Shown: positions 1 through 47,139 of the stretch, in pieces
Layout of the letters: every line of letters starts with the position of its first letter
Position numbering within the stretch: the stretch's first letter is position 1
Origin: an uncultured Bacteroidales bacterium
Lineage (GTDB): Bacteria > Bacteroidota > Bacteroidia > Bacteroidales > Paludibacteraceae
Direction of reading: 5' to 3'
DNA: 47,139 nt
Assembly (NCBI GenBank): GCA_945828585.1
Contig: CALZRN010000003.1
Span: 1 to 47,139 of the forward strand
Position numbers and translations under genes: made by a program
The notes under the pieces: model-generated
What the model was told of the DNA's origin: nothing
The model's input: the letters and a program-made list of their open reading frames with translations, nothing else
The model's database searches: none

Positions 1-2
1 AT

Positions 3-2006
3 ATCTTCGAAATACATGACCGTGAAAAAGGAGAAAGTCTTGGTAGAAAAAATGGAGACAAAATATATATCTTAAATGATGGGGAAAGTGTAGAACTTCA
101 AGGAGGCGAGCACCGAGACCAAAGTATATTCTTCTATCCCAAACATAAAGGACAATACACCTTCCGCATCACGTACATGAAGAAAGTCGGTGACTACTAC
201 TATCCCACCGTTACAGTCGAACGTCCACACCAACTTCACATGGGACATGTACACGCAGAGATTGACAACACAAGTGCAACGAACAGTGGTGACACCGGTG
301 GTACGCTCTCTGCCACTATCGGTGAAAGTCCCATCTCTAATGACGGATGGTACGGCTATGGTGCAGATATAACCTATACAGCTTTACCGGCAACCGGTTA
401 TACAATTAAATGGTACACCGATAATACATATTCATCAGAGTTTTCGGAACAACCAGCAAACTCATGGACACATTCTAATGTCACCGATGATGAGAATGTG
501 TATGTGCGGTTTACCGAAATACCCACTGCGGTCACTCTCTCCAATGACGGACATGGACACGTGGAGATAGACGGGATGACGGTTTCAAGCACCACTGTAG
601 GTGTCACCACCCACCGCAAGCTGACCGCCGTGCCTGATGAGGGATATAAGTTGAACTCCTGGGAAATCGTTTCCGGTGATGATATAGACCTCTCTTCCAC
701 ATCGACCAACCCGACAACCCTTTCCGGTCGCGGTGCCGGTGCTGTTTCCGGGCAAGAAGTACGCGCCAACTTCGTAGAACGCTGGGCTCTGTCTGCGCAG
801 TCTGACGGCTGGGGACACGAAGAGTTCAGCATCGCTAACGTATCCATAGTAGCCGGTAAAGCAATCGGATATGTGGATATTGAACTACCCGCTAATAGGA
901 ATTTGCAATTCAAGATGGTGGATAAGCAGACAGACGAAGACTACAAAAGCGGCTCCGACCGAGTCTATTATATGACTAATGGCAATAGTTATAATTGGGA
1001 CTTTGCTTTAGGACGAGAACATAACTGCGGTATCACTACTGCCGGTGCAGGAACATACCGTTTTATATGGAATATCACCGACAAGACCATGTCGGTCATC
1101 TATCCGAACTTCGTCATCTATCGTACCGGTGACCAAGGCGAAGATTCAGAAAGTGCTACACATACGATAACCAGCCCCGTCGAATCCTATGCCGGAAGTA
1201 CAATCAGCGAAGCCATCGAGTTCCGTATGAAAGTGCGTGAACTGGATAAATGGTACACGCTCTGCCTGCCGTTTGTGGTGAATAAAGTGTGCGTATGGGA
1301 TAATGCGGATGGCGCATACTACGACATCGTGCCGTATTACCGCACAGATGGTAAGTTCTATACCGGACATTATATCATCCGTAAGCCCGAGACGGTTACC
1401 AACTATGCCATTGAGACCTTCGAGGAGAAATGGGTAGATCCTGATAATAGTGGTGTACTTCCCCAGAAAAATATCCCCTATATCATCCAATGGCATGATC
1501 CGTACTTCCTCGGCAAGTATATCTCTTTCTTCAGCTCGACCGGACAAACAATCCCCTCTGCCTTCAGCGAAGGCGAAAGGCCTGCTGCGGACAATGTGGT
1601 CAATGTCTTTGGCAATAATACCATGCATAGCGGTACCGTCAGGGATGCATACTTGCTGGATAAAGATTATGGACCCTCCGGCGCTTGGCTGAGGCAAGAA
1701 ATCGGAACAAACCGTACTGTTCTTCCTTTCGAATGCTTCATCCGTGCCAGTGAGCAAGGGACAGCGCGTTATCGGATCATACGACGGGGAATGGAGATAG
1801 ATACGCCTACCGCACTGGAGCAAATCAGCAACCATCAATCACCAATGACCATAAGGGTCTATACCATTACCGGTGTACTTATCGGAGAATATAACGACTG
1901 CTCGTTCCAAGATGCCGCGCATCGTATCGCTACTGACTACAACGAAGGAATCTATATACTTCGCTCTGAAAATGAGAGTATGAAACTATTGTTGGGAGGA
2001 AAATAA
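3..2006 (+). CDS. Secreted/cell-surface protein with InlB-like (Divergent InlB B-repeat) modules and a T9SS-type C-terminal tail; 5' truncated by window edge
   Basis: The frame stays open upstream of the listed ATG (177) to base 3 (IFEIHDREKGESLGRKNGDKIYILNDGESVELQGG...), so the true start lies outside the window. It has repeats of the type 'ALPATGYTIKWYTD', 'TAVPDEGYKLNSWEIV' and a C-terminus RVYTITGVLIGEYND...NEGIYILRSENESMKLLLGGK. Confidence 0.8.
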   Translation: MFEIHDREKGESLGRKNGDKIYILNDGESVELQGGEHRDQSIFFYPKHKGQYTFRITYMKKVGDYYYPTVTVERPHQLHMGHVHAEIDNTSATNSGDTGGTLSATIGESPISNDGWYGYGADITYTALPATGYTIKWYTDNTYSSEFSEQPANSWTHSNVTDDENVYVRFTEIPTAVTLSNDGHGHVEIDGMTVSSTTVGVTTHRKLTAVPDEGYKLNSWEIVSGDDIDLSSTSTNPTTLSGRGAGAVSGQEVRANFVERWALSAQSDGWGHEEFSIANVSIVAGKAIGYVDIELPANRNLQFKMVDKQTDEDYKSGSDRVYYMTNGNSYNWDFALGREHNCGITTAGAGTYRFIWNITDKTMSVIYPNFVIYRTGDQGEDSESATHTITSPVESYAGSTISEAIEFRMKVRELDKWYTLCLPFVVNKVCVWDNADGAYYDIVPYYRTDGKFYTGHYIIRKPETVTNYAIETFEEKWVDPDNSGVLPQKNIPYIIQWHDPYFLGKYISFFSSTGQTIPSAFSEGERPAADNVVNVFGNNTMHSGTVRDAYLLDKDYGPSGAWLRQEIGTNRTVLPFECFIRASEQGTARYRIIRRGMEIDTPTALEQISNHQSPMTIRVYTITGVLIGEYNDCSFQDAAHRIATDYNEGIYILRSENESMKLLLGGK

Positions 2007-2007
2007 T

Positions 2008-2376
2008 ATGAGACGGATTATAACGATTGTCTTGTGTTTCTTCGGCGTCTCGTTATATGCCGTGGAATACACACCGTTTATTCCGCAAACGCAGGCTCCT
2101 ACCATCGATATGCAGCCTGTCAATAATACTGCTTTCATGTCATCCGGAAGCACTTATTCACCTGCGGTATATGAGGTAGGGGCGTATAGCCCTGCTAAGC
2201 CATCCATCCGAAAGGCACCACCATCCACTGGAGAAGAAGTATCTGATTACGATCCTGCTAACCCGCGGTTTGCACCCCTTACGGACGCACTGATACCTTT
2301 GTTTTTGTGCGCATTAGGATATCTGATGTACACCCTGTATAGGAAACCTCAAGAAAAAAACGGCATATTCGCATAA
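2008..2376 (+). CDS. Small secreted/membrane protein: signal peptide, low-complexity linker, C-terminal TM helix plus basic tail
   Basis: The start is 1 nt after the upstream stop. MRRIITIVLCFFGVSLYA signal; DALIPLFLCALGYLMYTLYRK membrane segment. Confidence 0.7.
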   Translation: MRRIITIVLCFFGVSLYAVEYTPFIPQTQAPTIDMQPVNNTAFMSSGSTYSPAVYEVGAYSPAKPSIRKAPPSTGEEVSDYDPANPRFAPLTDALIPLFLCALGYLMYTLYRKPQEKNGIFA

Positions 2377-2505
2377 CCTAATCCTTCAATAGTGCATAAT
2401 TTTTGGCGAATAGGTCAAAACGTAGGCTCTTCCCCTCAAGTACGCCCAATGGATGGACATCTATGCCTACCGGTTTATGGAGAAGGTGATTTAGGAATGA
2501 GTACA

Positions 2506-3680
2506 TTATCGATGTTTAAACCATAACTCCATAACCGGATCGGAGAGGAAAAGTCCCTGTTCGGTAGATATGATAAGATCACGCTCCAACATCACCTTTT
2601 GCATTTTTGATACATTTGATTTTGTTCCTAAATTGTATTTGGCAAGTACCTCTTGGGAAGACCATTGGGTATGTTGACCATCTACAATAGCACGTAGCAT
2701 ATTGAGTTGATAGGATGTTAGTCCCCCTGTCTGCTCCATAAATAATGGAGTACACTGAATCAGTAGGTCGTTGATACCGGCTTTTATAGCCTCATCATCT
2801 ACAATATGCTCCGTGTTGAGCATGACGTTCCATGATAACTGCTGCACATAAGAAGACTGATTTCCTACTATCTCGCATATTTGACGAACATAAGAATCGC
2901 TAATGACTAATCCTTTTTGCTCGAACTTGGACTGAATAAAAGGTATCCATTCTTCTGATGGGATAGGTTGAAGATAGTTCGGCTCGCCAAACTGGTAGAA
3001 CGGCATTCGCTTATTCTGAAAGAGCTGGTTCATCATGTGTTGACGGCTCCCAAACAAGCATAGGAAGCGTGCGTATGGTGCTGCCAAACACCACGCATGC
3101 GTTTTTGAACCAATAAACTTTCCGGCCATTCGCCTACCTGCTGAAACTCATCAATGCATACTACAAGATGTTTTCCAATATGTTCTCCTACCCGCTCAGG
3201 TAAAGAGAGTATCTCTTCCGGGGAATACTCCTTCGGGGTGATGCCTAATGATACTGAGTATTCTGTACCGGGATCCGGATTCATAGAAATCTTAGGAGAA
3301 ATACGTGTTAAAAATTGGCGGATGTTCTCTAATATATGCTCTATTTTCGAGCCCGTCTGAGTCATGATTGCTTCGGCAAATTTATTATAGAAATCATATT
3401 CAGAACGACAGTCATAAATATCCATATACACAATCTGGACGATGTCTTTATCTACGACTTGGGCTACATGTTTAACAAGCGATGTCTTTCCCATTCGGCG
3501 AGGGGAAATGAGAATAACATTTAATCCATTCTCGAAGTTTAATTTCAGTCGGCGCGTTTCGCGCACGCGATCGGTGAAATTGTTACCTCCAACGGAAACG
3601 CCATACAAAAAAGAAGGATTCTTGTCTTTGTTCATAATTGTAATAAGGTATTTTTTTTCGTTCACCACTTGGTGGTCCAC
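2506..3680 (-). pseudogene. AAA/archaeal-type ATPase (PF01637-like) interrupted by a single frameshift near 3060
   Basis: Two overlapping minus ORFs (3033-3680 with Walker A SPRRMGKTSL and Walker B LVVCIDEFQQ; 2506-3129 with C-terminal helical/wHTH-like part) join as ...HASY|CLFGSRQHMMNQLFQNKRMPFY if one T is added near 3060. The more likely start is M at about 3635 (MNKDKNPSFLYGV). Confidence 0.8.
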
Positions 3681-3705
3681 TGCTTAGTGAACTTTTAAAA
3701 TCGCT

Positions 3706-3737
3706 GCAAAATTACTGCTTTTTTTTGATATATGCAA
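3706..3737 (-). promoter_or_regulatory. Bacteroidetes-type promoter for the ATPase gene
   Basis: Minus strand TTGCATATATCAAAAAAAAGCAGTAATTTTGC; 23 nt from TTG to TAnnTTTG. Confidence 0.75.
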
Positions 3738-4016
3738 ATAAATTTAACACAAAATAATTGCACGGCGTTATTAAAAGTGGTGAAAATCGACATCCCCTGT
3801 GCCGGCGAAGGCCGGTTCATGACCACCGCCGAGATCTCCGACAAGCTCGTCTCCTGGGGCTCCATCAAGAAGCCGATGCCCCTCAACCGACTTGGCATGC
3901 TCCTCAAGAAAGCCGGGTATCGCGATGTCCGCCGCGGAGAACAAAGGACGAGAGGATGGATCGTATATGAACGTACCTTAGATGAGGTCAATGCCAACAG
4001 AAATAAAAAAGAATAG
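3732..4016 (+). CDS. Short protein resembling the C-terminal part of VirE/DUF3874-type mobile-element proteins; probable remnant
   Basis: GRFMTTAEISDKLVSWGSIKKPMPLNRLGMLLKKAGYRDVRRGEQRTRGWIVYERT; no N-terminal domain is present. Family call from memory only. Confidence 0.45.
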   Translation: MQINLTQNNCTALLKVVKIDIPCAGEGRFMTTAEISDKLVSWGSIKKPMPLNRLGMLLKKAGYRDVRRGEQRTRGWIVYERTLDEVNANRNKKE

Positions 4017-4039
4017 ACCAGATGACCAGATGACCAGTT
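4016..4039. repeat. Period-8 tandem array GACCAGAT x3
   Basis: GACCAGAT-GACCAGAT-GACCAGTT, starting on the last base of the TAG stop of the preceding ORF. Confidence 0.9.
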
Positions 4040-4061
4040 GTTTTCTAAAACTATACACACC

Positions 4062-4073
4062 CACACGCGTGTG
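4062..4073. repeat. Perfect 12-bp palindrome CACACGCGTGTG
   Basis: Read directly; lies between the two period-8 arrays. Confidence 0.85.
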
Positions 4074-4090
4074 TGAGGTTATAATAAGGA

Positions 4091-4114
4091 ACTGGTCAGC
4101 CGGTCAGCTGGTCA
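4091..4114. repeat. Period-8 tandem array CTGGTCAG x3, reverse-complement-related to the 4016 array
   Basis: aCTGGTCAG-CCGGTCAG-CTGGTCAG. TGACCAGTT (4031-4039) is the exact reverse complement of AACTGGTCA (4090-4098). Confidence 0.88.
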
Positions 4115-4124
4115 GCCCTAAAAA

Positions 4125-4141
4125 GCCGGATAGCATCCGGC
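4125..4141. repeat. Inverted repeat GCCGGAT-AGC-ATCCGGC
   Basis: 7-bp perfect arms; related to the inverted repeat at 4240-4258. Confidence 0.8.
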
Positions 4142-4239
4142 GCAATGGAAGAAAGAAGAAGGAAAACGCGCTCGCGGAAAAAATCGTTCGAGCGTAGCGA
4201 GATAAGAACTCGCGGACACAGGACAGCGAGGGGAGGGAT

Positions 4240-4258
4240 GTCCGGATGCCATCCGGAC
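4240..4258. repeat. Inverted repeat GTCCGGATG-C-CATCCGGAC
   Basis: 9-bp perfect arms; same core (CCGGAT..ATCCGG + CGCAA) as 4125-4141. Confidence 0.82.
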
Positions 4259-4411
4259 GCAACTACCAAGAAGATAGCCGGAGAGCGAGAGACCAGGGGA
4301 CAGAACATACGAAAAAGACGGGACGTAGATGTCCGTAATGCGAACGAGATGCGAACGGTGGAAGAGGCTGACAACCGCCAACGAGCGTTCCCCCTCCGGG
4401 GAGCGCTTGTT

Positions 4412-4448
<37 letters not shown>

Positions 4449-4462
4449 ATCTTCGATTTTCC

Positions 4463-4493
4463 TTGCATATATCGCAAAAAAGCAGTACCTTTG
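4463..4493 (+). promoter_or_regulatory. Bacteroidetes-type promoter of dtd
   Basis: TTGCATATATCGCAAAAAAGCAGTACCTTTG; 23 nt from TTG to TAnnTTTG. Confidence 0.8.
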
Positions 4494-4512
4494 CACGCAA
4501 AACAAGATAATT

Positions 4513-4965
4513 ATGCGAGTAGTTGTACAACGATGCAGCCGGGCGGAAGTGCGCATAGATGGCACAACGGTCGGGAAGATTGAGAAGGGCTTCATGCTGC
4601 TGGTCGGCGTGACGGACACGGACACGCAGGCTGAAGCTGATGTGTTAGCGAAGAAGATCGCGCAGCTGCGTGTGTTCGAGGACGAGCAAGGGAAGATGAA
4701 CCTTGCTATCCGCGATATAGGCGGCGCAATCCTCAGTATATCCCAGTTCACGCTCTATGCCGATTGCCGCAAAGGTAACCGTCCGTCGTTCATCTCCGCC
4801 GCCCGCCCGGAGAAGGCTTCGCCGCTGTATGACTATTTCAATGACCGCCTCCGAACCGAGTACGGCCTCCATGTCGAAACCGGCCGCTTCGGCGCCGACA
4901 TGAAGGTGGACTTCATCAACGATGGTCCCGTCACCATCCTTCTGGATACGGACCAACTGAAATGA
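4513..4965 (+). CDS. dtd: D-aminoacyl-tRNA deacylase
   Basis: [17 protein letters not shown]...[24 protein letters not shown]...[17 protein letters not shown] is typical Dtd. Confidence 0.97.
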
Positions 4966-4982
4966 AAATTTACGAAAAGTGG

Positions 4983-5010
4983 CATACACTCTTGTGTATG
5001 TCATTTTTTT
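4983..5010 (+). terminator. Hairpin plus T-run: CATACAC-TCTT-GTGTATG-tcaTTTTTTT
   Basis: 7-bp perfect stem followed by T7 just downstream of dtd; overlaps the tdk -33 element. Confidence 0.6.
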
Positions 5011-5022
5011 GTAGTAACTTTG
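4992..5022 (+). promoter_or_regulatory. Bacteroidetes-type promoter of the tdk-priA operon
   Basis: TTGTGTATGTCATTTTTTTGTAGTAACTTTG; 23-nt spacing. Confidence 0.78.
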
Positions 5023-5047
5023 CAGCCGCAAATAAAAAAGAAAAACT

Positions 5048-5641
5048 ATGTTTTCGGAACGAGACACCAAAGGACCAAGTTTGAGGAAGGGTTCCATCGA
5101 GGTAGTATGCGGATCGATGTTCTCCGGTAAAACCGAGGAACTCATCCGTCGTATGAAGCGCGCGAAGTTCGCCAAACTGCGCGTGGAGATCTATAAACCC
5201 GCCATCGACGTGCGGTATAGCGACGAAGATGTGGTCTCGCATGACCGCAATGTGATCCAATCCACGCCGGTGGACAGCAGCCAGAATATCCTGCTGATGG
5301 TCGATGACATTGATGTGGTGGGAATCGATGAGGCGCAGTTCTTCGATATGGGTATCGTCGAGGTATGCAAGCAGCTGGCGGATCGCGGCATCCGCGTCAT
5401 CTGTGCGGGTCTCGATATGGATTTCAAGGGCGTGCCGTTTGGCCCGATGCCTGCGCTGATGGCGATTGCCGATGATGTGTATAAGACCCATGCTATCTGC
5501 GTGCATTGCGGCGATCTGGCGTATGTCAGCCATCGTCTCGTAGCTTCCGATAAACGCGTTTTGTTAGGCGAGACAGACAGTTATGAACCTCTCTGCCGCG
5601 AATGCTACAACAAAGCCATCGCTGCCGAAGAAGTCCAATGA
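5048..5641 (+). CDS. tdk: Thymidine kinase
   Basis: [24 protein letters not shown]...[11 protein letters not shown]...[23 protein letters not shown]-terminal zinc-binding Cys pairs. Confidence 0.96.
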
Positions 5642-7647
5642 CTTACCTCGACGTCATATTACCCTTAGCCATCCGAGATTGTTACACGTATAGCATCCCG
5701 GATGGTTTATCTATACCTGCACCGGGAACCCGAGTGATCGTGCCGCTGATGAAAAAAGAGGTACGCGGCATCGTCCTTCGAGAACATACGGAGCCGGTGG
5801 ATGCTTCTTTTGCGGCGAAGATCAAACCGATCAGTTCGGTGAGCGACACGGCACCGATGGTCTCGAGAGAGCAGTTGGCCCTCTGGCAATGGATGAGCGC
5901 ATATTATATGTGTACGCTTGGCGAGGTCATGGCTGCGGCGCTTCCGGCAGGTTTAGACAAACGTCTCTTAGATCCGCCCAAACGCAGGAGGACGCATATC
6001 GCGCCCTATACCGGGCCGGTCGAACCGATGCATCCGCTGACCGCTGCGCAGCAGAAAAGTGCCGATGAAATCGAACGTTTTTGGACTTCCGGCAAGCAGA
6101 TAGTGTTGCTGCATGGCGTTACTTCGTCCGGCAAGACGGATATCTATATCCATCTGATTGAGAAACAGATTGCGGCGGGCAAGAATGTGCTCTATCTGGT
6201 GCCTGAGATTGCGTTAACGACCCAGCTAACCTCCCGGCTTCAACGGATATTCGGCGATAAGCTCACCGTCTATCACAGCCGTTTTACCGACGCAGAACGC
6301 GAAGAACTCTATCATTCCTCAGCGCGAGAAGAACCGCACGTAGTGATCGGTGCACGAAGCGCAATCTTTCTGCCGATACCGAATGTGGGCTTAGTGATCG
6401 TCGATGAAGAGCACGAACCGAGTTACAAGCAGGCGGAACCTGATCCTCGCTACCATGCCCGCGCTGCGGCTATCGTTCTCGCGCAGGAGCATCATGCGTC
6501 TGTGCTCTTAGGAACGGCTACACCCTCGATGGAATCGTACTTTTTGGCACAAAAAGGGGTGTATGGTCTGGTCTCGCTGACGGAGCGATACGGAGGTGTC
6601 GAGATGCCGGATATTCATCTGATTGACCTCAGGCAGCAATATCACCGCAAGGAGATGTATGGCCATTTCAGCGACCCGTTGGTAGCGCGAATGCGTGAGG
6701 TGTTGGCGGATGGGCAGCAGGTCATCCTCTTTCAGAACCGCCGCGGCTATGCGCCGCAGGTTCAATGTACCTCGTGCGGCGAGCCGCCCCGGTGTGTGCA
6801 ATGCGATGTACCGATGACTTGGCATAAACGCGAGAATGAACTGCGATGCCATTACTGCGGCTACCACATGCCCGTGCCGGCGGTGTGTCCTACCTGCGGC
6901 GGAGAACTGAAGGCTATCGGTTTTGGTACGGAACGCATTGAGGACGAGATACAGAAGCTCTTCCCGGAGGCACGCGTGCTGAGGATGGATCTGGACACGA
7001 CGCGTAACCGATCGGCGTATCAGGATATCATCAATGCCTTTGCCAATCACGAGTGTGATATACTCGTGGGAACGCAGATGGTGACGAAAGGTCTGCATTT
7101 CGATGACGTACGGTTGGTGGCAGTACTGAACGCGGATCCGCTCTTTAACCAGCCGGACTTCCGCGCGTATGAGCGAACGTACCAGATGTTAGAGCAAGTG
7201 GCAGGTCGCGCAGGAAGGAAAGGAGCGAAAGGGGAGGTTATTATTCAGAGTTTTGAGCCCCGGAATGTCGTGTTAGGCATGGTGCAGAATCATGACTACA
7301 AAGCACTCTATAACCATCAGATAGCGGAGCGGAAACTATTCAATTATCCTCCATTTTATCGGGTGATTCGTCTCCAACTGCGTGATCATAACGGCGTGCG
7401 GGTGCATCAAGCCGTGACGCAGTTGCAAGGCTACCTCTCGCGGATCTTCGGTCCGCGCGTTTCGGGAGTGATTATTCCGGCGGTGGAGAAGATACAGGCT
7501 TATACGATTCGTGAACTCACGCTACGTATCGAGCAAGGCGCCAACATGTCGGAAGCCAAACGCAGATTGAAAGAGGCAATCGATCAAGTTTGGTCGATTT
7601 CATCGGTAAAAAATGTAAAAATTGTAATAGATGTAGATCCGCAATAA
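5638..7647 (+). CDS. priA: Primosomal protein N' (replication restart helicase)
   Basis: [45 protein letters not shown], zinc-binding Cys clusters, QVAGRAGRK. Start chosen at the ATGA overlap with tdk rather than 5602. Confidence 0.96.
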
Positions 7648-7680
7648 ATGAGTAAATAGTAAATGTCCAAATTGTAAATG
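7645..7680. repeat. Degenerate TAAAT array, 7-8 nt spacing
   Basis: TAAAT at 7645, 7653, 7660 and 7675 with a CAAAT at 7668; overlaps the priA stop codon. Confidence 0.6.
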
Positions 7681-7685
7681 GCTTT

Positions 7686-8633
7686 ATGATAGAAGAATCA
7701 AAATGCCGGGTGGCATATATTAATGAGATGATTGCTTCCGGGCGCGCGGAACAGTTGGTGGCGGATGGTGAGAAGTACCATGCCGAGCAGTTGCAACAGA
7801 TAGCTACGGACATCTGCTCGCGTGAGCAGGTGCGGGTCGTGTTGATTGCCGGTCCGTCTTCATCAGGCAAGACCAGTACGAGCCACAGGTTGTGTCTGGA
7901 GTTGTTGGCGCAAGGCAAGAAGCCGGTAGCGCTGTCGCTGGATAACTGGTTCTTGGAGCAAGATCAGTTAGTGCCGGACAAGGACGGAAAGAAAGATTAC
8001 GAGAGCGTCTATGCCCTGAACTTGGAGCAGCTGGATAAAGATCTGCGCGGACTGATAGCCGGCGAAGAGGTAGCGTTACCGACTTTCAATTTTCTGACGG
8101 GCAAGCGCGAATATAACGGCGAGACGCTGCAATTAGAGGCTGAGACCATCTTGGTCATCGAAGGACTCCACGCGCTGAATCCCATCTTGACCGAACATAT
8201 TGACGCGGCTTGCAAATACCGCATTTATGCGGCTCCGATGAGCCAGGTGACCTTAGATGGCGAGCGATGGGTACCAACATACGTGAACCGTCTGTTACGC
8301 AGAATGAGCCGTGACTTGCGTACGCGCGGCAAGTCTCCGCAGGCTACCATCGCCCTATGGCCGTCCGTGATAGAGGGCGAAGCGCAATGGATCGAGCCGT
8401 TTAGGAATGAGGCGGACGCTTTCTTTGATACCGCTATGACGTATGAGTTGCCGGCAATCAGACTAACGATAGAAACAGCCTTGCAAACGGTGCCGGCAGT
8501 AGCAGAGGAGTATCCGATGGCAGAGCATCTGCTTTACTTCCTGAGTTTCTTCGAGCCGCTGGAGGCTTCTTTCATACCACGAACCTCCATTTTGAGGGAG
8601 TTTATAGGCGGAAGTCAGTTCAATGTAGGGTAA
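7686..8633 (+). CDS. Uridine kinase / phosphoribulokinase-like P-loop kinase
   Basis: VVLIAGPSSSGKTSTSHRLCLELL...LSLDNWF...ILVIEGLHALNP; fits the uridine kinase-like family of Bacteroidetes. Confidence 0.85.
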   Translation: MIEESKCRVAYINEMIASGRAEQLVADGEKYHAEQLQQIATDICSREQVRVVLIAGPSSSGKTSTSHRLCLELLAQGKKPVALSLDNWFLEQDQLVPDKDGKKDYESVYALNLEQLDKDLRGLIAGEEVALPTFNFLTGKREYNGETLQLEAETILVIEGLHALNPILTEHIDAACKYRIYAAPMSQVTLDGERWVPTYVNRLLRRMSRDLRTRGKSPQATIALWPSVIEGEAQWIEPFRNEADAFFDTAMTYELPAIRLTIETALQTVPAVAEEYPMAEHLLYFLSFFEPLEASFIPRTSILREFIGGSQFNVG

Positions 8634-8665
8634 AAAAAGAGGCGGTCGATGACCGTCTCTTTTTT
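8632..8665. terminator. Bidirectional rho-independent terminator
   Basis: AAAAAAAGAGGCGGTC-gat-GACCGTCTCTTTTTT between the kinase gene (+) and tRNA-Met (-). Confidence 0.88.
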
Positions 8666-8666
8666 G

Positions 8667-8740
8667 TAGCGGGACCCAGGATTGAACTGGGGACCTCATG
8701 ATTATGAATCATGCGCTCTAACCAGCTGAGCTATCCCGCC
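8667..8740 (-). tRNA. tRNA-Met (anticodon CAT)
   Basis: Minus strand GGCGGGATAGCTCAGCTGGTTAGAGCGCATGATTCATAATCATGAGGTCCCCAGTTCAATCCTGGGTCCCGCTA; cloverleaf arms and CAT anticodon. Elongator Met versus Ile2 (lysidine) cannot be settled by eye. Confidence 0.93.
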
Positions 8741-8767
8741 AACACCTCGTTTTTACGAAAGCGGGTG

Positions 8768-8798
8768 CAAAAGTACTGCTTTTTTTTGACATACGCAA
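8768..8798 (-). promoter_or_regulatory. Bacteroidetes-type promoter of the tRNA
   Basis: Minus strand TTGCGTATGTCAAAAAAAAGCAGTACTTTTG; 23-nt spacing. Confidence 0.8.
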
Positions 8799-8831
8799 AT
8801 TTTTTTGCATTTTTTTGTCAAAAAAAGCGAT

Positions 8832-10907
8832 TTATCCTACTTGACAGCCGTTTTTGACGGGGGCAGAAACGGTAGTGACGACAAGTTTGCCGTCGGCATC
8901 CACTGCGGAGAGGATCATTCCCTGGGATTCAATACCCATCATTTTCCGCGGCGGGAAGTTCGCGATGAAGAGCACTTGTTTGCCGATGAGTACCGATGGA
9001 TCCGGGTAAGATTGCGCGATACCACTTAAAATAGTACGCTCACCCATGCCGTCGTCTAACTTAAATTGCAGGAGTCGATCAGACTTTTTCACATTTGTGC
9101 AATCCAATACCGTCGCTACGCGGATGTCATTCTTGTCGAATTCATCGATGTTTGTAGCTGCTTTGATGGGTTCCGGACGCCAGTTTCTGAGCGCCTCGGC
9201 TTTAGCGGCTTTTTCGTTCTCCTTTTTGATGCGCTCCAGCCGATCGAGTTGTGCCTGGATGGCGGCATCTTCGATCTTCTCAAAGAGCAGGGATACTTCG
9301 CCGAGTTGCTCACCGGTGGAAAGGAGATCGATACGGCCTAAATCTTCCCATCCGGCAGCCTCATTGAGACGAAGCATTCCTCTTAATTTTGCCGATGAAA
9401 ACGGCAAGAATGGCTCAAAAGCGATGGCGAGATTAGCTGCAATCTGCAATGCTACATGAAGCACGGTCGCCGTGCGGGTCATGTCGGTCTTGGCGAGTTT
9501 CCAAGGCTCGGTGTCAGCGAGGTACTTATTACCGATACGGGCGAGGTTCATCGCCTCTTTCTGCGCCTCGCGGAACTTGAAGTTATTGAGCAGATCCTCA
9601 AGGGTGGCTTTGACATTCTTGAACTCCTCGATGGTTGCCTTGTCGTAATCGTTCAGTTCTCCGCACGCGGGCACGCGTCCTTCAAAATATTTACCCGTGA
9701 GCACGAGCGCGCGATTGACGAAGTTGCCGTAGATAGCGACGAGTTCGTTGTTGTTGCGTGCCTGGAAGTCCGCCCAGGTGAAGTCGTTGTCCTTGGTCTC
9801 CGGTGCGTTGGCGGTAAGGACATAACGGAGGACGTCCTGTTTACCGGGGAAATCCTCGAGGTACTCATTGAGCCACACAGCCCAGTTGCGGGATGTGGAG
9901 ATCTTATCTCCCTCGAGGTTGAGGAACTCGTTGGAGGGAACATTATCCGGCAGGTTGTAACCTTGCGCTTTGAGCATAGCGGGGAAGACGATGCAGTGGA
10001 AGACGATGTTGTCTTTCCCGATGAAATGGATCATTCTGGTATCTTCGTTCTTCCACCATTTCTGCCAATCGCCGTATTTCTCGGGCTGCTTTTGGCAGAG
10101 CTCGATGGTATTGGAGATGTATCCGATCGGTGCGTCGAACCATACGTACAGCACTTTTCCTTCAGCTCCTTCTACAGGTACCGGGATACCCCAGTCGAGG
10201 TCGCGGGTGACGGCACGGGGTTTGAGTCCTCCGTCGAGCCAGGACTTACACTGGCCATAGACGTTCGGCCGCCATTCCTTATGGTTATTGAGGATCCAGT
10301 CCTCGAGCCATGCCTGATATTGATCGAGGGGCAGGTACCAGTGTTTGGTCTCTTTCTTTGCGAGCGGATTGCCGGTCTCGGCGTTGTAGGGATTGATGAG
10401 CTCATCCGGGGAAAGGGTTGCGCCGCATTTCTCACACTGATCGCCATAAGCGCCCAATGAATGGCAGCGCGGGCACTCGCCGCGGATGTTTCGGTCGGTA
10501 AGGAAATGTCCGGTCTCGGGGTCGTAGAACTGCTCGGAGGTCTCCTCTACAAACTGTCCGGCATCGTACATTGCGCGGAAATAATCCGACGCGAACTGAT
10601 GATGTGTCGGCGAAGTGGTCCGGGAGTAGATATCGAACGATATACCGAACTCCGCGAAGGAACGCTTGATCAACTCATGGTAGCGATCGACGACCTGCTG
10701 GGTGGTGATACCTTCTTTTCGCGCGCGGATGGTCACCGGCACGCCGTGTTCATCACTACCGCAAACAAAGAGCGTCTCTTTACCTTTCAGACGCAGATAT
10801 CTGGCGTAGATATCCGCAGGAACGTACACTCCGGCGAGGTGTCCAATATGCACGGGTCCGTTCGCATAAGGGAGTGCAGCTGTGATTAAAGTGCGATTAA
10901 ATGCCAT
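8832..10907 (-). CDS. metG: Methionine--tRNA ligase with C-terminal tRNA-binding (EMAP/Trbp111-type) domain
   Basis: [33 protein letters not shown]...CEKC zinc site, [11 protein letters not shown] (KMSKS equivalent), C-terminal [27 protein letters not shown]... Confidence 0.98.
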
Positions 10908-10953
10908 ATTTTGTGTAATTTTTAGTTCAAATGTAAAAAAAAGCGTAAATTTT

Positions 10954-10984
10954 TTGCGTATGTCAAAAAAAAATTGTACTTTTG
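10954..10984 (+). promoter_or_regulatory. Bacteroidetes-type promoter of the OMP gene
   Basis: TTGCGTATGTCAAAAAAAAATTGTACTTTTG; 23-nt spacing. Confidence 0.78.
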
Positions 10985-11072
10985 CGGCTGCAAAATGGTT
11001 TTATAACGTAGGTGATACCTTTCGTCGTATTTTGCGCATAACCGAAATCGGGTGCAAAGGTACGAAAAAAAA

Positions 11073-12146
11073 ATGGAAAATACAAATAAAACAGTGAAAA
11101 AACATCTTTCATACTGGGTTTTGCTCCTCGCGATGCTCTTTAGCGGTTCGGTGAATGCAAAGGTAAACAACTATGTTGGCGCGTATGCCAATGTGGGCGA
11201 ATGGACCTTACTCCCCTCGCAGAGTAATTATGGCCCGAGTTTCGGTGTAGCCGGAGGTGCAGGTTTCTTATACGAGTTGCAAGCCGGAGGTACGTATAGC
11301 CCGACGCGGTTCTTGTTCGACATCGGCGTAGGTGCCCAGGGGGGTATGACGAGTTATATCCAATCGAGTAATATGACGGTGCCCCTGCTTAACCAGAAGG
11401 ATTTGGATGATGAGCCGTTCACGTATATCTATGAGTTGCAAGATCGGCATGACCAGTATAACAACTTAGCGGTTCAGGTGCCGCTCATGATCGGTGTGCA
11501 GCATCGTAAGTTCTATATGTTAGTCGGAGCCAAGTTTGTGGCGAACGTGCTGACGCGTGCTCATTCGACAGCCATCGTGAATACGTTTGGCCGTTATACG
11601 GATCCGAATAACCAGCTCATCTATGATGATTTCCGCAATATGCCGGAATACCAGTTCTTCGAGGGCTACAAGCTGAAAGGCAGCGCGAAGGCGAGTCTGG
11701 GCATGGATGTAGATCTGAGTGTTGAGATCGGCGGTCGTTTAGGTCCGGTCTATGACGCTGTGGGCTACGATGTGCCGAAACGCAAGATCGAGTATCGCTT
11801 GGCGGCATTTGTGGATTATGGTCTATTGGATATTCATACCAACCGCTCGCTGGACGGTTTAGTGATGCCGTCGGGCTATAACGTAGGCGAAACGGCACCG
11901 GTGTATAACACTACTTCGATGATTGATAACCTGAAGGTAAACGATATAATGTCCACTGAGACGACCAACCTCGACGGCACGAAACAGCCGTTCGCCAAGT
12001 CGGTGAACAGTCTGATGGTGGGAATCAAGTTTACGGTACTGTTCCAACTGCCGGAGCCCGGCCAGTGCGTGATCTGCCGCGATGCGTACGGCACCTCAAT
12101 TCGCAGCCGGCGCAGTAGCAGCCGAGGAATGAAGTACGAGGAATAA
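11073..12146 (+). CDS. Outer-membrane beta-barrel protein, paralogous to the 36818 and 37778 products
   Basis: Signal peptide KKHLSYWVLLLAMLFSGSVNA; alternating strands (LAVQVPLMIGVQHRKFYMLVGAKF; NSLMVGIKFTVLFQLPEP). ATG at 11073 preferred over GTG at 11052. Confidence 0.8.
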   Translation: MENTNKTVKKHLSYWVLLLAMLFSGSVNAKVNNYVGAYANVGEWTLLPSQSNYGPSFGVAGGAGFLYELQAGGTYSPTRFLFDIGVGAQGGMTSYIQSSNMTVPLLNQKDLDDEPFTYIYELQDRHDQYNNLAVQVPLMIGVQHRKFYMLVGAKFVANVLTRAHSTAIVNTFGRYTDPNNQLIYDDFRNMPEYQFFEGYKLKGSAKASLGMDVDLSVEIGGRLGPVYDAVGYDVPKRKIEYRLAAFVDYGLLDIHTNRSLDGLVMPSGYNVGETAPVYNTTSMIDNLKVNDIMSTETTNLDGTKQPFAKSVNSLMVGIKFTVLFQLPEPGQCVICRDAYGTSIRSRRSSSRGMKYEE

Positions 12147-12884
12147 CTCATCCTCTTTGACCTCTCGTATCTCGCCGGCTTCGGCGACGGAGATATGACC
12201 TGTTTCTTCCGACACCACAATGCACGTGGCGTCGGATTTTTCTGTTAAGCCTAATGCTGCGCGGTGACGAAGACCATAATGGAGCGGGATATTCTGGTTC
12301 TTGCTGACCGGCAGGATACATGCTGCCGCGACCATCTTTCCGTCCCGGATGATGAGAGCACCGTCGTGGAGCGGGGTGTTCTTGAAAAAGATATTCTCGA
12401 TTAACCGTGCAGATACTTGCGCATCCAACCGCTCGCCGGTATCGACGATCTCCTTGAGGCTGCCTCCTCCGGCGAGAACGATGAGAGCGCCGGTCTTGGT
12501 AGAAGCCATATGGCGGCAGGCTTGGGTGATCTCGAGGATCTGCTGCCGCGAGCCGGCATCGTCCTTATTGGCAGTTGGCCGGAAGATACTCCAGGACGAG
12601 AACCGCGAGCCGATACGATAGAAGAACATACGTATCTCTTCCTGGAAAATGACAATCAGGGCAATCGCGCCGACGGAGATGATACGGTCAAAGAGTGCGC
12701 CCGTGAGGTCCAGATGGAAGACAAAACTGACCAAAAACCAAACGAGGATGAATGCCAGAATACCCCAGAAGAGGTTTGCGGCGCCGGTCTTGCGGAGCAG
12801 GCGATAGGTGTAGTAGAGGATACCCGCCACCAGCAAGATATCAATCACATCTTTGAATCCAAAAGAGAATGCTAAGAAATGCAT
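12096..12884 (-). CDS. cdaA: Diadenylate cyclase (c-di-AMP synthase), CdaA type
   Basis: N-terminal TM segments; DAC domain with PLHDGALIIRDGK and GLRHRAALGLTEKSDA motifs. Confidence 0.95.
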   Translation of the reverse strand: MHFLAFSFGFKDVIDILLVAGILYYTYRLLRKTGAANLFWGILAFILVWFLVSFVFHLDLTGALFDRIISVGAIALIVIFQEEIRMFFYRIGSRFSSWSIFRPTANKDDAGSRQQILEITQACRHMASTKTGALIVLAGGGSLKEIVDTGERLDAQVSARLIENIFFKNTPLHDGALIIRDGKMVAAACILPVSKNQNIPLHYGLRHRAALGLTEKSDATCIVVSEETGHISVAEAGEIREVKEDELFLVLHSSAATAPAAN

Positions 12885-12890
12885 AGTTTC

Positions 12891-13625
12891 TTACTTTAGT
12901 ATATTATATAGTTTTATCGTGCGCGCGGTGTGCGCTACGTCGTGCGTGCGTAATATAGTGGCGCCGTGGAAGAGGGCGTAGAGTTGCAGCGCCTGGGTGG
13001 CTTCCAGACAATTCTCGGGCGTGAGGCCGAGGGGTTTATAGACCATCGACTTGCGGCTGACGCCGACGAGAATCGGGAAGTTATAGCGCCGCAGGCTGTC
13101 CATCGAGCGCATGCAGGCATAGTCCAACTCGGGCGAACCGATAAATCCGAATCCCGGATCGAGGATGAGCTGAATACCTTCCATATACTCGGCATGAGCC
13201 GGCAGCTCGAGGTCTCCGCGCAGAGTCCATATATACGGCGCCTCGTAGGATCGCACGAGCGAGTACATCGCTTCGCATCCTCCGGAGATGTCATTGATGA
13301 TGAGCGGACCAAAAGCCTCCATTACCCTACGGGCGATCTCCGGTCGGAAGGTATCTATGGACAGTTCGACGGAGGGGAGAGCATCGCGAATCGCGGAGAG
13401 GGCAGGAGCCAATCGTCTCCACTCGGTCTCTTCGTCCACGGGGATACTGTTCGGTCGGGTAGAGCAAGCGCCGATATCCAAAATATCCGCTCCGTCAGCG
13501 ATGGCTTGCCGCGCCCACATCACAATGCGGTCCGTATCCACTTTGTCGTCTGAAAACATCAGTCGCGACCCGGCGTAAAAACTATCCGGCGTCACGTTCC
13601 CTATCGCCATAATTTTTGCAATCAT
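12891..13625 (-). CDS. folP: Dihydropteroate synthase
   Basis: MAIGNVTPDSFYAGSR...DGADILDIGACSTRP...SIDTFRPEIA...INDISGG...LDPGFGFIGS...VGVSRKSM. Confidence 0.95.
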   Translation of the reverse strand: MIAKIMAIGNVTPDSFYAGSRLMFSDDKVDTDRIVMWARQAIADGADILDIGACSTRPNSIPVDEETEWRRLAPALSAIRDALPSVELSIDTFRPEIARRVMEAFGPLIINDISGGCEAMYSLVRSYEAPYIWTLRGDLELPAHAEYMEGIQLILDPGFGFIGSPELDYACMRSMDSLRRYNFPILVGVSRKSMVYKPLGLTPENCLEATQALQLYALFHGATILRTHDVAHTARTIKLYNILK

Positions 13626-13732
13626 GGTGCAAAGTTACTGCTTTTTTTGCAAATAATTGACGTTTTTCGTAAAAAAATACGTTTTTTTTTCATTTTTTGC
13701 TCAAAAGTTTGGTTTTTTTGAGAAAAAATGTG

Positions 13733-13740
13733 TATCTTTG
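13733..13740 (+). promoter_or_regulatory. -7 element (TATCTTTG) of the GldJ-like gene
   Basis: TATCTTTGCAGG with TTG at 13709 (24-nt spacing). Confidence 0.55.
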
Positions 13741-13784
13741 CAGGCTGAAACGTGTGCACATATAATAAACACATCAAAAATAGT

Positions 13785-15383
13785 ATGAAAAAAGTTAAGT
13801 ATCTTTTGATTGTCTTGGTGGCGATGACGGCCGTTTCGTGCCAGCAACATGAGTTGAATACCCGCGTGAGCAACACCACCGGTTGGAATTATTTTGACCA
13901 ACGTACAACTAATTTTGAGGCGAACGAAGGCGTAGGAAACGTGAACCCTATCGGTATGGTTCCTATCCAGGGTGGTTCGTTCACGGTAGGTGAGAAGGAT
14001 GAGTTCCTGACAGCTCCGCGTAACAACGAGACCCGTACGCTGACGGTTAGTTCGTTCTATATGGACAAATATGAGGTAACTAACCTGAACTGGAACGAGT
14101 ATCTCCACTGGTTAGACTTCGTGTTTGGCGCAGTAGCTCCGGAGTTGGTAGATCAGGCACGTCCGGACCACAAGGTATGGCGTGAGGATCTGGCGTACAA
14201 CGACCCGTATGAGGACAACTATTTCGAGCACCCGGCGTTCTCGTTCTACCCGATTGTAGGTGTGAGCTGGGAGCAGGCGATGGATTATTGCCAGTGGCGT
14301 ACGGACCGTGTGAACGAGATGGCGTTGATCAATGCCGGCGCAATCGTTATCCCTCCGTTTGCTGACTTGCAGCCGACGGACGATGAGGGTTACAAGGACG
14401 AGTGGGAGCAGGAGACCGGCTACGAGATGTACTCGTATGAGGAGGTCAGCCCCGAGGATCCTGAGCAGACGGTAACGATGTACCGCCCGAGCTTCGAGTG
14501 GATTCGTGACAAGTTTGTATTCAATACCGAGAAATATCTGATGGATGATACGTATGTACCGGAGTATGGTCGTCATCCGAAGACGGATAGCTATGGTGCG
14601 GAGCGTAAGGTGAATATCGCCGACGGTATCTTCGTGACCGGTTATCGTCTGCCGACAGAGGCTGAGTGGGAGTTTGCTGCTTACGCTCCTGTAGCCGGCG
14701 AGGATGGTTTGACCATCGAAGGTAAGGTTTATCCTTGGAGCGGTTATCATCCCCGTGATATGAGTAAGAAGAACCTGGGTCAGATGCAGGCTAACTTCGT
14801 TCGCGGTCGTGGCGATATGATGGGTGTCAGCGGTGCGCTGAATGACCGTCGTGTGATCACCAACCCGGTGGATGAGTTTGCTCCGAATGATTTCGGTCTG
14901 TATAACATGGCCGGTAACGTAAACGAGTGGGTAATGGATGTATACCGCGAGACGACCTATCAGGAGACCAGCGAGTATAACTCCTACCGTGGTAATATCT
15001 ACAGCCGTCCGGTGCTGGATGACAATGGCAAATTCGAGATGGACTCTGTAGGTCGTGTCAAGATTACCTGGGGTAAAGAGGATGATAAGCGTGACGTGCT
15101 GGACGGCGATTTCGCCAGCCTGATCGACACCGATTATCCGCTGGATACCGTTGGTGTAGCTAACCTGAGCGAGGTGAAGACCGATCCGACGGATATCTTG
15201 GCTCCGCGCGTAACGAAGAAGAGCCGTGTATATAAAGGTGGTTCGTGGGCTGATCGTATCTATTGGTTGAATCCCGCTACCCGTCGTTATCTGGATCAGG
15301 ATAAGGCTTCGTCCAAGATCGGTTTCCGTTGCGCTATGAGTACGCTGGGTGACCAGATCCCGGGTACGCCGGTAGCGCGTTAA
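13785..15383 (+). CDS. GldJ/GldK-family T9SS/gliding lipoprotein (SUMF1/FGE-sulfatase fold)
   Basis: Lipoprotein signal LIVLVAMTAVSC; TTGWNYFDQRTTNFE; FYMDKYEVTNLNWNEYL; GYRLPTEAEWEFAAYAP; NMAGNVNEWVMDVYR; VYKGGSWADRIYWLNPATRRYLDQDKASSKIGFRCAM. GldJ is favoured over GldK by the N-terminal TGWNY motif, from memory. Confidence 0.82.
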   Translation: MKKVKYLLIVLVAMTAVSCQQHELNTRVSNTTGWNYFDQRTTNFEANEGVGNVNPIGMVPIQGGSFTVGEKDEFLTAPRNNETRTLTVSSFYMDKYEVTNLNWNEYLHWLDFVFGAVAPELVDQARPDHKVWREDLAYNDPYEDNYFEHPAFSFYPIVGVSWEQAMDYCQWRTDRVNEMALINAGAIVIPPFADLQPTDDEGYKDEWEQETGYEMYSYEEVSPEDPEQTVTMYRPSFEWIRDKFVFNTEKYLMDDTYVPEYGRHPKTDSYGAERKVNIADGIFVTGYRLPTEAEWEFAAYAPVAGEDGLTIEGKVYPWSGYHPRDMSKKNLGQMQANFVRGRGDMMGVSGALNDRRVITNPVDEFAPNDFGLYNMAGNVNEWVMDVYRETTYQETSEYNSYRGNIYSRPVLDDNGKFEMDSVGRVKITWGKEDDKRDVLDGDFASLIDTDYPLDTVGVANLSEVKTDPTDILAPRVTKKSRVYKGGSWADRIYWLNPATRRYLDQDKASSKIGFRCAMSTLGDQIPGTPVAR

Positions 15384-15440
15384 AGCGTTAAGGTGTTAAG
15401 GTGTTAAACCGTTATATTGTTAAAGTGTTAAAGTGTTTTT
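15377..15440. repeat. Eight-unit, period-8 array, consensus GTGTTAAA
   Basis: GCGTTAAA GCGTTAAG GTGTTAAG GTGTTAAA CCGTTATA TTGTTAAA GTGTTAAA GTGTTTTT; the gene's TAA stop lies inside unit 1. Confidence 0.92.
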
Positions 15441-15451
15441 AATAGACGATT

Positions 15452-15826
15452 ATGAATTTTCCTGAAAATATCAAGTACACGAGCGAGCATGAGTGGATTC
15501 GTGTGGAAGGCGATGAGGCATACGTAGGTATTACTGATTATGCGCAGTCGGAGTTGGGCGAGATCGTTTTTATCGACGTGCCTACAGTAGGCGAGACGGT
15601 AGGTCAAGGAGAGGTCTTCGGATCCGTAGAGGCCGTTAAGACCGTGAGTGACCTGAATATGCCGGTATCGGGAGAGGTGCTGGAGCTGAACGAAGAGTTG
15701 GACGCAGCGCCGGAGTTGGTCAACAACGACCCGTATGGCAAGGGATGGATCATCAAGATCAGCGTCAAGGATGCATCGGAGCTGGATAAGCTGATGGATG
15801 CAGCGGCATACGAGGCCAGCCTCTAA
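15452..15826 (+). CDS. gcvH: Glycine cleavage system H protein
   Basis: [20 protein letters not shown]...[19 protein letters not shown]...[28 protein letters not shown]; lipoyl-Lys motif VEAVKTVSD. Confidence 0.98.
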
Positions 15827-15861
15827 GCCTACACGCGGACGCACGCGCGTATTAAAATAAG

Positions 15862-15890
15862 GAGAGTACCTATGGGTGCTCTCTTTTGTT
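15862..15890 (+). terminator. Rho-independent terminator after gcvH
   Basis: GAGAGTACC-TATG-GGTGCTCTC-TTTTGTTTT. Confidence 0.8.
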
Positions 15891-15946
15891 TTATGTAATC
15901 TTTACTTTGCAAAAGCGAGAAAAAAATCACTTTTTTGCTCTTTTTG

Positions 15947-15977
15947 TTGCATATGTCACGAAAAAAATGTAAATTTG
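15947..15977 (+). promoter_or_regulatory. Bacteroidetes-type promoter of giant adhesin 1
   Basis: TTGCATATGTCACGAAAAAAATGTAAATTTG; 23-nt spacing. Confidence 0.82.
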
Positions 15978-16036
15978 CGCCAAATTTTTTGTTTTTTATA
16001 GCAGTTAGATAAAAAATCATTAATTATTTATAAAGT

Positions 16037-19000
16037 ATGAAGAAACATTTACTCATGTTTTTGGTAGCCGTGATGGCTGCAACAATGAGTCTCAATGCCC
16101 GCACGGTCTTGATTGATGAGGGCTTTGAGAATGGTATTCAGGAGTCCGTATGGACCCAGGAGTTTGTGTCTGGGCAAATGCCATGGGCGGTAGAAGGGGG
16201 AGATGCTGATTTGGCGTATCCCTCAACGGCTTTGCAGGGCTCGTATCGCGCATATTTGCGTAATACGAAGGGTGAGACTATCGGTTATCGGACTCGTTTG
16301 GTTAGTAAGGTGATGGACCTCCGTCCGACGAAGGTTTATATGCCTGAGCTGACTTTCTGGTACGCCAATCCCAAGTGGGGCGGAGACCGTGATACCTTGC
16401 GTGTGCTGTATCGAACGAGTGCTCGCGATGCGTGGAAGGTGTTGGGTGAGTACGGTTCAGCCAGCTCGGATTGGAAGCGTGTCCGGCTCGAGTTGCCGAA
16501 CGTGAGCCAGAATTACCAGATTGCTTTTGAGGGATCGGATAACCTGGGTCGCGGTATCGTGCTCGACAGTATTCTGCTTCAATCGGCTCCGGAGTGTACG
16601 GTGCCGGATTATCTGTTTGTGATGAGCAAAGGTGCAGGCAAGATCAATCTCTCTTGGGTAGCGAGTTGGGATGCAGAATATTTTGAGGTGATTGTCAGTC
16701 GCGATACCATTGATCCTAACGAGATTGAGGCAGTGGAGGCTGCCCACCCGGAGAAAATTGCTTACCACGGTTTGGTAGATGGACTATATCAGAACTGCGA
16801 TATTAACTTGGAGGCGGGAGAGTTCTACCTGGCATATGTCCGTTCGTTATGCGGTGAGGAGATCAGCGCATGGAGCAGCGAGGTATCCAAAGATGGTCCT
16901 TTCGGTTTCCTGGTACGAAAGACCAAGCAGATACCGCTGGAGGAGCACTTCAATTATGCTTCCGGCGTGACGCGCGATCCGGATTGGACGTGGAATAGTA
17001 ATACAGGAAATACCAACCCGTACGTGAACTCGAAGACATCGAATGCTGATACCCGCGGCAACTATTCGCATGACAAGACATATGCGGTCATTTTCTCGGG
17101 TGGTTCTAATACTTCTCCTTCGACCTTTATCCCGGCGGATCGTTTCGTGTATCTGGCTACGCCTGCGTTGTCGGATTCGACGAAGGATGAGTTCCGCCTC
17201 AATCAGTGTCAGGTACGGTTCTGGAGTACCGTCTATACCTCTACCGGTCGTCAGTATGGCCGCAGTATTATAGTGGGAGTGATGGAGGATCCGGAAGATA
17301 TCACGACTTTCGTTGCGGTAGATACCGTCAGCGTATGGGGTAACAAGACCTTCCAGGAGAATATCGTGAGCCTCTCTTCTTATCAGGGAACCGGTGTTTT
17401 CGTGGCTTTTGTCAGCGATTTTGACCGTGAGAACCTCTTCTATCTCGATGATGTCACGATCGAGTACATCCCCGAGGTGAACAAGGTAACCGAGGTTGCC
17501 GTTAATCCCCGAGACACCTATGCGGATATCACCTGGAAGGGAAATGCGTCCTCCTATGAGGTCCTGATCACCAACGCCGAGGTAGATCCTGCTAATCCGG
17601 CTTCTTCGGCTATCGTGGCGCAGACTACGGTGAATACGAACAGCTATCGTTGCGATGATCTGGAGCCTAACCATAGCTGGAACCGTCCTTATTATGTTTA
17701 TGTCAAGGCGGAAGGTACCGATTGGTCTTACCGTTATCCGTTTGTGACCATTGCGTCGCAGCGTGAGATACCGTATTCCTTTGATTTTGAGCCGCAAAAT
17801 ACGCCATCCTACACGATCGGCAATAACGCCCAAAATCAATATCCGGTAGGTATCGGTATCTTTGGTAACAGCGGAGGTTATCCGGCGTTGGTCATCAATT
17901 CGGATAACAGTTACGCCGGTTCGGGCTATGTGTACATGAGCAAGCGTGGAGGAACGGATGCCTGGCTGACCCTTCCGATGGTGGAGAGTTTGAGTGACGT
18001 ACAGGTGAAATTCTACCTCAGCGGCGGTTCTACTTTTACGCAATCGCATGCTACGGTAGGTGTGATGTCCAATCCGATGGATATCAATACCTTTGTGCCC
18101 GTATCCCATTTCACGCTGAACGCAACGGGATACACGCGTTGCTACGCGAACTTCGAGAACTATCATGGTCCGGAAGGCGTGATCGCTATTCTCTGGGACG
18201 ATGTGATGAACATGACCCAGAATACGATTAACTATATCGATGAGATTCTCGTGGAGGAGCTCTCCGACTGTGTCCCGCCGACGAATCTGGTGTTGTCCGT
18301 TGAGCCGGATTCGATCACCGTCAGCTGGGAGACCTCTCTGTCGGATGAGTGGGAGTTCTTCTTGTCGCGAACCGCTCTTCCGGAGTCTCAACGTATCCAT
18401 AAGTCTCTTGCGGAGATAGCTTCGATGGCAGGAGTCATTAAGGCAGAGACCCTGACTTGGAACAATCCCGGTAACCCGACCTTTGGTTTCGGTGGTCTCA
18501 CGCCGCACTCCAAATACTATCTCTACGTCCGTGCTACTTGTGATCTCGAGTGGTGGACGGAGATGGCTTTCTCCACACCTTGCCAGAACGAGGAGTTCCC
18601 TTACAAGGAGACTTTTGAGGACTATAATGTAGGTAGTTCGAATGTGGGATGCTGGCAGTTAGCCGACTACTTGGGCGTAGGTTATCCGTCTATTTATCAG
18701 GCGGGTACGAGCTCTTCCGGCAACAAAGTGCTCCACCTCTACTCGTCGGGTACAACGCACCGCTCGGTAGCTATCCTGCCTACGGTGGAGGGCGATTTGT
18801 CGAATATGCTCTTGGCGTTTGACGTTCGTTCGAACACCTCCTCGTCCGGTCTTGCGATTGTCGGTACGATGGGCGACATCGAGGATGCCAACTCGTTCAT
18901 GCCGTTAGATACGATCCGGGTGCCGAGTGGCAGCTCGTTTGCCAAGGTTCGTCTGATTCTGTCGAATTATCAGCTGGCATACGATAATATCGCTATCACC

Positions 19001-22000
19001 TCGGGTCTGGGTTCGCTGGCGATGAGCAGCGATATCCTGATTGACAACGTAGAGTTGAAAGACCCCTCTTGTATCGAGGCGTATGACATCCGCCAGACGG
19101 ATACAGACCCGGATGGCTTTGAGGTGACATGGAAAGGTGTTTCTCCATCCAACCGATGGGAGGTTAAAGTGCTCAATACGAGCGTCTCTATCTCTGCTGT
19201 CAAGAGCGGCAACTATAACATCGCCTATGAGGTCATAGGAGACTCCATCCTCACCGGCACAACGCTTCGTGTAACCGGTCTGGAGTCTTCCCGCACGTAT
19301 TATGTCTATATCCACACGCTTTGTGGAGACAGTATCTGGGAGATGCTTCCTGTCTATACTTCCTGCGACTATCTGGACCCGAATAAGCCGAACCGTGAGA
19401 CTTTTGATTCCTATACTGCCGGCGAGGGTTCGAAACCGGATTGCTGGACGGTAGGTACGCGTACCGGAACGGGTACGAAACCCTATGTGTACGAGAAGAG
19501 TTCTACCAACAACGTGCTCCATATCAGGCAATCGACCACTACTTCGCCTTCGTGGGTGGCTTCGCCGAAACTCAAGTGTGACTCGTTGAAGTCCTTGCTG
19601 GTAACGTTCTCGGTATCCACCTATAGCGGTGAGATGTGCGTCTTCGGCGTGATGTCTGATCCGCTGGATCTGAGTACATTCGTGCCGCTGGATTCGATGA
19701 CCGGTACCGGTGCGTCCAATATGGTTACCCGCACTTACGATCTGGCAGACTACGCGCAACAGATTCCTGCAAAGGCCAAGTATGTGGCATGGCGAGGATC
19801 GTACGGAGACGACGACTGGATTTATCTGGACGATATCTCCTTTGTATCGCAGTCATGTCCGCTGACCAAACCTTCCGTAGCAGACCTGACGATAGAGTCG
19901 GCGCGTATCAACAGTGGTCTGCGCACAAGTGATCAATGGATCTTGCTGGTGACCAACAGTCAGGTTTCCGAGGAATCGCTTTATGACGAGACCTACGTTA
20001 TCCCCGAGGACTGGATTGTCTATCGCGACACGCTTTCTTCCCTCTCAGCAACGGTAACCGGTCTGCAGGGTCAAACCAAATATTATGTGGCTACCGCTAC
20101 TCTTTGTGCTGATAACCAGAAGTCTCAATGGACGACTATCACGTTCATGACGCCTTGCCAGGCTATGACGCCGGAGGAACTGGGTGTCATCACCTTCTCG
20201 AAGGAAGAGGGCTTCACGACTGGCACGTCCGGCGAGAGACCCTGCTGGACAGTAGGCAGCAAGACCAGCGGTGCTACCGCAAACTATATCCCGTATGTAG
20301 ATAACCGCGAGGATTACATGCATGAGGGGCATAATTATCTCCGCTTCCAGGACGCGGTATCCGGCACGGATGCTTCTGCTACCCGCTATGTCGGAGCTTA
20401 TGCTGTCATGCCGGAGTTGGATGTCGATTCGCTCAATAAATACCAGGTTAACTTCTGGGCACGCGGTAATTCATCCGGTGCCAACCGTTTGATAGTCGGC
20501 GTGGCTACCAACCCCAACCGAATGAGTACCTTCATGGCGGTAGATACGGTTAACCTCGATCCGTCTTCATGGAATCCGTACAGCGTAGGCTTTGAGAGCT
20601 ACGAAGGAGACTATATGGGCGATATGGGTAAGAATATCGTCTTCCTCTCGGATTTCGGATCAAGCAATATTGCCTTTATCTCGGAGGTCTCCGTAGAGCT
20701 CATCCCGGTTTGTCGTTCGGTATCGTCCTTCGCGCTGGACAGCGTGGGAGAGGCGAAAGCTATCGTTTCCTGGAAGGGTTATCAGGACAGCTACCGCATG
20801 CTGGTATCGGATAAGGCGTTACGCGATTCCGAGAAGCCCGGATACCACTATCTCATCGATACGGTAGTGGATCATTCGGATCGTATCCTGATTGATGGAT
20901 TGCAGCCTGTCACGAACTATTACGTATATGCACAAGGTATATGCGACAACGGGGACAGTACCGATATCTCTATCACCTATGCCGCTATCCGAACCACTTG
21001 TCCTATCGAGACAGGTGTGCCTCTGCCGTTCTTCGACGATTTCGAGAGCTATGAGATCGGCGACCGGTCTCCGGGTTGCTGGCAGTTCCTGGCTTTAGGA
21101 CAGCACCCCTATGCTTTCGAGGTGCGTGAGGATTCCGAGAACGGTACCCAAGCGGTGGATGTATACTCCAACGCTTATATGGTACTGCCTAAGGTGGACG
21201 GCAATCTGGAGAACCTGATCCTCACTTTCTCGGCTCGCCAGTATACCGGAAATAGCGGTTCGTCGATCTATGTCGGTGTGATGGATGATCCGAGCGACCC
21301 GTCCACCTTTGTACTCCTGGAGACTTTTGCCGTTCCGGCTTCTACGAGGTTCAATGATTTCCAGATGATCTTGGGTAACTATGAGCTGCCGTTCGACAAT
21401 CTGGTGATTACTGCCGGTATCGAGGATATCACGCCGAGAGTATATGATATCTGGGTGGATAATGTCGGCCTGGAGCTTAGCGCTACCTGTAACTCGCCAA
21501 GAGTACGACTCCTGGGTACTACGGCGAACGGCGCCGAGCTGGCGCTCACACCTGCAGACAGATCCGACGCACTATGGCAGGTTGCCGTTATCCCTGAGTC
21601 GATCTACACGACGCTGGGTTCTGCCGCTTTGGCTAACTATCTGGAGACGATGGATAAGATCACTATCGATTCTACCCATGTCGTTCTCACCGGCTTGGAG
21701 TCGGCTACCTCTTATTACGTCTTCGCTCGCACGATCTGTAGCGAGACGGATCAGAGTGCTTGGTCGCGTACGCCGCTGAAGTTCTCCACCCGCTTCTATT
21801 TTGCCGACAGTTATTTCTTCGGCTTTGAGAAAGAGGAAGGATGGGAGCGCAGTGTGAACTCCGGTTCGGACAACTACTATCTCCATCCGGCTTTGGAGGC
21901 GGGTATGGACTCGTTAGGCGCACCTTCGTTCTCCTATATGTATTATCCGTACAGCCGCGAGGATGCCGGAAACTACTATTATGCCCGTACAGGCACAGGT

Positions 22001-25000
22001 GCGTTGATGATGCGAGCGAAAGGTATCTACCACGGTGGCTACCTCGTGCTGCCGGCTATCGGTGAGCCGAAGGACCGCTCGCTGGAGTTCAAGGCGCGGC
22101 CCGGATATCTGGTATCAAGCGGTTCGAAGAAACTGCCGACGGCTACTTCGGATGCGCAACTGGAGATAGGTACGATAGAAATCGGCAAGTCCTATGAGAC
22201 CTACCGTCCTTTGGCTACCATCCATTTGGACAAACTCAATACCAACTCTGCTGCTACGAGCCGAAACAATATGCATTACGGCACGTATTCGCTGGATCTG
22301 GATGCCGCTACACTGGCTTCCTGCCAACTCGTACTCCATCTGCCCAAACAGACTTCCGATAGCGCTTATGTGCTCATTGACGACCTGAAACTGGATGAGG
22401 CAAAGGGCTTCAGTCTGGTATCGCTCAAGAAGATCACCGCCGATGGCTCTTCCGCTACGATTGAGTGGAATGGGATTGGTGGTCCGTGGAAACTGACTGT
22501 CAAAGATGAGGCAGGGGCTACCGTGGCTTCGTTCGCTAATCTGACTGCGACCTCTCAAGTCGTAACCGGCCTTGACCCGCAGACCCGTTATACGGCGGTG
22601 CTGGAGGCGGTTAGCCCTGTATCCGGATACGTGACGACGGATAAGATGTCCTTCCGGACGCTCTGTCTGCCGCTCGAACCGAATGCTACGGGTGCGTTTG
22701 TGTGGAACTTCGACGACCGGAACGACTGGGAGGCAAACGATATCCTCGCGGAAGACGAGTACGACTCACTCTACTTCCAGCCTGCTTGTTTCCATGTAGG
22801 TCTGACGTACGATCAGCCGATGAACGGCTATCAATGGCTCATACAGCGTAAGGGATACGAGTCTGCGGGACCGCTCACGAACTACACCGATACCCGCCAT
22901 AACGAGGTGGGACGAAACGACAGTCACGCGTTGCGTATCCATACCACGGAGAATAACTACAACTCTTATCTCGTTCTCCCGGCGCTCAACTGCGGACTGG
23001 ACACGATGATGATCGAGTTCTACACTCGTCCGTTTGTGAACTACGACCGTGCGTACACGCCTGCTACGTATGCCGGCAGAATCATAGATGCCACCTATCT
23101 GGGCGCTGATTACTGCCGTTCGATGGTGGTAGGTACGCTGACCGATCCTTCGGATTTCAGCACGCTGCAGATTCTGGATACGCTCACGTACTCGCAGACC
23201 GATCTGACGACTTCGGATAAGGTGGGCGATGATCCTGCAGGACTCCGTTATTGGGAGCAGATGCGTATGCCGCTGACGGGGGCTCAAGGACGCTATGTCG
23301 TTCTCTTCCAACCCGCTGCCGGACTCCTCTATCTGGATGACCTCACGGTCAAACCGGTAGGGAACACTATTTTTGCGCCTACCTCGACGCAGACTTCCTC
23401 CATCACCCCGACTTCGGCAACTCTCTCCTGGTCCACGCGTCACCCGGATCTGCCGACGGTGGTAGTGCTCTATAATGCGTTGGGAGAGGAGATCTTCCGT
23501 GATACCATTATTGCTACCAACTATCAGTTAACGGATCTCGAGGCTGCGAATGTATATCGCTGGTCGGTGTATCAGTATCGGGGTAGCGAAGTATCGCCGT
23601 TATCCAAACCGCAGACTTTCCATACGGAGTGTACGAATATCTATAACTCCTATTCATGCGGTTTTGAGCCTATCGAGGGTACCGAATCCATCGACGGCAG
23701 CAAGGTGTACCAAAAGATGCTCTGCTGGACCTATAGCGACGCTATCCAGAACGAGTGGAAATCCGGTACGTATGATCCGTACAACCAGCCCAATACGACA
23801 TCCTATAGTTACAGCTTCAATGGCTCATCGGCGCTGATGATGCGTGCTTCCTATAGTGCGCGTGGTACCTCGTATCAGCCGTATGTGGCTCTCCCGCAGA
23901 TGGACATTGCGGCATATGACACCCTCCAGATATCCTTCTGGATGCGCCCGGCATATGTCTCCGCAACGGAGGGAACCGTACAGATGTCCTATACCGGTTC
24001 CTCGTATTCCAAGTCGATTATCGTCGGTACGATGACCGATCCGGAGGATGCTTCTACCTTCGTGGCAATCGATACGATTGCTTATGACGGTACGCTTTCC
24101 GCTGCGAACAGAGCTACCGCAGCCAATAACTACCTCTTCCAGCAAGTCAAAGTCGAGCTGGAGGGTGCTACCGGACCCTACGTGGCGCTCATGACCTCCT
24201 TCATGGAGAAGGGTGGTACGGCGCAGAAGTCCGGAGACTACCTGTGGATTGATGATCTCGTCTTCGAGCGCCGCAACGAGTGTAAGGAGCCGAGAGATCT
24301 CATCGCCCTGAAGGTGGGTACGAATCATGCCGACCTCAACTGGGACGGACCGACGATTGCCGGATCATACCGCGTACAGGTTTCTACAGACCCGTATTTC
24401 GAGGACGAAAAAGCAATTGTCTTCGACCAGAATGTCGAGTCGAATACCGTGCGCGTGAAAGGTCTCCAACCGCTTACTACCTATGTATGGCGCGTACGGT
24501 CTGTCTGCGGTGGCCAATGGGGGGAGAGTAACTTCTCTGCTAAAGCGACCTTCACCACGTCCCGCAGCCCGTATTTCCTGGAGACCTTCAATACTGTAGT
24601 CAGCGCTACCGAATGGCTCTCCAGCCGAGCTCACGCGGAGAATGTAGTGGATACGACCGGTACGCTGCCGCGAGGCACGGATAACTGGAGTTTCGTACGT
24701 ACCGCCAATAACTACGGTCTCCAGGGGGCGCACTATGTCGCTGCCGGTTACTCGGGCGACTACCACTGGCTCGTTTCGCCGAACTTCTACCTGCCAGAGG
24801 AGGACAGCTGCCATTTCTCGATGGATCTGGCGCTCACCGCTTGTAACACAGCCCACACGCCGACTGGAAACGCCGTGACCGACAACGATATGAAGGATGA
24901 TTATTACTTCATGATCATCATCTCCGACGATGGCGGACAGTCCTGGAAGAGCGCGAATATCCTCGCTAAATGGCAGAATACCAATCCCGAAGGTGCGCAG

Positions 25001-25996
25001 CTCCGCGACATCCCGTCAACGGGTACGACCGTACGTTACAGCCTCGCTCAGTATGCCGGAAAGAATATCCGTATCGGTCTCTACCGTGAGGCGAAGACAA
25101 CCTCGAGTACCGGTATTGCTATCCACGTGGATAACTTCCGTCTGGCGTACTTCAAGAAAGAGGTGGACTACACTTCGGCTTGCCAGTACGAGGATGTCCG
25201 GGTAGACGATATCTTCCTTTCCGGTGATGATACCAAACCCGGTATCCACGCCTATCCGACGTGCTTCTATGTATCCGACGCAGAGGCGAAGGCGGGAAAA
25301 CGCGATTCCGTCTTCCAACTCGAGATTGAAGTCATCGCAACTCAGGAAGTCTTCTTCGCAGATACCATCTGCGAGGGAGAGTTCTATACCGGCTACGGAT
25401 TTGAGTCGAAAGATCAATCCGGACGTTACCGCCGCAAACTCACTTCGTATGTCACCGATTGTGACTCTATTGTCTTCCTTGACCTCACCGTGCAGCCCAA
25501 ACTCGCCGGTGAAGTGACCGAGACGGAGATCTGTCCGGGCGAGACCTTCGAGTGGAGAAATCATATCTATAACCGAGCAGGACTCTACCGCGATACGCTC
25601 CTCTCTTCGCTGGGATGCGATAGTATCGAGACCTTGATTATTACGAACCGTAATGGCGATGTCGATACCATCCGGGCGGCTTCGACGGTGAAGAACTCCG
25701 AACTGCCGTTCTCTTATCTCGATCCGAACCATATGTATCTCCCCGGTCAGAGCGGTATTTACTATGGTATAGGAACGGCACCGGGCGTTTATGTGGATAC
25801 GGCGATGGTCTATGGAGACGCTTGTACAACCATCCTCATCCATACCCTCACTATCCTTAATAACCAAGGTATTGAGGACGTTACGGACGGACAGCGGGCG
25901 CCTAAGAAGGTGATCTATCGTGATCAGATGTATATCATCCTCGATGACGAATGGTTCACCCCGACCGGTCAGAAAGTGGATGACCCACGACTCTAA
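16037..25996 (+). CDS. Giant (3319 aa) secreted modular adhesin: about 11 jelly-roll/cleaved-adhesin-like modules alternating with FN3, then 'CEGE..GCDS' repeats and a short C-terminal tail
   Basis: Signal peptide MKKHLLMFLVAVMAATMSLNA; repeated 'FxDxFExY...GCW' module starts; repeated motif (I/V)VGVMxDPxDxxTFVxxDT; FN3-like 'GLxxxTxYYVYVRxxC'; C-term KVIYRDQMYIILDDEWFTPTGQKVDDPRL. Confidence 0.88.
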   Translation: MKKHLLMFLVAVMAATMSLNARTVLIDEGFENGIQESVWTQEFVSGQMPWAVEGGDADLAYPSTALQGSYRAYLRNTKGETIGYRTRLVSKVMDLRPTKVYMPELTFWYANPKWGGDRDTLRVLYRTSARDAWKVLGEYGSASSDWKRVRLELPNVSQNYQIAFEGSDNLGRGIVLDSILLQSAPECTVPDYLFVMSKGAGKINLSWVASWDAEYFEVIVSRDTIDPNEIEAVEAAHPEKIAYHGLVDGLYQNCDINLEAGEFYLAYVRSLCGEEISAWSSEVSKDGPFGFLVRKTKQIPLEEHFNYASGVTRDPDWTWNSNTGNTNPYVNSKTSNADTRGNYSHDKTYAVIFSGGSNTSPSTFIPADRFVYLATPALSDSTKDEFRLNQCQVRFWSTVYTSTGRQYGRSIIVGVMEDPEDITTFVAVDTVSVWGNKTFQENIVSLSSYQGTGVFVAFVSDFDRENLFYLDDVTIEYIPEVNKVTEVAVNPRDTYADITWKGNASSYEVLITNAEVDPANPASSAIVAQTTVNTNSYRCDDLEPNHSWNRPYYVYVKAEGTDWSYRYPFVTIASQREIPYSFDFEPQNTPSYTIGNNAQNQYPVGIGIFGNSGGYPALVINSDNSYAGSGYVYMSKRGGTDAWLTLPMVESLSDVQVKFYLSGGSTFTQSHATVGVMSNPMDINTFVPVSHFTLNATGYTRCYANFENYHGPEGVIAILWDDVMNMTQNTINYIDEILVEELSDCVPPTNLVLSVEPDSITVSWETSLSDEWEFFLSRTALPESQRIHKSLAEIASMAGVIKAETLTWNNPGNPTFGFGGLTPHSKYYLYVRATCDLEWWTEMAFSTPCQNEEFPYKETFEDYNVGSSNVGCWQLADYLGVGYPSIYQAGTSSSGNKVLHLYSSGTTHRSVAILPTVEGDLSNMLLAFDVRSNTSSSGLAIVGTMGDIEDANSFMPLDTIRVPSGSSFAKVRLILSNYQLAYDNIAITSGLGSLAMSSDILIDNVELKDPSCIEAYDIRQTDTDPDGFEVTWKGVSPSNRWEVKVLNTSVSISAVKSGNYNIAYEVIGDSILTGTTLRVTGLESSRTYYVYIHTLCGDSIWEMLPVYTSCDYLDPNKPNRETFDSYTAGEGSKPDCWTVGTRTGTGTKPYVYEKSSTNNVLHIRQSTTTSPSWVASPKLKCDSLKSLLVTFSVSTYSGEMCVFGVMSDPLDLSTFVPLDSMTGTGASNMVTRTYDLADYAQQIPAKAKYVAWRGSYGDDDWIYLDDISFVSQSCPLTKPSVADLTIESARINSGLRTSDQWILLVTNSQVSEESLYDETYVIPEDWIVYRDTLSSLSATVTGLQGQTKYYVATATLCADNQKSQWTTITFMTPCQAMTPEELGVITFSKEEGFTTGTSGERPCWTVGSKTSGATANYIPYVDNREDYMHEGHNYLRFQDAVSGTDASATRYVGAYAVMPELDVDSLNKYQVNFWARGNSSGANRLIVGVATNPNRMSTFMAVDTVNLDPSSWNPYSVGFESYEGDYMGDMGKNIVFLSDFGSSNIAFISEVSVELIPVCRSVSSFALDSVGEAKAIVSWKGYQDSYRMLVSDKALRDSEKPGYHYLIDTVVDHSDRILIDGLQPVTNYYVYAQGICDNGDSTDISITYAAIRTTCPIETGVPLPFFDDFESYEIGDRSPGCWQFLALGQHPYAFEVREDSENGTQAVDVYSNAYMVLPKVDGNLENLILTFSARQYTGNSGSSIYVGVMDDPSDPSTFVLLETFAVPASTRFNDFQMILGNYELPFDNLVITAGIEDITPRVYDIWVDNVGLELSATCNSPRVRLLGTTANGAELALTPADRSDALWQVAVIPESIYTTLGSAALANYLETMDKITIDSTHVVLTGLESATSYYVFARTICSETDQSAWSRTPLKFSTRFYFADSYFFGFEKEEGWERSVNSGSDNYYLHPALEAGMDSLGAPSFSYMYYPYSREDAGNYYYARTGTGALMMRAKGIYHGGYLVLPAIGEPKDRSLEFKARPGYLVSSGSKKLPTATSDAQLEIGTIEIGKSYETYRPLATIHLDKLNTNSAATSRNNMHYGTYSLDLDAATLASCQLVLHLPKQTSDSAYVLIDDLKLDEAKGFSLVSLKKITADGSSATIEWNGIGGPWKLTVKDEAGATVASFANLTATSQVVTGLDPQTRYTAVLEAVSPVSGYVTTDKMSFRTLCLPLEPNATGAFVWNFDDRNDWEANDILAEDEYDSLYFQPACFHVGLTYDQPMNGYQWLIQRKGYESAGPLTNYTDTRHNEVGRNDSHALRIHTTENNYNSYLVLPALNCGLDTMMIEFYTRPFVNYDRAYTPATYAGRIIDATYLGADYCRSMVVGTLTDPSDFSTLQILDTLTYSQTDLTTSDKVGDDPAGLRYWEQMRMPLTGAQGRYVVLFQPAAGLLYLDDLTVKPVGNTIFAPTSTQTSSITPTSATLSWSTRHPDLPTVVVLYNALGEEIFRDTIIATNYQLTDLEAANVYRWSVYQYRGSEVSPLSKPQTFHTECTNIYNSYSCGFEPIEGTESIDGSKVYQKMLCWTYSDAIQNEWKSGTYDPYNQPNTTSYSYSFNGSSALMMRASYSARGTSYQPYVALPQMDIAAYDTLQISFWMRPAYVSATEGTVQMSYTGSSYSKSIIVGTMTDPEDASTFVAIDTIAYDGTLSAANRATAANNYLFQQVKVELEGATGPYVALMTSFMEKGGTAQKSGDYLWIDDLVFERRNECKEPRDLIALKVGTNHADLNWDGPTIAGSYRVQVSTDPYFEDEKAIVFDQNVESNTVRVKGLQPLTTYVWRVRSVCGGQWGESNFSAKATFTTSRSPYFLETFNTVVSATEWLSSRAHAENVVDTTGTLPRGTDNWSFVRTANNYGLQGAHYVAAGYSGDYHWLVSPNFYLPEEDSCHFSMDLALTACNTAHTPTGNAVTDNDMKDDYYFMIIISDDGGQSWKSANILAKWQNTNPEGAQLRDIPSTGTTVRYSLAQYAGKNIRIGLYREAKTTSSTGIAIHVDNFRLAYFKKEVDYTSACQYEDVRVDDIFLSGDDTKPGIHAYPTCFYVSDAEAKAGKRDSVFQLEIEVIATQEVFFADTICEGEFYTGYGFESKDQSGRYRRKLTSYVTDCDSIVFLDLTVQPKLAGEVTETEICPGETFEWRNHIYNRAGLYRDTLLSSLGCDSIETLIITNRNGDVDTIRAASTVKNSELPFSYLDPNHMYLPGQSGIYYGIGTAPGVYVDTAMVYGDACTTILIHTLTILNNQGIEDVTDGQRAPKKVIYRDQMYIILDDEWFTPTGQKVDDPRL

Positions 25997-26003
25997 AACG
26001 GCC

Positions 26004-26110
26004 GAATCGTTAGTGATAAGTTGGTGATTCGTTGGAGATTCGTTGGAGATTTGTTGGTGGTTGCTATAACGACAAGCCTACGACAACCCCCCAACGATAC
26101 ACCAATTATC
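26004..26110. repeat. Period-11 array, consensus GATTCGTTGGA/T, followed by an inverted-orientation half
   Basis: GAATCGTTAGT GATAAGTTGGT GATTCGTTGGA GATTCGTTGGA GATTTGTTGGT GGTTGCTATAA, then CGACAAGCCTA CGACAACCCCC CAACGATACAC CAATTATC (e.g. ACCAATTATC complementary to GATAAGTTGGT apart from one extra base). Confidence 0.88.
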
Positions 26111-26183
26111 GCGGGCAAAAATTAACATTTTGTAGCAAAATCAAGTTTTTTATGACATTTTGATGTAAATTTTCAGAAAATAC

Positions 26184-26214
26184 TTGCATATGTCAAACTT
26201 TTTTACTACTTTTG
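26184..26214 (+). promoter_or_regulatory. Bacteroidetes-type promoter of giant adhesin 2
   Basis: TTGCATATGTCAAACTTTTTTACTACTTTTG; 23-nt spacing. Confidence 0.82.
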
Positions 26215-26290
26215 TGCCCGATTTGATTTTTGAAAGATAACTATACAGATAGTTTGTTTATTTTATTGTTTAACTTAAAAAGAAAAGCTT

Positions 26291-29200
26291 ATGAGAACAT
26301 TTACTCAAAAGTTGGCATTTCTGCTCGTAACTTTGTTGTGTTGCACAGGCTTGCAGGTAAAGGCGGATCAGCTGACTGTCGCTGACGGTACGGCTACCAA
26401 CGAATATCTGCCTATCTACGGCTTGTACACAGACACGGAAGGAACGCGCGGCCAATGCCTTTATCCGGGGGATTCGCTGTCGGACATGAGCGGAGGTTCG
26501 ATTTCCAAGTTGACTTTTTACTCCTCAGCTACTTCTTCTTCCTGGGGGGCTACAATCAAAGTCCGCGTCGGAGAAACGAACGCCTCTTCGCTTAGTTCTG
26601 CGTTCGTTTCGGATGGTTTGACGCAAGTCTATTCCGGAGTACTGGATATCTCCAGTGGTACTCTTGTGGTAGATTTCAGTACTACTCCTTTTAACTATTC
26701 AGGAGGCAATCTCATTATTGACTTCGAAGTTGTTTCTGCAGGTAGTTACTCCAGCAAGTCATTCTATGGAGTGAACAGCAACGTGACCGGTTTGGGTCGT
26801 TATGTCTATCAAAGCGGCTACAGTCTAAGCGAGTCTTCTCGGGACTTCTTGCCGAAAGTGACCTTCGAGTACACTCCCGGTTCCGGTTCCGGTTCCGGTT
26901 CGGATTGCAACACGGTGGAGACTGTTGAGGTAACCGACGTCGCTGCAAGACAGGCTACTATCAACTGGACCGGCGGTGACGGCAGCTACGCTATCGAGTA
27001 CAAGACTGCCAGTGTAAACAGATGGGAGTCCGTCACAGGACTTACGGACAACTCCTATGTACTCTCTAATCTTCAGCCCAACACTTCCTATTCCGTTAAG
27101 GTCTATAACGTCTGCGGAGCAGAGAGTGTCAGCAATGCGAAATCCGCAAGTTTCACAACCTCATGTGAAGTGGTATCTACCTTCCCTTGGAGCGAGGACT
27201 TCAACGGCAGGAATACCGGAAATATTGCGATCCCATGTTGGGGAAATGCGCATATTGCAGGTCCCGGTTCTTCTGTATTTACAATAGCTGACGGAACCGG
27301 AGGCAATTCTACCAAAGTGGGCAGACTTCCGGATATGGATGCCGGAAACCTCACCTTGTTGAGTCTGCCGGAGATGAATCTTCCTGTTTCCGCCAGAGGA
27401 TATGAGTTTGATATTGATGTTTACCGCACCAGTTCTTACGCTACAAAGACCAATGAAGGTTTGCGTGTTTATCTCAGCGCGTCAACTCAATTGGAGGATA
27501 CCGTTCTGCTCGCTTTTATCCCGCGTGTGAGAACATTATCCGATCTGGGACATGGTGTAAACGCAGAAGAAGCAGATGGTTGGTACAGCTATGAATTCAC
27601 GTTACCTGTAAAAAGTGATCCATGCCGTATCTTTATACTGGGTGTAAGCGAATTTGGTAATGCCACGTACTTTGATAATATCAAAGTGAAAGAGCTTCCT
27701 TCCTGTTTCAAACCGACCGATCTCCATGAGGTGGAAGGACATGCTACCAAGAGCTCGATTCAACTCGATTGGACGGCGAACACCGAAGAGACAGCTTGGA
27801 AACTCCAATACAAGAAAGCTTCCGAAAGCGAATGGAATACGGTAGATGTAGATTCCAAACCTTATACGCTCTCAGATCTGGATGCCTTTACAAAGTATAA
27901 CGTACAGGTGGCTGCTGATTGCGGCGGTGGAGACATCTCCGAATACGGCAAAGCGATCTCTGTAAAAACAGCGGCGGACGTGCCTTTCGCTGAGGGCTTC
28001 AACACATATTCCCTTTCTGCTGATTGGAAACGATATGCAGGTGTTCTCGAAGAAGTCATGAACGGCGCAGAGCTGGAGCCTGTTTCTGCAGGATGGAATA
28101 CGGGAAACAAAACGAACAATGTCTTCCCGGATTCTACGTATCATCTCTATCTCAATATCGCTGGCGAGACTACCAACCACTGGATCGTTTCTCCGATGAT
28201 CGATATGGAAACTGGGTATCAACTCTCCTTCGATCTGGCACTCACCGCAAAAGCGGGTGCTAACCCCACTGCGGCAACTGCCGGACAACAAATGGATGAT
28301 AAATTCGCTGTCATCATCAAAGACGACGAAGGATGGCATATTCTCCGCACATGGGACAACGAATCAACTCAAGATTATGACGAGATCAACGCTACGGCGA
28401 ACGGACAGGTTATCAAGATGGACCTCTCTGAGTACGCTGGCAAGACAATCCAAATCGCTTTCTACGGCGAGTCAACGGTTGCCGGTGGAGACAACAACCT
28501 CCATATCTCCAACTTCCGCATCGCCCTTCCGCCGGCTTGTGAGCCTGCTACGCAACTCAATATAACCGGTATCGGCGGTACGTTCGCTACGGCGGTCTGG
28601 GATAATATAGAGGGAGCCGTATGGCAATACTGCCTCCAGGCGAACCCCGCTGCGGACTTCGTACCGACGGATTTCGTTACGATGGACGCAGGTGTATATA
28701 CCATTACGCTGGAAACCCTCTCCGAGAATACGGAATATGGCTTCTTCCTCCGTCGTAAATGCGGTGAGGCGGACTTCAGCGATATCATCTCGCGTTCCTT
28801 CAAGACCGTCCAAACGCCGCTAATCCTCGATAGAGAACACTCCTTCTCGGATGACTTCGAGTCCGGAAACAAGTGGGTGCTGCTCAACGGCGAGGAGACC
28901 AACCAATGGGCATATGGTACCGCAGTCTCCAATGGCGGCTCGCGCGCGCTCTATATATCGAACGACGCGGGCGTAAGCAACGCGATGACCTATGATTATT
29001 ATTCGAATACGTCATACGTATATGCTTACAAGACCTTCAATATTGCCGAGGAGGGTGTGTATACCTTCTCGTATGACTGGAGAAATAAGGGTGGATATTC
29101 TTACTACCTGCGTGTATACCTGGCTCCGCTGTCTGCTGAACTGAAAGCAGGATCATCTACCTATAATTTGTCAGGCTTGATTCCGTTGCATTCCGCTTCC

Positions 29201-32200
29201 TCACTTTACGGGCAATCCGATTGGCAACATGAGTCCTTCGAATACCGTATCGAGGAGGCAGGAACCTATAAGGTGATCCTCTATTGGTATAATTATTATG
29301 ACGATTACGGTTCTTCCAATTACAACCCGCCTGCTGCGGTAGATAACTTCGCTATCAGCCGTCTGGCTTGTCCCAAGCCGAAAGGTCTGGCGCTCGCCGA
29401 ATTAGGCGCTGATACAGCTAAGTTCGAATGGGAATCCGCTTCGGACGGTTCGTTCGAGTATGCTTACGCGCGCTTGGCAGACGACATGCCGGAGGAATTC
29501 ACACCGGTGGCTGAGAACTCCGTGGTCCTGTCCGGACTCACTTCGCTGACTGCATACAAGTTCTATCTCCGCAAAGCATGTAGCGAGACCGAGAAGAGCG
29601 ATGTTGTCTCGCTCAACTTCACCACCAAGCAACTTCCTGTGGAAGTAGGTAATGCCTTCTCCGATGACTTCGAAGGGGAGAACGGATGGGTCTTCACCAA
29701 TTCCACCAATCATGGTTGGGTAGTAGGTACAGCTGCTCATAATGGTGAAAACAGCACAAAGGCAATGTATGTGTCAAAGGACAATGGCGAGACTAACTCG
29801 TATAACACCAGCGGTACAAATATTGTTTATGCCTCCAAACTGTTCCATTTCGCAGATGGCGACTACATCTTCCGGTTTGACTGGTTGGGTGATGGCGAAG
29901 GTTCTTCTACGAGCGACTTGGACTATCTGCGTGTGGCCATTGCTCCTGCTTCTGTGAATCTGGTTGCCGGCTCTGTTCCTTCCGGATTCTCCAATACAAG
30001 ACTTCCATCTGGATGGATTGCATTGGACGGCGGTTCGGCTTTGAATAACCAGACTGAGTGGCAGAATGTCATCTCTAATGAAATAAATATTACCGAAGGA
30101 GATTATATCGTTCTATTCGGATGGAAGAATAACTATAGTGGAGGTGATAACCCGGCAGGTGCGATTGATAACTTCTCTATCACGAAGGTTCTCTGCCGGA
30201 AACCGATAGATCTCCAAGTCGTTGCCGATAGTACTACTACCACTTCTGTAGTCCTCACCTGGACACCGAAAGGAACCGAGTCCGACTGGCTTGTTCGCTA
30301 TCGCAAAGTCGGTGCTGAGGCATGGAATACTCCGATAGCTGTAGCACATGTCGATGGTAACGCAGCAGACTCCCTCAAGATCGTGGTGGAGCCGTCAAGC
30401 GCCTATGAGGCACAAGTAGCGGCACTCTGCGACCCGAGCGATCCCGAGAGCGCAAGCGAATACTCCGCTTCGATTACCTTCGCTTCCGGGTGCGATGTCA
30501 TTTCTTCGCTCTCCGAGAATTTCGATGCAGTGGCTTCCGGAACGGGTAATGTATTGCCGCTCTGCTGGAGCTATATCAATACATCCTTGTCTTCGTCCTA
30601 CAACTACTATCCGAGGGTATATAACTCATCGTCCTATGCTAATTCGGGTAGCAACTCGCTGAAGTTCTATTCCTATTATAGTAGTACTACGGACTATGAT
30701 CCGCGTGACCAGTATGCGATCCTGCCTGAGTTCACCGGCGTGAGCGACAAGCGTATCAAACTGAACGCCCGCGCTAACTCCACCGGCTCTTCGTATGACG
30801 CTACCTTCATCGTAGGTGTGATGACCGATCCGGCGGATGCGGCTACTTTCGTCGCGATCGATACCCTGAACCCGACCACCACGGACTATAAGCCGTTCGT
30901 AGTTATGTTCAATACCTATGAAGGCGAAGGTAAGTTCATCGCGATCAAGATGCTGGCGGCTAATTCTGCCAAATCGACTCACGGTCTCTATATTGACGAT
31001 ATCGTCGTAGAGGATATCCCGGCATGTCTGGAAGTAACAGGTCCGATCGCTGTATCGGGTGTTACGAATGATGCGGCCTCCTTCTCTTGGCCTGCTGAAG
31101 AGGATGCGGCATGGAAATACGCTATCGCTCTCGCTTCTGCGGACGAACCTGCTGACGACGAGTTCATCAGTATCGATACTAACTTCGTTGCTATCGAGAG
31201 CGGTCTGACCGACAATACCGACTACATCTTCTATCTCCGCCGTGATTGTGGTAGCAGCATGAGCCCGAGTGTATTGGCTCCGTTCCATACGATCCAGACA
31301 CCGGCTTCTGTTCCGTTCGCTGACAACTTTGAGGAGAGCAACAACTGGTTCTTCGTCAATACTGCTAACGGATGGGTGATCGGTTCCGCTGCGCAGAATA
31401 TCGAGGGTAGTACCAAGGCTATGTATATCTCCAAGGATGGTGCAGCTAACGAATATAGTGTCACAAGTGCTTCTGTAAGTTATGCTGTGAAACGCTTCTC
31501 CATTCCTGCGGGTGGATATGTATTCTCCTATGACTGGAAGGCGTACGGCGAGAGCAACTGTGACTACCTGCGCGTAGCGCTCGTTCCGGATTCGATCGCT
31601 CTCCCGACTTCCTTCAGCTATACTTCCTCGCTGCCAAAAGGATGGATTGCTCTGGATGGCGGCTCGCAACTCAACTTGAGTGCAACTTGGGCTACCTATA
31701 CCAGCGCTGAAATTCATGTAGATGAGGGTACGTATAAAATGGTATTTGTATGGCGTAATAATGGTTCCGTCGGTTCGCAGACCCCGGCTGCTGTTGATAA
31801 CTTCAGCATTACCAAAGTGGACTGTGCTAAACCTGCCGGACTCAAAGTATCGGAGGGTGAGGACGCGGTTACCGTTACCTCTGCACAGGTTGAATGGGCA
31901 AGCGGAAACGCAGGCGCTTGGGTGCTCCAGTATCGTAAGAACTCCGATAAGAACTGGATACAGATCGAAAATGAGATAGCTGAGAATCTGTATGTGCTGA
32001 GCGGACTTCAAGCGGCTTCTACCTACTATGTGCGCGTAGCTGCTGCGTGTGGAGAAAACCTGATTTCTGACTTCAGCGACTCGATTGCGGTCACTACGGA
32101 TTGCGCTGAAATAACGGCATTCCCGTATCGTGAGAACTTCGATGCAATAACCGGTTATTCATATTCGCATGTATTGCCGCTATGCTGGAGCTTTATCAAT

Positions 32201-35200
32201 ACTTGTACGTATGACTATGACTATGATTTCACTATCTATCCTACGGTTAATACGGATCATGAGTTGTATTTCCGTTCGGTATATGAGATTTACGATTATG
32301 ACTACGGCCAGTATTATCCCGCTGATCCGCAAGACCAGTATGCTATCCTGCCGGAGATGAGCGGTATCAATAACCTGCGAATCAAACTGTCGGCAAGAGC
32401 AACGGGTAGCAGTGATGATGCTACGTTCTCAGTAGGCGTAATGACCGATCCGGAGGACGTTTCTACCTTCGTGGAAGTGGCTTCCAAGACACCGGCTTCT
32501 ACTTCCTATGAGTCCTATACGATACCGTTCAGCGGCTATACCGGAGCAGGTAAGTATATCGCGATCAAGATGACGGCTGCAACGTTAACTAGAGACCATG
32601 CGGTGGTCATTGATGAGATCGCGGTGGATGAGATTCCGAGCTGTATAGAGCCTGCGGGCGTCATCGAGGTTTCCAATATCACGGAGCACGCCGCTTCCTT
32701 CGCATGGACCAATGAAGAGGATGCAGCATGGAAGTATGCGGTTGTACTCGCTTCTGCGGAAGAACCTGCGGACGACGAGTTCATCAGTATCGATACCAAC
32801 TTCGTTGCTATCGAGAGCGGTCTGACCGACAATGCCGACTACATCTTCTATCTACGCCGTGATTGCGGTAGCAGCATGAGCCCGAGTCTAACGGCTGCCT
32901 TCAAAACAACCCAGGTGCCGGTTGCTGTTCCGTTCGCGGAGGACTTTGAGGCCGGTAACACATGGGCGCTCATCAATGGTAGCCTGACTAACGCATGGGT
33001 ACATGGTGATGCTGCGTACGCTGGAGAAAGCGGACACGCACTCTATATCTCCAATGATGGTGGTGCTACGAACGCATATACGACCGACGATGCTGCTGCA
33101 ATGGTATATGCTACCAAGCTCATCAACATTGCAGAAGCAGGCAGTTACACCTTCTCCTATGACTGGAAAGCCAATGGAGAAAGCTCGTATGACTTCTTGC
33201 GCGTTGCCCTTGTTCCGAGCTCGGTTGCTTTGAGTGCAGCTACTTCGCGGCCTGCCGGTCTCTCCTCGTCTGACGTTCCGGCTGGCTGGATCGCTCTGGA
33301 TGGAGGCTCCAAACTGAATCTCGATACCGCATGGCAACATGTTTCTCTGGAGATACCTATCGACTCTGTAGGCTTGTACAATGTGGTTCTCGCTTGGCGT
33401 AATGATGGTTCCGGCGGTTCGCAGACCCCGGCTGCTGTTGATAACTTCGCTATTACGAAGGTGCTCTGCTCGCAACCGGCGGCAGTCACGATCTCTGATC
33501 TCACTGCCTCTTCGGCTGCTATCAGCTGGACCAATGGCGCAGAGGGTCAGGATGCATGGCAGATTGCTATCGACACATTACCGACGAACCGCCCGGATAC
33601 TCTGCCTTCTATCAACGATGTAACCGAGAATCCGTATGTGCTGAACGGTCTCGATCCTGAGACCAACTATTATGTATATGTTCGCGCGAACTGCGGTGAC
33701 GAGCAATTCTCGAACTGGTCAGCCCGCGGAACCTTCCGTACGGCTAAGTCTTGCCAGACGCCGGATGATCTCGCAGCTGCTGACATTGATGCTTCTTCGG
33801 CTTTGATCAGCTGGAATACCTACGGACAGACCGGATTCAACCTCCGTTACATCCACGGTACGGATACCGTACTGGTTTCGAACGTAGAGAGCCCGTATGA
33901 GCTCACCGGTCTTGATGCCAATACCTTGTACAAAGTACAGGTACAGGTTCCCTGTGAGCCGGATCAATGGTCTGCATCTCTCAACTTCCGTACAGATTGT
34001 GAGATCTGGTCTATCGCTACGGATGGAAACTATGTAGAGGACTTCGAGTCTTACGCCGGTACGGCTTATGATGTGTATAACAATCAGTTGAGTTGCTGGA
34101 CAATGGGTGGTAATGCAACCCACTTGCCGCACGTAGCAAACTCCGGTTCCTATGGCTATTATCCGCATAGCGGTACCAAAGCACTCTCGTTCTATGGCAG
34201 CGCAAAGAGCGTAAGTTATGCTGTCCTGCCGCAGTTCGCAGAGGATTTGAATGGCTTGCAAATTAGCTTCTGGGCAAGAGTAGAGAACGCATCCTATGGT
34301 ACGATGTCTCTTGGCTATGTGACTGCGGATTCGGTATTCCATCAGTTGACTACAGTTCCATGTACTACTACGACAACAAAGTATGAGTATATATTGGATA
34401 CTGTTCCTGCTGTAGCAGGCCGGTTGGCATTCTGCTGGGTATATACAGGTACTTCCTATTATACTGCCGGTATCGATGATATCGAGGTTGAGTTTATCCC
34501 GACCTGTCTGGCTCCGAAAGCAGTTGCTGCTTCTGATATCTTTGCCCATTCGGCTAAGATCAGCTGGACCAATGGCGCAGAGGGTCAGGATGCATGGCAG
34601 ATCGCTATCGACACATTACCGACGAACCGCCCGGATACGCTGCTCAACATCATCGATGTAACCGAGAATCCGTACGTGCTGAACGATCTCGATCCTGAGA
34701 CACGTTACTACATTTACGTTCGCGCAAACTGTGGTGCCGGTGACTTTAGCAAGTTCTCGGATGGTATCAACTTCAAGACGACCATCGCTTGTCCTGCTCC
34801 TTCCGCTCTCAAGGCTACGCTCACTCCGGGTGACGGTTCTGTGGCTACGCTCAGCTGGAGCGCAGGCGCAGAGGAGAATGCATGGGTAGTAGAGTACAGT
34901 CTCAATGCGGACCTCTCTGACTCGATCGAGGTATTGGCTAACGATACCTTCGTGAACCTGATCGGTCTGACCGCTGAGCAGACCTACTACGCTCGCGTCA
35001 AAGCAGACTGCGGTGAGATGGACGGTAAGAGCCTCTATAGCGCTATCATCTCCTTCAAGCCGACGAACAAGTACGAGCTCCTTATCAACGATGGTGCTAC
35101 TACCAACGGTGTGGTTCCGGTATATGCTTACTGGGCAGACAACTACTCATTAGGTCAGTTCATCGTTCCGGCTGAGCAGTTAGAGGATCTGGTATGGGAT

Positions 35201-36556
35201 TCTATCCAATCTCTGACCTTCTTTGCAAGCATTGACAGCCACGACTTCGGTGCGGCGCAGTTCAAGGCATATGTAGCGGAACTCGAAGAGTCTTCCTTCG
35301 CTTCGGCTACCCTCTATGACTGGAGCGACCTGCACCAGGTAATGGCAGACGCAAGTCTCTCTGTGGCAGACGGCAAGATGGTAGTTACCTTCGATGAGCC
35401 GTATCAATACGAAGGCGGTAACCTCCTGATCGGTATCGAGCAGACGGTTCCGGGTTCCTTCGAGGAGTTCTCCTGGTATGGCGTTACGGCTAACGATGCG
35501 TCGGTCGGAGGATATAAGAACAAGACATCGCTGCAACTCTCTGTTTCGCAGCGTAACTTCCTGCCGAAGATGTTGATCGAATACGCACCGGGTGTAGAGC
35601 CGGCATGTAAGAAACCGGCCGGTCTGGCTGTTTCGGACATCGCTGCCTTCTCCGCTACCGTAGTTTGGAATGAGATAGAAGGTGCTAACTGGGAGTATGC
35701 AGTACTGCCGGCTTCCGAGCCTGCTCCTGCTTCCTTCGAGAACAGTACCAATAACCACTCTGTAGTCCTTGACCAGCTGAGTGAGAATACCGAATACGTA
35801 TTCTATCTCCGTCAAGCATGCGGTGAGGACGGCAACAGTGCAGTTGTTTCGATTGCCTTTACAACGGATATCCGGAAAGCTGAGCTTCCGTTCGACGAGG
35901 ACTTCGAGAATCCGAACTCCGGCTGGAAACTCCTCAATGGTAATCAGCCGAACGCATGGGTAATCGGTAATGCGGCTAATAACGGCGGCGAGAAAGCACT
36001 CTACATCTCCAACGATGGAGGTACTTCCAACTCTTATACCAAGGATGTTCAATCATCTACCTTCGCTTACATCCTGCTTGATTTTGCAGAGGCTGGTGAC
36101 TATGTCGTAGAGTACGATTGGAGAGCTAACGGTGACTACTTGGTAGCGGAAGAATTGGCTATGGATTACATGCGCGTTGCGCTTATCCCGAATGCGGTTG
36201 CTTTTGCTGCCGGAGATGCTGACATTCCTGCCGCTGCGATTGCTCTGGATGAGAACGACGGTCTCTACTTCCAGAACGAATGGCAGCACCTGAGCAAGGA
36301 AGTGAATGTGCCTGCCGGACTCTACAAACTGGCTGTAGCTTGGTTCAACGATAACGATAAAGACTTCGGAGAGGATTATCCGGGTGCTATTGATAATATC
36401 AGCATTCGCGAGAAGGGTGCTCCGACCTCCATCTCCAATACCGGCTTCGGTACAGATGGCAAGGCAATCAAGTTCATCCGCGACGAAAAAGTCTTCATCC
36501 TGGTTAACGGCGTCATCTACGATGCTACCGGACGCAAGGTCGAAGTCGTAAAATAA
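26291..36556 (+). CDS. Giant (3421 aa) secreted modular adhesin with about 10 jelly-roll/cleaved-adhesin-like modules and FN3 modules; short C-terminal tail
   Basis: Signal peptide; repeats of 'NxWxxGxAxxxGxxALYISNDGG', 'YDWKAxGESxxDYLRVALxPxS', 'PAAVDNFxITKxxC', 'VGVMTDPxDxxTFV'; an N-terminal domain (LTVADGTATNEYLPIYG...) reappears near the C-terminus (ELLINDGATTNGVVPVYA...). Confidence 0.88.
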   Translation: MRTFTQKLAFLLVTLLCCTGLQVKADQLTVADGTATNEYLPIYGLYTDTEGTRGQCLYPGDSLSDMSGGSISKLTFYSSATSSSWGATIKVRVGETNASSLSSAFVSDGLTQVYSGVLDISSGTLVVDFSTTPFNYSGGNLIIDFEVVSAGSYSSKSFYGVNSNVTGLGRYVYQSGYSLSESSRDFLPKVTFEYTPGSGSGSGSDCNTVETVEVTDVAARQATINWTGGDGSYAIEYKTASVNRWESVTGLTDNSYVLSNLQPNTSYSVKVYNVCGAESVSNAKSASFTTSCEVVSTFPWSEDFNGRNTGNIAIPCWGNAHIAGPGSSVFTIADGTGGNSTKVGRLPDMDAGNLTLLSLPEMNLPVSARGYEFDIDVYRTSSYATKTNEGLRVYLSASTQLEDTVLLAFIPRVRTLSDLGHGVNAEEADGWYSYEFTLPVKSDPCRIFILGVSEFGNATYFDNIKVKELPSCFKPTDLHEVEGHATKSSIQLDWTANTEETAWKLQYKKASESEWNTVDVDSKPYTLSDLDAFTKYNVQVAADCGGGDISEYGKAISVKTAADVPFAEGFNTYSLSADWKRYAGVLEEVMNGAELEPVSAGWNTGNKTNNVFPDSTYHLYLNIAGETTNHWIVSPMIDMETGYQLSFDLALTAKAGANPTAATAGQQMDDKFAVIIKDDEGWHILRTWDNESTQDYDEINATANGQVIKMDLSEYAGKTIQIAFYGESTVAGGDNNLHISNFRIALPPACEPATQLNITGIGGTFATAVWDNIEGAVWQYCLQANPAADFVPTDFVTMDAGVYTITLETLSENTEYGFFLRRKCGEADFSDIISRSFKTVQTPLILDREHSFSDDFESGNKWVLLNGEETNQWAYGTAVSNGGSRALYISNDAGVSNAMTYDYYSNTSYVYAYKTFNIAEEGVYTFSYDWRNKGGYSYYLRVYLAPLSAELKAGSSTYNLSGLIPLHSASSLYGQSDWQHESFEYRIEEAGTYKVILYWYNYYDDYGSSNYNPPAAVDNFAISRLACPKPKGLALAELGADTAKFEWESASDGSFEYAYARLADDMPEEFTPVAENSVVLSGLTSLTAYKFYLRKACSETEKSDVVSLNFTTKQLPVEVGNAFSDDFEGENGWVFTNSTNHGWVVGTAAHNGENSTKAMYVSKDNGETNSYNTSGTNIVYASKLFHFADGDYIFRFDWLGDGEGSSTSDLDYLRVAIAPASVNLVAGSVPSGFSNTRLPSGWIALDGGSALNNQTEWQNVISNEINITEGDYIVLFGWKNNYSGGDNPAGAIDNFSITKVLCRKPIDLQVVADSTTTTSVVLTWTPKGTESDWLVRYRKVGAEAWNTPIAVAHVDGNAADSLKIVVEPSSAYEAQVAALCDPSDPESASEYSASITFASGCDVISSLSENFDAVASGTGNVLPLCWSYINTSLSSSYNYYPRVYNSSSYANSGSNSLKFYSYYSSTTDYDPRDQYAILPEFTGVSDKRIKLNARANSTGSSYDATFIVGVMTDPADAATFVAIDTLNPTTTDYKPFVVMFNTYEGEGKFIAIKMLAANSAKSTHGLYIDDIVVEDIPACLEVTGPIAVSGVTNDAASFSWPAEEDAAWKYAIALASADEPADDEFISIDTNFVAIESGLTDNTDYIFYLRRDCGSSMSPSVLAPFHTIQTPASVPFADNFEESNNWFFVNTANGWVIGSAAQNIEGSTKAMYISKDGAANEYSVTSASVSYAVKRFSIPAGGYVFSYDWKAYGESNCDYLRVALVPDSIALPTSFSYTSSLPKGWIALDGGSQLNLSATWATYTSAEIHVDEGTYKMVFVWRNNGSVGSQTPAAVDNFSITKVDCAKPAGLKVSEGEDAVTVTSAQVEWASGNAGAWVLQYRKNSDKNWIQIENEIAENLYVLSGLQAASTYYVRVAAACGENLISDFSDSIAVTTDCAEITAFPYRENFDAITGYSYSHVLPLCWSFINTCTYDYDYDFTIYPTVNTDHELYFRSVYEIYDYDYGQYYPADPQDQYAILPEMSGINNLRIKLSARATGSSDDATFSVGVMTDPEDVSTFVEVASKTPASTSYESYTIPFSGYTGAGKYIAIKMTAATLTRDHAVVIDEIAVDEIPSCIEPAGVIEVSNITEHAASFAWTNEEDAAWKYAVVLASAEEPADDEFISIDTNFVAIESGLTDNADYIFYLRRDCGSSMSPSLTAAFKTTQVPVAVPFAEDFEAGNTWALINGSLTNAWVHGDAAYAGESGHALYISNDGGATNAYTTDDAAAMVYATKLINIAEAGSYTFSYDWKANGESSYDFLRVALVPSSVALSAATSRPAGLSSSDVPAGWIALDGGSKLNLDTAWQHVSLEIPIDSVGLYNVVLAWRNDGSGGSQTPAAVDNFAITKVLCSQPAAVTISDLTASSAAISWTNGAEGQDAWQIAIDTLPTNRPDTLPSINDVTENPYVLNGLDPETNYYVYVRANCGDEQFSNWSARGTFRTAKSCQTPDDLAAADIDASSALISWNTYGQTGFNLRYIHGTDTVLVSNVESPYELTGLDANTLYKVQVQVPCEPDQWSASLNFRTDCEIWSIATDGNYVEDFESYAGTAYDVYNNQLSCWTMGGNATHLPHVANSGSYGYYPHSGTKALSFYGSAKSVSYAVLPQFAEDLNGLQISFWARVENASYGTMSLGYVTADSVFHQLTTVPCTTTTTKYEYILDTVPAVAGRLAFCWVYTGTSYYTAGIDDIEVEFIPTCLAPKAVAASDIFAHSAKISWTNGAEGQDAWQIAIDTLPTNRPDTLLNIIDVTENPYVLNDLDPETRYYIYVRANCGAGDFSKFSDGINFKTTIACPAPSALKATLTPGDGSVATLSWSAGAEENAWVVEYSLNADLSDSIEVLANDTFVNLIGLTAEQTYYARVKADCGEMDGKSLYSAIISFKPTNKYELLINDGATTNGVVPVYAYWADNYSLGQFIVPAEQLEDLVWDSIQSLTFFASIDSHDFGAAQFKAYVAELEESSFASATLYDWSDLHQVMADASLSVADGKMVVTFDEPYQYEGGNLLIGIEQTVPGSFEEFSWYGVTANDASVGGYKNKTSLQLSVSQRNFLPKMLIEYAPGVEPACKKPAGLAVSDIAAFSATVVWNEIEGANWEYAVLPASEPAPASFENSTNNHSVVLDQLSENTEYVFYLRQACGEDGNSAVVSIAFTTDIRKAELPFDEDFENPNSGWKLLNGNQPNAWVIGNAANNGGEKALYISNDGGTSNSYTKDVQSSTFAYILLDFAEAGDYVVEYDWRANGDYLVAEELAMDYMRVALIPNAVAFAAGDADIPAAAIALDENDGLYFQNEWQHLSKEVNVPAGLYKLAVAWFNDNDKDFGEDYPGAIDNISIREKGAPTSISNTGFGTDGKAIKFIRDEKVFILVNGVIYDATGRKVEVVK
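26879..26902. repeat. In-frame hexanucleotide GGTTCC x4 (last unit GGTTCG) encoding a Gly-Ser linker
   Basis: ggttccggttccggttccggttcg; protein PGSGSGSGSDC. Confidence 0.9.
31130..31270 (+). repeat. 141-bp near-identical intragenic repeat, copy 1
   Basis: About 6 mismatches by eye versus 32747-32887; encodes ADEPADDEFISIDTNFVAIESGLTDNTDYIFYLRRDCGSSMSPS. Confidence 0.92.
32747..32887 (+). repeat. 141-bp near-identical intragenic repeat, copy 2
   Basis: See 31130-31270; copies are 1617 bp apart. Confidence 0.92.
33523..33600 (+). repeat. 78-bp near-identical intragenic repeat, copy 1
   Basis: One mismatch by eye versus 34561-34638; encodes SWTNGAEGQDAWQIAIDTLPTNRPDT. Confidence 0.93.
34561..34638 (+). 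repeat. 78-bp near-identical intragenic repeat, copy 2
   Basis: See 33523-33600; copies are 1038 bp apart. Confidence 0.93.
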
Positions 36557-36594
36557 CTGATATCTCGATATCTCGATAACTCGAAATATCGTAT
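36557..36594. repeat. Period-8 array, consensus CTCGATAT
   Basis: CTGATAT CTCGATAT CTCGATAA CTCGAAAT ATCGTAT, immediately after the TAA stop (36554-36556). Confidence 0.85.
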
Positions 36595-36601
36595 CTCACG
36601 A

Positions 36602-36630
36602 AGAGAGCTGCCCTCGGGTAGCTCTCTTTG
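36602..36630 (+). terminator. Rho-independent terminator after giant adhesin 2
   Basis: AGAGAGCTGCCC-TC-GGGTAGCTCTCT-TTG. Confidence 0.85.
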
Positions 36631-36634
36631 TTTC

Positions 36635-36690
36635 TTACCCCCTCATCCCCTCATCCCCTAACCCCTTAACCCCCTAATCCCCTAACCTTT
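36635..36690. repeat. Seven-unit, period-8 array, consensus TAACCCCC/TMATCCCC
   Basis: TTACCCCC TCATCCCC TCATCCCC TAACCCCT TAACCCCC TAATCCCC TAACCTTT, just downstream of the terminator. Confidence 0.92.
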
Positions 36691-36753
36691 TTCTACTTTT
36701 TGTAAAGAAAACATAGCAAAATGAAGAAAAAATGGCAAAAAAGTAATAAAAAC

Positions 36754-36784
36754 TTGTGTAAGTGGGATTTTTTTTGTAACTTTG
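36754..36784 (+). promoter_or_regulatory. Bacteroidetes-type promoter of the four-gene surface operon
   Basis: TTGTGTAAGTGGGATTTTTTTTGTAACTTTG; 23-nt spacing. Confidence 0.75.
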
Positions 36785-36817
36785 CCGCCCAAATCTGTTT
36801 ATTTGTGGCAGGTAGTA

Positions 36818-37774
36818 GTGAAAAAGATAATATCCATAGTATGTTTGGTGCTCTCGAGCATGTGGGTAAATGCCCATACCAGGCTCACTCCGGAGACCTA
36901 CCATTTCGTATCGTTGCATGCCGATGCGGGATACTCTGCGCTGCTGCATACTATACCGGGTCATGCGCCTTCTGCCGGCATGAATACGAATCTCGGTATA
37001 GACTACCGGCTCTATCATAATGCCTTCCTCTTCTCCATAGGTGTAGAGGGCATGTATGAGCTGAACGCTAATCGTATGGAGGATCACGACGAGGTGATCC
37101 CGATGATCGATACAGAGGGCGATTTCTTTAATATGCACCTCCATGTCGATAAAGCCCGCGACTTGTCGCATATGGTAAACCTCAATATCCCTCTGTTGAT
37201 GGGAGGAGAGTGGGGACGATTCTATTTCATGATAGGTCCTAAGTTCTCGATCAATATGTATGGCGCTACTTCCTCTTCTGCGACGGTTACCACATATGGC
37301 GAATACGATCGCTATTATGACGACTTCTATGACATGCCGAACCACCAGTTCATTACCAGTCTGCCCGTAAAGAGCGATATGTTGAAAATGAAATGGAACT
37401 TTAATATCTTGGCACATATCGAGATAGGAGGACGTATCGGACATATGTTTAAGTATAAGCAGTTCCGCCTCAATCCCGATAAGGTACGTATGTATCTGGC
37501 GGGGTATGTGGATTTCGGTGTACTCAACCTCATTACCGGAAAAGGCGGTGCGCCTGTCTTTGGATACGCAGAGACGGACCACGGAGTGCAGTTCTATTCT
37601 CAACCGTTGTTGCTCAGCAACCTCACGGACGGAGCCACTTTCCGTAATTTCAATATCGGTATCAAATATACCATAGCTTTTGAAGGTAAACAACGTAAGA
37701 AATCGTACATTTACGATTATAACCGCGTGGAACGTAACTACCGGAAACGCGGCGGAAACCAAAATATTCATTAA
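36818..37774 (+). CDS. Outer-membrane beta-barrel protein (paralogue of 11073-12146)
   Basis: GTG start gives MKKIISIVCLVLSSMWVNAHT signal peptide; VNLNIPLLMGGEWGRFYFMIGPKF...TVTTYGEYDRYYDDFYDMPNHQF aligns by eye with the 11073 product. Confidence 0.78.
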   Translation: MKKIISIVCLVLSSMWVNAHTRLTPETYHFVSLHADAGYSALLHTIPGHAPSAGMNTNLGIDYRLYHNAFLFSIGVEGMYELNANRMEDHDEVIPMIDTEGDFFNMHLHVDKARDLSHMVNLNIPLLMGGEWGRFYFMIGPKFSINMYGATSSSATVTTYGEYDRYYDDFYDMPNHQFITSLPVKSDMLKMKWNFNILAHIEIGGRIGHMFKYKQFRLNPDKVRMYLAGYVDFGVLNLITGKGGAPVFGYAETDHGVQFYSQPLLLSNLTDGATFRNFNIGIKYTIAFEGKQRKKSYIYDYNRVERNYRKRGGNQNIH

Positions 37775-37777
37775 TCG

Positions 37778-40006
37778 ATGAAACGTATTATCTATATTAT
37801 CCTGTTGGCAATGGGTTTGGCGGCTGTAGTTCCTATGGCTTCCTTGGTGGATAACAATGTAGCGGCTGTATATGCGGCGGATGCTCGTGCGAAAGCGAAG
37901 GCGCAGCGAGAGAAAGAGAAAGCAAAGCAGCAAAAAGCGCGCGAAAAGGCGAAAGCCAAAGCGGCCAAGGAACGCGAAAAGAAGAAGAAAGAGCAAGCCA
38001 AAGCCGCTGCCCAGAAGCAGAAAGCCCGTGAGAAAGCCAAAGCACAACAGGCGAAAGCAAAGCAGGCGAAATCCTCCTCTGCTTCCTCCAAGCAGTTGGC
38101 TGCTAAATCCGCTGCCCCGAAGGTAGATAATTCCCTCTCGGCTGCGGAGGAGAAAGCCCAATACATGGCGCAGGTAGCCGAGATCGATAAGGCGAATGCG
38201 AAAGCCGAAGCCTATAATAACCGCGACATCACTCACCGCTTGGGCTTCTGGGGACAGGTCGGTTATTCGAACCTCTTCACCTCAGGAATCGCTTTTGACG
38301 ACAAGGCGCAGACCGGTTTCCAAAACAAAGACAAAGGCTTTGTTGGCGGAGGTCTCGGTCTGGGGTATCAACTGCGCTACAAGCAGTTCCTCATGACCGT
38401 TGGCGCAGAGTTCAATACCTATAACTCGATAATGGGCATCTCTAACCAACCGGATGGTTCGATCCTTCGTTCTTTCGGTATGGAGCCATACGCGACGACA
38501 ATGACCTATACCTATAACTTCGCAAAAATGCAGGATCAGCTCATCGGCGGATTTGTACAGGTGCCCCTCCTCTTCGGTATGGAGCTCAAGAAACTGCCGC
38601 TCTTCTGGCAAGCCGGTCTGAAAGCAGGTATCGGCGTCTGGGGCAGTTCCAAGATCTCCGGCACGATGACCACGACGATTCAGGATAACGAGTTGATTGA
38701 CGGCCTCGTGGATATGTATAACCACTCCTTGGTTACCGATCAGGACTTTGATCACCCGGCTACTTCGGTCAAATGGGGACTGAACCTGGCGGCTACGGCG
38801 GAGATCGGTGTGAACCTTGATCAGTGGATCAACGCTTCTCCGCGTCTGCGTCTCTCCCTCTTTGCGGATTACGGCTTCCTCAATGCCCTCTCGTATAAAG
38901 CGGCAGCTCCGGCGTCTGCAAAAGCGCAGACCGATCTGCCGGCTCAGCTGTTAGCTACGGCTAATCCTCTGGATTTCCCGACGAACTCAGCCTTGGCTAC
39001 TTCTTCGGCTGCGAATGCGAAAGTCAATCCCTTCCTCGTGGGTGCGAAGATTGCCGTGTGGTTCGATCTGCCCCGTCCGAAGAAATATACCCGTGACTAT
39101 CCGAAGAAACCGACCCCGCGTATGGGCGTCTATATGTTTGATGAGAACTCTGCGCTCGCTTTGGGTGGCGTAGCGGTTCAGATCACCAATACCGAGTCCG
39201 GCAAGCAGATGCAGAAGAATACCAATCGTAAGGGTCTCCTGCAAGGCCGTTTCGCGCCGGGCGAGTATCGTATCTCGGCTACCAAGAACGGCTATTTCCC
39301 GTCTGACACGGTGCTGCAATCGGTCGAGGAGTTTACGTTTGATACGCTCCGTCTGCCGTTGCGCCGCATCCCGGCTCCGGTCGTTTATACCCTCTGCATG
39401 AACGTGTACGACGAGGAGTCGCATGAGCCGGTAGAGGCAGCTGCGCGTCTCACTGCTCTCACGGATACAGTCGTTCTCTATGCGGCACAGGCTTCCGACG
39501 ACGGTTTCATTGAGACGCCGCTCACCGAAGGTGACTACATCGCGCACCTCACCGCTGCGGGATATATGCCGAAGGATGATACGATTCATTTCGTACGCGA
39601 TACCGCGGATATCTTCCTCCGCCATATCAAGGAGGGTATCAAGGTGAAGATCGAGAACCTCTTCTTTGCTACCAACAAGACGGTTATCCTGCCTACTTCG
39701 GAGCAAGCGATGTCTGACTTGGCATCCTTCCTCATCCAGAACCCGTCTGTCACTATCCATATCACCGGACATACCGATGCGGTGGGTTCGGACGAAGCGA
39801 ACCAGATCCTCTCTGAGGGTCGTGCTAACGCCGTACGTAATGACCTCATCAAGCGTGGCGTAGCCGCAGAGCGTATGACCGCCGAAGGTAAGGGTGAGCG
39901 CGAGCACGTAGCCGATAACGATACCGAGGAGGGACGTCAGCTCAACCGTCGTGTAGAGTTCACCATCACCGGTACCGGAGACGAAGACATCCAGCAAGTC
40001 TTCTGA
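37778..40006 (+). CDS. Outer-membrane barrel + carboxypeptidase-regulatory-like + OmpA C-terminal domain protein with Lys/Ala-rich N-terminal segment
   Basis: ARAKAKAQREKEKAKQQKAREKAKAKAAKEREKKKKEQAKA...; barrel FVQVPLLFGMELKKLPLFWQAGLKAGIG; NLFFATNKTVILPTSEQAMSDLASFLIQNPSVTIHITGHTDAVGSDEANQILSEGRANAVRNDLIKRGV (OmpA). Confidence 0.9.
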   Translation: MKRIIYIILLAMGLAAVVPMASLVDNNVAAVYAADARAKAKAQREKEKAKQQKAREKAKAKAAKEREKKKKEQAKAAAQKQKAREKAKAQQAKAKQAKSSSASSKQLAAKSAAPKVDNSLSAAEEKAQYMAQVAEIDKANAKAEAYNNRDITHRLGFWGQVGYSNLFTSGIAFDDKAQTGFQNKDKGFVGGGLGLGYQLRYKQFLMTVGAEFNTYNSIMGISNQPDGSILRSFGMEPYATTMTYTYNFAKMQDQLIGGFVQVPLLFGMELKKLPLFWQAGLKAGIGVWGSSKISGTMTTTIQDNELIDGLVDMYNHSLVTDQDFDHPATSVKWGLNLAATAEIGVNLDQWINASPRLRLSLFADYGFLNALSYKAAAPASAKAQTDLPAQLLATANPLDFPTNSALATSSAANAKVNPFLVGAKIAVWFDLPRPKKYTRDYPKKPTPRMGVYMFDENSALALGGVAVQITNTESGKQMQKNTNRKGLLQGRFAPGEYRISATKNGYFPSDTVLQSVEEFTFDTLRLPLRRIPAPVVYTLCMNVYDEESHEPVEAAARLTALTDTVVLYAAQASDDGFIETPLTEGDYIAHLTAAGYMPKDDTIHFVRDTADIFLRHIKEGIKVKIENLFFATNKTVILPTSEQAMSDLASFLIQNPSVTIHITGHTDAVGSDEANQILSEGRANAVRNDLIKRGVAAERMTAEGKGEREHVADNDTEEGRQLNRRVEFTITGTGDEDIQQVF

Positions 40007-40009
40007 GAA

Positions 40010-40041
40010 ATACCGTAATACCGTAATAACGTAATAACGAA
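40010..40041. repeat. Four-unit, period-8 array, consensus ATAMCGTA
   Basis: ATACCGTA ATACCGTA ATAACGTA ATAACGAA between the OmpA-gene stop and the next ATG. Confidence 0.93.
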
Positions 40042-40045
40042 TCTT

Positions 40046-43000
40046 ATGAAGAGACTACTCTTCTTACATATAATCCTGCTCCTCTGCACTCTCTCAAGGG
40101 CGCAGAATGTGGCTACCGGTTTCCCTTATGAATGTGGGTTCGAGGAAAGCGAGGATCTGTCTGCATGGAACCTGAACGTTCAGGCTCCAGCTAACGCAAC
40201 CGATAAATGGATCTTCGGTACGGACGCGCATAGTGCAGGGCGGCGATCCATGTATATCTCTGCTTATGGAGACGGGCTCAATTATGGCGGAAAGAAGAAT
40301 ATCACCATTTCGTATTTGCGCTATAAGTTCCCGACTTCTACCCAGAACCAGAAATATGATATCAGTTTTGACTGGAAGGGACAGGGGGATTCTACGATCT
40401 CCAAATTGTACGTCATGGTTTGTCTGGAGGACTATTTTCTTAACAACCCTGCCAACAATCCTCGAAACATCAATAATATCCTTGCGCCCTATAATACCGG
40501 TCGTTTGTCTAACCAGACGATTAATGCTTGTGAGCAATTAGGCGAGTCTGGTGAGAGATTTGTATGTGGTAGTGAGGCATGGCAGAATATTTCGCTTACC
40601 AACGAGGTTAGTGTGCTTGCTAATCGTTCGACGATGAACTTTGCCATTGTCTTCATTTGGGTAAACGAGAATCAGCAGGACTCTCTTGGCCGCACCTCCA
40701 TAGCGATTGATAATGTCCAGATCAACTCGGCATCTATCAAGAAACCGACCAACGTCGCTGTCTATCCGCAATGTGAGGATTCTTCCCTTTTGGTTACATG
40801 GGAGAGCGGCCTGCCTACCTTTGACATTGAGTATCGCAAGGTGGGTGAAGAGAATTGGGCGCATGGACGTTCCGGTATCTCGGACGGTATGGAAGGCTTT
40901 GTGCGCGAAGACGGTACGAACTGTTCGTATGCACTCAAGCCTATTTTGGAAGGCGCGTACGATGTGCGCATACGAGGAAGACATGACGAACTGCAGACCA
41001 ACTATGTATATGTCTCTCAGGTTCTGGTGTATTGCCCGGATAACCACTGCGTCAACTATATCAATCTGGATGGACCGGATGTCGTCTGCACGACCGGTTT
41101 CTTCCCTGACTATTACGGCAATAACGAGACGCCCTATGATGTTATCGGTAAGGTGGATTTCGGTCCGGATGCGGTGGAGAGTCGGCATACAATACATGTC
41201 GATCCTACGGAGGTTGATCCCCGTACGGATAGTCTGTTAAAGACCGTGCCGGAAGGATCGCTCGCTTCTGTACGGCTCGGTAACTGGAACTGGGGTGGTG
41301 AAGCGGAGTCCGTCACCTATACCATCCATGTGGACTCGTTCACCCAGGGTATCTTGCTCGTCAAGTATGCCGTGGTCTTTGAGGACCCGGGGCATGAAGA
41401 TGAGCCGGAGTTTGATCTGGAGATATTGAAACCCGATGGAACGCCCTTCGAGGATCTCTGTGGTCAGGCGAAGTTTACCTATTCCGATGCGGTCGAAGAT
41501 GGTTGGAATATGTCTTCGAATAACCATGTGGCTTGGAAAGACTGGACGACCGTCGGTGTACCTATCATGCAGTACCACGGTCAGGATATCAAAGTCCGCT
41601 TCACGACCATGGACTGCGGAATGGGTGGTCACTTCGGCTATGCATACTTCACCGTCGATTGCGCCAACGCGCATATAGAAACAGAGAACTGCGGTAGCGA
41701 TGCGCATGTTACCTGTGTCGCTCCGGAGGGTTTCCGGTACCTGTGGTATAAGGACGATGATATCACTAATGTCGTGGCTACGACCAGAACCGTTACCGTC
41801 GATGCTTCCGGTGGTAAATATACCTGCCGTGCAATCTTTATAGAAGAGGATGATTGTTACTTTGAGATCAGTACCGTTTCCGATCCTCGTTTCCCGGTGG
41901 CGGAATATACCTATGAACCGGTATTTGCGAACTGCTCCAGCAAGATCCGATTCACCAATACGTCTCATGTGATGACGATTCTGGAAGACGGCTCGGAGAA
42001 CCATACTGCCGAGAAATGTAGTGAGTCCGAATGGGTCTTCCGCAGCCTCACTTCGTCGAGGACTCCGCTCAGAACAACCATCTGGAATCCCGAGTACCTG
42101 TGCGATGATACGGGTGACTCAGTAGAGGTGACGGTTACCTCATATATCGGTGCCGATAACTCCTGCTTCAACACCCGTGTGGATACGATTGTCATGCCCA
42201 ATATTATTCCGGAGCCGACGGAGATCCGCCGTGTCATTTGCCCGGAGGAGACAGTAAAGTTCGGTAATGACGAGATAGGGTATAAATACTTTAATTCCGA
42301 TACGGTGTATTCGGATCACTTTACGAACTTTGCCGGCTGTGATTCCGTCTCTACGCTGTACCTGAAAGTACATCCCGTGCCTGAAGAGAAGCATATCCAT
42401 GAGGCCATCTGCTCCGACCAGGCGGTGATCATCAATGGTGTTCGCTATAATCAGCCTCTCGATGACTACCCCATTATGCTCAAGACGGTGAACGGCTGTG
42501 ATAGTGCCATCTATCTGACTTTGACGGTCAATACGCGTCTGGAAGCGACGATTCCTCAGCCGGCTTATGCGTGTGCCGATGATGGCCAGTTCTATATATC
42601 CTATGATATACATGCGGGCGTGTACGATAGTCTTGAGATCCGCTTCTCTACCCCGGAATTGAGAGATACGATGATTTATGACCGGAATGTCAACTCTATC
42701 GCTATCCCCTATCCGGAGACCATCACCCCGGGACAATATATGGCGTCCCTCTATTTCTACCAGTTCTGTTGCGGTGTCCGCAAGGAGGAGAGGTTGATCG
42801 AGGTGCGGTATAGCAGCTCGATCGTGGAGCAGAAATGGAATGATGTCTTGACGATGCTCGCGCCCAAATACAACGGCGGATATGAGTTCACGGCGTTCCA
42901 GTGGTATAAGGATAACATGCCTATACCCGGCGAGAACCACTCTTATCTCTACCAGCCGCTGGATTATGAGTCGGAATACTACGTAGTAGCGACCCGCAAG

Positions 43001-43279
43001 GATGGTGTCTCTATCGCTACCTGTCCTATCCAACCTGTCTATAGAGAGCAGCAGTCAGAGTATCCGTCTATCGTCAAGGTCGGTCAGCGTGTACCGATGT
43101 ATATGGCTAAACCGGCGGACATATGGTATTATACCGTCTCCGGACAACTCTATTCTACCACCTCCCTTATGGAGGGATATAACACCCTTGAGGTGCCTTC
43201 GCTGCCCGGCGTTTATATCCTCAAATCGGTCAATAGAGACGGCGAGACAAAAGCCCAAGTGATGATTGTTGAACAATAA
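40046..43279 (+). CDS. T9SS cargo protein: jelly-roll module, FN3-like, 'SVRLGNW' domain, 'GCDS' repeats, full-length type A-like sorting domain
   Basis: Signal peptide MKRLLFLHIILLLCTLSRAQ; SRHTIHVDPTEVDPRTD...ASVRLGNWNWGGEAES...WKDWTTVGVP...HFGYAYFTVDC; C-term ...YTVSGQLYST...EVPSLPGVYILKSVNRDGETKAQVMIVEQ. Confidence 0.88.
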   Translation: MKRLLFLHIILLLCTLSRAQNVATGFPYECGFEESEDLSAWNLNVQAPANATDKWIFGTDAHSAGRRSMYISAYGDGLNYGGKKNITISYLRYKFPTSTQNQKYDISFDWKGQGDSTISKLYVMVCLEDYFLNNPANNPRNINNILAPYNTGRLSNQTINACEQLGESGERFVCGSEAWQNISLTNEVSVLANRSTMNFAIVFIWVNENQQDSLGRTSIAIDNVQINSASIKKPTNVAVYPQCEDSSLLVTWESGLPTFDIEYRKVGEENWAHGRSGISDGMEGFVREDGTNCSYALKPILEGAYDVRIRGRHDELQTNYVYVSQVLVYCPDNHCVNYINLDGPDVVCTTGFFPDYYGNNETPYDVIGKVDFGPDAVESRHTIHVDPTEVDPRTDSLLKTVPEGSLASVRLGNWNWGGEAESVTYTIHVDSFTQGILLVKYAVVFEDPGHEDEPEFDLEILKPDGTPFEDLCGQAKFTYSDAVEDGWNMSSNNHVAWKDWTTVGVPIMQYHGQDIKVRFTTMDCGMGGHFGYAYFTVDCANAHIETENCGSDAHVTCVAPEGFRYLWYKDDDITNVVATTRTVTVDASGGKYTCRAIFIEEDDCYFEISTVSDPRFPVAEYTYEPVFANCSSKIRFTNTSHVMTILEDGSENHTAEKCSESEWVFRSLTSSRTPLRTTIWNPEYLCDDTGDSVEVTVTSYIGADNSCFNTRVDTIVMPNIIPEPTEIRRVICPEETVKFGNDEIGYKYFNSDTVYSDHFTNFAGCDSVSTLYLKVHPVPEEKHIHEAICSDQAVIINGVRYNQPLDDYPIMLKTVNGCDSAIYLTLTVNTRLEATIPQPAYACADDGQFYISYDIHAGVYDSLEIRFSTPELRDTMIYDRNVNSIAIPYPETITPGQYMASLYFYQFCCGVRKEERLIEVRYSSSIVEQKWNDVLTMLAPKYNGGYEFTAFQWYKDNMPIPGENHSYLYQPLDYESEYYVVATRKDGVSIATCPIQPVYREQQSEYPSIVKVGQRVPMYMAKPADIWYYTVSGQLYSTTSLMEGYNTLEVPSLPGVYILKSVNRDGETKAQVMIVEQ

Positions 43280-43297
43280 GTAGAAACTCACATACCT

Positions 43298-46200
43298 ATG
43301 AATATAAATCGATTAGTTAGTGTTTTGATAGTAGCTTCCCTTTCCTTGGCAGCACCTGTCTATGCGGTTAGAAACTATTCTTGTAACTTTGAGACGCAGG
43401 CTGAGCGCAGTCGCTGGGTTCTGAACCCCGCTGCGAATTCTTCTGTGCTCAGCAAGTTGAAGAATAAGTGGTATATAGGTGCACCGGGAAATAACGATAG
43501 AAATGGCCAGTATGGTTTGTTCATTTCGGACGATAACGGTCAATCTGCGCATTATACCAACACCGCCGGTTGTTGGGTATATGCCTATGATACCATTTCG
43601 CTCGAGGCTATGAACGGTGACTATACGGTATATTTCGACTATTGTGTCATGGCGAATATGGCAAGTAAGTTTGACGGACTCTATATGCTTTGGATTCCGG
43701 AGTCTGTCAAGATCATGTCCATCCCTTCCAGTCCCGGTAAGGCAGAAGATATCCCGGAGGAATGTCTTCCGTATTTCATTCCTCTTCAGCCTCTGGCGAA
43801 TACGGATTACCTGAGCGGTACGGCTACTTGGAAACAGTGTGCGGCTAAGATTCCCGGTTCTAAATGCGACGGTACGCCCCATCGTCTGGTATTCATCTGG
43901 ACGAACGGCTCCTCTGTTCCTCAGCAACCGGGTGCGATGATCGATAATATAGTGATTACCGATGTGCCCCTTTGTGACGCGCCGACCAATCCTGTTATAG
44001 CACGCTCGGGTGATACTGTGAAAATCTCCTGGTCAGGGAACGCATCCTCCTACGAGGTTAGCGCCTATTCCTATGATGCGGACTCCTGGGCGGGACCGAA
44101 GATCGTGCAGGGTAACCAGACTACCTTCGCGAATCCCGCTGCCGGGCAGACGGATTTTATCATTCGTGCTGTCTGCGACGATGGTAACTTTAGTCTCAAG
44201 ACCATTACATCCAAACTCATCTATTATCCGGATCAGATGTGTGTAGATTATCTTAATCTCGATAATGCCGTTTGCTACGTAAATAACTCCTCTCCATCCA
44301 GTTCAGAGACCTTTGAGGATTTCGTAGTACGCAGGGTGGATAATGGACCGGCTCAGAAGAGCAGCCGCCATACCGTCCATTTCGATCGTACGGAAACGGA
44401 GCCGCGTACCGGTGGATTGGCGAAGACCATTCCCGACGGAGAGTTCGCTTCTGTACGTCTGGGTAACTGGGATTCCAATGATGAGGCGGAGCGAATTGAG
44501 TTTACCTTCCTCGTGGATACGATCAAGTATCCGGTTCTCCTGCTTAAGTATATGCCGCTTTTGGAGGCACCGGGACATGAGGATTTCGAGAATCCCCGCT
44601 TCAAACTCGATATGTTAGTAGGTGGTAAAACGATCGGTCGTTGCGGTCAGGCGGACTTTAACGCCAATAATGTCATGAAGGACGGCGCGCTTCAGCCCGA
44701 AGCTGTGGCACAAGGATGGCATATCACCCCCAAAGAAATAGCACAGACATCTGATGATGTGGTTTGGAAAGAATGGACGACCGTAGGTGTCAACCTCCGG
44801 GATGGTAACTATCAGGGCAAACAACTGACAGTTCGCCTTACTACGCACGACTGTACTTTCTCTGTTCACTCAGGATATGCCTATTTCACGCTCGGCTGCT
44901 CCGATGGTAAACTGAAGGATATGAAGTGCGGACAGGTCAATCCGGATTTCAAAGCCCCGGACGGCTTCTTGTATCGCTGGGCGTATGCTTCGGATGAGGT
45001 ACACCGCCGCGCTAACGGCTCCTTCCCAGAGCAATACGTACGTGGCAGAAACCAGATTTATAATGCCGGCGAACACGATGATCACCTCTATGTGGTCGAT
45101 TGTATGTTCGTGCAGGATACCACCTGTTACTTCTCCCTATATGCTTCGACTCTGGCTACCAATCCTATTTCTGAAATGGCAAAGCCGCATATCATCCGTT
45201 CCTGCCGCGATAATATCTATAAGGTGGAGTTTGACGCTTCGCCTTCTTGGGTGCAGGAGATCAACCACGTGACGGGTGATACATCGGTTTCTAAGAATTA
45301 TCATATTGAGCGTTACGAGTGGAATATAGAGGGCCTGCCGGCGGGCTACTCCAACTGGTCCGATGAGGTCAAGCCGACCTTTAACTTCCCGGTAGAGGGT
45401 GGGCATTTCATCGTTAATCTCCGTACGCAATGCGGTACCTGCGAGGATGTCCTGACCTATCATCTCTATATGGATCCGCTCTCCACGACGCGTGATACCA
45501 TCGTGGATATCCTCTGCGACGATGCCCGTATCAATGGATATGTATGGAAGGAGAAACCCGACACGCTCTATCATAACTACGGCTTGGATTCCATCATCCT
45601 CTATAATGAAGCTACCTCTTGCGACTCGATCATCTACCTCAAGCTCATTGAGCCGATTCGTATCTTCGAGGACACGATGATCATGCAAACCTCGCTGCCG
45701 TTCACCTATCACGGACGCGTTTACCCGGAGGGTACCGTTTCTATGATCGATACTGTTCCTTCGCCTACTAACTGCGACTCGACTTACGTCCTCAATCTGG
45801 AGATCTACGAACCGCTGCAGGCTTCCATGCCTTCGGCATATATCCTCTGTGAGGGAGACGATATGCTGAGACTGGTGTACACCATCTCTCGTGGGCGCAG
45901 CGTGCGCTATTCCTATGGTTTTGAGGAGTCTGGCATGCCGTCGCTTGACCCCGTAGCGGAGATGCAGAAGAAAGGCGATTATGCCATCTCTATACCGATT
46001 GACGAGACGATTATTCCTGATGTCTATAACGGTTTCGTGCTCTTGGAGGACGCGCTGCCACAATGTAACGTCCGCTTGCCCTTCGTCCTCACGATGCAGT
46101 ATGCCTCTACGGTCATTGCCCAGCGTTGGAATGACGTCTTGGCGATCAAGAATGCAGATTTCAACGGCGGTTACCGCTTTGATTCCGTCCAGTGGTATGT

Positions 46201-46567
46201 CTCCGGCGCGCCAATTGAAGGAGCTACGGACTTCAACTACTACGTGGGTGAAGGAAAACAACTGCGTTTCGGCGAAGAGTATCAGGCGCTGCTGACGCGT
46301 GAGGATGGTGTCAAACTGTTCACTTGCGCCTTTGTTCCGGCTCCTGTTCCTGCCGAGGTGATGGATATGCCGTCGCTTGTGCCGATGGGACAAACGATTT
46401 CCGTTCCGGGTCAGGGTGTTGCGCAGTGGGTGGATATGTTAGGACGTACCCATCATACCGAAGTCTTCAATAACTCCGATATCTATGCGCCGGCTGCCGC
46501 AGGTAGCTACCTGCTCATCCTGCAAAAACAGGACAACCGCTCCGCACATCATATAGTAGTGAAATAA
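43298..46567 (+). CDS. T9SS cargo protein, tandem paralogue of 40046-43279
   Basis: SRHTVHFDRTETEPRTG...ASVRLGNWDSNDEAER...WKEWTTVGVN...HSGYAYFTLGC; C-term ...WVDMLGRTHHTEVFNNSDIYAPAAAGSYLLILQKQDNRSAHHIVVK. Confidence 0.88.
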   Translation: MNINRLVSVLIVASLSLAAPVYAVRNYSCNFETQAERSRWVLNPAANSSVLSKLKNKWYIGAPGNNDRNGQYGLFISDDNGQSAHYTNTAGCWVYAYDTISLEAMNGDYTVYFDYCVMANMASKFDGLYMLWIPESVKIMSIPSSPGKAEDIPEECLPYFIPLQPLANTDYLSGTATWKQCAAKIPGSKCDGTPHRLVFIWTNGSSVPQQPGAMIDNIVITDVPLCDAPTNPVIARSGDTVKISWSGNASSYEVSAYSYDADSWAGPKIVQGNQTTFANPAAGQTDFIIRAVCDDGNFSLKTITSKLIYYPDQMCVDYLNLDNAVCYVNNSSPSSSETFEDFVVRRVDNGPAQKSSRHTVHFDRTETEPRTGGLAKTIPDGEFASVRLGNWDSNDEAERIEFTFLVDTIKYPVLLLKYMPLLEAPGHEDFENPRFKLDMLVGGKTIGRCGQADFNANNVMKDGALQPEAVAQGWHITPKEIAQTSDDVVWKEWTTVGVNLRDGNYQGKQLTVRLTTHDCTFSVHSGYAYFTLGCSDGKLKDMKCGQVNPDFKAPDGFLYRWAYASDEVHRRANGSFPEQYVRGRNQIYNAGEHDDHLYVVDCMFVQDTTCYFSLYASTLATNPISEMAKPHIIRSCRDNIYKVEFDASPSWVQEINHVTGDTSVSKNYHIERYEWNIEGLPAGYSNWSDEVKPTFNFPVEGGHFIVNLRTQCGTCEDVLTYHLYMDPLSTTRDTIVDILCDDARINGYVWKEKPDTLYHNYGLDSIILYNEATSCDSIIYLKLIEPIRIFEDTMIMQTSLPFTYHGRVYPEGTVSMIDTVPSPTNCDSTYVLNLEIYEPLQASMPSAYILCEGDDMLRLVYTISRGRSVRYSYGFEESGMPSLDPVAEMQKKGDYAISIPIDETIIPDVYNGFVLLEDALPQCNVRLPFVLTMQYASTVIAQRWNDVLAIKNADFNGGYRFDSVQWYVSGAPIEGATDFNYYVGEGKQLRFGEEYQALLTREDGVKLFTCAFVPAPVPAEVMDMPSLVPMGQTISVPGQGVAQWVDMLGRTHHTEVFNNSDIYAPAAAGSYLLILQKQDNRSAHHIVVK

Positions 46568-46641
46568 CTAGTACCATAGGAACCTAGTACCCTAGGGACC
46601 TAGGACTCTAGTACCCGAGGTCCCCTAATACTTCGGACTCC
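46568..46641. repeat. About nine-unit, period-8 array, consensus CTAGTACC
   Basis: CTAGTACC ATAGGAAC CTAGTACC CTAGGGAC CTAGGACT CTAGTACC CGAGGTCC CCTAATAC TTCGGACT CC; begins immediately after TAA (46565-46567). Confidence 0.9.
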
Positions 46642-46647
46642 AGAAAT

Positions 46648-46681
46648 AGCCGGTTATCCATTTGGGTATCCGGCTTTTCTT
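46648..46681 (+). terminator. Rho-independent terminator of the surface operon
   Basis: AGCCGGTTATCC-attt-GGGTATCCGGCT-TTTCTTT. Confidence 0.8.
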
Positions 46682-46694
46682 TATCTCTTTTTCC

Positions 46695-46734
46695 TTTACC
46701 CCTCTAACCTCTAATCCTTGATCCTCTAACCCTT
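46695..46734. repeat. Degenerate 7-8 nt array, consensus TCTAACCC
   Basis: TTTACCCC TCTAACC TCTAATCC TTGATCC TCTAACCC; sits just downstream of the terminator, as at 36635. Confidence 0.75.
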
Positions 46735-46866
46735 TCTAGAGAAGGGCCGGGGTTAGGCTGCTCTAACGCCCTCTGCAACCGATCCTTGCGTTTTTTCTCG
46801 GGAGGTGTACAAATTGACAGAAATTGTGTAAAAAAACGCCTATTTCAATAAATTGTAAAATTGAGT

Positions 46867-46897
46867 TTGCATATTCCAAATAAATGTTGTAATTTTG
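46867..46897 (+). promoter_or_regulatory. Bacteroidetes-type promoter
   Basis: TTGCATATTCCAAATAAATGTTGTAATTTTG; 23-nt spacing. Confidence 0.75.
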
Positions 46898-46902
46898 TAA
46901 CC

Positions 46903-46975
46903 AATCCACGCAGGGATGCGCACCCCTACGCGTACATAACTGCGGCGTGGATTTCGGTTGTTACTGACTTTTTTT
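46903..46975 (+). ncRNA. Candidate structured RNA or structured 5' leader
   Basis: Predicted TSS region is followed by AATCCACGC...GCGTGGATT (perfect 9-bp closing stem, 46903-46911/46945-46953) and T7 at 46969-46975; no ORF. Confidence 0.35.
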
Positions 46976-46996
46976 GTGTGTGTAGAGCAAGACCCC

Positions 46997-47040
46997 AATA
47001 AGGGTTTAGTAAGACTTTTGTAAGGGTTTAGTAATTATGT
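46997..47040. repeat. Period-11 array
   Basis: AATAAGGGTTT AGTAAGACTTT TGTAAGGGTTT AGTAATTATGT. Confidence 0.8.
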
Positions 47041-47059
47041 CGCTATGTCGCTATGTCGC
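47036..47059. repeat. Perfect period-8 array TATGTCGC x3
   Basis: tatgtcgctatgtcgctatgtcgc. Confidence 0.95.
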
Positions 47060-47084
47060 TGTTGAAATGAAAAAAACAGATGGG

Positions 47085-47126
47085 ACTTTGAAACTGTGAA
47101 ACTTTGATGAGACTTTGTAAGAGCTT
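47085..47126. repeat. Degenerate ACTTTG array with 8- and 11-nt steps
   Basis: ACTTTG/ACTGTG at 47085, 47093, 47101 and 47112, with AGCTTG near 47122. Confidence 0.65.
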
Positions 47127-47139
47127 GTAAATGAGAGAG

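Follow-up and report, generated by a model that had tools for sequence, protein, structure and literature searches.

The window, by which we mean the whole stretch of 47,139 nt analysed here, derives from a 1.83-Mb MAG and carries four genes on the same strand whose coordinates and spacing (gaps of 3, 39 and 18 nt) agree with those given in an earlier note on this DNA. Gene 1 (36818-37774, +) starts with GTG and encodes a free outer-membrane barrel of 318 aa with about 10 predicted strands. Gene 2 (37778-40006, +) encodes a 742-aa protein in which a barrel homologous to gene 1 is joined to a CRD-like region and an OmpA domain, and genes 3 (40046-43279, +; 1077 aa) and 4 (43298-46567, +; 1089 aa) encode T9SS cargo. 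At the position proposed for the promoter we found a Bacteroidota promoter (36754-36784, +) with TTG at -33, a spacer of N20 and TAACTTTG at -7. The TTG-N20-TAACTTTG pattern occurs at 11 sites in the window against 0.32 expected; scanning for sigma-70 promoters tells nothing about Bacteroidota sequences. Promoter conservation was scored in the 23 orthologous loci with a called downstream OmpA-barrel gene, and in all of them (23/23) the pattern was present as a single site within about 1.4 kb 5′ of that gene, at a near-constant distance of about 64 nt ahead of the barrel start. The terminator placed at 46648 was likewise recovered, as an intrinsic hairpin (46648-46680, +; -20.1 kcal/mol, z -5.7) that was found by RNA folding and was not picked up by a consensus terminator scanner.

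Upstream of the four genes lies a giant Fn3-repeat protein of 3421 aa (26291-36556, +) with the short CTD-like tail VFILVNGVIYDATGRKVEVVK. An intrinsic-terminator-like hairpin (36598-36633, +; RNA fold -26.8 kcal/mol, z -6.8) separates its gene from the operon, and the giant is a separate transcription unit. The window holds a second giant protein (16037-25996, 3319 aa), with choice-of-anchor J domains.

The named relatives are rumen and gut MAGs labelled as Paludibacteraceae or Bacteroidales bacterium. As would be expected of a conserved neighbourhood, the order giant, barrel, barrel/OmpA, cargo, cargo was kept in the orthologous loci with enough flanking DNA, and most loci have a giant with a similar CTD-like tail at the same position. 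In five loci (L038, L040, L042, L044 and L047) the simple gene caller dropped one gene because of an antisense frame or frameshift, and in two others (L053 and L056) the frame of the giant protein is broken. Of the 41 genus genomes, 11 have a close orthologue of gene 2, and there are several further copies that have diverged more and are complete or nearly so. Judged from the sequences, by the conserved promoter position and gene order in orthologous loci, genes 1 to 4 are a real operon.

The only Pfam match of gene 1 was to a broad family, PF13568 (OMP_b-brl_2; 6e-9), and no NCBIfam model matched it. Its predicted fold has about 10 strands, a number that is provisional at a model pLDDT of 75 and low TM-scores. 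OpcA and OmpT were among the best of the nearest solved structures, with FadL entries far lower, again at low TM-scores, and a Foldseek comparison of the barrel with viral models returned nothing beyond generic small barrels. Gene 1 and the barrel of gene 2 are homologous (1.8e-14; about 20-24% identity).

SprA, PorV, PorP and PorK are all encoded in the genome, with PorP adjoining PorK, and the true PorP scores 213 bits to TIGR03519. Neither gene 1 nor its relatives matched the PorP, SprF or PorV models, and none of 28 barrel-family members had a PorP match in NCBIfam. When the barrel profile was compared with the genome's own PorP, the hhalign probability was about 1%, and it gave no alignment with the genome's own PorV either. 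Membership of the barrels in PorP/SprF, which had already been doubted on first reading, is ruled out by the family models, the profile comparison and the CTD type of the cargo described below. Family-model searches also gave no transporter-family match for either barrel, which removes assignment to an unrelated transport family as an objection.

Gene 2 had been described as a fusion of a barrel with OmpA, and this reading was confirmed. The protein consists, in order, of a signal peptide, a Lys/Ala-rich helix (residues ~35-130), the barrel (~147-448), a CRD-like region (461-510 and beyond) and an OmpA-type peptidoglycan-binding domain (629-724; 8e-20). Residues 428-597 of the PorE model aligned to residues 542-708 of gene 2 (4.6e-23), and the C-terminal part also matches the crystal structure of the PorE C-domain (6top), so that gene 2 has the CRD followed by an OmpA-type peptidoglycan-binding domain that characterises PorE. 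The TPR, beta-propeller and lipoprotein features of PorE are absent from gene 2, the N-terminal part of which is the Lys/Ala-rich helix and barrel, and the cut-off of the full PorE model was not reached (81/600 bits). The HTD and RANAV positions align with those of Omp38/AbOmpA (3td3), with Asp and Arg kept; we take these residues of AbOmpA to be the ligand residues of the DAP-binding (peptidoglycan) site. With this PorE-like half, gene 2 resembles a fused PorP-PorE. The Lys/Ala-rich helix (37870-38120, about 95 residues), between signal peptide and barrel, is kept in orthologues, and at this length it could reach across much of the periplasm.

Genes 3 and 4 are paralogues (7e-78, 28% identity), and their designation as T9SS cargo was upheld. 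The N-termini of both are hydrophobic by inspection and qualify as Sec signal peptides. Gene 3 has N-terminal adhesin-like domains, an Ig-like module (826-1003) and a type A CTD (~1008-1076), and the corresponding module and CTD of gene 4 lie at 834-1020 and ~1021-1089. The C-terminal ~70 residues of gene 3 are predicted to form a seven-strand domain after a flexible, low-confidence linker, which is the pattern of a type A CTD. Among 52 tails of the cargo family, 38 matched TIGR04183 (type A) and none matched TIGR04131 (type B); the gene 3 tail itself falls under the curated TIGR04183 cut-off (17.6 against 23 bits). With 0/52 TIGR04131 matches and a seven-strand CTD predicted, a type B CTD is ruled out for genes 3 and 4. 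Their predicted CTDs are type A-like T9SS signals, unlike the type B signal of SprB and PG1035. Common to the cargo family is an Ig-like module directly before the CTD, with the aligned pattern QRWNDVL...NGGY.F..YQWY.NG..I.GAT. Foldseek searches with the cargo C-terminus gave general Ig/Fn3 neighbours alone, of which the grappling-hook protein GhpA was the best, and pointed to no specific function. In some cargo paralogues a short CTD-like tail replaces the usual CTD, a form known from Prevotella intermedia (PMC11969387). In one orthologous locus (L040; G022:C34:96096-102490) the reading frame of gene 3 is interrupted around residue 850, and the remaining C-terminal portion is in frame with gene 4; the resulting ORF of 1309 aa is an assembly error, a frameshift or a real fusion.

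We then considered the pairing of barrel and cargo across the order. Since choosing loci by cargo could create an adjacency artefact, 198 Bacteroidales genomes were searched twice, with the barrel alone and with the module alone. The genus paralogue loci used for gene order were partly picked by cargo hits, and only the genus count and the out-of-genus counts given here are free of this bias. Within the genus, 38 of 70 barrels (25 genomes) have same-strand module cargo within 2.5 kb, against about 0.7% per barrel by chance. About 46 of 102 genus module hits have no detected barrel nearby, and the module is therefore not strictly dependent on an adjacent barrel. Outside the genus, module cargo lies directly upstream of 19/27 barrels, and a barrel lies directly downstream of 17/20 strong module hits that cover the Ig part and of 0/6 hits that cover the N-terminal part only. 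Nine of the out-of-genus loci that were fetched had both genes called, and in each of the nine, cargo and barrel directly adjoin (gaps of -13 to +65 nt). This adjacency across families indicates that the pair is an order-wide, patchily distributed unit, and the unit in the window, as far as gene content and homology can tell, belongs to it. Barrel divergence correlates with the divergence of the module (r 0.69) and of the CTD (r 0.63) in a mirror-tree test, which we count as weak support because co-inheritance alone predicts a correlation and shorter regions give noisier distances. No account of a pair of this barrel type with type A cargo was found among open-access papers, which is weak evidence of novelty.

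When the C-terminal tails of the barrels were compared, two forms could be distinguished. A CxC/CxxC tail is present in 27 of the 29 free paralogue barrels of the genus, one of the two exceptions being cut by a contig end. The same twin-Cys motif was found in 0/48 OmpA-fused or otherwise extended genus barrels, 0/22 gene 1 orthologue rows (gene 1 included) and 0/8 out-of-genus barrels. Twin-Cys tail and OmpA fusion are mutually exclusive in the genus barrels. The periplasmic tail of gene 1 is basic (...KSYIYDYNRVERNYRKRGGNQNIH) and has SYIY where the alignment places CVMC in a paralogue. In a maximum-likelihood tree, the clade of gene 1 (P0001; 100/100) is nested within twin-Cys barrels, which makes a loss of its cysteines the most likely history, and almost all OmpA-fused barrels of the genus form one clade (100/95). 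In SprF and PorG, a tail of the twin-Cys kind forms a disulfide link with GldK/PorK (Nat Commun 2025, PMC12635249). PorK of the genome has a KGC motif with Cys328, a candidate equivalent of the reference reactive cysteine. Beyond the lost cysteines, an RKRGGNQ-like basic motif is kept in the tails of gene 1 orthologues (37700-37771), and a similar RRG stretch occurs in some twin-Cys paralogues, on which grounds the gene 1 tail probably still binds something. Elsewhere in the window, a relative of gene 1 with the twin-Cys tail CVIC (11052-12146, +; 364 aa) has no cargo beside it and lies close to a gene for a GldJ-like lipoprotein (13752-15383, +). Similar cargo-less barrels occur in other genomes of the genus, and the window copy is a candidate PorG-like or track-linked barrel.

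We consider the operon, with a probability of roughly 0.55, to be a dedicated barrel-cargo surface-display unit in a static, peptidoglycan-tethered form that would work like PorP-PorE-PG1035 with another barrel family and CTD class. Genes 3 and 4 would be adhesin-like proteins exported by the T9SS through their type A signal and the PorV/PorU route. Genes 1 and 2 would be dedicated outer-membrane partners that retain these products at the surface, most likely by binding the Ig-like module beside the CTD and possibly the CTD too. The single barrel-CRD-OmpA chain of gene 2 would tie the complex to peptidoglycan, one polypeptide doing the job of PorP plus PorE. In the twin-Cys lineage, the tail probably couples by disulfide to the PorK/GldK ring or track, and because gene 1 lost both cysteines, we take the window copy as the probable static, wall-tethered version. 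What the sequences themselves show is gene content and order, promoter conservation, barrel homology, the type A CTD, the order-wide adjacency of cargo and barrel, cysteine loss and the OmpA ligand residues, and barrel-cargo units have precedents (PMC9143113, PMC12618676, PMC12635249). The earlier note had proposed a candidate cargo-anchoring unit, a proposal that is partly supported and that stands up to the checks of neighbourhood conservation and transporter matches, while anchoring of the cargo by the barrels is what we infer by analogy and from the order of the genes and the domains they encode. Cleavage of the CTD and linkage of the cargo to LPS are the normal course for type A signals. 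For cargo handled in this way a barrel anchor would be redundant, which counts against anchoring.

We also put forward, tentatively and as a possibility we would not yet lean on, that the family is a second class of dedicated outer-membrane partners, independent of PorP/SprF, which serves type A T9SS cargo. Such a class would comprise an energy-chain-coupled twin-Cys form, which would be PorK/GldK-linked and might move surface proteins in those rumen Bacteroidales where a GldJ-like protein is encoded as well, and a static barrel-CRD-OmpA form, in which the window operon would be fixed.

Three other readings of the barrels were weighed. It is rather unlikely, in our estimate, that they are dedicated export carriers (shuttles) like SprF, taking the cargo from SprA instead of PorV by reading CTD plus module and then staying as its anchor. 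The order of cargo then barrel, often with a 4-nt overlap, is the sprB-sprF arrangement, the paralogues have an SprF-like twin-Cys tail, and the barrel divergence tracks that of the CTD as well as that of the module; type B signals, too, reach beyond the CTD (PMC12618676). However, the CTDs here are type A by model matches (38/52 TIGR04183, none TIGR04131) and by the predicted seven-strand fold, the genome encodes PorV, and the barrels resemble neither PorP nor PorV by profile and look 10-stranded, unlike the 14-stranded FadL type, the last point being taken from a moderate-confidence model (pLDDT 75). We regard it as improbable that the barrels are uptake or receptor channels served by the secreted proteins as surface binding subunits, as SusD serves SusC: one-to-one gene pairing, adhesin/Ig-like cargo and the rumen habitat would suit such a role, but the barrels are small, with about 10 strands and no plug or TonB box, the OmpA fusion and twin-Cys tails suggest anchoring or force coupling, and no glycan enzymes adjoin them in the window. 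That they are general envelope-stability OmpA-type proteins merely sharing an operon with cargo accords with the OmpA-like build of gene 2 and the breadth of OMP_b-brl_2, but is very improbable, given that the adjacency to one particular cargo module holds in both directions across the order, far above chance, and that genomes have several lineage-specific copies (at nine places in that of the window) instead of a housekeeping single copy.

The surface-display reading points to a hitherto undescribed mechanism by which type 9-secreted proteins would be held on the cell surface. To our knowledge, the current view is that all type A T9SS cargo share the carrier PorV and are LPS-anchored, with dedicated barrels for type B only. 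If the reading is true, the pairing of type A cargo with another barrel family across the order would break this division between type A and type B. The split between twin-Cys and OmpA-fused members of one family would also offer a natural test of a recent proposal, in which the GldK/PorK disulfide linkage drives or moves surface proteins, and the pairing would help to annotate large surface proteins of rumen Bacteroidales that are still uncharacterised.

Finally, we compared the operon with known systems. In F. johnsoniae and P. gingivalis, PorP/SprF barrels hold type B cargo, with PorE-like proteins as the presumed link between static complexes and peptidoglycan (PMC9143113, PMC12618676). 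PorP-PorE-PG1035 and the F. johnsoniae operons of type B cargo, SprF-like and PorE-like genes have the same parts list as the window operon; with both it shares T9SS cargo, an outer-membrane barrel, a CRD-OmpA protein and the proposed static wall anchoring. It differs in that its barrel family shows no profile relationship with the genome's own PorP, its OmpA half is fused to a barrel and not to the TPR/propeller of PorE, and its cargo CTD is type A. Moreover, the genome has its own PorP and the genus already has a separate type B cargo (40/41 genomes, single copy in all but one, mostly ~415-475 aa), much as P. gingivalis has PG1035 as its single type B cargo. The comparison with PorP/SprF beside SprB made in the earlier note therefore holds for the layout and not for membership, the cargo being type A and not type B. 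Like SprB-SprF, the gliding adhesin and carrier of F. johnsoniae, the units are paralogous and place the cargo gene before the barrel gene, and the window barrel's paralogues share the twin-Cys C-tail of SprF, but barrel family and CTD type are different and the window copy has OmpA and no cysteines. The paralogues also resemble PorG, the 8-stranded T9SS barrel disulfide-linked to GldK/PorK, in being small with cysteines in the periplasmic C-tail, and are set apart from it by description, with about 10 predicted strands, ~300 aa, multiple copies and a link to cargo. Gene 2 shares with OmpA/OprF-type porins an N-terminal barrel and a C-terminal OmpA domain, and is distinguished from them by its Lys/Ala-rich N-terminal helix, its CRD-like insert, its place in a T9SS-cargo operon and the homology of its barrel to gene 1.
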